A DNA stretch of 47,996 nucleotides, from positions 115,271 through 163,266 of the forward strand of contig NZ_JANZXN010000019.1 in assembly GCF_025629245.1 (NCBI RefSeq). The letters are read 5' to 3'. The notes beneath the pieces are model-generated. The model saw nothing but the letters and a program-made list of their open reading frames with translations. It was not told the origin of the DNA and ran no database searches. Source of the DNA: Natronobiforma cellulositropha (lineage in GTDB: Archaea; Halobacteriota; Halobacteria; Halobacteriales; Natrialbaceae). The translations under genes and the position numbers were made by a program. This document shows, piece after piece, positions 1 through 47,996 of the stretch; within the stretch, counting starts at the first letter, position 1; the number at the start of each line of letters is the position of its first letter.

Positions 1-225
1 GCGTTCGCCCAACTTCTGGACGTTCTCGAGACCACGACGCAGGATCATCTGATCGAGGATGGCCGCCTGGTCGCGCGAGGGCTGGCCCACTCGGTTTAGG
101 TACTGGTACGGCCGCGCCCCGCGCTGGGTCTGGGCCTGCGCTCGAGTGCGCTGTGTACGTTCGTTTCGCTCACTGTCGTCGTTCGAGCGGTCGCGTCGGT
201 CCCGGTCGAAGCTCACACGCTCCAC
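1..225 (-). CDS. Truncated hypothetical protein, N-terminal part only
   Basis: An open frame on the minus strand runs off the left edge of the window. It gives about 75 residues from a GTG at 225 (a second in-frame GTG lies at 216). The start is a charged Arg/Asp/Glu/Gln-rich stretch, followed by a more ordinary segment with the sequence PYQYLNRVGQPSRDQ and then a Leu/Ile-rich helix. Third positions are mostly G or C in this frame. A TATA-like AT-rich element (241-252, read on the minus strand) sits 16-27 nt before the GTG, which fits a leaderless haloarchaeal transcript. I do not recognise the family; the disordered N-terminus before a helical region may be a tail ahead of a larger domain outside the window. 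Confidence 0.5.
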   Translation of the reverse strand, partial: MERVSFDRDRRDRSNDDSERNERTQRTRAQAQTQRGARPYQYLNRVGQPSRDQAAILDQMILRRGLENVQKLGER

Positions 226-380
226 CTCGTGTGTCGTTGCATTGGTAATTATCGAAGCGTTACTACTCGCTCATCTTAGCTGTTGGTGATCGGACACGCT
301 GACGATGAGCGCTACTCGAGAGCTCGTCCAAACGAACGGCGTCACCGACACCCATTTCCAGAAATTATATGTATCTATCC

Positions 381-486
381 GTGAAACTCACGCGCTGGAA
401 GCTGCGCCCGCCGACCGGGAGGGGCAGACATGAGAAATGCCCCGGGTGGAACCAGCACCCGCGGCGTGGCTTCCGACCATGCGGTC
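381..486 (+). ncRNA. Candidate structured RNA, unidentified
   Basis: This lies in a 400-nt stretch (226-625) without a convincing gene. By eye it folds compactly. A 12-bp closing stem pairs 397-408 with 463-474 (ten Watson-Crick pairs and two G-U). Inside it are two hairpins: 421-426 with 438-443 (GGGGCA/TGCCCC, 11-nt loop containing ATGAGA) and 444-448 with 456-460 (GGGTG/CACCC, 7-nt loop). A further small hairpin follows (475-478 with 483-486, GACC/GGTC), and 381-384 can pair with 388-391. A TATA-like AATTATATGTA lies at about 363-373, at the right distance for a start near 390-397. The G/A-rich loop of the first hairpin could form a kink-loop, as in archaeal H/ACA guide RNAs, but I see no clear ACA box. 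The strand is inferred from the promoter-like element. It could instead be a chance fold in GC-rich DNA. Confidence 0.33.
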
Positions 487-625
487 AGTGAGCCATGACT
501 CCATACCAACCACGCGACCTTAAAAGGCTCGCAAACGACCAGTACAGGCGTCGAGAACGCGGAATTCTGAGCAACAGCGCTCGAGTACGCACACCGACCA
601 GTCACGGCCCGCCGGAGGGCCACCG

Positions 626-853
626 ATGAGCGAGGAGCCCCCAGCAGAGCCACAGGGCGACGGGTCGGCGGGCGACTCGAGTCCGTGGTTCGTCGACGAG
701 GACGCCGACCTCGAGTGGAAGCCGCCGCGCTGTCCCCACTGCGAGAGCGTCGTGGTCGGGGTGACGGCGACGGGACCGGACACCATCCAGGCCTCCTGTG
801 GCTGTTGGCTCACGCAGGCGGAGGCTCGAGCGTTGCGAGAGCGCTCGGACTAA
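626..853 (+). CDS. Small zinc-ribbon-like protein (75 aa)
   Basis: Encodes a 75-residue acidic protein. The first 30 residues are disordered and rich in Glu, Pro, Ser and Asp. The second half has a CPHC pair near residue 37-40 and a CGC pair near residue 58-60, so three or four cysteines could bind one zinc ion. The C-terminus is a short charged helix (LTQAEARALRER). Small proteins of this kind are very common in haloarchaea, and their partners are mostly unknown. A TTAAAAG element lies about 100 nt upstream (520-526), with no closer promoter seen, so the 5' end is uncertain. Codon use fits the host. Function is not assignable; a nucleic-acid or protein-binding role is only a guess from the zinc motif. 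Confidence 0.65.
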   Translation: MSEEPPAEPQGDGSAGDSSPWFVDEDADLEWKPPRCPHCESVVVGVTATGPDTIQASCGCWLTQAEARALRERSD

Positions 854-899
854 GACGAGACCGAAGGTTCGTAACGAAACATGTGGTCTGACCCGAATC

Positions 900-907
900 T
901 CTTTATG
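900..907 (+). promoter_or_regulatory. TATA-like element of the toxin-antitoxin pair
   Basis: CTTTATGC lies about 30 nt before the ATG at 935. The position supports 935 rather than the in-frame ATG at 881 as the start, because a transcript beginning downstream of this box could not include 881. Confidence 0.45.
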
Positions 908-934
908 CTACAATCGACTACAATTGGGTACACT

Positions 935-1348
935 ATGCCGGTACTCCTCGAAGACCACGACCCCGAAATCACCCTGCAGCCAGGAACTACGAAGTCAGAC
1001 GTCGTGGAGTATCTGTACCGTAACCCAGAGTGGGGATATTCACCACGAGACATCAAGGAATCTCTCGACATCCCACGGGGGACCGCTACAACCACGCTCA
1101 AACGCCTCTACGACGACGGGTACGTCGGGAAAACCGACGACGGCTATTACCACGCTCTCGGCGAACGGGAAGACATCCGGCGGTACGTTTCGAGTCTCGA
1201 ACAGGTACACCGGATGTTCGGTCGCCACCGCGATGCGGACGCCACGCCCGAAGAACCCGAGAAACAAATCGGTGACGGCCGCACTGACGAAGAACTCGAT
1301 GCAGAGCTCGCAGAGCTAGAAGACGACATGGACGAATTGAATGAGTAA
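935..1348 (+). CDS. Winged-helix regulator, probable antitoxin partner
   Basis: A 137-residue protein with a MarR/ArsR-like winged-helix domain in its first 75 residues: a helix around SDVVEYLYRNP, the recognition region YSPRDIKESLDIPRGTATTT, and a wing (KTDDGYYHAL). The rest is a charged, Glu/Asp-rich helical tail, probably a coiled coil or toxin-binding arm. Its stop overlaps the start of the downstream PemK/MazF-like reading frame by 8 nt (ATG at 1341, stop ending at 1348), so the two are translationally coupled. In haloarchaea such winged-helix proteins are often encoded just before PemK-like toxins, which is why I infer an antitoxin/autorepressor role. An in-frame ATG at 881 would add 18 residues but lies upstream of the TATA-like box, so I chose 935. 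The gene itself looks intact. Confidence 0.72.
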   Translation: MPVLLEDHDPEITLQPGTTKSDVVEYLYRNPEWGYSPRDIKESLDIPRGTATTTLKRLYDDGYVGKTDDGYYHALGEREDIRRYVSSLEQVHRMFGRHRDADATPEEPEKQIGDGRTDEELDAELAELEDDMDELNE

Positions 1349-1678
1349 ACTGTCCGCGGGAGACGTTTGCTGGGCTCGAGACCCAACAGGTGCCCACCCC
1401 CAGAGACCGATTATCGTGTTAGCCCACGACACACACCCATTCAGCGCCACCGACTGTACGGTGATGTGTGTAGGGACGAGCGCCGGTACCAGCAAACGAC
1501 CCCCGAACTCAAGGACGAGCACCTCGACGGCATCTCTTTCAACGATACGTCGTACCTGATGCCGTGGGCACTGTACACGATTGCACCGGGGACAATCATG
1601 AACGGTACAACAAAAGGCGAGCTTACGGAAGATGGACGCAGACTGGTCAAAAAGTCACTGATTTCCCTCATCCCGTAA
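1341..1678 (+). pseudogene. PemK/MazF-like toxin, frameshifted
   Basis: Two overlapping frames together encode one recognisable protein. The first frame, from ATG 1341, gives a PemK/MazF-like N-terminus (GDVCWARDPTG, then RPIIVLAHDTHPF and [10 protein letters not shown]). The homologous C-terminal half ([13 protein letters not shown], then [15 protein letters not shown]) continues in another frame to the stop at 1678. The break lies at about 1485-1487; adding a single base there would restore an open frame of about 113 residues. The family cleaves RNA as a growth-inhibiting toxin, and its partner is the winged-helix protein just upstream. As written, the product would be a 72-residue truncated protein with a nonsense tail. 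The cause could be a genuine inactivating deletion or a sequencing/assembly error. The partner gene is intact, which is the arrangement expected to tolerate toxin loss. Confidence 0.72.
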
Positions 1679-1794
1679 CTGGTAGACGAGGGGGGATCAC
1701 GAACGATTGTCACGAGAGAACGCAGCGCCGCATCCACACACAGTCGCGCCAGCCTATCGGTATCGGTATAGGGTATCCAGCCAACAGGTCGGGT

Positions 1795-3096
1795 ATGAAC
1801 GTCACCGTCACCCCCTCCCGGGTCAGCGGCGAGGCGCGAGCACCGCCATCGAAGAGCTACACTCACCGGGCGATTCTCGCCTCCGGCTACGCCGACGAGG
1901 CGACCGTCACCGACGCGCTCTGGAGCGCCGACACCCGCGCGACGGCGCGCGCAGTCGACCTCTACGGCGGGTCCGTCGAACGCGACGAGGCGGGCGTCCT
2001 CGAGATCACCGGCTTCGACGGGCGGCCCGACGTGCCCGCGAACGTGATCGACTGTGACAACAGCGGGACGACGATGCGACTGGTCACCGCGACCGCCGCG
2101 CTCGCCGACGGAGTCACCGTCCTCACCGGCGACGCCTCGCTGCGCTCGAGACCGCAGGGACCGCTGCTCGAGGCGGTCGCCGACCTCGGCGGAGAGGCGA
2201 TCAGCACGCGAGGCAACGGCCAGGCCCCGCTCGTCGTGACGGGACCGGTCGCGGGCGGGTCGGTGTCGATCCCCGGCGACGTCTCCTCGCAGTACATCTC
2301 GGCGCTGTTGATGGCCGGCGCGGTCACCGAGGAGGGAATCGACCTCGAACTCGAGACACAGCTCAAATCGGCCCCCTACGTCGACGTGACGCTCGAGGTG
2401 CTCGAAGACTTCGGCGTGACGGCCGAGAAAACGGCCGACGGCTTCAGCGTCGCGGGCGGGCAGGCCTACCGGCCGGTCGGCGGCGAGTACGCCGTCCCCG
2501 GCGACTTCTCGTCGATCTCGTATCTCGCAGCAGCGGGCGCGGTCGCGGGTGCGGAGTCGGTTCGCGTCGCGGGTGCCCACCCGAGCGCGCAGGGTGACAG
2601 CGCCATCGTCGAGATCCTCGAGCGGATGGGTGCGGACATCGAGTGGGACCACGACGCGGGGACGATCGACGTCGCCCGGAGCGAACTCGAGGGCGTCGAG
2701 GTGTCGGTCGAGGACACCCCCGACCTACTGCCGACGATCGCCACCCTGGGTGCGATCGCCGACGGCGAGACGCACATCGTCGACGCCGAACACGTCCGCT
2801 ACAAGGAGACCGACCGCGTGAGCGCGATGGCCGAGGAACTCGAGAAGATGGGCGTGTCCTCGAGCGAAGAGCGCGACTCGCTGACGATCCACGGCGCGGA
2901 CTCACAGCTGTCGGGTGCGACGGTCGACGGCCGCGGCGACCACCGCATCGTCATGTCGCTCGCGATCGCCGCACTCGTCGCCGAGGGCGAGACGACCATC
3001 CAGGGGAGCGAGCACGTCGACGTCTCCTTCCCCGGCTTCTTCGACGTACTCGAGGGACTCGGTGCACGCGTCGGGACCGGTGAGGAGAGTCACTGA
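1795..3096 (+). CDS. aroA: 3-phosphoshikimate 1-carboxyvinyltransferase (EPSP synthase)
   Basis: Transfers the enolpyruvyl group of phosphoenolpyruvate to shikimate 3-phosphate, the sixth step of the shikimate pathway. The 433-residue product has the family's expected length. Signature segments are visible: [10 protein letters not shown] near the N-terminus (phosphate/PEP-binding Lys), [11 protein letters not shown] near residue 85, [18 protein letters not shown], then RYKETDRV (PEP-binding Lys, Glu, Arg) and [10 protein letters not shown] near the C-terminus. I chose ATG 1795 because family conservation begins right after it; the open frame continues upstream but encodes unrelated sequence. 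aroC, for the next step, lies 4.2 kb downstream on the same strand, separated by two histidine kinase genes on the other strand. The 3' end overlaps the convergent kinase gene by 7 nt. Confidence 0.96.
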
Positions 3097-5120
3097 CCGA
3101 GGTCGAACACCGCGACCTCGTCGAAGACCGCGCTGGCGAGGCGAGAGGGGTCGAGGCTACAGACGAGCAAGCCCACGGAAACCGTCTCACCACACTCGAT
3201 CCGGCGCTCGTCGATCGGGACCCAGGTCTCGCCGTCGCTCGAGTGGTACGCCGTCACCGTCGGGCCGACCCGGTCCAGGCGATACCAGTGGGGACCGTCG
3301 GTCGCCGCCTCGAACTGTGTGCTGACGAGGTAGCGTTCGGAATCGGGCCGCCAGATGACCTCCGACTGGCCACCGCCGATCGCCCCGACGAAGCCGAGCG
3401 GTGCACCCGACTCGGGGCTGGCGCGAATCGCGAGTCCCGCCTTGCTGTAGGTCGTGACGTGCTCGCTCTCTCTGAGGCGGGCGACGATCCGGGCGTCGCC
3501 GTCGACCTCGGTATAGGCGAAGTGACACTCGTCGGTGTCGTACCAGAGGTTCACGCCGCCGCCGTGGACCGTCCACCGGCCGGCCGACTCGTCGTAGCGG
3601 CTCGAGCCCGGCGGGGTCGCTTCGCCGACGTCGACGTGGTCGGTGAGCCGAACGGCGGTGTGTTCGCCCGCGCGGGTGTGCTCTCGAGGGGCGGCGACGA
3701 CGAGACAGTCTTCCACGTCGAAGCGCGCGCCGCCCGCGCGTCCGTCGGTGATCGACAGCGACCAGTCGTGTACTCCGACGACCTGGTTGACGATGGCCAG
3801 GCCGACGCCCGTGCCGCCGTCGGTCGTGGTGTAGCCGTACTCGAGGACCGACTCACGCTCGTGTTCGGCGATGCCGGGACCGTCGTCTTCGACGAAGAAC
3901 CCGGTGTCCGTGACGCCGACGGTGACGTCGACGGTCGTCCCCGCGTGGACGATGGCGTTTTTGAACAGGTTCTCGAGGAGCAACGAGAGGTAGTGCGGGT
4001 CGGCCCAGACGGTCGCCCCGTCAGAAACCCGTGAGTCGAGCGTGGAGCTGTCGACGGAGACGGCATCCCAGGCGGATTCGACCGCCGGGGAGAGTTCGAC
4101 CGGCGCGATCGACGGCTCGTCGAGTTCGGTACGCGCCGTCGTGACCAGGTCGTCGATGAGGTCGCGAAGCTGTTCGAGCGCGGCTCTCGTCTGCTCGAGT
4201 GGCTCTTCCGTCCCGGTTTCGAGCGCGTACTCGAGGTAGCCGTGGGCGATGTTCAGCGGGTTCCTGAGGTCGTGAGCGGCGAAACTCGCGAGGCGCTCGA
4301 GGCGCTGGCGCTGGTAGTGGAGGTCGCGCTCGAGGCGTTTCTCTTCGGTGACGTCACAGCGGACGCCGACGACGCCCTGGACGGTGCCCTCCTCGTCGTG
4401 CCAGGGAAACCGGGAGGTACGCCGCCAGAACGTCTCGTCGTCCTCGACGAACTCGAGGTAGGGCTCGTCACGTTCGAGGATCGGATCGCCGCTCTCGATC
4501 ACGGCGACGTCGGACTCGTGGGCGCGACGCGCTTCCCTCTCGATCGCACTGGAGGAGATTTCGAGTTCGGTCTTCCCGGTCGGGTCGGCCCACATCTCGG
4601 CGCAGGCGCGTTTCGAGAGCCGGAGACAACGGGCGTCGCGGTCTTTGACGTAGAGTTCCAGTGCGGGCTGTTCGAGCAGCGCCTCGAGAATCCGGTGTGA
4701 GTCGTGGTGCGTACGGCTTCGGGCGGCCGTCTCGAGGTGGTCGCGAACGCAGGCCAGGAGCGTCTCACCGGTCGGGTCGGCCGTCGTCGGGAGGTAGGAG
4801 ACACCCGCACCGGCCGCCGCTCGGAGCAGTTCCGGCGTGTCCGTCGGCGGGGTGAAGACGACTGGAGCCGGCGGCGTCTGAGCACGAGCGGCCGCCAGGA
4901 GGTCGGCCGGCGACCCGTCCGGGAGCGAACCACCGCTCACCAGGCAGACTGGACCCGCCGGTGAGTCAGCGTCGAGCAGTTCGCGCGCTGCAGCGATCGA
5001 CGACGCCGTCTCGAGCGAGAGCGCGTCGTCTCTACCGAAGACCGCTCCGAGTTCGGCGTGGACGTGCTCGTCGGTGCCGACGGAGAGGACTGTCCGAGGT
5101 GCCGTGTCGCGACCGGACAT
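3090..5120 (-). CDS. Soluble PAS histidine kinase with C-terminal ConA-like domain
   Basis: A 676-residue predicted cytoplasmic sensor kinase without a signal peptide or membrane segment. In order: a degenerate receiver (about 8-130), a PAS domain (about 145-260), HisKA with the phospho-accepting His283 in the H-box [10 protein letters not shown], and HATPase_c (about 375-470) with N388 in the N-box, DDGPGI and GTGVGLAIV. From about 505 to the end comes a beta-rich domain ([32 protein letters not shown]) resembling DUF1349/concanavalin-A-like domains, which usually occur in secreted carbohydrate-active proteins. The receiver lacks the usual phospho-acceptor Asp: the strand reads [12 protein letters not shown]. 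The gene lies 112 nt downstream of a paralogue of identical layout and ends inside the aroA stop region. A possible TATA-like element (TCTATACGC) precedes it. The output regulator is unknown; no cognate receiver gene is adjacent. Confidence 0.88.
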
Positions 5121-5232
5121 ACTGTTCGCGTATCAGTACGTGTGAGCAAGCGTATAGAGACTGCGGCCATTCGCCGGCGGGGAGAGAAGTTGACAGGGGG
5201 TGCGGGTTGGCCCACCCGCGCCAGCCGAGGCG

Positions 5233-7233
5233 CTAGTACTCGACGACGGAGACGTCCTCGAACACGCTGACGCAGTGGTTCTCCGGGTCGTGACTGCAGA
5301 CTGCCAGCCCGACCGCTGCGGCGTCCTCGAGCGAGAGGGCCCGTTCGTCGATCGGGACCCAGGTCTCGCCGTCGCGAGAGTGGAACGTCGTCACCTGCTC
5401 GCCGGTTCGGTCCAGTCGGAACCACGGGTACGTCTCCGGCCCGGCGGGCAGTTGGCGGCTCGCGATCGGGTCGTCCGGCGTCGGTCGCCAGAGGAGTTCG
5501 GTCGCCGGGCCGCCGGTCATGCCGACGAATCCGAGCGGTGCGCCGGCCCGGGGTTCGCCGCGGATCATCAGGCCTGCTTTCCGGTGTTCGTCACCCTCGC
5601 CGAAGTCCGCGACGCGGGCGACGATCCGGCCGTCGCCGGCGAGTGGCGCGTGGACGAAGTAACACTCGTCGATGTTGCTCCAGACGTTCTCGCCGCCGCC
5701 GTGGACCGTCCACCGGCCGGATCCCTCGTCGTGGTCGACGGTCCCCGCGGGAGTCGCCCCGCCGATGTCGGTGTCCGCACGGAGGGTGACGTTCTCGCCG
5801 TCTCTGAGGTCTCCCGGGGCGGTGACGAGCAGGCAGTTGCTCACCTCGAAGCGCGCGCCACCGATCGACCCGGCGGTGACGTCGACCGCCCAGTCGTGGG
5901 ACTCGGCGATCTGTGCGACGTAGGCGAGACCCATTCCCGACCCGTTCTCGGAACCGGTGTACCCGAAGTCGAACACTTGCTCGCGTTCGTCGTCGGGAAT
6001 GCCGGGACCGTCGTCTTCGACGAAGAACCCGGTCGGCATCGTCCCCACGGTGACGTAGACGTCGGTGCCCACGTGTTGAATCGCGTTGCGAAACAGGTTC
6101 GCGAACAGCTGTCGGAGGAGGCGTTCGTCGGCCGTGATCACCGTCCCATCGGGAACGGCGTTGCGAAGCGTCGCGTCCCTGATCCCAACCTCTGACCAGA
6201 TCTCTTCGATCGTCGTCTGTAGGTCGACCGTCGAGAGCGTGGCGACGCCGGCCTGGTCGCGCGTCATCTCGAGGAGGTCGTCGATGAGGCGTTCGATTCG
6301 AGACAGCGCCCGGGAGACCTCCGCGAACGCGTCGTCGCTGCCGGTCTCGCGTCCGAGTTCGAGGTAGCCGTTCGCGACGTTCAGCGGGTTCCGGAGGTCG
6401 TGTGAGACGAAACTCGCGAACCGGTCGAGGTGTCGCTGCTGGCGTTCGAGTTCGTGCTCCCGGCGTTTCAATTCGGTGATATCGCGCGTGAGACCCATGA
6501 GACCGCAGATCTCGCCCTGTTCGTTTCGCCAGGGAACTTTCGTCGACTCGAGCCAGATCGCGTCGACGTTCGGGATGTCGAGCGCCCACACCTCCTCTTT
6601 CTCGACGATGGGGTCGCCGGTCTCGATCACGTGGAGGTCGTCCTCGTAGGAGTTCCAGGCCTGGTCGCCGATCTCGTGAGCGTACACCTCGGGGTCGGTC
6701 TTCCCGATCGGATCGACCGAGTCGGTATCCGTCCCGACGCCGGGACCGACGCGGACGTGTCTGGCCTCCCGGTCTTTGAAGTAGACGGAGATCGGCAGGT
6801 CGCTCATCATCGACGTGAACATCGCACTCTCGGTCTCGTGGCGACGGCGGCGCTCGCGCAGTTCGATCTCCGCACGCACGCGCTCGAGCAGTCGCTCACC
6901 GTCGTCGTCGAGCGAGCGAGGGAGGTAGGCCACGTCGGCGGCACTGGCCTCGCTCGCGAGTCGGTCGCTACCGCGTTCGGGGTAGAGAATCACTGTGGCG
7001 TGTGGATCGCGCTCACGGATGGCGCGTGCGAGGTCGAGTTCGCTTCCGTCCGTCAGGCCGCCTGCGGCGACGACTCCGTCGGCCGTCTCGAGTGCGTCGA
7101 GTGCGGCGTCGATCGAGGTCGTCGGTTCGATGGCGACGCCGTCGAGCGCGTCGAGGAGAGCGGCACGCTCGCGCGCGCTCGAGTCGCTGTCGGCGTAGAG
7201 TAGCGAGAGTGGGCCGTGGTGACGATCGCCCAT
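5233..7233 (-). CDS. Soluble PAS histidine kinase with C-terminal ConA-like domain (paralogue)
   Basis: A 666-residue paralogue of the neighbouring kinase, same domain order: degenerate receiver (about 8-125), PAS (about 140-255), HisKA with His278 in [11 protein letters not shown], HATPase_c (about 370-465) with N383, DDGPGI and GSGMGLAYV, and a C-terminal DUF1349/concanavalin-like domain (about 500-666; [40 protein letters not shown]). The receiver again lacks the Asp (VVAAGGLTDGS). The ATG at 7233 was chosen because the receiver-like fold begins right there; the same open frame extends about 1.1 kb upstream, antisense to aroC, without recognisable content. It is divergent from aroC with 102 nt between starts, so the two could share control sequences. 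No transmembrane segment is visible, so the signal sensed by the PAS and lectin-like domains should be cytoplasmic, unlike most proteins with this C-terminal fold. Confidence 0.88.
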   Translation of the reverse strand: MGDRHHGPLSLLYADSDSSARERAALLDALDGVAIEPTTSIDAALDALETADGVVAAGGLTDGSELDLARAIRERDPHATVILYPERGSDRLASEASAADVAYLPRSLDDDGERLLERVRAEIELRERRRRHETESAMFTSMMSDLPISVYFKDREARHVRVGPGVGTDTDSVDPIGKTDPEVYAHEIGDQAWNSYEDDLHVIETGDPIVEKEEVWALDIPNVDAIWLESTKVPWRNEQGEICGLMGLTRDITELKRREHELERQQRHLDRFASFVSHDLRNPLNVANGYLELGRETGSDDAFAEVSRALSRIERLIDDLLEMTRDQAGVATLSTVDLQTTIEEIWSEVGIRDATLRNAVPDGTVITADERLLRQLFANLFRNAIQHVGTDVYVTVGTMPTGFFVEDDGPGIPDDEREQVFDFGYTGSENGSGMGLAYVAQIAESHDWAVDVTAGSIGGARFEVSNCLLVTAPGDLRDGENVTLRADTDIGGATPAGTVDHDEGSGRWTVHGGGENVWSNIDECYFVHAPLAGDGRIVARVADFGEGDEHRKAGLMIRGEPRAGAPLGFVGMTGGPATELLWRPTPDDPIASRQLPAGPETYPWFRLDRTGEQVTTFHSRDGETWVPIDERALSLEDAAAVGLAVCSHDPENHCVSVFEDVSVVEY

Positions 7234-7335
7234 TGCGTAATTCGTCCGTACTCGAAGGTTATATGCACTCTGGCTAGGCCGCGAGCGGACACGTATTACT
7301 GAAAGCCTAAATGGAAGGAACCCCCAGAGGGCGTA

Positions 7336-8487
7336 ATGAACGGCAACCGTTTCGGTCGCCTCTTTCAGGTGACCACCTTCGGTGAGAGCCACGGAGCGGC
7401 GATGGGCTGTACGATCTCCGGCTGCCCCGCCGGTCTCGAACTCGAGGAAGACGACATTCAGGCGGAACTCGACAGACGAAAACCCGGACAGTCGATGATC
7501 ACGACGAGTCGGGGCGAACCCGACGCTGTCTCGATCAAGTCCGGCGTCCAGGACGGCTACACCACCGGGACGCCGATCGGACTCGTCATCCAGAACAAAG
7601 ACGCCCGCTCGGGCAAGTACGAACCGTTCATCACGGCGCCGCGCCCGAGCCACGGCGACTACACCTACTCCGCGAAGTTCGGGACGCGAAACTGGGGTGG
7701 CGGCGGCCGCTCCTCGGCGCGCGAGACCGTCAACTGGGTGGCTGCGGGTGCGGTCGCGAAGAAGATCCTCGCGAGTGAGGGCATCGAGATCAAAGCCCAC
7801 GTCAACCAGATCGGTGACGTGGTCGCTCCCGACGTCAGTTTCGAGGAGATGCTCGAGCACACGGAGGGGAACGCCGTCCGCTGTGCACACCCTGACACCG
7901 CAGCCGAGATGGAGGCACTGATCGGCGAGTATCAGGAGCAGGGAGACTCCATCGGCGGCAGCATCTACTTCGAGGCACAGGGCGTCCCGGTCGGTCTCGG
8001 CGCACCCCGCTTCGATTCGCTCTCCGCGCGACTCGGCCAGGCGATGATGGCGATTCCCGCGGCCACCGCGTTCGAGTTCGGACTCGGCCGGGAAGCCAGG
8101 GAGTACTCCGGCTACGAGCGCAACGACGACTGGGAGTTCGGCGAGGACGGCCACCCGAAACCGGTCGAGAACGACCACGGCGGCATTCAGGGCGGCATCT
8201 CGAGTGGCGAGCCGATCTACGGCGAGGTCACGCTCCACGCGCCGACGTCGATTCCGAAGACGCAGACGACGGTCGACTGGGAGACCGGCGAGGAGAGAGA
8301 AGAGCAGGTGCTCGGCCGCCACGATCCCGTCTTACCGCCGCGGGGCGTCCCCGTCGTCGAGGCGATGCTGGCGCTCACGCTCGTCGATTTCGTGCTCCTC
8401 TCCGGACGGATCACACCCGACCGCCTCGACGGCGAACCCGGAACCTACGACACCGACTACCACCCGAGCAACCCGAAAAACGAGTGA
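7336..8487 (+). CDS. aroC: Chorismate synthase
   Basis: Converts EPSP to chorismate with reduced flavin, the last common step to Trp, Phe and Tyr. The 383-residue product has normal length. Visible family signatures are FGESHGAAMGCTISG near the start, RRKPGQ, then the RPSHGDYTYSAKFG and GGGRSSARETV blocks around residues 105-130, and the Gly-rich segment NDHGGIQGGISSG near 285. The start at 7336 follows the AT-containing stretch TTACTGAAAGCCTAAAT by about 25 nt, which suits a short or absent leader. Together with aroA it forms a split shikimate-pathway cluster; the two kinase genes between them are on the opposite strand. Confidence 0.96.
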   Translation: MNGNRFGRLFQVTTFGESHGAAMGCTISGCPAGLELEEDDIQAELDRRKPGQSMITTSRGEPDAVSIKSGVQDGYTTGTPIGLVIQNKDARSGKYEPFITAPRPSHGDYTYSAKFGTRNWGGGGRSSARETVNWVAAGAVAKKILASEGIEIKAHVNQIGDVVAPDVSFEEMLEHTEGNAVRCAHPDTAAEMEALIGEYQEQGDSIGGSIYFEAQGVPVGLGAPRFDSLSARLGQAMMAIPAATAFEFGLGREAREYSGYERNDDWEFGEDGHPKPVENDHGGIQGGISSGEPIYGEVTLHAPTSIPKTQTTVDWETGEEREEQVLGRHDPVLPPRGVPVVEAMLALTLVDFVLLSGRITPDRLDGEPGTYDTDYHPSNPKNE

Positions 8488-8715
8488 CTCGAGTGACGCC
8501 GACACACCGGTAGTAGGGACGTCGTCGCCGGGTGAACGGGCGGCCGGCGGCCTCCCAATTTACACGATTTTTAAAGAAGAATGCGGGCCAGCGTACAGGA
8601 ATCGTACGAGGACGTTCATCCTTCACGAAAGATCCTTGGTAATGTATAGCAAAGGCTTTAGGTTCGGTGGGGCAAAATTCCGACTACAGTTGGTCCAGGA
8701 GGGCCACATCCTACT

Positions 8716-10617
8716 ATGAGCGACAACGAACTTATCTGGCGAGTCGCGGGGGGTTCCGGAGACGGAATCGACTCGACGAGCCAGAACTTCGCGAAAGCGC
8801 TGATGCGCTCGGGGTTGGACGTATTTACCCACCGACACTATCCGTCACGGATCCGCGGTGGCCACACGTACGTCGAAATCCGGGCTGCAGGGCACAACGT
8901 ACAGTCACGAGGGGACGGCTACAACTTCCTGCTCGCACTAGGTGACTCCTTCGCACGGAACCCACAGGAGGACGCCTACTACGGCAACGAAGAGCTGAAA
9001 CCGCTCGCAGAGAACCTCGACGAACTCCGCGAAGGCGGGGTCATCGTCTACGACTCGGGTCTCATCGACGAGGAGGACGCGGCGAGTCTCGACCTCGAAG
9101 CGCGTGCCGAGGAGAACGACTGGCACGTCTACCCGATGGATCTGCGCTCGCTCGCACGTGAGCACGGGCGCGAAGTCATGCGTAACACCGCCGGTGTCGG
9201 TGTGACCGCGGCGCTTCTCGGCATGGACCTCTCTCACATCGAGGACCTCATGGAGGACGCGATGCCCGAGAAGATCCTCGAGCCGAACCTCGAGATTCTG
9301 CACGAGGCACACGAGATCGTCACCGAGGAGTTCGAGTTCACCCACGACCTCCGTATCCCGGAGGGCGAACACGACGAAGAGCAGGCGCTGCTCTCGGGAT
9401 CGAACGCGATCACCTTCGGGTCGATCGATTCGGGCTGCCGGTTCATCGCGGGCTACCCGATGACGCCGTGGACGAGCGTCTTCACGCTCATGTCCCAGCA
9501 CCTCCCCGAGATCGGTGGCATCTCCGAACAGGTCGAAGACGAGATCGCCGCCGCCGCGCTCGCCGTCGGTGCGAGCCACGCCGGCGTGAAAGCCATGTCC
9601 GGTTCGTCGGGTGGCGGGTTCGCACTCATGAGCGAACCGCTCGGTCTCGCGGAGATGACCGAGACGCCGGTCGTCCTCTTAGAGTCGATGCGTGCCGGTC
9701 CTTCGACCGGGATGCCGACGAAACCGGAGCAGGCCGACCTCGAGTTCACCCTCTACACGAGTCAGGGTGACTCCCAGCGCGTCGTCTTCGCCCCCGGCAC
9801 CGTCGAGGAGGCCTACGACCAGACGCGGATGGCGTTCTACATCGCCTACGAGTACCAGATTCCGGCGATCATCATCTACGACCAGAAGCTCTCCGGCGAG
9901 AACACCAACGTTCCCGTGAGCTTCTTCGACCGCGAACCAGAGCCGACGCTCGGTTCGACGCTGACCGAGGCGGAACTCGAGGAGGCCGTCCACGACGCCT
10001 CCGGGAAGTTCCACCGCTTCCAGCACGAGACCGAAAACGGCGTCAGTCCGCGCTCGCTGCCCGGCCAGAAGGGCGGGCGCTACCTCGCGACCGGTAACGA
10101 GCACACGCCGGAAGGCCACATCTGCGAGGACCCTGACAACCGCGTCACCCAGATGGACCGCCGGCTCCAGAAACTCGAGGAGATCCGCCGGGAACTCGAC
10201 GAGGAACACGAGTCCCAGCAGACCTACTTCGGCGAGGAAGACGCCACCTACGGCATCATCACCTGGGGTTCCTCCCAGGGCGTCGTCGAGGAGGCCGTCG
10301 AGCGCCTCAACGAGCAGGGTCACTCCGTGAAAGGCGTCGGCGTCTCCGACATGATGCCGTTCCCCGAACAGGAGATGACCGAGTTCTTAGAGAGCGTCGA
10401 CGAGGCGATGGTCGTCGAGATGAACGTCTCGGCGCAGTTCCGCGGCCTGATCCAGAAGGAACTCGGCCGCTACGGCGAGAAACTCACCAGCCTGCTGAAG
10501 TACAACGGCAACCCGTTCGAACCGGCAGAGATCGTCGAGGGCTACGAACTCAACATCGAGGGATCGGACACGGAACCAACCGCACAGATGCGGCTCGAAC
10601 CCGCCGCAGGTGACTAA
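8716..10617 (+). CDS. porA: 2-oxoacid:ferredoxin oxidoreductase alpha subunit (probably pyruvate type)
   Basis: With the next gene, forms the CoA- and TPP-dependent enzyme that decarboxylates pyruvate to acetyl-CoA and reduces ferredoxin, replacing pyruvate dehydrogenase in haloarchaea. The 633-residue protein fuses an N-terminal gamma domain (about 1-190; GGSGDGIDSTSQNF, HYPSRIRGGHTY) to the alpha domain (about 215-600; GYPMTPWTS, SGGGFALMSEPLG, PSTGMPTKPEQ). The length and N-terminal motif resemble haloarchaeal PorA more than KorA, so I favour pyruvate over 2-oxoglutarate; substrate cannot be proved from sequence alone. TATA-like AT-rich stretches occur upstream near 8566-8577 and 8641-8649, and a purine-rich GGAGGG lies about 12 nt before the ATG. 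The beta-subunit gene follows after a 2-nt gap. Confidence 0.92.
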   Translation: MSDNELIWRVAGGSGDGIDSTSQNFAKALMRSGLDVFTHRHYPSRIRGGHTYVEIRAAGHNVQSRGDGYNFLLALGDSFARNPQEDAYYGNEELKPLAENLDELREGGVIVYDSGLIDEEDAASLDLEARAEENDWHVYPMDLRSLAREHGREVMRNTAGVGVTAALLGMDLSHIEDLMEDAMPEKILEPNLEILHEAHEIVTEEFEFTHDLRIPEGEHDEEQALLSGSNAITFGSIDSGCRFIAGYPMTPWTSVFTLMSQHLPEIGGISEQVEDEIAAAALAVGASHAGVKAMSGSSGGGFALMSEPLGLAEMTETPVVLLESMRAGPSTGMPTKPEQADLEFTLYTSQGDSQRVVFAPGTVEEAYDQTRMAFYIAYEYQIPAIIIYDQKLSGENTNVPVSFFDREPEPTLGSTLTEAELEEAVHDASGKFHRFQHETENGVSPRSLPGQKGGRYLATGNEHTPEGHICEDPDNRVTQMDRRLQKLEEIRRELDEEHESQQTYFGEEDATYGIITWGSSQGVVEEAVERLNEQGHSVKGVGVSDMMPFPEQEMTEFLESVDEAMVVEMNVSAQFRGLIQKELGRYGEKLTSLLKYNGNPFEPAEIVEGYELNIEGSDTEPTAQMRLEPAAGD

Positions 10618-10619
10618 TC

Positions 10620-11552
10620 ATGAGTGCATTCAACGCAATCGGAGAAGAACGCGACATCGACCGGAACGAGTTCACACCCGGTCTCGAGCCCCAGCCGACC
10701 TGGTGTCCGGGCTGTGGTGACTTCGGCGTCCTCAAAGCGCTGAAGCAGGCCCTCCCGGAAATCGGCAAGACCCCGGACGAGGTCCTGACCTGCACCGGCA
10801 TCGGCTGCTCGGGCAAGCTGAACAGCTACCTCGAGACGTACGGTTTCCACACGATTCACGGCCGCTCGCTGCCGGTCGCCCGTGCGGCGAAACTCGCCAA
10901 CGACGGCCTGACCGTGATCGCCGCCGGCGGTGACGGTGACGGCTACGGGATCGGTGGCAACCACTTCATGCACACGGCGCGTGAGAACCACGACATCACC
11001 TACATCGTGTTCAACAACGAGGTCTTCGGCCTGACGAAAGGTCAGACCTCGCCGACCTCGCCGCGCGGACACAAGTCGAAGACGACGCCTCACGGCAACG
11101 CGAAGTCGCCGATCCGGCCGCTCTCGCTCGCACTGACGTCGGGGGCGACCTACATCGCCCGCACCGCCGCGGTGAACCCGAACCAGGCCAAAGAGATCAT
11201 CAAAGAGGCCATCGAGCACGACGGCTTCGCCCACATCGACTTCCTGACCCAGTGTCCGACCTGGAACAAGGACGCCCGTCAGTACGTCCCCTACGTCGAC
11301 GTCCAGGAGTCAGACGACTACGACTTCGACATCCACAACCGCCAGGAGGCCCAGGAGATGATGTTCGAGACGGAGAACGCCCTCCACGAGGGCACCGTCC
11401 TCACCGGCCGCTACTTCGTCGACGAGCGCCCATCCTACCAGCAGGAGAAGAAGGAACTCGGCGAGATGCCGACCGAACCGCTCGCCGAGCGCTACTTCGA
11501 CGACGACTACGAGTGGGAGCGCAGCTACGACCTCCTCGAGCGTCACAAGTAA
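10620..11552 (+). CDS. porB: 2-oxoacid:ferredoxin oxidoreductase beta subunit
   Basis: The TPP- and iron-sulfur-binding beta subunit, 310 residues, partner of the preceding alpha subunit. It has WCPGCGDFG near residue 28, CTGIGCSGKLNSY around 60, and the TPP/Mg motif GGDGDGYGIGGNHF followed by FNNEVFGLTKGQTSPTS around 100-145. A further conserved Cys occurs in DFLTQCPTW. Haloarchaeal enzymes of this class are two-subunit (alpha2beta2) and lack the separate ferredoxin-like delta subunit; none is encoded here, which fits. The gene is followed at once by a hairpin and nine T residues, so the porAB transcript probably ends there. Confidence 0.93.
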   Translation: MSAFNAIGEERDIDRNEFTPGLEPQPTWCPGCGDFGVLKALKQALPEIGKTPDEVLTCTGIGCSGKLNSYLETYGFHTIHGRSLPVARAAKLANDGLTVIAAGGDGDGYGIGGNHFMHTARENHDITYIVFNNEVFGLTKGQTSPTSPRGHKSKTTPHGNAKSPIRPLSLALTSGATYIARTAAVNPNQAKEIIKEAIEHDGFAHIDFLTQCPTWNKDARQYVPYVDVQESDDYDFDIHNRQEAQEMMFETENALHEGTVLTGRYFVDERPSYQQEKKELGEMPTEPLAERYFDDDYEWERSYDLLERHK

Positions 11553-11556
11553 GCGC

Positions 11557-11586
11557 CGTCGGCCCGACGAGATCCGATTTTTTTTT
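11557..11586 (+). terminator. Terminator of porAB
   Basis: A 5-bp hairpin (CGTCG, loop GCC, CGACG; 11557-11569) is followed by GAGATCCGA and nine consecutive T (11578-11586). A long T-tract on the non-template strand is the main archaeal termination signal. It sits between the porB stop and the end of a convergent gene. Confidence 0.7.
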
Positions 11587-11605
11587 CGCTGCCGACCGTG
11601 AGCGG

Positions 11606-11914
11606 TCAGTCCGCACCCCAGCCCTGAGCGAAGCGTTTGGTGAGCTGGCTCAGGACGAGCAACGCGAGGAGCAAGCCGCCGAAGAGGAGTGGGCTGTAGC
11701 CGACGAACAGCTGGTAGAACCCGTAGGCGACGACGAGGACACCCATGAGGTTCGCCGTCGTCCCAGCACGCCGGGAGACGTACGCGGGGTCGACGGACTC
11801 GTCGTAGTGGACGTGGAGGTCCGCCCGACCGCGGAAGATGAGAACCGAAGGGATCAAAATTGCGAGGCCGCAGAGCAGCCAGAAGACGCCGAGAACGAGG
11901 TTCGCATCGACCAT
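11606..11914 (-). CDS. Small membrane protein, three predicted TM segments
   Basis: A 102-residue hydrophobic protein. Membrane segments are visible at about 5-25 (LVLGVFWLLCGLAILIPSVLIF), 50-68 (TANLMGVLVVAYGFYQLFV) and 70-88 (SPLLFGGLLLALLVLSQL); a polar loop (HVHYDESVDPAYVSRR) separates the first two, and a basic tail follows. ATG 11914 is preferred over upstream in-frame starts because a TATA-like ACTTATT (11941-11947, minus strand) lies 27 nt ahead, giving a leaderless transcript. Family and role are not recognised. It converges on porB with the T-tract terminator between them. Confidence 0.72.
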   Translation of the reverse strand: MVDANLVLGVFWLLCGLAILIPSVLIFRGRADLHVHYDESVDPAYVSRRAGTTANLMGVLVVAYGFYQLFVGYSPLLFGGLLLALLVLSQLTKRFAQGWGAD

Positions 11915-11940
11915 CGAGTCGACTCTGGGTCCGACGGGCG

Positions 11941-11947
11941 AATAAGT
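11941..11947 (-). promoter_or_regulatory. TATA-like element of the small membrane protein gene
   Basis: Read on the minus strand the element is ACTTATT, 27 nt before the ATG at 11914. The spacing fits leaderless transcription and decides the start. Confidence 0.45.
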
Positions 11948-12038
11948 GCCGCGGTTGACCAACGGGTGACGAGAGACACCCTCGAGCGGAGCGCTCACCA
12001 CGCGTTCTCGTCACCGATCGATCTCTTTTCGGATGCAA

Positions 12039-12048
12039 AAGATATTTT
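12039..12048 (+). promoter_or_regulatory. TATA-like element of the Lrp-family gene
   Basis: AAGATATTTT lies about 25-34 nt before the ATG at 12073, the canonical distance for a leaderless haloarchaeal promoter. Confidence 0.5.
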
Positions 12049-12072
12049 CCTGTCGGAGCAAAATGGAAGGTC

Positions 12073-12501
12073 ATGAACAACCGATCTACGGGAGAGCGCA
12101 TCCTCCAGGTTCTAGAGGAGGACGCCCAGGCGTCCTACGCCGAGATCGCAGATCGGGCATCGGTCTCGAAGCCCACCGTGCGAAAGTACATCAACCAACT
12201 CGAGGAAGACGGCGTGATCGTCGGCTACTCGGCGGACGTCGACCCGAAGAAACTCTCGAGTCAGACGATCGCCCTCGTGGGTATCGAAGTCGCGAGCGAG
12301 CGCTACGTCGAAGCGACGAAAGCGCTCAAGGAACTCGCCGAGATCGAAGTCCTCTACAGTTCGAGCGGTGACCACATGCTGATGGCCGAGGTGCGCGCCG
12401 CCGACGGCGACGAGGTCGGCGAGATCATCTCGAGTGAGATTCTCGAGATCGACGGCGTGACGGCCGCCCACCCCTCGTTCTTACAGGAACGGCTGAAGTG
12501 A
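12073..12501 (+). CDS. Lrp/AsnC-family transcriptional regulator
   Basis: A 142-residue feast/famine regulator of normal length. The N-terminal helix-turn-helix covers about residues 5-55 (ILQVLEEDAQASYAEIAD, SKPTVRKYINQLEEDGVI). The C-terminal RAM/AsnC effector domain (about 65-140; LVGIEVASERYVEATKAL, SSSGDHMLMAEVRA) forms the oligomer and binds amino acids in known members. It lies downstream of porAB in the same direction, but the porAB terminator and its own TATA-like box indicate an independent transcript. Haloarchaea have many such regulators, and the target cannot be assigned from position alone; genes of central metabolism or amino-acid use are the usual targets. Confidence 0.9.
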   Translation: MNNRSTGERILQVLEEDAQASYAEIADRASVSKPTVRKYINQLEEDGVIVGYSADVDPKKLSSQTIALVGIEVASERYVEATKALKELAEIEVLYSSSGDHMLMAEVRAADGDEVGEIISSEILEIDGVTAAHPSFLQERLK

Positions 12502-12577
12502 CGGCGAGCGGAGCGCGACGAGACCATCGGGACCGAGGAAGGCGGGCGCTTTTGCGGTGAGCCATCGAAGGAGGGAT

Positions 12578-13108
12578 ATGGACAGCTACGAACGCGAGGT
12601 GTGGATCGCGGCTCCGCTCGAGGACGTCTGGGCGTTTCACTCGAGTACGGACGGTCTCGAGACGCTGACGCCCGCGTGGATGGACTTGCGCGTCGAGGCG
12701 GCCATCGGGCCGGAGGGTGAGCGCGACCCCACGGTGCTCGAGAGTGGCTCGGAGATCGACCTCTCGATGCGCCCGTTCGGCCGTGGCCCGCGCCAGCACT
12801 GGCGTTCGCTCATCACCGCCCGCGAGCGGACCGACGGCGTCGCCTACTTCCGCGACGAGATGGTCGACGGCCCGTTCGACCACTGGCTCCACACCCACAC
12901 CTTCTACGCCGACGGCGAACAGACGTTGCTCAGAGACCGCGTCGAGTACGCCCTTCCCTTCGGAGCGCTCGGCGGTACACTCGGACCGTTCGCTCGGCCC
13001 GGCTTCGAGGCGATGTTCCGGGCGCGTCACGCGGCGACGAAAGCGGCGCTCGAGGGCGACGACGGGACGAGCAGGTCGCGGCCGGTCGAGCCGGGCCGCC
13101 TCGAGTAG
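12578..13108 (+). CDS. SRPBCC-fold (START/Bet v1-like) protein
   Basis: A 176-residue protein with the typical SRPBCC opening: a strand (EREVWIAAPLEDVWAFHSST), a helix (DGLETLTPAWM), then a long series of strands ending in a C-terminal helix (ARPGFEAMFRARHAATKAAL) that closes the hydrophobic pocket. Homologues are annotated as cyclase/dehydrase-like or coenzyme Q-binding proteins, but the ligand is rarely known. ATG 12578 was chosen because the fold starts directly there; an in-frame upstream start would add seven basic residues. Its stop lies 41 nt before the next gene on the same strand, so the two may be cotranscribed. The functional link is unknown. Confidence 0.8.
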   Translation: MDSYEREVWIAAPLEDVWAFHSSTDGLETLTPAWMDLRVEAAIGPEGERDPTVLESGSEIDLSMRPFGRGPRQHWRSLITARERTDGVAYFRDEMVDGPFDHWLHTHTFYADGEQTLLRDRVEYALPFGALGGTLGPFARPGFEAMFRARHAATKAALEGDDGTSRSRPVEPGRLE

Positions 13109-13149
13109 GGCGGGCGTTTATCTATCGCGTCGTGGTACCGAGAGCGCAT

Positions 13150-13707
13150 ATGACACACGTCATCGTCGTCGGGGGCGGTCCCGCTGGACTCAGTGCGGCG
13201 CTGTTCACCGCGAAGAACGGTCTCGAGACGACCGTCTTCGATACGGACGAGACCTGGATGCACAAGGCGCACCTGTTCAACTATCTGGGCATCGAGAGCG
13301 AGGACGGCTCTGCGTTCGTGACCGACGCCCGCGAGCAGGTCGACGAGTTCGGCGTCGAGCGTATCCAGGACGAGGAAGTGACGGCGGTGACGAGCACCGA
13401 CGAGGGCTTCGAGGTCTCGACCGAGAGTGACGAGTTCGACGCGGACTACGTCGTGTTCGCGACGGGAACCGATCGGAGTCTCGCGACCGACCTCGGCTGT
13501 GAGACGACTGCGGACGACACTGTCGACGTCACCATCGACATGGAGACGAGCGTCACCGACACCTACGCGGTGGGGGCGACCGCCCGCGTCCAGAAGTGGC
13601 AAGCGATCATCTCGGCGGGCGACGGGGCCGCGGCCGCCCTCGACGTGCTGAGCAAGGAGAAAGGCGAGCGGTTCCACGACTTCGACGTGCCAGCAGACGC
13701 AGAGTGA
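13150..13707 (+). CDS. Single-domain FAD-dependent oxidoreductase (TrxR-like)
   Basis: A 185-residue protein related to the FAD domain of thioredoxin reductase-type flavoproteins. The N-terminal dinucleotide motif VVGGGPAGLSAALFTAKNG is intact, followed by the VVFATG strand near residue 103 and a C-terminal FAD-contact segment (YAVGATARVQKWQAIISAGDGAAAA) in which the usual Gly-Asp is replaced by Gly-Ala. Members of the full family run to about 300 residues and carry an inserted NAD(P)H domain with a CxxC disulfide; both are missing here, and the only Cys in the protein lies in DLGCETT. It therefore cannot act alone as a classical reductase and may bind FAD with a partner. Such short forms occur in other haloarchaea, so this is probably not a broken gene. 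Confidence 0.8.
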   Translation: MTHVIVVGGGPAGLSAALFTAKNGLETTVFDTDETWMHKAHLFNYLGIESEDGSAFVTDAREQVDEFGVERIQDEEVTAVTSTDEGFEVSTESDEFDADYVVFATGTDRSLATDLGCETTADDTVDVTIDMETSVTDTYAVGATARVQKWQAIISAGDGAAAALDVLSKEKGERFHDFDVPADAE

Positions 13708-13712
13708 GTGGG

Positions 13713-14489
13713 TCACTCGAGATAGGCCGGCCGTCTCGCGTACTCGAGCGGGTCGCGCACGCCCAGTCGCTGGAAGGCCTGGAGGCGGAAGGCACAGGAG
13801 TCACAGGTGCCACAGGCGGGTTCGTTCTCGCGGTAGCAGCTCCAGGTGTGTTCGAAGGGAACCGAGAGGATGACGCCGCGGCGGGCGATGTCGGTCTTCG
13901 AGGCCTCGACGAACGGAACGACGATCTCGATCTCGGTCTCGGGTTTCGTTCCGACATCGACGACGCGCTCGAAGGCCTCGAAGAAGGCCGGGCGGCAGTC
14001 GGGATAACCCGAGAAATCCTCGCTGTGTGCGCCGACGAAGACGGCCTCACAGCCGTTGGCTTCGGCGTAGGAGACCGCCATCGAGAGGAGGTTCGCGTTG
14101 CGAAACGGGACGTAGGAGGTGGGTATCTCGCCCTCGTCGGCGTCGAGGTCCGCGTCGGGCACCGCCATCGCCTCGTCGGTGAGACTCGAGGCGCCGATGG
14201 CGGCGAGGTGGCCGGTCTCGACGCGGAGGAAGTCGGCCACCTCGAGTTCGTCGGCGAGCCGACGGGCGCACTCGAGTTCGCGCGCCTCGGTGCGCTGGCC
14301 GTAGGAGGTGTGGAGTGCGTAGAGTTCGTAGCCGCGCTCGCGGGCCTCGTAGGCCGTCGTCGCGCTGTCCATGCCGCCCGAGAGGAGGACGACTGCACGT
14401 TTCTCACGCGAGTCAGCCGCCTCGGTCGCGTCGGCGGTGCTGGTCGTCTCGGGTGGGGTCGACTCGTCCGTGTGGGTGTCGGGCGTCAT
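13713..14489 (-). CDS. queC: 7-cyano-7-deazaguanine synthase
   Basis: Converts 7-carboxy-7-deazaguanine to preQ0 with ATP and ammonia, feeding archaeosine synthesis in tRNA. The 258-residue product has the PP-loop ATP-binding motif LLSGGMDSATTAY near residue 35, the segment YVPFRNANLLS, and the C-terminal zinc site with four cysteines (WSCYRENEPACGTCDSC). The first 30 residues are a Thr/Asp/Glu-rich tail absent from many bacterial QueC. ATG 14489 is chosen because the open frame further upstream encodes sequence antisense to queE. It is the last gene of queD-queE-queC: only 2 nt separate it from the queE stop, so translation is probably coupled. Confidence 0.94.
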   Translation of the reverse strand: MTPDTHTDESTPPETTSTADATEAADSREKRAVVLLSGGMDSATTAYEARERGYELYALHTSYGQRTEARELECARRLADELEVADFLRVETGHLAAIGASSLTDEAMAVPDADLDADEGEIPTSYVPFRNANLLSMAVSYAEANGCEAVFVGAHSEDFSGYPDCRPAFFEAFERVVDVGTKPETEIEIVVPFVEASKTDIARRGVILSVPFEHTWSCYRENEPACGTCDSCAFRLQAFQRLGVRDPLEYARRPAYLE

Positions 14490-14491
14490 GG

Positions 14492-15295
14492 TCAGGTCTC
14501 GGGGGCGTCGTTCCAGAGGTCGACGTGGAGGCGGGGCGTGTAGCGAAAGCCGCACTCGAGGGCGAGTTCGGCGACCGTCTCGCGGGTGTCGGCGAGCGCC
14601 GTGCGCGTCGCGCCTTCGGGCATCAGGAGGACCTCGTGGTCGGGAATCGGGACGGCCGTGACCCCGCGGAGGTCCGCGAGCAGCGTCAGAATCTCCTCGA
14701 GGTCGGTCTCGTCGGTGACGACGAACTTGAGTTGGCTCTCGTAGGACTCGAGTAGCGCCGAGAGCGCCTCGAGGTCGATCCGGTCGCGCTCGTGGCGGTC
14801 GGTCCACACCGCGCGTTCGTCGGCCGTCAGCGCCTCGCCGCCGGAGGGTGGGCGCTCCGGTGTCGGGGTAGAACTCGCGAGTTTCGGGCTGATCGAGACG
14901 AGGTCGATGGGTGCCTCCCGGTAGACGGTGCCGTTGGTCTCGACGGTGGTGTGATAGCCGCGTTCGTCGAGGCGCTCGAGCAGCGTCGTGGCCCGGTCGT
15001 GGATCAGGGGTTCGCCGCCGGTGAGGACGACGTGGTCGGCGTCGAAGCGCTCGACGCGCTCGAGGATGGTCTCGATGTCGACGAACGCGTGCGTCGGCTC
15101 CCAGGAGGTGTGATAGGAGTCACAGAACCAACAGCGGAGGTTACAGCCGCTCGTTCTGACGAAGACGGAGGGGACGCCGACCAGACGGCCCTCGCCCTGG
15201 AGGGAGGAGAACAGTTCGTTGATCGGGAGGGCGTCCTCGGCGTCGCCGGCTGTGGAAGGCGGGTGTTCGCCATCGACGGCATCGGAGACCGGCAT
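14492..15295 (-). CDS. queE: 7-carboxy-7-deazaguanine synthase (radical SAM)
   Basis: Radical SAM enzyme that rearranges 6-carboxytetrahydropterin to 7-carboxy-7-deazaguanine. The 267-residue protein starts with a short acidic tail, then NELFSSLQGEG (substrate-binding region of the family), then the iron-sulfur motif CNLRCWFCDSYHTSWEP with the CxxxCxxC cysteines near residues 50-57. The SAM-binding GGEP segment (VVLTGGEPLIHD) follows near 92. The C-terminal half completes the incomplete TIM barrel typical of QueE. It sits between queD (1 nt upstream) and queC (2 nt downstream) in a tightly packed operon, which strengthens the assignment. Confidence 0.95.
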   Translation of the reverse strand: MPVSDAVDGEHPPSTAGDAEDALPINELFSSLQGEGRLVGVPSVFVRTSGCNLRCWFCDSYHTSWEPTHAFVDIETILERVERFDADHVVLTGGEPLIHDRATTLLERLDERGYHTTVETNGTVYREAPIDLVSISPKLASSTPTPERPPSGGEALTADERAVWTDRHERDRIDLEALSALLESYESQLKFVVTDETDLEEILTLLADLRGVTAVPIPDHEVLLMPEGATRTALADTRETVAELALECGFRYTPRLHVDLWNDAPET

Positions 15296-15296
15296 C

Positions 15297-15776
15297 TCAG
15301 AACGGACTCCCCGTACAGAGTTCGCCCGTCTCCCGGACCTGTACGGCGACCGTAGAGACGGTGTCGGGCAGTGCTGCCTCGAGACGCTCCTCTAAGACGG
15401 CGCTCATCACCTCGGCGGTCGGTGGGTGCTCGAGGACGACCAGGGCGTCGTCGTCGCCGGTCGCCTCGAACGCCTCGACGAGCGGGTCGCCCGCCTGGAC
15501 GATGAACATGTGGTCCCACTCGTCGATGACGTCGGTGACGACGCCCTTGTCGACGACCCAGCCCTCCTCGGTTAGCCGGCCGGTGATCGCGACGCTGATC
15601 TCGTAGTTGTGTCCGTGCGGACGGGCACACTTGCCGTCGTGGTGGAGGATGCGGTGGCCCGCACAGATTCGAATCGGCCGGTCTCGGCCGACGTAGAGGA
15701 CGCGCTCGCGCTCGAGTGGCCCAGTCGGTTCCGGGGTACGAGCGTCTCGATCGGATTCGAATATTCCTCGAGTCAT
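15297..15776 (-). CDS. queD: 6-carboxytetrahydropterin synthase
   Basis: Makes 6-carboxy-5,6,7,8-tetrahydropterin from dihydroneopterin triphosphate, the first dedicated step to 7-deazaguanine nucleosides. The 159-residue product carries the zinc-binding histidines in AGHRILHHDGKCARPHGHNYE, where the Cys is the catalytic thiol. A WDHMFIV segment and the VLEHPPTAEVM segment (conserved His and Glu) follow. About 35 residues precede the core fold, more than in bacterial QueD. It is the first gene of the queDEC operon; a TATA-like CATTAAGTATGC, read on the minus strand, lies about 25 nt upstream of the ATG, consistent with a leaderless start. Confidence 0.94.
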   Translation of the reverse strand: MTRGIFESDRDARTPEPTGPLERERVLYVGRDRPIRICAGHRILHHDGKCARPHGHNYEISVAITGRLTEEGWVVDKGVVTDVIDEWDHMFIVQAGDPLVEAFEATGDDDALVVLEHPPTAEVMSAVLEERLEAALPDTVSTVAVQVRETGELCTGSPF

Positions 15777-15967
15777 ACCCCAGGATTCTTTCGAGCATAC
15801 TTAATGGTGTCTGACGGCGAGGACGGGTGGTCCCCGCTCGAGGACCCGGTGGCGTTCGGACGGAGGTGTCAACGGGCGGGCGTACGGGAGCGCTGTGGGA
15901 TGCCGACGGACGAGCGTGGAGAAGAGACTCGCCAGTAGCCGACCCATCGGGACACACGAGAAGCCGA

Positions 15968-16321
15968 TCAGTCCTCGAGTTGGTCTTCGAGTCTGTTTCT
16001 CGCCTCCGTCCGTCGCTTACGCGAGAACCGGGGAGTGTCGCTGCTGAAGTTGACCTCGATCTCGTCGACCGTCCGTCGGTAGATGTTGGTCCGTCGCCCT
16101 TCGTCGGAGAGCGTCCGCCCCTCGCACTCGAGGAGACCGGCGTCGACGAGTTCTTCGATGCGACGGTAACAGGTCGCGATCGGGATCTCGATGTCTTCGC
16201 TCAGCGCCTGTGCGGACTTCGGGGTGCCCGCTGCGCAGAGGATCTCGGCGCTGTACTTACTGCCCAACGCCGAGAGGAGTGTGTTCGGTTCTTGTTCCGC
16301 TGTCCATCCACCACGTGGCAT
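15968..16321 (-). CDS. Winged-helix (ArsR-like) transcriptional regulator
   Basis: A protein of about 117 residues with a winged helix in the middle: LLSALGSKYSAEILCAAG, KSAQALSEDIEIPIATCYRR as turn and recognition helix, then IEELVDAGLLECEGRTLSDEG as helix and wing. The C-terminal 40 residues are basic then acidic (RFSRKRRTEARNRLEDQLED). Start choice: ATG at 16321; a GTG immediately before it (16324) is also possible. A TATA-like ACTTTTGATAA (16341-16351, minus strand) lies about 25 nt upstream. It is divergent from the giant secreted-protein gene with 272 nt between them, so it is a natural candidate to control that gene, but this rests only on position. Confidence 0.8.
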   Translation of the reverse strand: MPRGGWTAEQEPNTLLSALGSKYSAEILCAAGTPKSAQALSEDIEIPIATCYRRIEELVDAGLLECEGRTLSDEGRRTNIYRRTVDEIEVNFSSDTPRFSRKRRTEARNRLEDQLED

Positions 16322-16340
16322 CACGGTACAACGTAGCCAA

Positions 16341-16351
16341 TTATCAAAAGT
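16341..16351 (-). promoter_or_regulatory. TATA-like element of the winged-helix gene
   Basis: ACTTTTGATAA on the minus strand, about 20-30 nt before the start at 16321-16324. The divergent intergenic region also holds a very AT-rich tract at 16436-16466 (repeated TTATA), uncommon in this GC-rich DNA. Confidence 0.45.
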
Positions 16352-16529
16352 GAATCTTGTGGTTGCCAGACGTACCGTATTATATACACGAGCGACGCTG
16401 CGCAGAGAGCAGAACGAGTACCAACCGCGATCTTCTTTGATTATATTATATTATTTTTCAACGAAAATAGTTATCAGTGGTTGCCGGTGTTGTGGCTGTA
16501 TGCACAGTTACTTTCGGGCAAATTGTGAT

Positions 16530-16539
16530 GTATTTTTAC
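16530..16539 (+). promoter_or_regulatory. TATA-like element and Shine-Dalgarno of the giant exoprotein gene
   Basis: GTATTTTTAC lies 55-64 nt before the ATG at 16594, predicting a leader of about 30 nt. GGAGG at 16585-16589 lies 4 nt before the ATG, so this gene probably starts with a leader and a ribosome-binding site, unlike most genes here. Confidence 0.45.
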
Positions 16540-16593
16540 TGAGATCGCGCGGCACCGAACGGACGAGCACCGGACACCGCTCCCGGAGGCTGG

Positions 16594-19500
16594 ATGCGTA
16601 AGTCGTGGGGACCCCTGGGTGGGTTCGTCCCCGTCGAGTCGAGTCGAATCGTCCTGATAGCACTTCTCGGTGTACTGTTCGTCGGTCTAGCGAGTGTTTC
16701 CGGCGGTGCGGCCGTCGACGACGGTGTCGTTGATCCGGTGGTCCTCGACGAGGACTCGAGCAACGCCACGTTCGTCCTCATCGAGGGGGCGAACGACTCT
16801 CTCGAGCACGTCGTTCCGATAGCGCCGAACGAGACGGCAGCGAACCTCTCTCTGGAGCACTTCACCTCGGGACCGACACCGGAGGAGACGACCAGCAGAG
16901 ACACCAGTGGGTTCACCACGTTCAGCGACAATCCGGCACCGGTGGAGGTGACTGTTCTCCAGCCGGATATGCCAACGCCAGCGACCGGCAACCTGGTCAC
17001 CGAGTGGAAACCGATTCCCGGCGCGACGGTGGATCTCGGGCCAGGGGGTGAGGGAGAGACAGGGTCGGACGGAATCTGGCTCTCTGATCCGCTCTATCCC
17101 GGAGAGTATACAGGAACGGTAGATCTGTCGACCGCTCCGTTTGGTGACCGGCTTACCCGCGGCATCGAACACAGTTTTTCGGTTACCGTCCCCAGTGGCC
17201 TGGACGAAGACCCTGACCCGGTTCCCGTCAGCTATGCTTTTTCGCATGGGTGTGATTTGCCACCGTATCCTCAACACCAGCCGAGTATGGGCTGGTGGGA
17301 ACACAGGGTAGAAAACCAGTGGCCGAACTGGGAGGAAGAGAGCGTCTATATCGACCAGGACGTCGCTGTCGCTGGTGAGCCGGTGACGATCAGGGCGTGT
17401 AACCCCTTCAGGATTCTCGACTACGAACATCGGTGGGAGTTCGACGACGACACGACGGCAACCGGCGAGGAGTTCACGCTGGTCTTCGACGAACCCGGAA
17501 CCTACGACTTCTGGCCGGTCGACGGCCCAACACACGAGACGGAACTCACCGTCGTGAATCTCGAGGTTGAGCGCGCTTTCGGCGACGAGTGGCTGGCCGA
17601 AGCGAGCCAGAACCAGGACTACTACCAGGTCACGTCGACGGAGACCGAACGCAGCCTCACGTCGGTGACCGTCGACGGCGTCGAGGCCGTCGAGGTTGGT
17701 CTAAACGACTTCCGCGCACCGCTCGAGGTGCGCGACGGCCGGCCGGTCGAGGTCGTCGCGGAGTTCGACGATGGCGCAGTGGCTGAGAAGACGACCGACA
17801 GTGCGATGTTCGTCGACCCAGCCTGGGTCGAGACGTTGTCCTCACATTTCTTTATAGAGTCTTCAGACGAGTGGTGTGAACTCGATGGATCGTGGCCCGA
17901 AGGAGATGCGTGTGAACTGTGGATTGCGGGGGACGCGTACGAAGCTCACTGGGCGGGAATTCCAGGAACGGTCGACGATGAGTCGTTCTCTGTTCATGCA
18001 AAAGAAGAGATGATACTCATGGTATTGACACCAACGGGTGACTTAACTGGTCAGACCGAAGTTGGTGCTGGCGTCAGTCTGCTCGGCAAAGGATTCTCAG
18101 TAGAGGGAGAAGAGCAGATGGACTTCGATGGCGTACAGTACCAGGGAGGCGACGGGACGGCCGAAGCGAAACTAGATAGAAAAGTACGACTGCCGAGATG
18201 GCTCGGTGGAGGGCGGTCGGGAGGAGGTGGGGAACCCGTGTACGAGAGAGATGGTATTGGAGGTATCGATGCCAGCGCCCACATCGCCGTGGTGCTCAGA
18301 ATACAGTACGAAAATAACGAAGACATCGAGATAGTGAGCATGAGTGTCGGTGGCGACATCGAGGCATATGGTAAGATCGAAGGGTCCGCTTTCGGTGCAT
18401 CCGCTCACGGCGAGATCTATGGTGGTGGAAGCCCAGACATCTACTTCAAAGAGGGCTCCGGTGGAATTCCGGTAGACGGAGCCGAGGTGGAATTCTACCT
18501 TGGCGTCAGAGGCGGATACAAAGTGTATTTTTGGAGCGGCGATTTCGATGAAGAGCTTCTCGACCTACATCTATATACCGGGAATGTACCGGGCACCAAC
18601 TCGCTCTCGACCCACTCGTTCGAGGGAGGGGCGCTGAACGAACAGACCATCTCGAGGTCTGGCGACGCCGGTGAGAGTACGGAGTGGTCGGTCGTCTCAC
18701 CGACCGGTGCCCAGCCACTCCCCGACGTGCCCGCAGTCGATGCGGGGACGCTGCAACCGCTGTCGTCTGACAGCCCCTCCGTTCTCGGAAGCGATACGGA
18801 CAGACTCACCGACCGCCCCTACGAGGACAGCGAACCATCGATCGCGGCGACGCCCGACGGCCACGCCGTCGTCTGGAGTTCGCTCGAGGAGGGCGCGGCG
18901 GTCGAAGACGGCCACGACATTCGGTTCCGTCACTACGACGAGAGTACCGGCTGGGGTGAGGTCGTCGACCTCACCGACACCGACCGCCACGACTTCGATC
19001 CGACGCTCGTCAGCCGTGCGGACACCGACGAGTTGTTCGCCGTCTGGTCGCGCATCGACGCCGATGCGAGCCAGCTCTCGGGTCCCGAGGAGGCTGCCCC
19101 ACACCTCGAGATCGTCACCGCGCACTTCGACGGCGACACCTGGAGTGAGCCGACGATCGTCAGCGACACCGGCGCCCTCGAGCGGGCACCCGTCGCCGCT
19201 GCGAGCGAGGAGGGCTGGCTCGTCGCCTGGATGCACCACGCCAACGACGACCGCCTCGACATCGAGAACGCCACCGTCGAGTACCGCCTCTTCGACGCGG
19301 ACGCCGACCAGATCCGGGAGGGATCGATCGAGAACGCCTCGCTCCCGGCCGTCGGCAGCCGCGCCGACGGCACGTTCGACCTGGCCTACTTCGAGTCGGC
19401 GGCCAACGTCACCGAGTCCGGAACGCTCGCCCACGGCGCCGTCGACGACGACGGCTTCGACCGCGACGGCGCACACGAGTACGCCCTCGAACAGTACGGC

Positions 19501-22500
19501 GACCACGCCGTCGACGGGGGCGAACTCGTCTGGACCTGGAACGACGGCGGCGAGTCGGCGCTCGAACACGCCGACGGATCGGACGTCCAGCGCCTCGAGA
19601 CCGACCCCGATCTGGCGGGGATCGGCGAACTCGTCTTGCGTGCCGACGGCGACGAGTCGCTGTTGCTCTACCGGGGTGCGCCCGGCTTCCAGAACACGAG
19701 CGACCTGCTGTACCGTCAGGCCGTCGACGGCGAGTGGAGCGGCGACCACCGCTTCGTCGGTGGTCCCGACGAGGACCTGACGATCTGGCAGGCCGACGCC
19801 ATCCTCGGTGACGACGGGTTCACCGCGGCCTACGCCGTCCAGGAGCCGGGTATCGAGAACCGGAACGACGTCTTCGTGACGAGCGAGGCGTTCGCTCCGG
19901 CGTACACCCTCGACGCCGCCGGGCCGACCGACGCGGCCGCAGGCGAGACCGTGACGGTCGACACGACCGTCCGAAACGTCGGTGGCGCCAGCGACGACCC
20001 GGTTGCCATCGTCGTCACCGACGGCGACGACGAACTCACGCGCGAGACCGTCGACGCGCTCGGACACAACGAAACCGTGACGGTCCCACTCGCGGTCACC
20101 GTTCCCGAGAGCGGAACCGTCACCGTCTCGCTCGAGGCGGGCGCGTCCGACGAGTGGTACACGCAGCGGGCCGACCTCCGACTCGGCTCGCCGAACCTGG
20201 TGGTCACCGCCGCCGAGGGTGAGATGCACTCGGAGACGAACGCGACGCTGACCGTCGGTGTCGAGAACCGCGGCGGCGTCAACGTGAGCGCCGTGCCGGT
20301 CCGGATCGACGACGGCGACGGCTGGACGACGAACGTGAGCCTCGACGTCGCCGCAGGGGCGACCGAGACGGCTGCGATTCCGGTCGACCTCTCTGCGTTC
20401 AACACGAGCGCGCTCGACCGCGTGACGATCGATCCCGAGGGCACCGTGCCCGCGGTGACGTCCAGCCCGGCGCTCAGCGAGCTCACGACACGGCTGTTCA
20501 CGCCCGATATCCGTCTCCACCACCCGATCACGTACCAGTCGGTCGAACGCTACGATACCGAAGACGGGACGTACGCGCGTGTGGGCGTCACCAACTACGA
20601 ACCGTTCGCGACGAACGCCACGATTACGGTGACCGACCACGACGACGGGGAGTTCTTGGGCGAGAAGACACTCGAGCTGCCGCCGCTCGAGGGGACGACG
20701 ACACATCTCACGACGGTGTTGGTCCCGCTCTCAGACGTCTCGGTCGACCAGACGCTCCACTTCGACGTGGTCGAACAGTCTGACGCGAGGACGGCGATCG
20801 ACCGTACCGTCGACGAGGTCGACGAGGTCGATACCGAAACACTCGCTGCCATCGATATGCGTGTCTACGACGACCTGACGGGCGAGCCGCTCGAAGACGT
20901 GACCATCACTTCGTTCACGGATTTAGCGACGACGGACGCGAACGGTGAGGCTCGAGTCGAACTGACCTCGATACAGGCACTCATCGTCTCGAAACCGGGC
21001 TACAAAGCGGAGACGCACGAAGTGATCTTCACTAGCGGCTACGAGCTGACAGGAGCCGTACGGCTGTCACCCGACCTCGTCGTCGACTCGGTGGAACTCC
21101 CGGACGGTGTCGAACCGGGTGAGTCAGTCACGATAGACGCTGTCGTTCGAAATAACGCATTCGAGGCGGTCTCGAGTGCCGTCGAGTTCTCGGCTGACGG
21201 TGTCGAAATCGCCTCCGAACGGGTATCGCTGGACGCGAGAGACGAGACGACGGTAACGGTCGAAACGACCGCGCCGATGAACCGATCGGCCGTCGTCTAC
21301 ACGGCCCAGGCAGGTGGTGTCGGTGCTCGGTCGGTGACTGCTGTCGGAGTCGAATCGTCCGGTTCCGGTCCGGTTTCGATCGACACCATCGACACACCGG
21401 ATGCGATCGACGTCGCCTCGACCCACTCGGTTCCGGTGACGGTGACGAACGATGGTTCCGACCGCTTCGTCGGCGTCGGAACCGTCAGTCTCACCGGCTA
21501 CACCGACGGCACACAGCCGATCGGTGCAGCAGTGTTCGACATCGCCGCCGGTGAGACGGCCACTCGAGAGATCGACGTCGTTGCGCCCGACACGGGCGTA
21601 GACGGAGCGTTCGTCGTCGAACTCGCCGGGGACACTGCTAGCGAGGCAGTCACGGTGCGGGAAGGAGGTGAACGGGTGTGGGGAGTCCAGACGGGCGGCC
21701 AGATCGTGAGTTCACCGACGATCGTCGATGGACTGGTCTATATCGGGACGCTCAACAACCAGCTGTTCGCAGTCGATGCCGACACCGGGGAGGGCGTCTG
21801 GGGTGTCACAACGGATGGACCGATCTACTCCTCCCCGACGGTTGCAGACGGCACCGTCTACGTCGGCTCGATGGACGGGGGACTCTACGCGCTCGACGCG
21901 TCGACGGGCGGACTCCAGTGGGCGTACAACACGTTCCAGCCGATCACGTCGTCCCCGACGGTTGCAGACGGGACGGTCTATCTCGGTGGGAACGTCCTGT
22001 ACGCGATCGACGCCGAGACGGGTACCAACGAGTGGGTGTTCTCACGGGAGGGAGCGATCGATTCGTCACCGACTGTCGTCGATGGTACGGTGTACGTCGG
22101 CGCCGGTGCTGGAGCCGACGACGAGGGCCACCTCTACGCGATCGACGCACAGACCGGAACCGAAGTGTGGGAGCTCGAGACCGACGGTGACGTGCTCCCG
22201 TCACAGACGGTCGCAGACGGGACCGTCTACGCAGGAACGGCGGCAGGAACCCTGTATGCGGTCGATGCGAGTTCCGGTGAGATAGTGTGGACGGTCGACA
22301 CCAACACGAGCCTCCTGTCTACACCGACGGTAGCCGACGGGGTCGTCTACGTCGGAACCGGCCTCGCCGACGGGGTCCTCCGCGGGTTGTACGCGATCGA
22401 CGCGGACACGGGCGAACAGCGCTGGGTCGGTGACGGTCACGTCCACAGTACCATGTCGTCGTCACCCACGGTCGCTGGCGGAACGGTGTACGTTGGCGAC

Positions 22501-24414
22501 TTTTCGGGGTACGTCCACGCGTTCGATACCGAAACCGGCGCGTACCACTGGCGCCACGTCGTAAGTGAAGGCGTCGAATCCGCACCGACAGTCGCCGACG
22601 GGACGCTCTACGTCGGCTCACTCAACGGGGTGCTCTACGCGCTGAGTACCGAAGGTGATCACACCAGCGACGACTCCCGGGTCACGCTCGGCACACTCGG
22701 TCACGTCGGAGACATGGCCGAAGAGACGCCCGAATTCTCCCTCGAGATTCTCGAGACGAACGCTCCGGTCGAAGCGGGTGAGACACTGACGGTTACTGCG
22801 ACCGTCGAGAACACCGGCACCGCCGCCGGAGAACAGACGGTGACGCTCGAGGTCGGCGGCGAGGTCCGCGATACACGGACCGTCAGTCTCGACCCCGACG
22901 AGACTGACTCGGTCACACTCGAGTGGAAGACCGGCGACGACGACGCCGGAGACCACGAGGTGACGATCTCGAGCGACGACGACAGCGCGAGCGAACCGAT
23001 CACGGTCGAAGCCGTCGCCGAGGCGGTGTTCGTCGTCGACGCACTCGAGACGAACGCTCCGGTCGAAGCGGGTGAGACGCTGACGGTTACTGCGACCGTC
23101 GAGAACACCGGCACCGCCGCCGGAGAACAGACGGTGGCGCTCGAGGTCGGTGGCGAGGTCCGCGATACACGGACCGTCAGTCTCGACCCCGACGAGACTG
23201 ACTCGGTCACACTCGAGTGGAAGACCGGCGACGACGACGCCGGAGACCACGAGGTGACGATCTCGAGCGACGACGAGACCGTCACCAAGACGGTGGCCGT
23301 CGAACTGCCCCCCGAGAGTGTGTTCGCACTCGAGGGAGTCGACCTCACCACTCCAATCGATGCCGGGGAGACGGTGACGGTGACTGCGACGGTCGAGAAC
23401 GTCGGCGACGCCGCCGGTGAAACGGCTGTGACGCTCGAGGTCGGTGGCGAGGAGTCAGACTCACGGGCTGTTAGCCTCGACCCCGGTGAGACGGACACGG
23501 TCGCGCTCGAGTGGAGGACGGAAACCGCCGGTGAGTACGACCTCACCGTCTCCGTCGGAAACGATAGCACCACCGAGACCGTGGTAGTCGACGAACCAGG
23601 CCAGGCCGAACTCGTCGTGGCCGCGCTCGAGACGAACGCCCCCGTCGAAGCGGGTGACACCCTCACAGTCACCGCAACCGTCGAGAATACCGGCACCGCC
23701 GCCGGGGAACAGACGGTGTCGCTCGAGGTCGGCGGCGAGGTCCGCGACACACGGACCGTCAGCCTCGACCCCGACGAGACTGAAACGGTCACGCTCGAGT
23801 GGGAGACCGGCGACGACGACGTCGGCGACCACGATATCACCGTCTCGAGCGACGACGACAGCGCGAGCGAACCGATCACGGTGGACGCTGTCGCTGAAGC
23901 GGTCTTCGTCGTCGACGCACTCGAGACGAACACCCCAATCGAGACCGGTGAGACGCTGACGGTTACCGCGACCGTCGAGAACACCGGCACCGCTGCGGGC
24001 GAACAGACGGTCATCCTCGAGATCGGCGGCGAGGTCCGCGACGCGCGGACGCTCGTGCTCGAAGCGGATGCGACGAACACAGTCACGCTCGAGTGGGAGA
24101 CGACCACGGCCGACACCGGTGAGTACGACGCAGTCGTCGTGACGGACGACGCCGTCGTCTCCGAACCGGTGACCGTCGACGACAGCGAAGAAGCCGACGG
24201 CATCGACGTGAACGGGATCACGGCGTACGACCCAACCGGCGACGGCCTGTACGTCGACTTCACCGGAGACGGGACGGTCGGGTACGATGACGCCGTACTC
24301 TTCTTCGAAAATCTACAGAGCGAGGCGATTCAGGAGAACATCGAGGCGTTCGACGTGATCGGCGACGGCCGCGTGGGCTTCGCAGACATCGTCGCGGTGT
24401 TCAACATGGCGTAG
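16594..24414 (+). CDS. Giant secreted mosaic protein: propellers, CARDB repeats, dockerin-like end
   Basis: A 2606-residue protein with an N-terminal signal (hydrophobic 18-40, VLIALLGVLFVGLASVSGGA). Later regions, approximately: carboxypeptidase-regulatory-like (119-173); PKD-like (253-319, FDEPGTYDF); a lower-GC region of unknown fold (413-690); a repetitive propeller-like region (736-1096); CARDB/Ig-like domains (1099-1413 and 1492-1690) around another carboxypeptidase-regulatory-like domain (1420-1489, TTDANGEARVEL); an eight-bladed PQQ-type propeller (1695-2019, repeated SSPTVADGTVYVG and LYALDA); five CARDB repeats (2048-2529); and a dockerin-like pair of calcium loops (2539-2606, DFTGDGTVGYDDA and DVIGDGRVGFADI). 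Only four cysteines are apparent, all in the N-terminal quarter. There are many N-glycosylation sequons. No PGF-CTERM, transmembrane anchor or catalytic motif is seen, so it is probably released or held by protein-protein contacts. The role is likely adhesive or scaffolding; the ligand is unknown. Confidence 0.9.
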   Translation: MRKSWGPLGGFVPVESSRIVLIALLGVLFVGLASVSGGAAVDDGVVDPVVLDEDSSNATFVLIEGANDSLEHVVPIAPNETAANLSLEHFTSGPTPEETTSRDTSGFTTFSDNPAPVEVTVLQPDMPTPATGNLVTEWKPIPGATVDLGPGGEGETGSDGIWLSDPLYPGEYTGTVDLSTAPFGDRLTRGIEHSFSVTVPSGLDEDPDPVPVSYAFSHGCDLPPYPQHQPSMGWWEHRVENQWPNWEEESVYIDQDVAVAGEPVTIRACNPFRILDYEHRWEFDDDTTATGEEFTLVFDEPGTYDFWPVDGPTHETELTVVNLEVERAFGDEWLAEASQNQDYYQVTSTETERSLTSVTVDGVEAVEVGLNDFRAPLEVRDGRPVEVVAEFDDGAVAEKTTDSAMFVDPAWVETLSSHFFIESSDEWCELDGSWPEGDACELWIAGDAYEAHWAGIPGTVDDESFSVHAKEEMILMVLTPTGDLTGQTEVGAGVSLLGKGFSVEGEEQMDFDGVQYQGGDGTAEAKLDRKVRLPRWLGGGRSGGGGEPVYERDGIGGIDASAHIAVVLRIQYENNEDIEIVSMSVGGDIEAYGKIEGSAFGASAHGEIYGGGSPDIYFKEGSGGIPVDGAEVEFYLGVRGGYKVYFWSGDFDEELLDLHLYTGNVPGTNSLSTHSFEGGALNEQTISRSGDAGESTEWSVVSPTGAQPLPDVPAVDAGTLQPLSSDSPSVLGSDTDRLTDRPYEDSEPSIAATPDGHAVVWSSLEEGAAVEDGHDIRFRHYDESTGWGEVVDLTDTDRHDFDPTLVSRADTDELFAVWSRIDADASQLSGPEEAAPHLEIVTAHFDGDTWSEPTIVSDTGALERAPVAAASEEGWLVAWMHHANDDRLDIENATVEYRLFDADADQIREGSIENASLPAVGSRADGTFDLAYFESAANVTESGTLAHGAVDDDGFDRDGAHEYALEQYGDHAVDGGELVWTWNDGGESALEHADGSDVQRLETDPDLAGIGELVLRADGDESLLLYRGAPGFQNTSDLLYRQAVDGEWSGDHRFVGGPDEDLTIWQADAILGDDGFTAAYAVQEPGIENRNDVFVTSEAFAPAYTLDAAGPTDAAAGETVTVDTTVRNVGGASDDPVAIVVTDGDDELTRETVDALGHNETVTVPLAVTVPESGTVTVSLEAGASDEWYTQRADLRLGSPNLVVTAAEGEMHSETNATLTVGVENRGGVNVSAVPVRIDDGDGWTTNVSLDVAAGATETAAIPVDLSAFNTSALDRVTIDPEGTVPAVTSSPALSELTTRLFTPDIRLHHPITYQSVERYDTEDGTYARVGVTNYEPFATNATITVTDHDDGEFLGEKTLELPPLEGTTTHLTTVLVPLSDVSVDQTLHFDVVEQSDARTAIDRTVDEVDEVDTETLAAIDMRVYDDLTGEPLEDVTITSFTDLATTDANGEARVELTSIQALIVSKPGYKAETHEVIFTSGYELTGAVRLSPDLVVDSVELPDGVEPGESVTIDAVVRNNAFEAVSSAVEFSADGVEIASERVSLDARDETTVTVETTAPMNRSAVVYTAQAGGVGARSVTAVGVESSGSGPVSIDTIDTPDAIDVASTHSVPVTVTNDGSDRFVGVGTVSLTGYTDGTQPIGAAVFDIAAGETATREIDVVAPDTGVDGAFVVELAGDTASEAVTVREGGERVWGVQTGGQIVSSPTIVDGLVYIGTLNNQLFAVDADTGEGVWGVTTDGPIYSSPTVADGTVYVGSMDGGLYALDASTGGLQWAYNTFQPITSSPTVADGTVYLGGNVLYAIDAETGTNEWVFSREGAIDSSPTVVDGTVYVGAGAGADDEGHLYAIDAQTGTEVWELETDGDVLPSQTVADGTVYAGTAAGTLYAVDASSGEIVWTVDTNTSLLSTPTVADGVVYVGTGLADGVLRGLYAIDADTGEQRWVGDGHVHSTMSSSPTVAGGTVYVGDFSGYVHAFDTETGAYHWRHVVSEGVESAPTVADGTLYVGSLNGVLYALSTEGDHTSDDSRVTLGTLGHVGDMAEETPEFSLEILETNAPVEAGETLTVTATVENTGTAAGEQTVTLEVGGEVRDTRTVSLDPDETDSVTLEWKTGDDDAGDHEVTISSDDDSASEPITVEAVAEAVFVVDALETNAPVEAGETLTVTATVENTGTAAGEQTVALEVGGEVRDTRTVSLDPDETDSVTLEWKTGDDDAGDHEVTISSDDETVTKTVAVELPPESVFALEGVDLTTPIDAGETVTVTATVENVGDAAGETAVTLEVGGEESDSRAVSLDPGETDTVALEWRTETAGEYDLTVSVGNDSTTETVVVDEPGQAELVVAALETNAPVEAGDTLTVTATVENTGTAAGEQTVSLEVGGEVRDTRTVSLDPDETETVTLEWETGDDDVGDHDITVSSDDDSASEPITVDAVAEAVFVVDALETNTPIETGETLTVTATVENTGTAAGEQTVILEIGGEVRDARTLVLEADATNTVTLEWETTTADTGEYDAVVVTDDAVVSEPVTVDDSEEADGIDVNGITAYDPTGDGLYVDFTGDGTVGYDDAVLFFENLQSEAIQENIEAFDVIGDGRVGFADIVAVFNMA
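22735..24180 (+). repeat. Five tandem CARDB-repeat units within the exoprotein gene
   Basis: Units of about 280-300 nt start near 22735, 23029, 23320, 23610 and 23910, each encoding a motif of the form APVEAGETLTVTATVENTG then VSLDPDETDSVTLEW. Units 1 and 2 (22750-22980 and 23044-23274, offset 294 nt) differ at only three positions that I can count over 231 nt. Unit 4 is close but has many synonymous changes; units 3 and 5 are more divergent. This indicates recent duplication or gene conversion of units 1 and 2. Confidence 0.85.
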
Positions 24415-24777
24415 CTCTCTCGTCTCCCTTCTGAGCCGCTGATTCGGTGACCACGTCGTCGACGACGGAGAAACTCACTCAGAAACACGATGTCGAAGAC
24501 CCCGTGGCTCTCGTCGACTCCGGCCCGTAGCCCCACACCGCCCACCACCGTCGAGGCACTCGATTTCGAGACGAACGACACGACCTTCGAAACGCCGACA
24601 AACGCCCCTTCCACGGGATACACGCGAACGAGCGGGTTCGCCAACTGCTTCAAAACCGTCGAAGCCCGAACCGGCAGAAACTGGCCTCTGTCTGACGCAT
24701 ACCGCTGGAACAGCCTTCTCCGAACACCGCCCGCGAGCCGACGAGACGCATTTGGCCCGTCGGCGCAAACGGGGGGT
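24415..24777 (+). other. Intergenic stretch without a convincing gene
   Basis: 363 nt between the exoprotein stop and the CinA-type gene. An open frame in the CinA phase extends back to an ATG at 24490, and an antisense frame is also open, but neither encodes recognisable sequence nor has a clear promoter. No hairpin with a T-tract was seen. It may hold remnants of an older gene. Confidence 0.4.
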
Positions 24778-25491
24778 ATGAACGTCGCGATCGTCACGGT
24801 CGGTGACGAACTCCTGGCGGGCCGAACGGTGAACACGAACGCGTCGTGGCTCTGTGAGCGCCTCCACGAGCGAGGCGCGCGCGTCGAACGCGTCGTCACG
24901 GTTCCCGACCGGGTCGGAGACATCGCCGAGACGGTCGACGCGTACAACGAGCGCTACGACGGCGTCGTCGTCACCGGCGGTCTCGGACCCACCCACGACG
25001 ACGTGACGATGGACGCCATCGCGGCCGCCTTCGACAGCGACCTCGAACTCCACGAGGAGGCGCTCGAGTGGCTCACCACCGAGGGCGGCTACACGCGCGA
25101 GGGGCTGACCGAGGGCACCGCACACCTCCCGCGTGGGGCGCGCGCACTCCACAACGAGGTCGGCGTCGCGCCGGGGGCGGTGCTCGAGTCGGTCTACGTC
25201 CTCCCGGGCGTCCCGGGCGAGATGCGAGCGATGTTCGAGACGGTCGCCGAGGAGTTCGCCGGCGAGCGGCGCTACTACGAGGAGGTACTCGCCGACGAAC
25301 CCGAGAGCGCGCTCCTCGAGCGTCTCGACGAGTTGCAAGCGCACTTCGACGTGAGCGTCGGGAGCTATCCCGGCGAGGGAGTCCGGATCTCGATCGAGAG
25401 TACCGATGCAGAGACGACGGCCGAGGCGGCCGCGTGGCTCCGCTCACGAGTCGACGGTCCCGACGCGGAGTCCCCCAGTACGCGAGACTAG
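24778..25491 (+). CDS. CinA N-terminal / molybdopterin-binding domain protein
   Basis: A 237-residue protein with the MoCF-like domain found at the N-terminus of CinA. It opens with AIVTVGDELLAGRTVNTN and has TGGLGPTHDDVT near residue 65, both diagnostic, followed by an LPGVPGEM segment near 140. It lacks the C-terminal nicotinamide-nucleotide amidase domain of bacterial CinA. Archaeal stand-alone versions are annotated as competence/damage-inducible or molybdopterin-binding proteins; some CinA members hydrolyse ADP-ribose, which is an open possibility. ATG 24778 is used because conservation begins exactly there, although the open frame runs back 288 nt further. Its stop overlaps the stop of a 39-residue gene on the opposite strand. 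Confidence 0.88.
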   Translation: MNVAIVTVGDELLAGRTVNTNASWLCERLHERGARVERVVTVPDRVGDIAETVDAYNERYDGVVVTGGLGPTHDDVTMDAIAAAFDSDLELHEEALEWLTTEGGYTREGLTEGTAHLPRGARALHNEVGVAPGAVLESVYVLPGVPGEMRAMFETVAEEFAGERRYYEEVLADEPESALLERLDELQAHFDVSVGSYPGEGVRISIESTDAETTAEAAAWLRSRVDGPDAESPSTRD

Positions 25492-25607
25492 CGGTAGACG
25501 TAGACGAGCCAGGCCAGCGTGAGCACGACGGCGAGACCGAGAACCGCCCAGTTGGCTTCCGGTGGCAGTGCCGTTTCCGCGTCGAGTACGGGAGCGAAGT
25601 CGTTCAT
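25488..25607 (-). CDS. 39-residue single-pass membrane protein
   Basis: A short open frame from ATG 25607 to TAG at 25488. It encodes an acidic N-terminus of about 19 residues (MNDFAPVLDAETALPPEAN), one clear membrane helix (WAVLGLAVVLTLAWLVYVY) and a single Arg at the end. The charge pattern is typical of tiny haloarchaeal membrane proteins, and third positions are mostly G or C. Its last 3 nt overlap the end of the CinA-type gene. The start lies 89 nt from the start of the divergent NAD kinase-family gene. Function unknown; it is short enough that chance cannot be fully excluded. Confidence 0.6.
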   Translation of the reverse strand: MNDFAPVLDAETALPPEANWAVLGLAVVLTLAWLVYVYR

Positions 25608-25695
25608 GTACGCCGCTCTGTGCGCCGCCCTCTTAACGGTTCAGAAAGACCGTCCGTGCCACACCCCTTTTCCACCGATGGTGCGTAGCCCGCCC

Positions 25696-26769
25696 ATGGA
25701 CAGGATCGGCGTCGTCGTCAACCCGATCGCCGGAATGGGCGGGCGAGTCGGACTGAAGGGAACCGACGGGAAACTCGAGGAGGCACGCCAGCGCGGGGCG
25801 ACGCCACGAGCGCCGGGGCGAGCACGCGAGGCGCTCGAGTCGCTGGCCCGTCGACGCCCCGACCTCGAGGTGTACGTTGCGGGGGGCGTGATGGGTGAAG
25901 ACGCCGCGCGGGCGGCGGGGTTCGAGCCGACGGTCGTCTACGAACCCGACGACGGGAACGAGACGAGCGCCGAAGACACGCGAGAGACCGTCCGTCGGTT
26001 GCTCGAGTACGACGTCGACCTCGTGGTGTTCACCGGCGGCGACGGCACCGCCGTCGACGTCGCCGAGACGCTCGAGGAGGCGGACGTGGAGACGCCGATG
26101 CTCGGCGTGCCCGCGGGCGTCAAAGTCTACTCGTCGGTGTTCGCAGTGACGCCGACAGAGGCGGGTCGGATCGCCGCCGAGTTCGAGCGCGTCGAGGGCC
26201 GCGAGGTCAACGACATCGACGAGGACGCCTACCGCCAGGGCGAGGTCCGAGCGGAGTTGCGAGCGCTCGCCCGCGTTCCCGTCGCGCCGACGCTCCAGTC
26301 GAGTAAGCAACTCGCGAGCGGGAGCGTCGAGGCGCTCGCCCGCGGCTTCGCGAGCGAGATCGAAGCGGGAACGACCTACGTCTTCGGTCCCGGGAGTACC
26401 GTCGGCGAGATCGAAGCCGAACTCGGTATCGACGCCTCCCCGCTCGGCGTCGACGTCTGGCGCGACGGCGAACTCCTCGCTCGAGACGCCTCCGAAGCCG
26501 AGATCCTCGCCGTGCTCGAGGAACCAGCCGTCGTCGTCGTCTCGCCGATCGGTGGCCAGGGGTTCGTCTTCGGGCGGGGCAACCACCAGCTCTCACCGGC
26601 CGTCCTCGAGCGCGTGCGCGAGATCGAAATCGTCGCCTCGGAGGCGAAACTCGACGGTCTCGACGCGCTCCGGGTCGATACGGACGACGAGGAGACGAAC
26701 GAGGCGCTCCGTGGGTGGACGCGGGTTCGAACTGGACGGTTCACCACGCGATTGGTTACCATTGTGTAG
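25696..26769 (+). CDS. ATP-NAD kinase family protein
   Basis: A 357-residue member of the ATP-NAD kinase/AcoX family. It opens with IGVVVNPIAGMGGRVGLKGTDG, the family's N-terminal signature, and has the nucleotide-binding motif FTGGDGTAVDVAETL at about residues 112-126, followed by LGVPAGVKVYSS. The C-terminal part contains SPIGGQGFVFGRGNHQLSP, another conserved block. Known relatives are proven NAD kinases in some cases and uncharacterised in others, so NAD phosphorylation is likely but unproven. ATG 25696 begins directly with the conserved strand; a longer open frame upstream is antisense to the small membrane gene. The next gene follows after 92 nt with its own promoter-like sequences. Confidence 0.85.
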   Translation: MDRIGVVVNPIAGMGGRVGLKGTDGKLEEARQRGATPRAPGRAREALESLARRRPDLEVYVAGGVMGEDAARAAGFEPTVVYEPDDGNETSAEDTRETVRRLLEYDVDLVVFTGGDGTAVDVAETLEEADVETPMLGVPAGVKVYSSVFAVTPTEAGRIAAEFERVEGREVNDIDEDAYRQGEVRAELRALARVPVAPTLQSSKQLASGSVEALARGFASEIEAGTTYVFGPGSTVGEIEAELGIDASPLGVDVWRDGELLARDASEAEILAVLEEPAVVVVSPIGGQGFVFGRGNHQLSPAVLERVREIEIVASEAKLDGLDALRVDTDDEETNEALRGWTRVRTGRFTTRLVTIV

Positions 26770-26808
26770 ATCGCGAACTGTCACCTAGTCGTATTACGAC
26801 AGCAGTCC

Positions 26809-26836
26809 AGATTAATGGGCATATAGTCAAGATTAA
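26809..26836 (+). promoter_or_regulatory. Promoter with direct repeat before the PhoU-type regulator
   Basis: AGATTAA occurs twice (26809-26815 and 26830-26836), 21 nt apart or two helical turns, flanking a TATA-like GCATATAG (26819-26826). The start codon at 26862 is 36 nt beyond the box. The spacing suits a dimeric regulator binding around the box; autoregulation is a possibility. Confidence 0.35.
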
Positions 26837-26861
26837 GGTGACTCCAATCCTACGGCTGGTT

Positions 26862-27893
26862 ATGGAAACGCGGAAAGTACAGCGACTCGGTCCGTCGACG
26901 CTCGCGATGACGTTGCCCGCCGAGTGGGCATCGGCACAGGGCGTCGAGAAGGGGGACGAGGTTTCGATTCGGATGAGCGGGAAGGGGACGCTGACGGTGA
27001 TGCCGGAGTCGGCGAGTTCGGAGGAGACGGAGGCGATTATTCACGCCGACGATCTGGATGCCGATGCCGTCGAGCGCGCAATCGTCGCTCAGTACGTCCT
27101 GGGCCGGCGCGTGATCCGCATCGAGACCGACGACGGCGCACTCAGTTCCGATCACATCAACGCCGTCTACAGCGCCGAAACGCAACTGATGGGTCTCGGC
27201 GTCATCGAGGAGACCCCCGAGAGCATCTCCATTCGCTGTTCGGTCGACCCCGAGGACTTCACCCTCGACAACCTGCTAGAGCGACTCGAGCGAACCGGCC
27301 GGACCATGCGCGGGGAGGCGATCAAGGCGCTCGCTCACGGCAACCCGGACCTCGCACAGCGGGCGTTGAACCGCGAACGCCAGGCGAACAAGATCTTCGT
27401 CCTCCTGCTCCGGCTGATCTTCACCGCGTACCAGAACCCGAACCTCGCTCGAGCGGTCGGTCTCGACACCGGCTTTCCGCTCATCGGCTACCGGTCGATC
27501 TCGAAGAACCTCGAGCTGACGGCGGACAACGCCGAAGACATCGCCGACATCGTGATGGAGACCGACGGCCACACGCTCGACGTCGACAACTCGGTCATGC
27601 GCGAGATTCGCGAGCTGACCGACGAGGTCGACGAGATCACCTCGCTCGCGGTCGAAGCCGCCGTCGAGCGTGATTACGACCTGACGATTACGGTGCGACG
27701 GATGTTCCACGAGATCAGCAACCGCGAACGTGAGATCCTCTCGAGCCTCCCGGAGATGGACAACGAGAGCCTCCTTCAGGTCCGTGAAGTGCTCGTCAGC
27801 CTCGAGCAGACGGCAGGCTACGCCATGCGAAACGCCGAAATCGCGGCGAACCTCGCGCTCAACGAAGAGTCCGAGCACATGACGATCAACTGA
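26862..27893 (+). CDS. AbrB-PhoU fusion regulator
   Basis: A 343-residue protein that opens with a SpoVT/AbrB-type swapped-hairpin DNA-binding domain (residues 1-45: RKVQRLGPSTLAMTLPAEWA, then GDEVSIRMSGKGTLTV). The remainder is helical and matches the PhoU fold in two halves (about 130-225 and 235-330), with acidic residues suited to metal binding (LTADNAEDIADIVMETD). This architecture is widespread in haloarchaea and is annotated as phosphate uptake regulator PhoU; here no pst transporter genes are adjacent, so the link to phosphate is by family only. ATG 26862 starts directly with the AbrB domain. A repeat-flanked promoter lies just upstream. Confidence 0.88.
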   Translation: METRKVQRLGPSTLAMTLPAEWASAQGVEKGDEVSIRMSGKGTLTVMPESASSEETEAIIHADDLDADAVERAIVAQYVLGRRVIRIETDDGALSSDHINAVYSAETQLMGLGVIEETPESISIRCSVDPEDFTLDNLLERLERTGRTMRGEAIKALAHGNPDLAQRALNRERQANKIFVLLLRLIFTAYQNPNLARAVGLDTGFPLIGYRSISKNLELTADNAEDIADIVMETDGHTLDVDNSVMREIRELTDEVDEITSLAVEAAVERDYDLTITVRRMFHEISNREREILSSLPEMDNESLLQVREVLVSLEQTAGYAMRNAEIAANLALNEESEHMTIN

Positions 27894-27952
27894 TCGCCGA
27901 CTGGTTGACATCCTCCACACGACTACCGTCGCGGGATTCCACTCGATGTGTG

Positions 27953-29203
27953 TCAGTGACGCCCGCCGTCGCTCGAGAGGGGCAGGCCGGAGAGGAGACC
28001 GCCGTCGGTGGAATCGTCCCCATCGGAGCCGTCCGCCTCAGAGCCGTCACTCGAGTTCTCCACCTCTGAGTCGCCAGCGGCCCGTTCGCCTCCGTCTCCA
28101 TCGGAGCCGGTATCTGAGTCGTCACTCGAGTCCTCCGCCTCCGAGTCGCCAGCGGCCCGTTCGCCTCCGTCCCCATCGGAGTCGTCCGCTCCCCGCTCGC
28201 TTCCGTCCCCCTCGTTCGTCGCCCGCTCGGTGCCGTCGTCCGGTTCGTCGTCGGTCCCCAGAATGTCGGTCTCGATCGTCTCCTCGTAAGTGAGTGCCTC
28301 GAGCGGGAGGCTGATCGTCGTGCCGAGTACCCGAACGCGGGCGTCGAACTCGATGCGGAGGTCGGTCACCTCGCCGTTTTGGAGGTGGGAGACCCACCAG
28401 TCGTCGAGGTGGCCGTTGACGATCCGCGTCGTCGTCTCGACGGTCGTGGTTCGCCCGGCGCGCAGGAGGTACTCGCGGGCGCTCTCGCCGTCGCCGACGA
28501 CGACGTCGTTCATCGAAATCTCGTAGCCGAGTCTGGTGATCGGGACGTCGTAGGCCTGTGGGTTGTACAGGTCGAAGCGGAGATCGAGTTCGGTGTGACG
28601 GTCGTCGACGCCGCTCCAGTTCGCCCGCGTCCGCTCGACGTAGAGCAGCGGATCGCTGACGAGGGGGCTGTTCGCGTCGATCGGACGGCGTTCGTCGGAG
28701 TCGAACGACGAGACGAGGTCGGTCTCGACTGGCTGGGTGTTCGAGACGCGCGTCGCCCGCCCGAGCGCGCCGCTCGAGATTTCGGCCTCGACGACCGCCT
28801 CGCTGACCTCGCCACGTTCGATGTGCGTGACCCACCAGTCCGGGATCCGGTCGTTCGCCATCCAGGTGGTGAGCGTCTCACTCGAGGTGCCGGGCTCGAG
28901 GGCGAGCGAGTCGGTCCGGCCCTCGGCGAGCGGGACCCCGTTCATCGAGACGGTGTAGGTCGCCGCGAGGTCGACACTCGAGAGACCGACCGGGTTCGGG
29001 TTGGTGACCGTCAGGTGGGTGACGATCTCGGTCCGCTCGTCGGTGACCTCGCCGAACTCGTTGTCGACGCGCTCGAGTGCAGGGAGTCCGATCAGACCCG
29101 TCGCGAAGGCCCCGCCGGCCAGTGCGCCGAGTGAGAGTGTGATAGTCGAGACGATCCGGACGAGACTACCGAGGAAGACCCGTCTGACGACGCGTGGGCT
29201 CAT
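27953..29203 (-). CDS. LEA14-like (WHy domain) protein with acidic repeat tail
   Basis: A 416-residue protein with an N-terminal membrane segment or uncleaved signal (about 12-40, LVRIVSTITLSLGALAGGAFATGLIGL). Two LEA type 2/WHy domains follow (about 55-160 and 190-310). Each has an NPNPVG or NPQAYD turn, the SMNGV/SMNDV strand and a DWWVTHIERGEV or DWWVSHLQNGEV segment, so the second arose by duplication. The last 100 residues are a Gly/Asp/Glu/Ser-rich tail with a 25-residue period (GDGGERAAGDSE twice), a likely disordered halophilic linker. WHy proteins in plants are linked to desiccation stress; the haloarchaeal role is unknown. The ATG at 29203 is divergent from the next small gene with 119 nt between. 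Confidence 0.78.
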   Translation of the reverse strand: MSPRVVRRVFLGSLVRIVSTITLSLGALAGGAFATGLIGLPALERVDNEFGEVTDERTEIVTHLTVTNPNPVGLSSVDLAATYTVSMNGVPLAEGRTDSLALEPGTSSETLTTWMANDRIPDWWVTHIERGEVSEAVVEAEISSGALGRATRVSNTQPVETDLVSSFDSDERRPIDANSPLVSDPLLYVERTRANWSGVDDRHTELDLRFDLYNPQAYDVPITRLGYEISMNDVVVGDGESAREYLLRAGRTTTVETTTRIVNGHLDDWWVSHLQNGEVTDLRIEFDARVRVLGTTISLPLEALTYEETIETDILGTDDEPDDGTERATNEGDGSERGADDSDGDGGERAAGDSEAEDSSDDSDTGSDGDGGERAAGDSEVENSSDGSEADGSDGDDSTDGGLLSGLPLSSDGGRH

Positions 29204-29322
29204 GGTTGATCAGCGTAGCGCTAGTGACGCAGAACGTATATGCTTCGTGGGTGTCGCGGTGTCACGTTCGTCGGAGGTCGAGAATGGGTGCGCTTAAGGG
29301 ACCCGCACGAGAACGGCGGCGT

Positions 29323-29511
29323 ATGGCTGCACCAACGGAATCGACGACGGACAAGGGTGTGGGACTCGCGATGGTACTCGGAGCGATCGCTGTACTCGGT
29401 GCGTTCGGGATGGCCGCCGCCGCTCCGGCCGCGGAAGCCGGCTGGGCGTTCGCCGTCGCGATCACGTTCGCCGTACTGGCCGTCGTCGGCATTCACGTCT
29501 ACGCAGAGTGA
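29323..29511 (+). CDS. Small two-helix membrane protein (62 aa)
   Basis: A 62-residue hydrophobic protein: a polar N-terminus (MAAPTESTTDKG), a helix VGLAMVLGAIAVLGAFGMAA, then a second helix WAFAVAITFAVLAVVGIHV and a short end. Two-helix proteins of this size and sequence style are common and uncharacterised in haloarchaea. The start codon matches the ATG at 29323; an in-frame ATG upstream (29284) would add a less plausible basic segment. The stop codon lies inside the first copy of a perfect 14-bp tandem duplication (29498-29525). Role unknown. Confidence 0.68.
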   Translation: MAAPTESTTDKGVGLAMVLGAIAVLGAFGMAAAAPAAEAGWAFAVAITFAVLAVVGIHVYAE

Positions 29512-29525
29512 TCTACGCAGAGTGA
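29498..29525 (+). repeat. Perfect 14-bp tandem duplication across a stop codon
   Basis: TCTACGCAGAGTGA occurs twice without spacer (29498-29511, 29512-29525). The first copy carries the stop codon of the small membrane protein. A partial third copy, GATCTACGCAGA, lies at 29814-29825 right after the next gene. Confidence 0.9.
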
Positions 29526-29586
29526 TCGCCTGGAGAGAGCGTCTAGAACAGTTAAGGCCGAGAAGGTCTAAGTAGAGGGCACGACG

Positions 29587-29811
29587 ATGAGCGACTACTC
29601 TGACGAAGAGCAGCGGATTCTCTCGTACCTCCGCGAGAGCGCAGCCCGGGGTGAACAGTACTTTCGGGCGAAGAAGATCGCGGACGCGATCGGTCTCTCG
29701 TCGAAACAGGTCGGTGCGAGACTTCCCCACCTCGCGGAGAAATCGGACGAGGTCGACATCGAGAAGTGGGGTCGTGCCCGGTCGACGACGTGGCGCGTGA
29801 CGGTGAGCTGA
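29587..29811 (+). CDS. Small winged-helix-like protein (74 aa)
   Basis: A 74-residue protein with the layout of a small winged helix: helix 1 (EEQRILSYLRESAARG), helix 2 and recognition helix (AKKIADAIGLSSKQVGARLPHL), then a short two-strand wing (VDIEKWGRARSTTWRVTV). It is a distinctive haloarchaeal family of single-domain proteins, possibly regulators or DNA-binding adaptors. The start codon at 29587 begins directly with MSDYSDEEQ. A TTAAGGC element lies about 35 nt upstream. The target is not known. Confidence 0.75.
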   Translation: MSDYSDEEQRILSYLRESAARGEQYFRAKKIADAIGLSSKQVGARLPHLAEKSDEVDIEKWGRARSTTWRVTVS

Positions 29812-29839
29812 CCGATCTACGCAGACGACGATTTCACCG

Positions 29840-29848
29840 TCTTTTTAC
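29840..29848 (+). promoter_or_regulatory. TATA-like element of the SRPBCC-nitrilase operon
   Basis: TCTTTTTAC lies about 25-32 nt before the ATG at 29872, supporting a leaderless start and a two-gene transcript. Confidence 0.5.
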
Positions 29849-29871
29849 CGCTGAGACCCGCACCTACTGCC

Positions 29872-30306
29872 ATGACCGTTCGGGTCGAGCGTACGTTCGA
29901 AGTTACCGCCTCACCGGAGCACGTCTGGGCGTTCATCGCAGATCCGACCCGACGGGCCGAGTCCATCAGCGTCGTCAGCGACTTCGACGTCGACGACCCA
30001 GCGGGACACCGCGCGACCTGGCACGTCGACTTGCCGATTCCGTTCGTCCGAAAGACCATCACCGTCGAGACCGAGGACGTGATTCGAACGCCACCCGAGT
30101 ACGTCGAGTTCGTCGGGAAGTCGAAGGTCATGCGCGTCGTCGGCGAACACCGGATCGTCCCCACCGAGACCGGCTCGAAACTCGAGAACACGTTCGTCGT
30201 CGACGGACGCGTCCCGGGGGTCGAGACCTTCTTCAAACGCAACTTAGACGGCGAACTCGAGAACCTCCGGCGCGGACTCGAGCGCTACCTCGAAGCCGAG
30301 CGATGA
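29872..30306 (+). CDS. SRPBCC-fold (CoxG-like) protein
   Basis: A 144-residue SRPBCC-superfamily protein. It starts with VRVERTFEVTASPEHVWAFI and DPTRRAESI, and continues as alternating strands (WHVDLPIPFVRKTITVETED, EFVGKSKVMRVVGEHRIV) before the long C-terminal helix (VETFFKRNLDGELENLRRGLERYLE). Relatives include CoxG and polyketide-cyclase-like proteins that bind hydrophobic ligands. Its stop overlaps the start of the downstream carbon-nitrogen hydrolase in an ATGA arrangement, so the two proteins are made together, and a shared small-molecule substrate is plausible but unproven. The promoter-like box directly upstream supports the start. Confidence 0.82.
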   Translation: MTVRVERTFEVTASPEHVWAFIADPTRRAESISVVSDFDVDDPAGHRATWHVDLPIPFVRKTITVETEDVIRTPPEYVEFVGKSKVMRVVGEHRIVPTETGSKLENTFVVDGRVPGVETFFKRNLDGELENLRRGLERYLEAER

Positions 30307-31130
30307 CCGAGAGCGACGGAGCGTCGACGCTCACGCTCGGACTCGCCCAGCTCGAGGTCGTCGCCGGTGACGTTGCGGGGAACCTCGAGCGTGCGCTCGA
30401 AGCGATCGAACGCGCCGGTAGCCGTGGCGTCGACCTGCTCGCGCTCCCGGAACTGTTCACCGTCGGCTACTTCGCCTTCGACCTGTACGCGCGGTCTGCA
30501 GAGGGACTCGAGGGACCGACGCTCGAGCACCTCGCCGGGGCGGCGGCCGAACACGGCGTGGCCGTCCTCGCGGGGACCGTCGTCGAGGACCTCGCGGAGA
30601 CGGCGGGTGAGACGCCCGCCGAGACGGGACTCGCGAACACCGCGGTACTGTTCGACGCCGACGGGAACCGGCGTCTCGTCTACCGCAAACACCACCTCTT
30701 CGGGTACGACTCGGCCGAGAGCGAGCGACTGGTCCCGGGCGAACGCGTCGCGGTCGCCGAACTCGGCGGCTTCACCGTGGGCGTGACCACCTGTTACGAC
30801 CTGCGGTTTCCGGCGCTCTACCGGCGACTCGTCGACGCGGGCGCGACGCTCGCCCTCGTCCCGAGCGCGTGGCCGTACCCGCGAGTCGAACACTGGGAGA
30901 CGCTCTCGCGGGCGCGAGCCATCGAGAACCAGTGCTACGTGGCGACGATCAACGGCTCGGGGACGATGGGCGAGACGACGCTGCTCGGGCGCTCGAGCGT
31001 CTACGATCCGTGGGGCGTGACGGTCGCCTCGAGCGGCGACGAACCGGCGTTCGTCACCGCAACGATCGATCCGGGCCGGGTCGAGCGCGTTCGAGAGACG
31101 TTTCCCGCACTGCGCGACCGCCGAGAGTGA
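30303..31130 (+). CDS. Carbon-nitrogen hydrolase (nitrilase superfamily)
   Basis: A 275-residue hydrolase of the nitrilase superfamily. The catalytic triad is visible: Glu in LLALPELFTVGYF (about 49), Lys in LVYRKHHLFGYD (about 127), and Cys in VTTCYDLRFPALYR (about 163). The superfamily hydrolyses amides, ureides or nitriles; branch-level motifs resemble amidases more than true nitrilases, so an omega-amidase or N-carbamoyl-amide type role is likely, with substrate open. It overlaps the upstream SRPBCC gene by 4 nt and is probably cotranscribed with it. Length and start (MTESDGASTLTLGLAQLE) are normal for the family. Confidence 0.9.
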   Translation: MTESDGASTLTLGLAQLEVVAGDVAGNLERALEAIERAGSRGVDLLALPELFTVGYFAFDLYARSAEGLEGPTLEHLAGAAAEHGVAVLAGTVVEDLAETAGETPAETGLANTAVLFDADGNRRLVYRKHHLFGYDSAESERLVPGERVAVAELGGFTVGVTTCYDLRFPALYRRLVDAGATLALVPSAWPYPRVEHWETLSRARAIENQCYVATINGSGTMGETTLLGRSSVYDPWGVTVASSGDEPAFVTATIDPGRVERVRETFPALRDRRE

Positions 31131-31131
31131 G

Positions 31132-31159
31132 GCGTCACGTGACGCGAGAAACCCGCTGT
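31132..31159 (+). terminator. Possible terminator or palindromic site after the nitrilase gene
   Basis: GCGTCACGTGACGC (31132-31145) is a perfect 14-nt palindrome right after the stop codon at 31130, followed by AAACCCGCTGTCTTTT. It could be a weak terminator hairpin or a symmetric protein-binding site. Otherwise 31131-31366 holds no gene that I can see. Confidence 0.35.
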
Positions 31160-31366
31160 CTTTTAGTAGTTGCCCCCGAATGAGTAGCTGCCGGTACACA
31201 ACGACGCTTTTCACGTCGACACCGGCACTGCGCGTCGCTCCGGCCCGTCGCTGCTCGTCTCCCGGGAACGAGCGGACGTCCGCTCTCTTCGCCACACCTT
31301 TCGAACGCGCCTCGAGCAAGCGAGTGTCTGGCATCGAACTATCCCTCTCTGCCCACTAGGTAGTGT

Positions 31367-31945
31367 ATGGAACGTGATGCGTACCTCACTCGACGACGAG
31401 CGCTGCATATCGCCGCCGCGACGGGTGTCTCGGTAGCACTCGCCGGATGTGGAGGACCAGCGGAGGAAGACGACGCGGCCGACGACCCCGCCCCGGCGGA
31501 AGAAGACGACGAGACGGAAGAAGAGGACGAGACTGAAGCGGAAGACGACGAGACCGAAGCAGAAGACGACGAGGCTGAAGCGGCTGACGACGCGGACGAC
31601 GAGTGGGAGGACGTCGAAGAGATCGTTCTCGACGGCTACACCCCCGGCTGGGAGGGCGTCGAACCAGCGGCGATCGAAGGCGAGGAGAACCCGACGCTCG
31701 TCCTCTACGAGGGGCGCGAGTACGACGTTACGTGGGAGAACGCCGACGGCGAGCCACACAACATCGAGATCTGGGACGAGAACGACGAGGTCGTCGACGA
31801 CTACCAGACGGAGATCATCGACGAGCAAGGCGAGACCCAGACGCTGACGTTCGAGGCGAGCGAGGAGATGGTCGCCTACGTCTGTGAAGTCCACATCGGG
31901 ACGATGCTCGGCGACCTCGAGATCAGGACCGAAGACGGCGAGTAG
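31367..31945 (+). CDS. Lipid-anchored cupredoxin (halocyanin/azurin-like)
   Basis: A 192-residue exported blue-copper-type protein. The N-terminus carries a Tat-style TRRRALH motif, a hydrophobic stretch and the lipobox LAGC near residue 27, so it is probably a Tat-exported lipoprotein. An extremely acidic linker (about 32-80) follows, made of repeated Glu/Asp/Thr/Ala blocks, also repetitive in DNA (GAAGACGACGAGAC). The cupredoxin domain (about 83-190) has the type 1 copper ligands: His in GEPHNIEIW and Cys-His-Met in VCEVHIGTML. It likely carries electrons at the outer membrane face, to or from respiratory complexes. A TATA-like CGAACTATCC lies about 25-32 nt upstream. The acidic tether is longer than in classical halocyanin. 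Confidence 0.85.
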   Translation: MERDAYLTRRRALHIAAATGVSVALAGCGGPAEEDDAADDPAPAEEDDETEEEDETEAEDDETEAEDDEAEAADDADDEWEDVEEIVLDGYTPGWEGVEPAAIEGEENPTLVLYEGREYDVTWENADGEPHNIEIWDENDEVVDDYQTEIIDEQGETQTLTFEASEEMVAYVCEVHIGTMLGDLEIRTEDGE

Positions 31946-31990
31946 GGTGACGGCTCTCGAGCGGATTCGAGGGACGCAGACGGCGCCCGT

Positions 31991-33550
31991 TCAGTCGCGC
32001 TCTTCGGTGGTCTTGATGTCCGCCGAGAGTCCCTGGGCCATCTCGATCTCGCGGGCGTTGTTGAGCGTCCACGCCGTCCGCTCGGTGACCGCCTCGATCG
32101 CCTCTCGAGCCGAGGGGTAGCCGTTGCCGGACTTCTTGACGCCGCCGAAGGGAAGCTGGACCTCCGCGCCGATACACGGGAGGTTCGCGTAGGCGAGACC
32201 GACCTCGGCGCGGTCTCTGAAGGCGTTGAGCTGCCGGTAGTCCTCGGAGATGATCGCCCCCGCCAGCCCGTAGGGCGTCGCGTTGTGCACCTCGAGTGCG
32301 CGGTCGATGTCGCCACTGTACTCGAGGAGGGCGACGTGCGGGCCGAAACACTCCTCGGTCAGACAGCGCAGGTCGGGATCGTACTCGATCTCGTAGACGA
32401 ACGGGCCGACCCAGTGGCCGTTCTCGAAGCTCCCCTCGCCGCCCGCCGTCGGCAGTTCGTCGGCTCCGAGTTCGAAGCGGTCGACGAGCACCTCGGCCCC
32501 CTCGCGGACGGCCAGTTCGTTGTGTTTGCGTATCTTCTCGACGTGGCTCGCCTCGATCACCGGTCCCATGAAGGTGTCCGGATCGAGCGGGTCGCCGACG
32601 GCGATCGATTCGGCCACCTCGACGAAGCGGGCGCTGAACTCCTCGTAGTGGTCTTCGTGGACGATCAGGCGCTCGCTCGAGACGCAGCGCTGGCCGGTGG
32701 TCTTGAACGAGGACATGACCGCGGCGTCGACGGCGAGGTCGAGGTCGGCGTGTTCGGTGACGACGATGGCGTTCTTCCCGCCCATCTCGCAGGCGGCGAG
32801 CTTTCCGGGTTCGCCGCCGACTTTGCGTCCGATTTCGTGGCCGACCTCCGCAGAGCCGGTGAAGAGGACGGTGTCGACGCGTGGATCTTCGACGATGGTC
32901 GCACCGGCGTCGCCGAAGCCCTGGACCATGTTGAACACCCCCGGTGGAATACCGGCGTCCTCGATCATCTCGGCGATGAGTTGGCCACACCAGGGGGTCT
33001 GTTCGGCGGGCTTCCAGACGACGGTGTTGCCCTCGACGAGCGCGATGGCCATGTGCCAGAAGGGGATGGCGACCGGGAAGTTCCAGGGCGTGATACAGCC
33101 GACGACACCCCGGGGCTTCCGGCGCATGTAGGCGTCCTTGCCCGGAATCTCCGAGGGGACCACGTCGCCGTGGGGGTGACGGGCGTTGCCCGCCGCCCAC
33201 TCGACCATGTGCCAGGCCTCCGTGACGTCGGCTCTCCCCTCGCTGATCTCCTTGCCGCACTCGAGGGTGACCACCTCGCCGAGTTCGTCGTGGCGCTCGC
33301 GCAGTTCGTGGTAGATGTCCCAGAGGAACTCCGCGCGGTCGATGTACGACAGGGCGCGCCACTCCTCGAAGGCCGCCTCGGCCGCAGCGAGTGCGGTGTC
33401 GACCTCGGGTTCGGTCGCTCGAGCGACCGTCGCGAGCGTCTCGCCCGTCGCCGGGTTCTCGCTCTCGAAGGTCTCACCGCGTCCGTCGACCCACTCGCCG
33501 TCGACGTAGTGGCCGAACTCGCGGTCGCCGGCGGTGTGCTGGTGGCTCAT
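31991..33550 (-). CDS. Aldehyde dehydrogenase family protein
   Basis: A 519-residue NAD(P)-dependent aldehyde dehydrogenase. The cofactor and active-site landmarks are clear: TPWNFPVAIPFWHMA with VVWKPAEQTP near 145-180, TGSAEVGHEIGRKVGGE around 240, the general-base Glu in ACEMGGKNAIVV, and the catalytic Cys in TTGQRCVSSERLIVH. The C-terminal EECFGPHVAL and NLPCIGAEVQLPFGG blocks point to the ALDH family and resemble the ALDH7-like branch, so an amino-acid-derived semialdehyde is possible; the substrate is not determinable here. ATG 33550 (MSHQHTAGDREF) was preferred to a longer open frame. Genes on both sides are unrelated, and I see no operon. Confidence 0.93.
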   Translation of the reverse strand: MSHQHTAGDREFGHYVDGEWVDGRGETFESENPATGETLATVARATEPEVDTALAAAEAAFEEWRALSYIDRAEFLWDIYHELRERHDELGEVVTLECGKEISEGRADVTEAWHMVEWAAGNARHPHGDVVPSEIPGKDAYMRRKPRGVVGCITPWNFPVAIPFWHMAIALVEGNTVVWKPAEQTPWCGQLIAEMIEDAGIPPGVFNMVQGFGDAGATIVEDPRVDTVLFTGSAEVGHEIGRKVGGEPGKLAACEMGGKNAIVVTEHADLDLAVDAAVMSSFKTTGQRCVSSERLIVHEDHYEEFSARFVEVAESIAVGDPLDPDTFMGPVIEASHVEKIRKHNELAVREGAEVLVDRFELGADELPTAGGEGSFENGHWVGPFVYEIEYDPDLRCLTEECFGPHVALLEYSGDIDRALEVHNATPYGLAGAIISEDYRQLNAFRDRAEVGLAYANLPCIGAEVQLPFGGVKKSGNGYPSAREAIEAVTERTAWTLNNAREIEMAQGLSADIKTTEERD

Positions 33551-33617
33551 ACCACGGTATTCGGGCGGTGAGAGCAAAAAGACTGGGACGGAAGCGGGGT
33601 CCGGCGACGCGCTCGGG

Positions 33618-34436
33618 TCAGCGATCGCCGAGTTCGCTCAGTTCGACGACCTTCTCGACTTCGCTCCGCAGTTGCGTCGAATCGAACTCGTGGTCCGGGC
33701 GGAGGCTGACGAAGTCGAGAAACTCCCGCGCCGAGAGGAGGTCGACCGAGTCGTAGACCGCGCTCGCGTGTCGAACCGTCTCTCGAGCGCCGATTCTGGG
33801 CTCGAGGACGGCGAGCGCACAGGCCAGGTCGTAGCCGCGGGCCTCGCGCTCGTAACTCTCTCTGATGCGAGTCGCGTCGATGAAGTAGAGGTCGTCCTCA
33901 CACAGGAGGATGTTCTCACCGCGGAGGTCGCCGTGGGCGAGTCCGTGAGCGTGCAGTCGGGCGAGCATGTCGAACAGTTCGGGCGTCCGCGTCCGGAGTT
34001 CGTCGGCGCCGAGGTCCTCGAGCGTCCGGAACTCGGGGAGGTACTCGAGGACGAGCACGCCGAGACCGTTGACCTCGAACGCCTCGATGGGCCGGGGTGC
34101 GTTGAGACCGACCTCGCGCATGCGCACCGTCGCCTCGAACTCGTGTTCGACCATCTGGAGGGGCGTATCGAAGCGGTCGAAGAAGCCCTCGGTGCCCGAG
34201 GAGAATGCCCCGACGTTGCGCCCCGCGGTCAACAGGCCGTGGACCGCGGCGTTCTGCCGGGAGACGATCTTGACGAACCACTCCTCGTCGATCACACACG
34301 GTGTCGAGAGCCAGTTGTCCGCCTCGAGAAACTCGACGCGGACGACCTCGCGGCCGTAGCGCTCCGCCAGCGTGCGGACGACGCGCTCGATGCGCGACCA
34401 CTCGACGGTGCCTCGAGCGAGCTGGCGGATGTCCAT
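33618..34436 (-). CDS. RIO/Bud32-like atypical protein kinase
   Basis: A 272-residue kinase-fold protein of the RIO/KEOPS-Bud32 type. The invariant Lys is probably K56 (EEWFVKIVS), with an acidic partner at E98 or E101 in the MVEHEFEA helix. The catalytic loop is LAHGDLRGENILL (D170, N175), and the metal-binding Asp is D187 in YFIDATR, where typical kinases have DFG. No classical Gly-rich loop is recognisable before K56. The family includes RIO1-type ATPases in ribosome maturation and Bud32 in tRNA threonylcarbamoylation, but the wider group has many orphan members. The gene stands alone between an aldehyde dehydrogenase (same strand) and a divergent membrane protein gene, giving no clue to substrate. 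Confidence 0.82.
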   Translation of the reverse strand: MDIRQLARGTVEWSRIERVVRTLAERYGREVVRVEFLEADNWLSTPCVIDEEWFVKIVSRQNAAVHGLLTAGRNVGAFSSGTEGFFDRFDTPLQMVEHEFEATVRMREVGLNAPRPIEAFEVNGLGVLVLEYLPEFRTLEDLGADELRTRTPELFDMLARLHAHGLAHGDLRGENILLCEDDLYFIDATRIRESYEREARGYDLACALAVLEPRIGARETVRHASAVYDSVDLLSAREFLDFVSLRPDHEFDSTQLRSEVEKVVELSELGDR

Positions 34437-34571
34437 GCCGTGGCTGTTGGTAACCCACTGTTATAGGCGTCCCGAAGTTTTCGGTCGCTGAGTCGGTCCG
34501 AGAGACGGGAGACGTCCCACAGTAACATCATTAACATTTTACACACCGGGCGTGAATCAGCTGGCAGACGA

Positions 34572-35777
34572 ATGTACGCAATCGACAATCTGAGTGACGC
34601 GATAGACGTCACTCGAGACCGGCTGACGCCGTTCGACCTGTGGATGTGGGTGCGCCTCGCGATCGTCGTCTTCTTCATTGGCGGGGTGGGCCTGGGTGTC
34701 CCGACGTTCGGGGGCGACCTGAGCGGCTTCGACGAGCCGGGCGAGGACATCGAGACCAACGGTGAGGCAGAGGAGCTCGACTTCGAGGAGGCGACGGGAA
34801 TCAGTGAGAATCAGCTCCTCGGGGCGTTCCTGATCGTGTTCGCCCTCGTCGTCTTCTTCGGACTGCTCTACATCGTCCTCTCGGCGATCATGGAGTTCGC
34901 CCTCGTCGAATCGCTTCGCTCCGAGGAGGTCCACGTGAGACGCTACGCGAAGGAGAACCTCGGACGGGGACTCCGTCTCCTCGGCTTCCGGATCGGTCTC
35001 TGGATCGTCTTCGGCGTCGTCGGAGTCGCGACGTTCTTCCTCGGCGCGCTCGTCGTTCTCGGATCGATCGACGAGGTCGGTGCGGCCTCACTCGGCGCCC
35101 TGCTCGTCGTGTTCGTCCTCGTGATCGGTCTCTACCTGCTGTTCGCAACGATCATGAAACTGACCACCGAGTTCGTCGTCCCGATCATGTTACTCGAGGA
35201 ACGCGGCGTCCTCAGCGCGTGGAGCCGCTTCTGGCCGACGCTCACCGGTTCCTGGAAGGAGTATCTGGTCTACATCGTCCTCGTCGTCATCATCCAGATC
35301 GCCCTCGGCATCGCCGTCACCATCCTCGCGTTTATCGCCGGTCTCGTGATCGCGATTCCGGTGCTCGTCGTCGCCGTCCTCCTAGGGCTCTTCGGCGGGA
35401 CGCCCGGAATCGTCCTCGCCGTCGGTATCGCCCTCCTCGGCTTCCTCTTCTGGCTCCTCGTCTACTCGTTCATCGAGGTGCCAGTGGTCGCCTACGTCCG
35501 CTACTACGCCCTCCTGTTGCTCGGCGACACGAACGACACCCTCGACCTCATCCCCGACCGCCGCGCACGCGCTCGAGCGGCCGGTGACGACGCTGGCGGC
35601 GCTGGCGGCGCCGGCGGCCCGGAGCGCGAACCGAGCGCCTGGGACCGCGAGGACGACGGCCGCGACGACGGCTGGGACTCCTCGAGTAGCTGGGACGACC
35701 GCGACGACAGTAGTTCCAGTTGGGACGACCGCGACGACGATAGGTCGGGCTGGGACGACCGCGACGACCGGCGCTGA
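34572..35777 (+). CDS. Polytopic membrane protein with WDDRDD-repeat tail
   Basis: A 401-residue protein. After a short cytoplasmic-looking start there is a first membrane segment (about 27-47, MWVRLAIVVFFIGGVGLGV), then a polar loop, and segments at about 84-113, 138-162, 170-195, 222-260 and 262-305. The last 70 residues are soluble, with a Gly/Ala run (about 338-345) and then four spaced WDDRDD motifs ending WDDRDDRR. The core is a haloarchaeal membrane family of unknown function; the tail is low-complexity. Its start is divergent from the kinase gene with 135 nt between, which includes an AT-rich ACATCATTAACATTTTACAC (34526-34545) that may contain the promoter. Confidence 0.82.
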   Translation: MYAIDNLSDAIDVTRDRLTPFDLWMWVRLAIVVFFIGGVGLGVPTFGGDLSGFDEPGEDIETNGEAEELDFEEATGISENQLLGAFLIVFALVVFFGLLYIVLSAIMEFALVESLRSEEVHVRRYAKENLGRGLRLLGFRIGLWIVFGVVGVATFFLGALVVLGSIDEVGAASLGALLVVFVLVIGLYLLFATIMKLTTEFVVPIMLLEERGVLSAWSRFWPTLTGSWKEYLVYIVLVVIIQIALGIAVTILAFIAGLVIAIPVLVVAVLLGLFGGTPGIVLAVGIALLGFLFWLLVYSFIEVPVVAYVRYYALLLLGDTNDTLDLIPDRRARARAAGDDAGGAGGAGGPEREPSAWDREDDGRDDGWDSSSSWDDRDDSSSSWDDRDDDRSGWDDRDDRR

Positions 35778-35833
35778 GGCGGATCGCTCGCGTCGCCGGT
35801 GGGCTTATTTCTCGCGTCGGTGAGTACTCGCGT

Positions 35834-36976
35834 ATGGACTTCGAGCTACCCGACGAACACCGGATGATCCGGGACACCGTCCGGGAGTTCTGTGTGGCGG
35901 AGATCGAACCGATCGCCCAGGAGATCGAAGACGACCACCGGTTTCCGGCGGGCGTGTTCGACCAGCTCGCCGACCTCGACGTGATGGGCGTGCCGGTGAG
36001 CGAGACCTACGGCGGTCTCGGCGGCGATCAGCTGATGTACGCGCTCGTCACCGAAGAACTCGGGCGGGTGTCGGGGTCGATCGGTCTCTCCTACGCCGCA
36101 CACGTCTCACTGGCGTCGAAACCGATCGAACTGTTCGGCACCGACGAGCAGAAAGAGCGGTGGCTCAGGCCGCTCGCGGAGGGCGAGTATCTCGGCGGGT
36201 GGGCACTCACCGAGCCCGAGAGCGGCTCTGACGCCTCGAACATGGCGACGGCCGCGACGCCGGAGGGCGACGGGTGGGTGCTCTCGGGGACGAAGCAGTT
36301 CATCACGAACGCCTCGGTCGCGGGGTCGATCCTCGTCAAGGCGGTGACCGACCCCGACGCGGGCTACGACGGCATCTCGACGTTCATCGTCGACCCGCGC
36401 GCCGACGACGGCTTCGAGGTGACCGCCGAGTGGGAGAAGATGGGACTCAACGCCTCGCCGACCTGTGAGATCGTCTTCGACGACTGCTACCTGCCCGCAG
36501 AGCGCTTACTCGGCGAGGAAGGTGCGGGCTGGGAACAGACCAAGAAGACCCTCGAGGGCGGGCGCATCTCGATCGCCGCACTGTCGACCGGTCTCGCGCA
36601 AGGCGCATTCGACCACGCCCGCGAGTACGCCGGCGAGCGCGAACAGTTCGGCCAGCCGATCGCGGAGTTCGACGCCATCCGGGACACGCTCGTCGACATG
36701 CACCGGAAGATCGAGCGCTCGAGGCTCCTGACCCACCGTGCCGCCAGCCAGTACGACCGCGGCCGGTCGGTGACCCGGGAGTCCGCGCTGGCGAAACTCG
36801 AGGCCAGCGAGAGCGCCCGCGAGGTCGCCGAAAAGTCCGTGCAGGTCCTCGGCGGCTACGGCTACACCACGGACTTCGCCCCCCAGCGCTTCTACCGCGA
36901 CGCGAAACTGATGGAGATCGGTGAGGGAACGAGCGAGATCCAGCACCTCGTCATCGGCCGCGAACTCGGCCTGTGA
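35834..36976 (+). CDS. Acyl-CoA dehydrogenase
   Basis: A 380-residue flavoprotein that oxidises acyl-CoA to 2-enoyl-CoA. The three-domain pattern is clear: N-terminal helices (DEHRMIRDTVREFC), the beta domain with GGWALTEPESGSDAS and GTKQFITNAS, and C-terminal helices with EGGRISIAALSTGLA, EYAGEREQFGQPI, and the FAD-binding GGYGYTTDFAPQRFYRDA. The catalytic base is Glu364 in GEGTSEIQ, as in short- and medium-chain enzymes. The start is the ATG at 35834. A two-helix membrane protein follows 3 nt after its stop. Substrate (fatty acyl, branched-chain acyl) is not resolvable by sequence alone. Confidence 0.93.
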   Translation: MDFELPDEHRMIRDTVREFCVAEIEPIAQEIEDDHRFPAGVFDQLADLDVMGVPVSETYGGLGGDQLMYALVTEELGRVSGSIGLSYAAHVSLASKPIELFGTDEQKERWLRPLAEGEYLGGWALTEPESGSDASNMATAATPEGDGWVLSGTKQFITNASVAGSILVKAVTDPDAGYDGISTFIVDPRADDGFEVTAEWEKMGLNASPTCEIVFDDCYLPAERLLGEEGAGWEQTKKTLEGGRISIAALSTGLAQGAFDHAREYAGEREQFGQPIAEFDAIRDTLVDMHRKIERSRLLTHRAASQYDRGRSVTRESALAKLEASESAREVAEKSVQVLGGYGYTTDFAPQRFYRDAKLMEIGEGTSEIQHLVIGRELGL

Positions 36977-36979
36977 ACG

Positions 36980-37210
36980 ATGGTGCGCACACTCGCCGCG
37001 CTCGTCTTCGGCGTCGTGCTCGCCGCGTTCGGACTCGTCGGCCTGTTCAGCGCTCGAGCGATCGTCGAGAAACAGCGCGCAGAGGGGCTATCGACGTTCG
37101 CGGACGGGACGGTCGACGACCGGACGCGCGTGCTGGTGACGCGGGCGATGGCGGGGGCGTTCGTTCTCGTCGGTGTCCTCCTCGCCGGCTACGGTCTCGG
37201 AGCGTTCTGA
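36980..37210 (+). CDS. Small two-helix membrane protein (76 aa)
   Basis: A 76-residue hydrophobic protein. The first helix (LAALVFGVVLAAFGLVGLFSA) is followed by a polar loop (VEKQRAEGLSTFADGTVDDRTR) and a second helix (MAGAFVLVGVLLAGYGLGAF) at the C-terminus. It starts 3 nt after the acyl-CoA dehydrogenase stop, so it is probably translated from the same transcript, although a functional tie is not evident. Family unknown; it resembles other small haloarchaeal membrane proteins of helix-loop-helix form. It ends 9 nt before the end of the convergent DUF2062 gene. Confidence 0.75.
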   Translation: MVRTLAALVFGVVLAAFGLVGLFSARAIVEKQRAEGLSTFADGTVDDRTRVLVTRAMAGAFVLVGVLLAGYGLGAF

Positions 37211-37219
37211 TCGGACGGG

Positions 37220-37729
37220 TCACTTCCGCCAGCGGTGGCGCATCGCGAGCAAGACCGCGTGGGGTGAGAACTGCTCGTCGACGTGCTGGCTGCGGCGGTG
37301 CGCGCGCGTGAGGTGTAAGACGAGCACGTAGCCGACGGCGGCGAGCGCGAGCGCGATCAGGACGTTCCCGAGGAGGACGAGTTGAACCGCCGTCGCCGCG
37401 TAGTTCAACAGCGAGTGCTCGAAGAGCACGACCGGTTCGGTGCCGACGAGGAGCGCCCCAACCTGGAAACTCGCGACGTAGACGAGCGGTTTCACGATGG
37501 GGTTGAGGACGATCACCGACGAGAAGATGGCCGTCTTGCTGATCCAGTCGTAGTAGTAGACGAGGACGAAGAAGAGACCGATACCGAGACCGCCGGTGGG
37601 CATCGCCGTGACGAAGATGCCGATCGCGAAGCTCGCGGCGATCTCTCGAGGCGTGTGCTCTTCTTCGAACGCCGCCGTGAGTTCGCGACGAACACGCGCC
37701 CGGTAGACAGACAGACGGTCACGGATCAT
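37220..37729 (-). CDS. DUF2062-family membrane protein
   Basis: A 169-residue membrane protein of the DUF2062 family. The N-terminal 40 residues are soluble and helical (YRARVRRELTAAFEEEHTPREIA); the family core is GIFVTAMPTGGLGIGLFFVL followed by ILNPIVKPLVYVASFQVG and a third hydrophobic segment (VQLVLLGNVLIALALAAVGYVLVL). The C-terminus is basic. Bacterial members are often fused to glycosyltransferases or found near membrane-lipid genes, but no function is proven and no such gene lies here. A TATA-like ATACTTTTTTC (37761-37777, minus strand) lies 35-45 nt upstream of the start. Confidence 0.82.
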   Translation of the reverse strand: MIRDRLSVYRARVRRELTAAFEEEHTPREIAASFAIGIFVTAMPTGGLGIGLFFVLVYYYDWISKTAIFSSVIVLNPIVKPLVYVASFQVGALLVGTEPVVLFEHSLLNYAATAVQLVLLGNVLIALALAAVGYVLVLHLTRAHRRSQHVDEQFSPHAVLLAMRHRWRK

Positions 37730-37825
37730 CGACTCAGTTGATTCGGGATTTCCCGGTGACGAGAAAAAAGTATCGACACTACGTCTGCGCGTGTCAGATA
37801 GTCGACCCTATCGCCGTGTGTCGGC

Positions 37826-39082
<1,257 letters not shown>

Positions 39083-39105
39083 TGCACCCAACTTTCGACG
39101 ACTGT

Positions 39106-39115
39106 GAAATAAGTG
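39106..39115 (-). promoter_or_regulatory. TATA-like element of glutamate dehydrogenase gene
   Basis: Read on the minus strand, CACTTATTTC lies 24-33 nt before the ATG at 39082. The remainder of the gap (39116-39180) is unusually AT-rich (GATAATAGGAATACTAATTT). Confidence 0.5.
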
Positions 39116-39180
39116 TGGCGAATACTGCTCGGAATATCACATAATACGATAATAGGAATACTAATTTGGTAATATTCTGG

Positions 39181-40053
39181 TCAGTTGCCCGGACGCTCGT
39201 CCGCCTCGAACGGATCGCCGTCGGCGAGTTCGATCACGCGCCTCGCCCGCGCTAACAGCGGTGCGTCGATCATCTCGCCGTCGACCTCGAAGACGCCGCG
39301 TTCGGTCTCGGCCGCGTCCGCCGCCGCCTCGAGAACCGTCTCGGCCCACTCGCGTTCGGCCTGCGTCGGGGCGAACGCCTCGTGGATCGGCTCGATCTGT
39401 GCCGGATGGATCGCCAGCTTTCCGTCGAAGCCGAGCTGGCGGGCGAACGCACTCTCCTCGCGGAGACCGGCCGCGTCCTCGAAGTCGGTGTAGACGGTGT
39501 CGATCGCACCGCAGTCGTGTGCGCTCGCGGCGATGACGACCCGCTGGCGGGCGGAGAGCACCTCGATTCCCTCCGCCGTCCGCGACGCACCAATGTCTGC
39601 CGCGAGGTCCTCGGCACCGAAACAGAGCGCGGTGACGGGATCGCAGGCGGCGATTTCGGGGGCAGCCAGAACGCCGCGGGCGGTCTCGAGCAGCGCGAGC
39701 ACGGGGAGCGGTGCGCCTCGAGCGTCGAGCCACTCGGAGACGCGCTCGACGTCGCTCGCCCGCTCGACTTTCGGGAGGACGAGTGCGTCGAGTCGCGAGA
39801 GCGCGTCCGCAGACAACGCCTCGAGATCGGTCTCACCGGCAGCACCCGGGTTGATACGGACGGCAACTGCGGGTCCAGTGGCGTCGGACGGCTCTGCGAG
39901 CACCTCGTCGACCGCCGCCCTGGCGGCGGCCTTCCGGCCGGGCGAGACGGCGTCCTCGAGATCGAAGACGACGACGTCGGCGGCCGTCGAGAGCGCCGTA
40001 CGGAGCATCCTCGGCCGGTCGCCGGGCGTGAAGAGCACACTTCTCGAGCGCAT
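39181..40053 (-). CDS. HpcH/HpaI aldolase / CitE-family CoA lyase
   Basis: A 290-residue TIM-barrel lyase. It opens with RSVLFTPGDRPRMLRTAL and VVVFDLEDAVSPGRKAAAR, the hallmark of the citrate lyase beta/malyl-CoA lyase family. Further blocks are LVLPKVERASDV, ALLETARGVLAAPEI with the Mg-binding Glu, CFGAEDLAADIGASR and GKLAIHPAQIEPIHEAF. Members cleave malyl-, methylmalyl- or citryl-type CoA thioesters. In haloarchaea one such enzyme serves the methylaspartate cycle, where glutamate is an intermediate, and the neighbour is a glutamate dehydrogenase; that link is an inference. ATG 40053 begins right at the conserved strand. A divergent UspA gene starts 123 nt upstream. Confidence 0.86.
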   Translation of the reverse strand: MRSRSVLFTPGDRPRMLRTALSTAADVVVFDLEDAVSPGRKAAARAAVDEVLAEPSDATGPAVAVRINPGAAGETDLEALSADALSRLDALVLPKVERASDVERVSEWLDARGAPLPVLALLETARGVLAAPEIAACDPVTALCFGAEDLAADIGASRTAEGIEVLSARQRVVIAASAHDCGAIDTVYTDFEDAAGLREESAFARQLGFDGKLAIHPAQIEPIHEAFAPTQAEREWAETVLEAAADAAETERGVFEVDGEMIDAPLLARARRVIELADGDPFEADERPGN

Positions 40054-40132
40054 AGGCTGGTAGTCGAGGGGAAACGATTTGAACGTACGGGCGAGTGGTG
40101 ACCGTTCCCACCCCATGGGGATCACGGGACGT

Positions 40133-40142
40133 CACTATATTC
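40133..40142 (+). promoter_or_regulatory. TATA-like element of UspA-family gene
   Basis: CACTATATTC lies about 35-43 nt before the ATG at 40176, so a short leader of about 10 nt is expected. Confidence 0.45.
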
Positions 40143-40175
40143 CACACCGGTGTAGCTCCCAGTGGTGAGACGACT

Positions 40176-40622
40176 ATGCACTACCTCGTCGCAACGGACG
40201 GATCGAGCGAGAGTACGCGCGCACTCGAGTGTGCGCTCGAGTTCGCCGCGGCTATGGACGCCTCGGTGACCGTCGCCCACGTGGTGAGCCCCGAGATCAC
40301 CGTCGAGGGGGTCGAACCGATCCGCTCGCTCGCCGACGCGGACAGACGCCTGCTCCTCGAAGGGGTCGAAGACGCCGAAGTGCGAGGCGAGGCGATCCTC
40401 GAGGAGGCGTCCCGGCGCGGTGAGAAGCGAGGTGTCGGCCTCGAGACGGACGTCCTCTACGGACGGCCGGTCGACTCGCTGGTCACCTACGTCGACGCGG
40501 GCGAGTTCGACCACCTCTTCGTAGGCACGCGCGGCCTCTCGGGGCGCGCGGAGACGCTCCTCGGGAGCGTCGCCTACGACCTCGTCCGGCGGGCCTCGCT
40601 GCCGGTGACCGTCGTCCGTTGA
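40176..40622 (+). CDS. Universal stress protein (UspA) family
   Basis: A 148-residue single-domain UspA protein. It starts MHYLVATDGSSESTRALECAL, the strand with the ATP-contacting Asp. The ATP-binding variant of the family carries the glycine-rich GTRGLSGRAETLLGSVAYDLVRRASLPVTVV at the C-terminus, which is present here (G-x-R-G-x-S then G-S-V), so ATP binding is likely. The protein is divergent from the CitE-family gene. Two UspA genes lie within 1.5 kb, with a PRC-barrel-like protein between them, but there is no sign of an operon. Confidence 0.9.
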   Translation: MHYLVATDGSSESTRALECALEFAAAMDASVTVAHVVSPEITVEGVEPIRSLADADRRLLLEGVEDAEVRGEAILEEASRRGEKRGVGLETDVLYGRPVDSLVTYVDAGEFDHLFVGTRGLSGRAETLLGSVAYDLVRRASLPVTVVR

Positions 40623-40673
40623 GCGGCAGACGAAAGCACCAGTCGCTTCTGGCCCTCGCCCGTCACTCCACGT

Positions 40674-41189
40674 ATGTCTCCGACAGTCACCGAGGACGAC
40701 GTCGGCAAAACCGTCGTGAACGCCGGCGGCGAGACCGTGGGCGTCGTCGCGGCCGTCGACGCCAGCGGCGCGCGTGTCGACCCCAGCCCGGGCGTGACCG
40801 ACACGATCAGAGCCGCACTCGGCTGGGAGAGCGCCACGGCGGAGGCGCTCCCGCTCGACCAGCGGGCGATCGAATCGATCACCGACGACGAGGTACGCCT
40901 CCGCGGCGACCTCTCTGCACAGGGTGACGTCGTCGGCGACTCGCGACCCGACGCGGAACCCGACCGCCAGCCCGGCGACGAGACCGTCGGGACGGAGGGA
41001 CGGACGCCGATGGGGACGGACCCCGCCTCGGGTATCGCCGCCGACCGGGAGCGAGAGCCGCTCGAGGACGAACCAGACGGGCGACTCGAGGCGACGGACG
41101 AACCGATCGACGGCGACGACGAACGGCGCGAGAGCGACCGCGAGCGGGCGGCCGACGCGAGCAGGGACGAGGACGACGAGGCGCGCTGA
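40674..41189 (+). CDS. PRC-barrel-like protein with disordered acidic tail
   Basis: A 171-residue protein. The first 80 residues resemble a PRC-barrel-like small beta domain (VTEDDVGKTVVNAGGETVGVVAAVDASGARVDP, then DEVRLRGDL near the end of the domain). The rest (about 85-171) is a highly charged, disordered stretch of Glu/Asp/Arg and Pro/Gly. It follows the UspA gene by 51 nt on the same strand, with the start at 40674. Similar haloarchaeal proteins exist, and their ligands are not known. The tail may be a halophilic solubility or interaction segment. Confidence 0.7.
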   Translation: MSPTVTEDDVGKTVVNAGGETVGVVAAVDASGARVDPSPGVTDTIRAALGWESATAEALPLDQRAIESITDDEVRLRGDLSAQGDVVGDSRPDAEPDRQPGDETVGTEGRTPMGTDPASGIAADREREPLEDEPDGRLEATDEPIDGDDERRESDRERAADASRDEDDEAR

Positions 41190-41213
41190 ACGGCTCGGAC
41201 AGGAGGTCTCGAG

Positions 41214-41654
41214 TCAGGTCTCGGAAGCCGGGCCGTGGCGTACCGTCAGCACGGGCACGTCCGAGAGACGAACGACCTTCTCGGTGACGCTGCCGAGGAG
41301 GTACCGGTCCAGGCCGGTCCGGCCGTGCGTGCCCATGACGACGACGTCGACGTCGAACTCCGCGGCGTACTCGAGGATGCGCTGGTGGGGCGTCCCGCGG
41401 ACGACGGCCGTCGTCGTGGGTTCGACGCCGGCGTCTCGCGCCCGCCTGGCGACGCGCTCGACGACGCGGTCACCGACGCTCTCGAACTCCTCGACGATCG
41501 TCCCCGTCTCGACGTCGTTCGCGAAGACGGTCGCGTCGATGACGTAGAGGACGTGCAGGTCCGCACCGTAGGTCTTCGCGAGGTCGACCGCGTGGTCGAA
41601 CGCACGGTCGGTCGTCTCGCTGCCGTCGGTCGGTAAGAGAATGCGCGAGTACAT
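41214..41654 (-). CDS. Universal stress protein (UspA) family
   Basis: A 146-residue UspA protein. It has RILLPTDGSETTDRAFDHAV at the start and the ATP-binding C-terminal motif GTHGRTGLDRYLLGSVTEKVVRLSDVPVLTVR, a classical Gly-x-x-Gly pattern, so it probably binds ATP. It is convergent with the PRC-barrel-like gene upstream in the window. ATG 41654 was chosen because the fold begins there; upstream in-frame codons encode a non-homologous basic stretch. Typical role: stress-induced nucleotide-binding protein, target unknown. Confidence 0.9.
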   Translation of the reverse strand: MYSRILLPTDGSETTDRAFDHAVDLAKTYGADLHVLYVIDATVFANDVETGTIVEEFESVGDRVVERVARRARDAGVEPTTTAVVRGTPHQRILEYAAEFDVDVVVMGTHGRTGLDRYLLGSVTEKVVRLSDVPVLTVRHGPASET

Positions 41655-41771
41655 GCCTCCCCAGTAGGGTGGCGAGCGAAAAATAGCTGTGTGCGCCACC
41701 CACCCAGCGCCGACGGAATCCGTCGAAGCCGGCGGCGACGGGCACCGGTCCGGGTGGCCGTCGGCCGCTCC

Positions 41772-41781
41772 AAAAAGATAA
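41772..41781 (+). promoter_or_regulatory. TATA-like element before the Nudix leader ORF
   Basis: AAAAAGATAA lies about 27-36 nt before an ATG at 41808, not before the Nudix ATG (41879), so the transcript probably starts about 70 nt ahead of the hydrolase. Confidence 0.4.
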
Positions 41782-41807
41782 TCCGAGTTGGAGGTGTACC
41801 GGCGACC

Positions 41808-41882
41808 ATGAACCCCCGTTCGTCCCCACCCCCGTGCGCACCGCTCGCCCGCGGTCTCACAGCCGTCAGCGAACGCAGATGA
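41808..41882 (+). CDS. Possible leader peptide (24 aa) overlapping the Nudix start
   Basis: A 25-codon open frame (24 residues plus stop), MNPRSSPPPCAPLARGLTAV then SERR. It is proline-rich, with one Cys. Its TGA stop (41880-41882) overlaps the Nudix start (41879-41881) as ATGA, and the TATA-like box upstream is spaced for this ATG. Together these suggest that ribosomes enter here and re-initiate on the hydrolase. It may be accidental in GC-rich DNA, and there is no obvious amino-acid bias suggesting attenuation. Confidence 0.35.
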   Translation: MNPRSSPPPCAPLARGLTAVSERR

Positions 41883-42436
41883 CGTTCGACGAACTCACCA
41901 TGCGCGCCGACGACGCGACGCGGCGCGCGGCGGACGTCTACCGCCGACTCGAGCGCCGGTACGACGGCTTTCTCGAGCGCGAACACAGCCGATCCGTCTC
42001 GAGACAGCGCTTCAGCACGCTCGTCACGAGAATTCGCCAGACTGGCGCGCCCTTCGGCGCACAGACCATCGTCTACCGCCCCTCCGGGGACCTGCTGCTC
42101 GTCCGCCACGAGGGCGTCGACCAGTGGGTCCTCCCCGGTGGCGGCGTCGACGCCGACGAGTCCTTCCTCGAGACGGCCAGACGCGAACTCGAGGAGGAGG
42201 CCGGAATCAGCGCCGACTACGACGGCCTGGCGATCGCGACGCGGATCGACTTCGACGCACACGGCTACCGGACCTGGGGCGTCCTCCCCATCTTCGCCGC
42301 GCGGGCGACCGAAACCGTCCCCGAAGTGAGCGACCCCGACGGAGAGATTTCGGCCGCTCGCTGGTTCTCGAGCCTACCCGACGACACCCAGGACCGCGCG
42401 GACGTCCTCGCCTGGCGCGAGGCGCACTTCGGTTAA
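41879..42436 (+). CDS. Nudix hydrolase
   Basis: A 185-residue protein. Residues 1-60 form a helical N-terminal extension; the Nudix domain covers about 60-175 with the complete box GGGVDADESFLETARRELEEEAGI (positions about 87-110, Glu and Arg ligands present), which binds Mg and the diphosphate. Family members hydrolyse nucleoside diphosphates linked to another moiety; the substrate is not predictable. A GTG at 41834 in the same phase would extend the protein by 15 residues. The start at 41879 is preferred because family-like sequence begins at MTFDELTMRADDA. The gene ends with a 4-nt overlap with the convergent BtpA-family gene. Confidence 0.86.
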   Translation: MTFDELTMRADDATRRAADVYRRLERRYDGFLEREHSRSVSRQRFSTLVTRIRQTGAPFGAQTIVYRPSGDLLLVRHEGVDQWVLPGGGVDADESFLETARRELEEEAGISADYDGLAIATRIDFDAHGYRTWGVLPIFAARATETVPEVSDPDGEISAARWFSSLPDDTQDRADVLAWREAHFG

Positions 42437-43266
42437 TCGAGCCAGGCGCGACGAGCACGCACGAGCGACTCGACGCGCTCGGAGACGACCGGGTTGCCAG
42501 CGACGCCTCCGCGCTCGAGCGCAGAGCCGACGATCACGCCGTCAGCCCCGGCGTCGAAGACAGCCCCGAGTCGGTCGGGCGTCACCCCGCTGCCGACGAA
42601 CACCGGTACCGGACGCTCGAGCGCCGCGACCGTCTCGACGACACGCCGGAGGTCAGTGAGCGCAGTCTCCTCGCCCGTCCCCGGTCCCGACACCACGACG
42701 CCGTCGGCCAGACCGCGCGCGACCGTCTCGCGGACGGCGGTCTCGAGCGAGCGCCCGCCGATCGGCGTCGCGTGTTTGACGTGGACGTCGGCGAGGATCG
42801 AGACGTCGGCCGCGAGCGTCTCACGGAGGCGGAGCGTCTCGTGGGCGCGGCCGTGGACGAGTCCCTGGTCGGTCGCCGCGCTCGCGGTGTGGACGTTGAC
42901 GCGGACGAACGAGCCACCGACGGCGCTCGCGACCGACAGCGCGGCGGCCGCGTCGTTTCTGAGGACGTTGATCCCGACGGGGCAGTCGACGGCGTCGGTG
43001 ACGGCTGCGGCGAGTGCCGTGAGGTCGGCGACCACGTGCGGCGGGACCGCGTCGGGGTAGAAGGGGGCGTCGCCGAAGTTCTCGACGAGCACCGCGTCGA
43101 CGCCACCGGCGGCGAGCGTCTCGGCGTCGGCGAGCGCGCGTTCGCTGATCGCCGCCCGGTCGCCGTCGAACCCCGGCGCACCCGGCAGCGGCGGGAGGTG
43201 GACCATGCCGACGAGCGGGTGGTCGGTGTCGAAGCGCGCGAGCAGGCCCGGAGAGTCGTCACTCAT
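42433..43266 (-). CDS. BtpA/SgcQ-family TIM-barrel protein
   Basis: A 277-residue protein matching the BtpA family: GMVHLPPLPGAPGF, VDAVLVENFGDAPFY, PVGINVLRNDAAAALSVA, FVRVNVHTASAATDQGLVHGRA, and SGPGTGEETALTDLRRV with VFVGSGVTPDRL. In cyanobacteria BtpA stabilises photosystem I; elsewhere family members (SgcQ-like) are TIM-barrel proteins of unclear catalysis near sugar or nucleoside genes. Here the neighbours give no photosynthetic context, so an enzyme of nucleoside or sugar metabolism is more likely. It begins at 43266 and converges with the Nudix gene. Confidence 0.84.
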   Translation of the reverse strand: MSDDSPGLLARFDTDHPLVGMVHLPPLPGAPGFDGDRAAISERALADAETLAAGGVDAVLVENFGDAPFYPDAVPPHVVADLTALAAAVTDAVDCPVGINVLRNDAAAALSVASAVGGSFVRVNVHTASAATDQGLVHGRAHETLRLRETLAADVSILADVHVKHATPIGGRSLETAVRETVARGLADGVVVSGPGTGEETALTDLRRVVETVAALERPVPVFVGSGVTPDRLGAVFDAGADGVIVGSALERGGVAGNPVVSERVESLVRARRAWLD

Positions 43267-43347
43267 AGCCCGGCCGACGGTCCCGAGACTACAAAATGTG
43301 GCGCTCGCGGGCGGCGGCGGGGCGATAGTCAGCTGGTGGGCGGACGG

Positions 43348-43908
43348 CTACGCCTCGCGCCACTTGACCGAACAGCCCTGGGAGGGGAGCCACTCGAGGT
43401 CGACCGGGTCGTCCGCGAGAACCGCGTCGATGGCTTCCCGGACGTGGAAGCGAGTCGGCTCGTCCTCGGGCGAGAGCGCGTCGTCGAGACGGCCCTGGTA
43501 GACGAGTTCGAAGCCGTCGTCGGTCGCCGCGAAGAGGAACGGATCGGGCGTACAGACCGCGCCGTAGGCGCGGGCGACCGCCTGGGACTCGTCGCGGAGG
43601 TAGGCGTCGTAGGCGATCTCGCCCGACTCGACGAGTTCCTGCATGCGCTCGAACGAGTCGTCCGGGTAGTTCTCGGCGTCGTTCGGGTTGATGCCGACGA
43701 CCGAGACCGACTCGTACTCGGCGGCGAGGTCGTTGAGCAGGTCGAACTTCGCCACCGCGTACGGACAGTGGTTGCAGGTGAAGACGACGAGCAGCGCCTC
43801 GTCGTCGGCGAACGACTCGAGCGAGTAGGCCTCACCGTCGGTGCCGGGCAGGGAGAACGCCGGTGGGGCGTCGCCCGCCTCGAGTGCGGGTTCGGATTCG
43901 ACTGGCAT
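43348..43908 (-). CDS. Thioredoxin-fold protein with CNHCPY motif
   Basis: A 186-residue thioredoxin-superfamily (redoxin/AhpC-like) protein. It starts with a short acidic stretch, then SLPGTDGEAYSLESFADDEALLVVFTCNHCPYAVA with a CxxC active site at about residues 45-48. A third Cys lies in GAVCTPDPFLF and a fourth in the C-terminal SQGCSVKW, an ending known in this group. It probably reduces disulfides or peroxides. It is preceded by the divergent gene at 44034 with 125 nt between, and followed on the same strand by the BtpA-family gene after 81 nt. Confidence 0.86.
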   Translation of the reverse strand: MPVESEPALEAGDAPPAFSLPGTDGEAYSLESFADDEALLVVFTCNHCPYAVAKFDLLNDLAAEYESVSVVGINPNDAENYPDDSFERMQELVESGEIAYDAYLRDESQAVARAYGAVCTPDPFLFAATDDGFELVYQGRLDDALSPEDEPTRFHVREAIDAVLADDPVDLEWLPSQGCSVKWREA

Positions 43909-44000
43909 AGTTCGGGGTGTGTCCGTCGCGGTATTAAACGCCGGGGTCGCAGCCGTGTGTGGCGTCGCAGACTCGGACCGCCCAGGGCCGCGGGCGTCGA

Positions 44001-44010
44001 AGTATTATGT
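44001..44010 (+). promoter_or_regulatory. TATA-like element before the 163-aa gene
   Basis: AGTATTATGT lies 24-33 nt before the ATG at 44034, consistent with a leaderless transcript. Confidence 0.5.
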
Positions 44011-44033
44011 ACCCGCCCCTGTATCGGTGAGGT

Positions 44034-44525
44034 ATGAAGACCCTCGAAGTGACAGACGAACAGTACGCGTTCATCCAGCACCTGCGCGAAGAGATTTCGA
44101 CGCAGGTCGTCGGCAGGTACGGACACGTCCGCGAACGCGACGCGGTCCAGTTTCTCATCGACAACCTCGACGGTGGGCTCGAACTCGACGACGAGGTCGG
44201 GGAGTTCGACGTCGGTGAGACGCTCGAGGAGGACGAGAGCGCGATCACCTACGACGAGGAGGCGAGTGCGAGCGAGGCGACCAGCGAGGACGGGACCGAC
44301 GACGCGGACGACGATGGCGACGCCGACGAGGAGACCGGCGGCGGGAACGCCTCCGACGACGACATGCTCGACCGGATGATGAACCTGCTCGAGACCCACG
44401 ACGACAAGTGGGAGGAGTCGCCCACGGCGGACTACCGCTACCGGGTGACCTTACCCGACGGGACGACGACGGACGTCCAGACCAAAGACGACGTGCGCGC
44501 CGCGTTGTTCAAGAACTACCGGTAG
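44034..44525 (+). CDS. Haloarchaeal hypothetical protein, RHH-like N-terminus
   Basis: A 163-residue acidic protein. The first 45 residues (TLEVTDEQYAFIQHLREEIS, then RERDAVQFLIDNL) look like a strand-helix-helix arrangement, as in ribbon-helix-helix proteins, but the match is loose. A long disordered acidic segment follows (about 60-115, mostly Asp/Glu/Ala/Ser), then a compact C-terminal part (MLDRMMNLLETHDDKWEESP, YRYRVTLPDGTTTDVQTKDDVRAALFKNYR) that may be a small beta domain. This layout recurs in haloarchaea without known function. The start and promoter fit well. Confidence 0.75.
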   Translation: MKTLEVTDEQYAFIQHLREEISTQVVGRYGHVRERDAVQFLIDNLDGGLELDDEVGEFDVGETLEEDESAITYDEEASASEATSEDGTDDADDDGDADEETGGGNASDDDMLDRMMNLLETHDDKWEESPTADYRYRVTLPDGTTTDVQTKDDVRAALFKNYR

Positions 44526-44606
44526 CTCCGAGTGCGTTTCTCACCGGGAGTGCGAGCGCAGTTCTCGGTTCTCGCGTGTTAACGTCGTACAACAACGCTT
44601 TTCACC

Positions 44607-44627
44607 ACGCTCACGCTGTGAGAGCGT
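44607..44627 (+). promoter_or_regulatory. Imperfect inverted repeat adjoining the Lrp-gene start
   Basis: ACGCTCAC (44607-44614) and GTGAGAGCGT (44618-44627) form an imperfect palindrome that ends at the base before the ATG at 44628. A weak TATA-like GCTTTT lies at 44598-44603. Lrp-family proteins often bind such sites in their own promoters, so autorepression is a reasonable guess. Confidence 0.4.
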
Positions 44628-45113
44628 ATGAGCGAACGCGAGGTGCTCGAGTTGCTTCGTGAGAACGCGCGGTACGGAACCGACGACATCGCGCGAATCA
44701 CCGGTCTCGACGAGGACGACGTCGAGGCAACCATCGCAGCACTCGAGGAGGCAGGCGTGGTTCGAGGCTACCAGGCCGTCGTCGACTGGGACGAACTCGA
44801 GGACGAGCGCGTCCGTGCAGTGGTCGAACTCAACGTCACCCTCGACCGCGAGACCGGCTACGCCGACATCGCCTCCCGCCTCGCCCGGTTCCCGGAAGTC
44901 ACCGCCTTGCGCCTCGTCAGCGGCGACTACGACTTCGACATGGAAGTCGAGGGCGACTCCATCCGCGAGGTGTCGCGTTTCGTCAGCGAGAAGGTCGCAC
45001 CCGTCCCCGAGATCACCCAGACGGTCACCCACTACGTGATGACCGCCTACAAGGAAAACGGCATCGAGTTCGGCGACGGCGACGAAGACGACCGTCTCTC
45101 GTACTCGCCATGA
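44628..45113 (+). CDS. Lrp/AsnC-family transcriptional regulator
   Basis: A 161-residue regulator: N-terminal HTH (EVLELLRENARYGTDDIARI, DDVEATIAALEEAGVVRGYQ) and C-terminal ligand-binding/oligomerisation domain (RAVVELNVTLDRETGYADIA, LVSGDYDFDMEVEGDS, TVTHYVMTAYKENG). Its stop overlaps the start of the aminotransferase gene by 4 nt (ATGA), so the two are coupled; an amino-acid-responsive regulator next to an aminotransferase is a common haloarchaeal arrangement. It likely controls that enzyme in response to an amino acid, but this is inference. The inverted repeat just upstream could be its operator. Confidence 0.9.
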   Translation: MSEREVLELLRENARYGTDDIARITGLDEDDVEATIAALEEAGVVRGYQAVVDWDELEDERVRAVVELNVTLDRETGYADIASRLARFPEVTALRLVSGDYDFDMEVEGDSIREVSRFVSEKVAPVPEITQTVTHYVMTAYKENGIEFGDGDEDDRLSYSP

Positions 45114-46270
45114 CGCTCGAGCAGTCGGCGCGCGTCGCCGAGATCCCACCCTCGGGGATCCGCCGCTTCTTCGAAATCGCCGAAGAGCGCGACGACGTCA
45201 TCTCACTCGGCGTGGGCGAACCGGACTTCTCGACGCCGTGGGCCGCCCGCGACGCCGCGATCAAGTCACTCGAACTCGGGAAGACCTCCTACACCGCCAA
45301 CCGAGGGATGCGCGAGTTGCGCGAGGCCATCGCCGAGTACGTCACCCGTTTCGACCTCGCGTACGACCCCGACGGCGAGATCATCGTCACCACGGGTGCC
45401 AGCGAGGCGGTCGACCTGGCGTTTCGCGCCTTCGTCGACCCCGGCGACACCGTCGCCGTCGTCGAACCCGCCTACATCTCCTACGGACCCGGCGTCACCT
45501 TCGCCGGTGGCGAAGTCCTGCCCGTCCCGACCCGGGAGGAAGACGAGTTCCGCCTGACCGTCGACGCACTCGAGCGCGCGGGCGCGGCCGATGCCGACGC
45601 GCTCGTCTACTGCTATCCGAACAACCCGACGGGCGCGGTGATGAGCGAGACCGACCTCGAGCCGGTCGCGGCCTTCGCCCGCGAGCACGACCTCGCCGTC
45701 TTCGCCGACGAGATCTACGCCGAGTTGACCTACGAGGGTGAGCACGCCTCCATCGCCGCCTTCGAGGGGATGAGAGAGCGCACCGTCGTCTTCAACGGCT
45801 TCTCGAAAGCCCACGCGATGACCGGTCTCCGACTGGGGTACGCACTCGCGCCCGAATCCGCCGTCGACGCCATGAACCGCGTCCACCAGTACTCGATGCT
45901 GAGCGCGCCGACGACCGCCCAGTACGCCGCACTCGAGGCGCTCGCCTCCTGTGAGGGCGAGGTCGAGTCGATGGTCGAGCAGTACGACCGCCGGCGCCGG
46001 TTCGTCCTCTCGCGGTTCGAGGAACTCGGGATGCCCTGTTTCGAGGCCAGAGGCGCGTTCTACGTCTTCCCGACGGTCCCCGACGGGTTCGACTGCGAGA
46101 CGTTCGCCGAGGAACTGTTACGCGAGAAAGGCGTCGCGGTCGTCCCCGGCAACGTCTTCGGCGCGGGCGGCGAGGGCCACCTGCGCGTCTCGTACGCGAC
46201 CGGCCTCGACGACCTGCGCGAGGCGCTCGCGCGCATCGAGTCGTTCCTCACCGAACGCGACCTGTTGTGA
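45110..46270 (+). CDS. Class I/II aminotransferase (aspartate/aromatic type)
   Basis: A 386-residue PLP-dependent aminotransferase of subgroup I. Diagnostic features: LGVGEPDFSTP, ANRGMRELREAIAEY near the N-terminus, VTTGASEAVDLAF around PLP contacts, YCYPNNPTGAVMS, FADEIYAELTYEGE (Asp and Tyr for PLP), and the PLP-Schiff-base lysine in FNGFSKAHAMTGLRLGYA. The C-terminal Arg for the carboxylate is probably in HLRVSYATG. Substrate could be aspartate, aromatic acids or another 2-oxo acid donor; the coupled Lrp regulator fits amino-acid control. It begins in an ATGA overlap with the Lrp stop. Confidence 0.92.
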   Translation: MTLEQSARVAEIPPSGIRRFFEIAEERDDVISLGVGEPDFSTPWAARDAAIKSLELGKTSYTANRGMRELREAIAEYVTRFDLAYDPDGEIIVTTGASEAVDLAFRAFVDPGDTVAVVEPAYISYGPGVTFAGGEVLPVPTREEDEFRLTVDALERAGAADADALVYCYPNNPTGAVMSETDLEPVAAFAREHDLAVFADEIYAELTYEGEHASIAAFEGMRERTVVFNGFSKAHAMTGLRLGYALAPESAVDAMNRVHQYSMLSAPTTAQYAALEALASCEGEVESMVEQYDRRRRFVLSRFEELGMPCFEARGAFYVFPTVPDGFDCETFAEELLREKGVAVVPGNVFGAGGEGHLRVSYATGLDDLREALARIESFLTERDLL

Positions 46271-46342
46271 CTCCACTCGAGCGCCGTCCCGTGTCGACAC
46301 TCGTCACGAAGCACCTTCGTCTTCCGGCGTGAGGAGAGGCGT

Positions 46343-47554
46343 ATGGCCGTCTACCGCGAACTCCCGGAGGAGCGCTTCGACGCGTTCTACGAGTACGTTC
46401 GCTACGCGTTCCTGCCAGAGCGCGGGATTCCCGAGTACGACCCCGAGGAGGACGAACATCCCGAGATCAGTGCACGGCGCGCGCTCTACGAGGCGGGCGC
46501 ACCCGCCGACGCCGACCCGCTGTGTCTCTGTGCTCACCTCTGGTTCGACACCCGAGTCCGTGGCGAGACCCACCCGTCGGCTGGACTCTCGGCGGTCGCC
46601 TCGCCGCCCGAACACCGCCGCGGCGGCCACGTCCGGCAGTTACTCGAGGCGAGTCTCGAGGAGTACCGCGAGCGCGGTCTCCACTTCGCAACCCTCTGGC
46701 CGTTTCGCTACCGTTTCTACGCCCAGTACGGCTGGGAGTACGCGGACGACCGCGTGCGCGTCGAGTGCCCGCCGGAGGCGCTCGCGTTCGCCACCGACGC
46801 GATCGGCGAGCGAGGGACGTTCAGACGGCTCGAAGCCGACGAGTTCGCGGCGCTCGCACCGGTCTACGAGGCCCACACCGAGGGGTACGGTCTCGCGCTC
46901 GAGCGCGACGAGACCTGGTGGCGCTACCGCGTCTTCGAACACTGGCGGGACGACCCGTTCGTCTACGGCTGGGAGCGAGACGGCGAGATCCGCGCCTACG
47001 TGGTCTGCACCTTCGACGGCGAACTCGGCGAGCGGACCATGACCGTCAGCGACCACGCCTTCGTCGACCACGAGAGCCACCTCGCGGCGCTCTCGTTCTG
47101 CCACCGCCACGACTCACAGGTGGAGACGGTCACCTTCGAGACGCCGTCCGACTCGAGTCTCCTCGACGTCGTCCCCGACCCCGACGAGCTCGAGCGGACG
47201 CTCACGGCTGGTCCGATGGTCCGTCTGGTCGACGTTTCGGAGGCGCTCGAGGCGCTCTCCTACCCCGCGGGAGAGACGGAGCGCGTGACCATCGCCGTCG
47301 AGGACCCGCTCGCCGCGTGGAACGACGGGACGTTCACCCTGGCGGTCACCGACGGCGAGGCGACGTGTCGGCCCTCGAGCGAACCGCCCGAGGTAACGCT
47401 CGACGTCGGGACGCTCTCACAGCTCGCGGTCGGCGCACGGCGTGTCGAGACGCTCGAGCGGACGGAACGGCTCTCGAGTACCGATGCGGCGGGAGTCGAG
47501 ACGCTCGGACGGCTGTTCCCACCGGAACCAGTCTACCTGCGGGAGTTCTTCTGA
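46343..47554 (+). CDS. Eis-like GNAT N-acetyltransferase
   Basis: A 403-residue protein of the Eis (enhanced intracellular survival) class: tandem GNAT domains followed by a sterol-carrier-like (SCP2) domain. The acetyl-CoA segment of the first GNAT domain reads VASPPEHRRGGHVRQLLEASL (the R-R-G-G loop). A second GNAT half covers about 155-285 (FDGELGERTMTVSDHAFVD), and the SCP2-like part about 295-395. The protein ends in YLREFF; in Eis the free C-terminal carboxylate acts as catalytic base, so the Phe end is consistent. Eis proteins acetylate amine-bearing small molecules or protein lysines; the substrate here is unknown. It starts 72 nt after the aminotransferase stop. Confidence 0.87.
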   Translation: MAVYRELPEERFDAFYEYVRYAFLPERGIPEYDPEEDEHPEISARRALYEAGAPADADPLCLCAHLWFDTRVRGETHPSAGLSAVASPPEHRRGGHVRQLLEASLEEYRERGLHFATLWPFRYRFYAQYGWEYADDRVRVECPPEALAFATDAIGERGTFRRLEADEFAALAPVYEAHTEGYGLALERDETWWRYRVFEHWRDDPFVYGWERDGEIRAYVVCTFDGELGERTMTVSDHAFVDHESHLAALSFCHRHDSQVETVTFETPSDSSLLDVVPDPDELERTLTAGPMVRLVDVSEALEALSYPAGETERVTIAVEDPLAAWNDGTFTLAVTDGEATCRPSSEPPEVTLDVGTLSQLAVGARRVETLERTERLSSTDAAGVETLGRLFPPEPVYLREFF

Positions 47555-47585
47555 GCATGTCGCTGGATTCTGTCCTCTGCGAAAA

Positions 47586-47595
47586 GACTATATTC
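47586..47595 (+). promoter_or_regulatory. TATA-like element of the small helical protein gene
   Basis: GACTATATTC lies 21-30 nt before the ATG at 47616, and 30-39 nt before the ATG at 47625; either start remains possible. Confidence 0.45.
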
Positions 47596-47615
47596 GAGTG
47601 GACCGTCAGTAGTAC

Positions 47616-47858
47616 ATGTATATCATGAATAAACATTTCAAAGACGCGGCCTACTACGCTCGGCGTGCCGCCACGCACGCCTTCTACGGTGTCAGAGAGA
47701 CGCTCGAGCCAGTCGAGACGCGGGTTCGACGCCGCCTCGGCTACGAACAGCCGGAGCCGGAGTCGCGCGTCGAGACCCTCGTCTCGGAGGCGAAGGCAGT
47801 CGAGGGCGAGGCCCGCAATCGGGTCGCCGGCGTGACGCGGTGGTTTCGCTCGAGCTAA
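47616..47858 (+). CDS. Small helical protein (80 aa)
   Basis: An 80-residue basic-to-neutral helical protein: MYIMNKHFKDAAYYARRAA, THAFYGVRETLEPVETRVRRRL, then a linker (GYEQPEPESRV) and a helix (ETLVSEAKAVEGEARNRVAG). The start may be ATG 47616 or the in-frame ATG 47625 (MNKHF), which is the form typical of related haloarchaeal proteins. No enzyme motif is visible; a role in protein binding or at a membrane surface is possible. It lies 61 nt after the Eis-like gene and has its own TATA-like box. Confidence 0.65.
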   Translation: MYIMNKHFKDAAYYARRAATHAFYGVRETLEPVETRVRRRLGYEQPEPESRVETLVSEAKAVEGEARNRVAGVTRWFRSS

Positions 47859-47906
47859 CCGCCCGCTCTCGATTCGCGAGTAAAAGGAACGTTTATTCGT
47901 CTTTAG

Positions 47907-47996
47907 CTAAGACTCACACCTCGGTTGCGTAGCGGTAGCGAGCGTCTCTTGTAACACTGGCCGTTGCTGGTGGATCTTCTGTGCGTCGTCGATCAG
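47907..47996 (-). CDS. Possible 3' end of a minus-strand gene
   Basis: An open frame enters from the right edge on the minus strand and ends at a TAG at 47907. The first ten codons have G or C at most third positions (LIDDAQKIHQ), but the end (QPRCES) is less typical. An alternative frame ending at a TGA at 47914 is possible. No motif is recognised. The gene, if real, lies mostly outside the window. Confidence 0.25.
   Translation of the reverse strand: MIDDAQKIHQQRPVLQETLATATQPRCES

Follow-up and report, generated by a model that had tools for sequence, protein, structure and literature searches.

Two genes encoding predicted histidine kinases lie in tandem on the reverse strand of the window (the whole 47,996-nucleotide stretch of Natronobiforma cellulositropha DNA analysed here). 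Kinase A (P0001, 676 aa) occupies positions 3090..5120 (coding sequence 3093-5120, stop codon 3090-3092) and kinase B (P0002, 666 aa) occupies positions 5233..7233 (coding sequence 5236-7233, stop codon 5233-5235); the open reading frames and stop positions agree exactly with the coordinates given in a preliminary description of this DNA. The two genes are co-directional, with kinase B lying upstream and a gap of 112 bases between them. An alignment of the two proteins spanning 674 positions, the C-terminal domain included, shows 42% identity. On the forward strand, aroA (EPSP synthase, 1795..3096; Pfam EPSP_synthase, 359.2 bits) is convergent to kinase A, with the gene ends overlapping by 7 bases, and an ORF read from its sequence as aroC (chorismate synthase, 7336..8487) is the divergent neighbour of kinase B.

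Both proteins have the soluble catalytic part of a histidine kinase (all domain coordinates below are on the reverse strand). In kinase A, Pfam identifies PAS_4 (residues 156-262, 4335..4655; 28.2 bits, cut-off 23.1), HisKA (residues 274-331, 4128..4301; 35 bits, cut-off 26.9) with the phospho-acceptor His283, and HATPase_c (residues 374-469, 3714..4001; 55.3 bits, cut-off 26.4). The corresponding domains of kinase B are PAS_4 (residues 146-257, 6463..6798; 32.2 bits), HisKA (residues 270-329, 6247..6426; 50.9 bits), whose His278 aligns with His283, and HATPase_c (residues 369-464, 5842..6129; 58.4 bits). His283 is invariant across 11 aligned full-length kinases, and the N-, G1- and G2-box residues are present in the kinase A HATPase_c domain. 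The HATPase_c scores (55.3 and 58.4 bits), with these three boxes seen in the alignments, are those of a histidine kinase. Based on HisKA and HATPase_c, kinases A and B are predicted histidine kinases, with autophosphorylation and transfer to a receiver as their predicted activity. As the highest 19-residue hydropathy means are 1.31 (kinase A) and 0.98 (kinase B), a membrane segment is not expected in either protein, and no TAT or signal family appears in their Pfam lists. The preliminary description of both proteins as soluble kinases with complete cores is thus upheld, with all three domains above cut-off in each and no hydrophobic segment.

The N-terminus of kinase A (approximately residues 5-130, 4731..5108) is a putative REC-like alpha/beta domain, with alternating strands and helices in the full-length AlphaFold2 model; the aligned region of kinase B (approximately residues 5-125, 6859..7221) would share the fold modelled for kinase A. 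Response_reg had no Pfam match in either kinase at E ≤ 1. Kinase A has a glycine at the column where other members carry the phospho-acceptor aspartate, and a receiver-type aspartate occupies this column in 11 of 46 family kinases, a count drawn from a region that aligns poorly. In their PAS, HisKA and HATPase_c domains, their lack of a membrane segment and their putative receiver-like N-terminus, kinases A and B resemble the soluble haloarchaeal REC-PAS-HisKA-HATPase kinases of the REC-HisK class, some of whose receivers lack the aspartate according to Galperin et al. (2018, PMC5847659). The class is described as ending with HATPase, whereas kinases A and B continue into a beta-sandwich; the terms DUF1349, concanavalin, lectin and carbohydrate do not occur in the main text of that paper. 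Soluble kinases are numerous in haloarchaea, and characterised examples of such pathways are few among archaea (PMC6944256).

The C-terminal domain and its relatives

The C-terminal domain of kinase A (residues 505-676, 3093..3608) matches DUF1349 at 33.9 bits, above the Pfam cut-off of 32.4, while that of kinase B (residues 500-666, 5236..5736) scores 22.5 bits and falls below it, so the DUF1349-like assignment made earlier for both tails was recovered by Pfam for kinase A and missed for kinase B. The kinase B domain is 48% identical to its counterpart, and its homology to the kinase A tail is clear at the sequence level despite the sub-threshold score; a named relative, L134, scores 26.1 bits. 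An AlphaFold2 model of the kinase A domain alone, in which the kinase B tail entered as a row of the alignment, is an all-beta sandwich with a mean pLDDT of 91.9. Its best fold matches in the PDB are 3mep (Z 21.6, 168 residues aligned, rmsd 2.2) and 3o12 (Z 21.4), which stand clear of the next match (Z 18.0). These are followed by the C-terminal domains of GH43 xylosidases (Z 15.5-18), then by CBM66 (Z 13.8-14.6) and glucanases. The match to 3mep was strong only by structure comparison: a profile search of the PDB returned it at E 0.52, and a PDB sequence search with single tail domains gave nothing of note. Structure comparison had been proposed as a possible refutation of a concanavalin-like, DUF1349-type sandwich behind the catalytic core; for the kinase A tail it supports the sandwich.

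Although the fold is common to DUF1349 (PF07081), 3mep and 3o12, and kinase A also exceeds the Pfam cut-off, the tails differ from other DUF1349 domains in being carried on a kinase and in having conserved residues of their own, and the kinase B tail is below the cut-off. The overall sandwich is likewise shared between the kinase A tail and GH43_C2 and CBM66; unlike proteins with those domains, kinases A and B have no GH43_C2 (PF17851) match at E ≤ 1, no export signal and no attached glycosidase. Hybrid histidine kinases also carry an extra domain behind HATPase, but theirs is a REC or HPt domain acting in phosphotransfer, whereas the kinase A tail is modelled as all-beta and neither REC nor HPt was matched by Pfam at the C-terminus of kinase A or B. 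CheA, which has an HPt P1 domain and a CheW-like P5 domain, resembles the two kinases in having a beta domain directly behind its ATP-binding (CA) domain. Kinases A and B differ from it in combining HisKA with a concanavalin-like sandwich, with neither HPt P1 nor CheW-like P5 found by Pfam.

In a Pfam scan that took in 10 of 68 non-kinase frames carrying the domain, GH5 was found in three, GH43_C2 in two and GH81/CBM56 in one, and eight of 20 relatives in plasmid records are annotated as pectate lyase. These assignments agree with the preliminary description, which had placed such domains on secreted carbohydrate-active proteins. A strong non-kinase copy is also present in 7/24 genomes with the kinase and in 35/367 others (Fisher p 0.009), in a hand count that took unfetched matches as non-kinase and is uncorrected for ancestry.

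Distribution, conservation and genomic setting

A survey of 391 haloarchaeal genomes found kinases with the sandwich tail in 24 of them, at least 46 in all; this count is a lower bound, as at most nine candidates per genome were scored in this and the phylum sample; 17 matches (E 9.8e-28 or weaker) stand outside the class counts, the weakest kinase found being at E 1.5e-31. In the phylum sample at least 13 of 392 genomes matched, including one outside the class (G681), where the match lies in a 349-residue frame. A scan of genome contigs with a single sequence gave no match; with a 10-row alignment it returned 10 named loci, of which eight are archaeal and carry kinases (one carries two) and two are bacterial and carry non-kinase proteins. 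Among plasmids, kinase A hit 224 records, and the match reached 80% of the protein in none of them. A third DUF1349-tailed kinase is present elsewhere in the N. cellulositropha genome itself. The tail stands at the same C-terminal end in all 46 kinases from the 24 genomes, so the architecture is maintained, as had been proposed from the pair. The fusion had also been called unusual; it proves to be no rarity but a lineage with 46 or more members, and no description of a sandwich-tailed haloarchaeal kinase family was found in the literature searched.

In a quick tree of kinase cores (partial frames in L146, L160 and L162 left out), those with the sandwich are split by a single branch (SH-aLRT 96) from the 11 closest retrieved kinases that lack it, which were the top matches in six genomes for which a locus had been retrieved. 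These 11 kinases end within approximately 30 residues after the core. A tree of the domain itself needs two changes between kinase and non-kinase copies, not one, and has several long branches. The first tail tryptophan comes 43-53 residues after the HATPase GGARF motif in 44 of 46 kinases, and 60 and 85 residues after it in the other two.

A comparison of the 46 kinase copies with 79 non-kinase copies from haloarchaea identified ten positions (kinase A numbering) conserved in the former and uncommon in the latter: W516 (91% of kinase versus 1% of non-kinase copies), R544 (76% versus 1%), S559 (87% versus 1%), G579 (98% versus 1%), E587 (89% versus 5%), T623 (89% versus 11%), D637 (96%, 44/46, versus 1%), Q638 (83% versus 16%), R639 (83%, 38/46, versus 0%) and V669 (89% versus 10%). 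Kinase B deviates with an arginine at 559, and both kinases have glutamate at 638. The DGETW region, which had been taken as a mark of the kinase architecture, is family-wide: its residues S627, D629, G630 and W633 occur in 85-100% of kinase copies and in 89-97% of non-kinase copies. The kinase-typical motif is D-(Q/E)-R directly after it. R566, W590, R591, W612 and R614 are also common to both sets. At 543, 544, 547 and 559 the majority of kinase copies depart from the non-kinase ones, and the non-kinase-consensus aspartates are kept by 17/46 (position 524), 10/46 (530) and 12/46 (542) of them; kinases A and B are among those that keep aspartate at 530 and 542, like non-kinase copies.

Tail dN/dS was 0.07-0.48 in 17 close pairs (not mutually independent); it was below the N-terminal-domain value in 14 of them, equal to it in one and above it in two. 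Relative to the kinase core the tail was less constrained in 10 pairs, more constrained in six and equal in one. The sequences thus indicate that the tail is under purifying selection. On the one automatic alignment used for catalytic residues, the phospho-acceptor histidine is present in 41 of 46 kinases and lost in five, which nevertheless keep the tail; four of these five pseudokinases adjoin a paralogue with an intact histidine. Tail dN/dS was 0.24-0.57 in three aligned pseudokinases, with few changes. The single branch of the core tree, the purifying selection, the near-constant spacing and the kinase-typical residues together suggest a probable single fusion of a carbohydrate-module-like domain, followed by reshaping.

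In gene clustering over 41 loci, the kinase was the sole family to occur in more than five of the 24 genomes. Among the 25 families listed of 82, none recurs as an immediate flank (each is in at most three of 82 flanks) and none is a REC, HPt or CheW family; Pfam assigned Chorismate_synt to two of the 82 flanking genes. Neither a sugar gene nor a response-regulator gene was consistently adjacent around the family loci. A GFO/IDH/MocA oxidoreductase gene lies near the third N. cellulositropha kinase, and the kinase at locus L035 has an epimerase-family gene and a DHDPS-family gene as neighbours.

Possible roles of the sandwich

We lean, with somewhat less than even confidence, towards the sandwich being a regulatory or docking module of orphan cytoplasmic kinases, a DUF1349 beta-sandwich that joined the protein in a single fusion immediately after the CA domain and was then reshaped. 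It would occupy a constant position against the CA domain or a partner. By binding a second protein, or a further chain from its own family, it may set when the core undergoes autophosphorylation or phosphorylates its partner. The usual input would enter through the REC-like and PAS domains at the opposite end, and the direct output would most likely be phosphotransfer to an unlinked receiver protein. The P5 domain of CheA couples that kinase to its regulators, and the control of the core by the sandwich may be analogous. The ten kinase-typical positions form the pattern expected of a new protein-facing surface, and retention of the tail in His-less homologues beside intact paralogues suits a scaffolding or heteromer role. 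The unchanged C-terminal placement in all 46 kinases, the near-constant spacing from the CA domain, the single branch of the core tree and the dN/dS of the tail also count for this reading. Several points count against docking. No recurrent family stands in the immediate flanks among the 25 families listed. With a pTM of 0.45 for the full-length model, the packing of the sandwich on the CA domain is presumed; the nearest non-kinase relatives, on glycanases, point to a ligand rather than a protein; and kinase-specific conservation would equally fit an altered small-ligand pocket. The weaker constraint on tail than on core in 10 of 17 pairs and the pseudokinase ratios of 0.24-0.57 were also counted against it. 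A carbohydrate-module fold would here have become an intracellular signalling part, behind the ATPase where the compared kinases have nothing. A kinase family set apart by an extra, well-folded domain that has conserved residues of its own offers a concrete handle, with residues to mutate and ligands or partners to screen.

About as likely, and a close rival, is an intracellular saccharide sensor, one of the roles raised in the preliminary description, in which the carbohydrate-type face would sense a cytosolic ligand (a sugar nucleotide, a sugar acid or a cytoplasmic lipid-linked glycan) and relay its state to the adjoining CA domain. The fold matches to GH43 xylosidase C-terminal domains and CBM66 speak for this, as do the relatives on GH5, GH81/CBM56 and pectate-lyase-annotated proteins, the arginines and tryptophans common to both sets, the aspartates at 530 and 542 kept by some copies including kinases A and B, the higher frequency of strong non-kinase copies in kinase genomes and the sugar-type genes near the third kinase and at L035. 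Set against them are the departure of most kinase copies from the non-kinase consensus at 543, 544, 547 and 559, the scarcity of the three consensus aspartates, the lack of a sugar gene as consistent neighbour and the position of the pair between aroA and aroC. We consider rather unlikely a fuller version in which a lectin-type sandwich, acquired once from a glycanase-type module, is an ATPase-side input that reads a cytosolic saccharide, either a sugar nucleotide or a lipid-linked glycan, and gates the core, with kinase and pseudokinase paralogues, often in tandem, acting as heteromers; such an input, if real, would be a previously undescribed histidine kinase wiring.

The near-constant linker, the purifying selection and the location at the extreme C-terminal end would also be expected if the sandwich passively stabilised the CA domain as a cap, bound nothing itself and was kept since the fused protein folds through it. 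This is improbable in our view: the 11 near kinases manage without a sandwich, the conserved polar or charged residues (E587, D637, R639, T623 and S559) exceed a cap's needs, and the tail is retained in pseudokinases. We hardly expect a secreted or surface kinase-like protein whose sandwich binds external glycans. Relatives of the domain do occur on enzymes of secreted type, but both kinases lack a hydrophobic segment and a TAT or signal family in their Pfam lists, and a core that depends on ATP and is paired with PAS belongs inside the cell.

Organization and setting of the kinase pair

Kinase A (3090-5120, minus strand, 676 aa) and kinase B (5233-7233, minus strand, 666 aa) lie in tandem with a gap of 112 bases between them, and their coordinates in the preliminary description were exact. 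The two proteins are 42% identical over an alignment of almost full length and both are intact at the catalytic positions. In each, PAS_4, HisKA and HATPase_c score over the Pfam cut-off; DUF1349 is matched at both C-termini (residues 505-676 of kinase A and 500-666 of kinase B, here called the tail), over the cut-off in kinase A only. Hydropathy analysis identified no membrane segment in either protein, in agreement with their earlier designation as soluble kinases. In the full-length model, residues 1-130 form a receiver-like alpha/beta domain where Pfam sees no receiver, and only 11 of the 46 haloarchaeal kinases that carry the tail (the family) have an Asp at the aligned receiver column.

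The pair is flanked by a convergent aroA gene (with a 7-base overlap) and a divergent gene named aroC from its sequence. By eye, a TATA-like stretch is located approximately 30-35 bases upstream of the ATG of both kinase genes, so that the two may use separate promoters. Elsewhere in the window, a 2558-residue frame at 16738-24411 contains seven CARDB stretches, PQQ-type beta-propeller matches and a weak PKD match, and is perhaps a large surface protein. Four genes at 33621-40116 have homologues around two relatives (L040 and L053) of the genome's third tailed kinase; no kinase of this type is found within 33621-40116, and the third kinase itself sits on a different contig.

Fold, distribution and origin of the tail

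A model of the kinase A tail, built on a 14-row alignment that combined the window domains with relatives taken from named records, is all beta (mean pLDDT 91.9, pTM 0.89). Its best PDB matches are 3mep (Z 21.6 over 168 residues at rmsd 2.2) and 3o12 (Z 21.4 over 172 residues at rmsd 2.3); the latter is yeast Ree1/YJL217W. These are followed by GH43 beta-xylosidases (Z 15.5-18, mostly via their C-terminal part), CBM66 (Z 13.8-14.6) and GH16-type glucanases (Z about 14 and below). The concanavalin-like reading of the tail proposed earlier is therefore correct. Confidence is lower for the full-length model (pLDDT 77, pTM 0.45), which is informative on the order of the domains, not on how they pack. 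In the PDB this model matches histidine kinases, and 3o12 appears at rank 47.

The domain was matched in 64 of 391 genomes of the class Halobacteria. With all matches fetched except 17 of the weaker ones, 114 frames contain it: 46 kinases (from 24 genomes) and 68 non-kinases. The window's genome has three tailed kinases and two non-kinase copies, and genomes G344 and G041 have four tailed kinases each. Among the named carriers are Halosimplex carlsbadense, H. pelagicum, H. salinum, Natrialba swarupiae, Natronoglomus mannanivorans and Halovivax sp. KZCA124. In all 46 kinases the domain is C-terminal, behind HATPase, and in 44 of them 43-53 residues separate the GGARF motif from the first domain tryptophan. 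Among ten non-kinase frames scanned, three contain GH5 with PKD (one of these three with a weak TAT match), one GH81 with CBM56 and one fibronectin type III; eight of 20 plasmid records matching the domain carry a pectate lyase annotation.

In a kinase-core tree, a single branch (SH-aLRT 96) divides the 46 carrier cores from 11 near kinases without the domain, which end at most about 30 residues past the core; shuffled labels required about 10 changes. The tree is consistent with one origin of the tail on kinases; the tail was probably reshaped afterwards. Across 17 close pairs, not independent of one another, the tail has a dN/dS of 0.07-0.48 (below 0.5 in every pair) and the core one of 0.05-0.32; the tail value is higher than the core value in ten pairs, lower in six and equal in one, and is lower than the N-terminal-domain value in 14. 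Kinase copies share fold-typical residues (G562, R566, W590, R591, W612, R614, S627, D629, G630 and W633) with 79 non-kinase copies of the same class, and have a set of their own (W516, R544, S559, G579, E587, T623, D637, Q638, R639 and V669). At 543, 544, 547 and 559 most differ from the non-kinase consensus. Asp is retained at 524 in 17, at 530 in 10 and at 542 in 12 of the 46, and at both 530 and 542 in the two window kinases.

Altered kinases and neighbouring genes

Among the 46 kinases, nine deviate in at least one of four catalytic residues. In five, the phospho-acceptor His is replaced (by Q, Q, Q, E and T) and the tail is kept: L057:4033-6315, L066:6177-8480, L069:4418-6469, L070:10012-12069 and L071:10012-12522. 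All of these except L066 directly adjoin an intact-His family member. This pattern suggests that the tail serves something besides its carrier's own catalysis, which might be, for example, assembly with a partner kinase. The L069, L070 and L071 proteins form one orthologous group with open frames. Judged from few changes, constraint in this group is strongest on the PAS and N-terminal parts (ratio 0-0.27), relaxed on the core (0.46-0.95) and intermediate on the tail (0.24-0.57).

Clustering of called genes at 41 loci found no partner family around the kinase in more than 5 of the 24 genomes, and among the 82 genes directly flanking the kinases, none of the 25 families listed, out of 82, was seen more than three times. 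An aroC-like gene also adjoins the closest homologue (L035 in G344). A CheC-like protein (L042:5725-6315) is encoded next to one member of the family, on the other strand, a single instance in which a phosphatase link is possible, and a tryptophan-halogenase-family gene (L034:4784-6352) lies near the third kinase.

Possible roles of the tail

Searches of open-licence papers found no literature on DUF1349 in haloarchaea or on carbohydrate-binding sensor kinases in haloarchaea, and mention elsewhere is possible; among such papers, those on DUF1349 with histidine kinase or with carbohydrate were off-topic by their listings. The main text of a 2018 archaeal census (PMC5847659) does not contain the terms DUF1349, concanavalin, lectin or carbohydrate. 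The members of the family are otherwise ordinary soluble kinases of haloarchaea that carry an extra domain, unusual and conserved. In such a kinase, REC-like and PAS domains at one terminus would supply the input, and a second module lies behind the ATPase. The kinase would pass its phosphoryl group to an unlinked receiver protein: most archaeal response regulators, according to that census, are receivers standing alone or combined with PAS or GAF (PMC5847659).

The tail is, tentatively, best regarded as a regulatory or docking surface. Glycan or sugar-nucleotide sensing, as put forward in the preliminary description, would make it an intracellular saccharide sensor, a slightly more doubtful reading that ranks just behind as a close second, the case for sugar binding coming from family resemblance only. 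Sugar-type neighbours occur in isolated instances (near the third kinase, a GFO/IDH/MocA oxidoreductase; near L035, epimerase-family and DHDPS-family genes) and are not consistent across loci. A strong non-kinase copy is present in 7 of 24 kinase genomes versus 35 of 367 others (p 0.009, ancestry not corrected for; classes counted by hand, with unfetched matches taken as non-kinase). Outside the archaea, a 512-residue frame of a Chthoniobacter MAG (L142:762-2297) ends in a DUF1349-type domain and has, by eye only, an anti-sigma-factor-like start; it is perhaps another signalling-type protein with this fold, and four more DUF1349-type copies are found at that locus, on a frame of 1407 residues.

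Follow-up and report, generated by a model that had tools for sequence, protein, structure and literature searches.

Cellulosomes have been described for anaerobic bacteria, and the combination of a scaffoldin bearing its own dockerin with an anchored cohesin follows the logic of the bacterial cellulosome. Archaeal cohesins and dockerins have been found in other settings. Scaffoldin-like proteins have been reported from ANME archaea, which encode up to five cohesins on a dockerin-bearing protein and carry dockerins on solute-binding proteins (PMC9012536). The way in which haloarchaea hydrolyse polysaccharides was described in 2023 as almost unknown (PMC10267330). Two studies of haloarchaeal cellulose/mannan clusters (PMC10267330, PMC10963439) name neither a cohesin nor a scaffoldin, and the second takes the dockerin as a substrate-binding domain. 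Among open-licence papers we found none that describes a scaffoldin from haloarchaea, and those dealing with polysaccharide use by haloarchaea either treat the dockerin as substrate-binding or leave it unmentioned, and never name a cohesin.

The DNA analysed here (the window, a stretch of 47,996 nucleotides from Natronobiforma cellulositropha) encodes a giant secreted, dockerin-bearing protein of 2606 aa, P0001. Its reading frame (positions 16594-24414, + strand, as are all its features listed below) is open, starts with ATG and specifies a Sec-type N-terminus, with a signal peptide placed approximately at residues 1-40 (16594-16713) on the basis of the hydrophobic stretch SSRIVLIALLGVLFVGLASVSGGAA read off the translation. 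P0001 is the largest product of the window, as an earlier note made from the sequence had stated, but not of the genome, which contains larger relatives, e.g. a 3851-aa paralogue (L045:5113-16668, contig C34; approximately 53% identity) that also has a C-terminal dockerin. Of the two propellers described in the same note, Pfam recognises one: a PQQ/BamB-like propeller (residues ~1693-2010, 21670-22623; PF13360, E 1.7e-52) is followed by five CARDB repeats in tandem (residues 2048-2529, 22735-24180; PF07705, E 2.5e-58), with weaker CARDB repeats upstream. The putative first propeller (residues ~730-1080, 18781-19833), in contrast, is matched by no Pfam model, and the sole evidence for it is a pattern of repeats. 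At residues 278-305 (17425-17508), a PKD-like stretch matches PF18911 with E 7e-4, below the cut-off. The double calcium-loop module noticed at the very end was confirmed as two F-hand loops, i.e. DFTGDGTVGYDD (residues 2555-2566, 24256-24291) and DVIGDGRVGFAD (residues 2587-2598, 24352-24387), which lie within a C-terminal dockerin (residues 2544-2606, 24223-24411); no PGF-CTERM or transmembrane anchor was seen after it, in agreement with the first reading. With its propellers, CARDB repeats and PKD-like stretch, P0001 probably serves in binding or as a spacer, rather than in any known type of catalysis. Its gene lies among queuosine-pathway-like and other housekeeping genes (named by sequence reading), apart from the dockerin clusters described below.

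Pfam scores the tail of P0001 below the threshold for Dockerin_1 (15.7 bits against a cut-off of 22.9, E 0.017). A PhoX homologue with a dockerin of the same family passes this cut-off with 23.4 bits, and the threshold marks how far detection reaches here; it does not define a dockerin. An AlphaFold model of the 78-residue tail (pLDDT 91.5) has helices at residues 36-44, 49-58 and 68-77 and none ahead of loop 1; two F-hand loops, each followed by a helix, without a leading E-helix, form a type I-like dockerin layout. In a fold search of the PDB, the top three matches of this model were dockerins (prob 0.80, 0.51 and 0.38, with a non-significant E of 0.32 or worse), while EF-hand proteins had prob <0.1.

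When the genome was searched with the P0001 tail for other proteins ending in the same pair of loops, as the earlier note had proposed, 46 further copies were found (E 4e-9 to 1e-24), giving a total of 47, a result far beyond chance. The D, G and F positions are conserved among these copies, and all those inspected form the C-terminal end of their ORFs. Most of the proteins are secreted, many with a Tat-type signal at the start. The ORFs are concentrated on contigs C23, C54 and C45. Pfam analysis of 44 dockerin proteins identified GH5 (16 proteins), GH9 (4) and GH10 (3), together with GH26, GH43, GH81, PL14, CBM6, CBM35, a serpin, the family 5 solute-binding domain SBP_bac_5 and others; enzymes that degrade polysaccharides, mostly cellulose or xylan, predominate in the system. 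Position 10 of loop 2 is F in all 46 copies, loop 1 carries the pair F-N in 38 of 46, and in 27 of 46 the recognition pair is identical in both loops, as might be expected, by analogy with known dockerins, of a dockerin with a dual binding mode.

The gene order around P0002, a Pfam-recognised cohesin discussed below, revealed in ten islands (L108-L120, e.g. L120:263-3781) a dockerin-bearing ORF of ~870 aa, assigned to PhoX by Pfam, followed after 3-120 bp by the gene for a small secreted protein whose end is PGF-CTERM-like. Named examples of this pair come from Haloterrigena, Natrialba, Natrinema, Halopiger and others. The domain of the small protein is a cohesin; of ten members tested, Pfam detects it in a single one (PF00963, 1.5e-7). 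A search with hmmsearch of the new cohesin profile against PDB sequences returned nothing, and the homology therefore rests on profile-profile and fold comparison. In the former, hhalign gave 93-94% for the new cohesins against Pfam-verified haloarchaeal cohesins, compared with 1.5-9% for CARDB controls. In the latter, one scaffoldin repeat (see below) was modelled by AlphaFold with nine strands (pLDDT 87.9, pTM 0.78), and its 47 best Foldseek matches in the PDB were all cohesins (top match 2jh2, E 1.9e-8, TM 0.79; also 2xdh of A. fulgidus, 1aoh, 1ohz and 3ul4). The overlooked family is thus one of cohesins, with a nine-stranded beta-sandwich as predicted by the model.

In the genome under study, the profile search detected six or seven cohesins of the new family outside dockerin ORFs, and these include both a multi-cohesin scaffoldin and an anchored single cohesin. 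The scaffoldin ORF (C23:1-3365) consists of a Tat-type signal, GH5 (Pfam) and at least five cohesins; the single cohesin (C23:6046-6681) has a signal peptide and a C-terminal membrane helix, through which, judging by its sequence, it would provide cell-surface anchoring. Both lie inside the main cluster of dockerin enzymes. No feature that would fix the scaffoldin itself to the cell was seen in this genome. Contig C60 starts with one cohesin followed by CBM5/12 and PKD (Pfam), and the ends of C23 and C60 overlap by 232 bp with 99.1% identity, which suggests either one gene split by the assembly or two near-identical repeats; judging from this overlap, the C23 scaffoldin probably continues on C60 with CBM5/12 and PKD. 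As the genome combines 46 other dockerin proteins with cohesins on a scaffold, the microbe probably builds a cellulosome. The earlier note had supposed that a cohesin encoded elsewhere would make this an archaeal dockerin-cohesin surface complex, and the computational evidence of sequence, fold, gene order and co-occurrence now points to such a complex.

Dockerin-rich relatives encode scaffoldins with three to eight cohesins, in some cases next to an anchored cohesin inside the enzyme clusters (genomes G344, G321 and G264). The protein of G344 combines GH5 with eight cohesins and is neighboured by a cohesin with a PGF-CTERM-like end. A single ORF of G321 carries three cohesins, FN3, PKD and a CBM5/12 match just under the cut-off, again next to a PGF-like cohesin. 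The scaffoldin of G264 (L155:8101-11106) has five cohesins and its own C-terminal dockerin, with a transmembrane cohesin next to it, and that of G208 (L158:2868-4274) has three cohesins and likewise its own C-terminal dockerin. The last two are possibly adaptor scaffoldins.

The dockerin profile and the new cohesin profile were then compared over 391 genomes: 140 had both, 30 the dockerin only, 4 the cohesin only and 217 neither (OR 253, p 9e-70). Because the cohesin profile also matches a domain inside the PhoX-dockerin ORF, this co-occurrence would be inflated; with the count limited to cohesins encoded by separate, short ORFs, OR was still 53 (p 5e-32), with the minor exception of G208, whose short ORF bears a dockerin of its own. 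Within the taxonomic family of the studied genome, 48 genomes had both, one the dockerin only, none the cohesin only and 52 neither. Twelve genera of this family are mixed for dockerin presence, with one discordant genome (CMH p 1e-12), which indicates that the presence and absence of dockerin and cohesin change together repeatedly. A sharper profile was applied to six dockerin-positive, cohesin-negative genomes. G381 and G046 gained a match, while G079, G089, G339 and G303, with 3-7 dockerins each, contained no convincing cohesin of the new family even with this profile.

Based on these observations, we consider it likely that P0001 is one of about 47 secreted clients of a cellulosome-like system in haloarchaea. 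The dockerin formed by its last ~60 residues would plug into cohesins of a family mostly invisible to Pfam, which would be presented by two carriers: (i) a secreted scaffoldin in which at least five cohesins are joined to a GH5 endoglucanase, with CBM5/12 and PKD as its probable end, and (ii) a small protein whose single cohesin is combined with a signal peptide and a C-terminal membrane helix. Docked in this way, the enzymes, many of them Tat-exported, and the Sec-exported P0001 would be gathered on the scaffold and retained at the cell. We infer the binding between cohesin and dockerin, its dependence on calcium, the joining of C23 and C60 and the anchoring in vivo. More broadly, it is fairly likely that true cellulosomes exist in several families of haloarchaea, built from a two-fold symmetric F-N dockerin, overlooked cohesins on scaffoldins, and single-cohesin cell anchors of the PGF-CTERM or transmembrane type, and that the same pair tethers phosphatases and giant propeller/CARDB proteins.

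The choice of the cohesin partner deserves comment, as the genome contains only one cohesin recognised by Pfam, P0002 (L001:1267-2019; C22:94041-94790), which has a signal and a PGF-CTERM-like end and was at first assumed to be the dockerin receptor, i.e. a cell-surface anchor. The presence of Pfam cohesins does show a partial-looking association with dockerins, but several cohesin groups are mixed in this measure. The P0002 family taken by itself has no association with dockerins over the 391 genomes (OR 1.09, p 0.73), and for this reason P0002 was rejected as the receptor. Within the taxonomic family of the studied genome, almost every genome has a member of the P0002 family, even where dockerins are absent, and its neighbour in several genomes is a gene for a lipoprotein instead of one for a dockerin protein. 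That the dockerins bind P0002 is therefore very improbable. It also seems very unlikely that the C-terminal pair of loops is a substrate-binding or calcium-stabilised module instead of a protein-protein plug, even though haloarchaeal dockerins have been read as substrate-binding in publications on Natronoglomus (PMC10963439) and on GAG-degraders (PMC13260240), where the proteins concerned are mannanases and a GAG lyase. Against this reading, the pair tracks the new cohesin family over 391 genomes and within genera, and it is present on proteins that have no common substrate, namely a solute-binding protein, a serpin and a phosphatase; moreover, ORFs with 3-8 cohesins are found in the same clusters.

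A narrower objection concerns P0001 itself. The enzymes might form a cellulosome-like system while the dockerin of P0001 binds some other partner or is a relic. This dockerin is indeed among the more divergent ones, with Y-D at the recognition positions of loop 1 and F-A in loop 2, and its locus is isolated. On the other hand, neither of its loops has lost the conserved positions or the aromatic residue at position 10, and an end of the same kind is retained in the 3851-aa paralogue, whose two loops both have F-A; F-A is present on other clients too. We regard this explanation as unlikely and favour P0001 as a client of the scaffoldin and the anchored cohesin. The cohesin family mostly missed by Pfam would supply the absent partner and explain why dozens of dockerins occur in some haloarchaea that have had no visible socket. 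Such salt-adapted cohesin-dockerin pairs might also be of use for designer complexes.

A second, different system was observed in two genomes of the same family, G043 and G207 (L100:1-19901, L101:1-19901 and L102:1-12100). In these clusters, subtilase-like ORFs that carry canonical dockerins as well as internal cohesins alternate with ORFs that encode several cohesins and a PGF-CTERM end and reach 2089 aa. It looks like an anchored protease complex.

Among described systems, the one proposed here resembles the bacterial type I cellulosome (Clostridium thermocellum CipA/OlpA) in having C-terminal dockerins on GH5, GH9, GH10, GH26, GH43 and serpin proteins, a multi-cohesin scaffoldin with a CBM (here CBM5/12, linked via the C23-C60 overlap only) accompanied by a separate anchored cohesin protein, and a cohesin fold that matches 1aoh, 1ohz and 3ul4. 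It differs in its halophilic archaeal host, in cohesins too diverged for Pfam, in a scaffoldin that starts with GH5 and uses CBM5/12 and PKD, in an anchor that is a membrane helix or a PGF-CTERM-like end instead of SLH, in the Tat signals of many clients, and in the dockerin recognition pair F-N. With the non-cellulosomal cohesins and dockerins of Archaeoglobus fulgidus and ANME it shares an archaeal origin and the fold match to 2xdh of A. fulgidus; however, those have no tie to polysaccharide degradation, whereas here cellulases and xylanases make up most of the cargo, and a single genome encodes 47 dockerins. The haloarchaeal cellulose/mannan clusters (PMC10267330, PMC10963439) contain the same kinds of enzymes (GH5, GH9, GH10, GH26, GH81 and PL14), with a dockerin on some proteins, and we suggest that the 258-aa 'S-layer glycoprotein' with two TM segments in the N. 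mannanivorans cluster may be an anchored cohesin. Finally, the Natrialbaceae-type gene pair of PhoX-dockerin and anchored cohesin draws on the same dockerin and cohesin families and the same surface anchoring, but with one enzyme and one cohesin it constitutes a tether, in contrast to the multi-enzyme scaffold proposed for the system described here.
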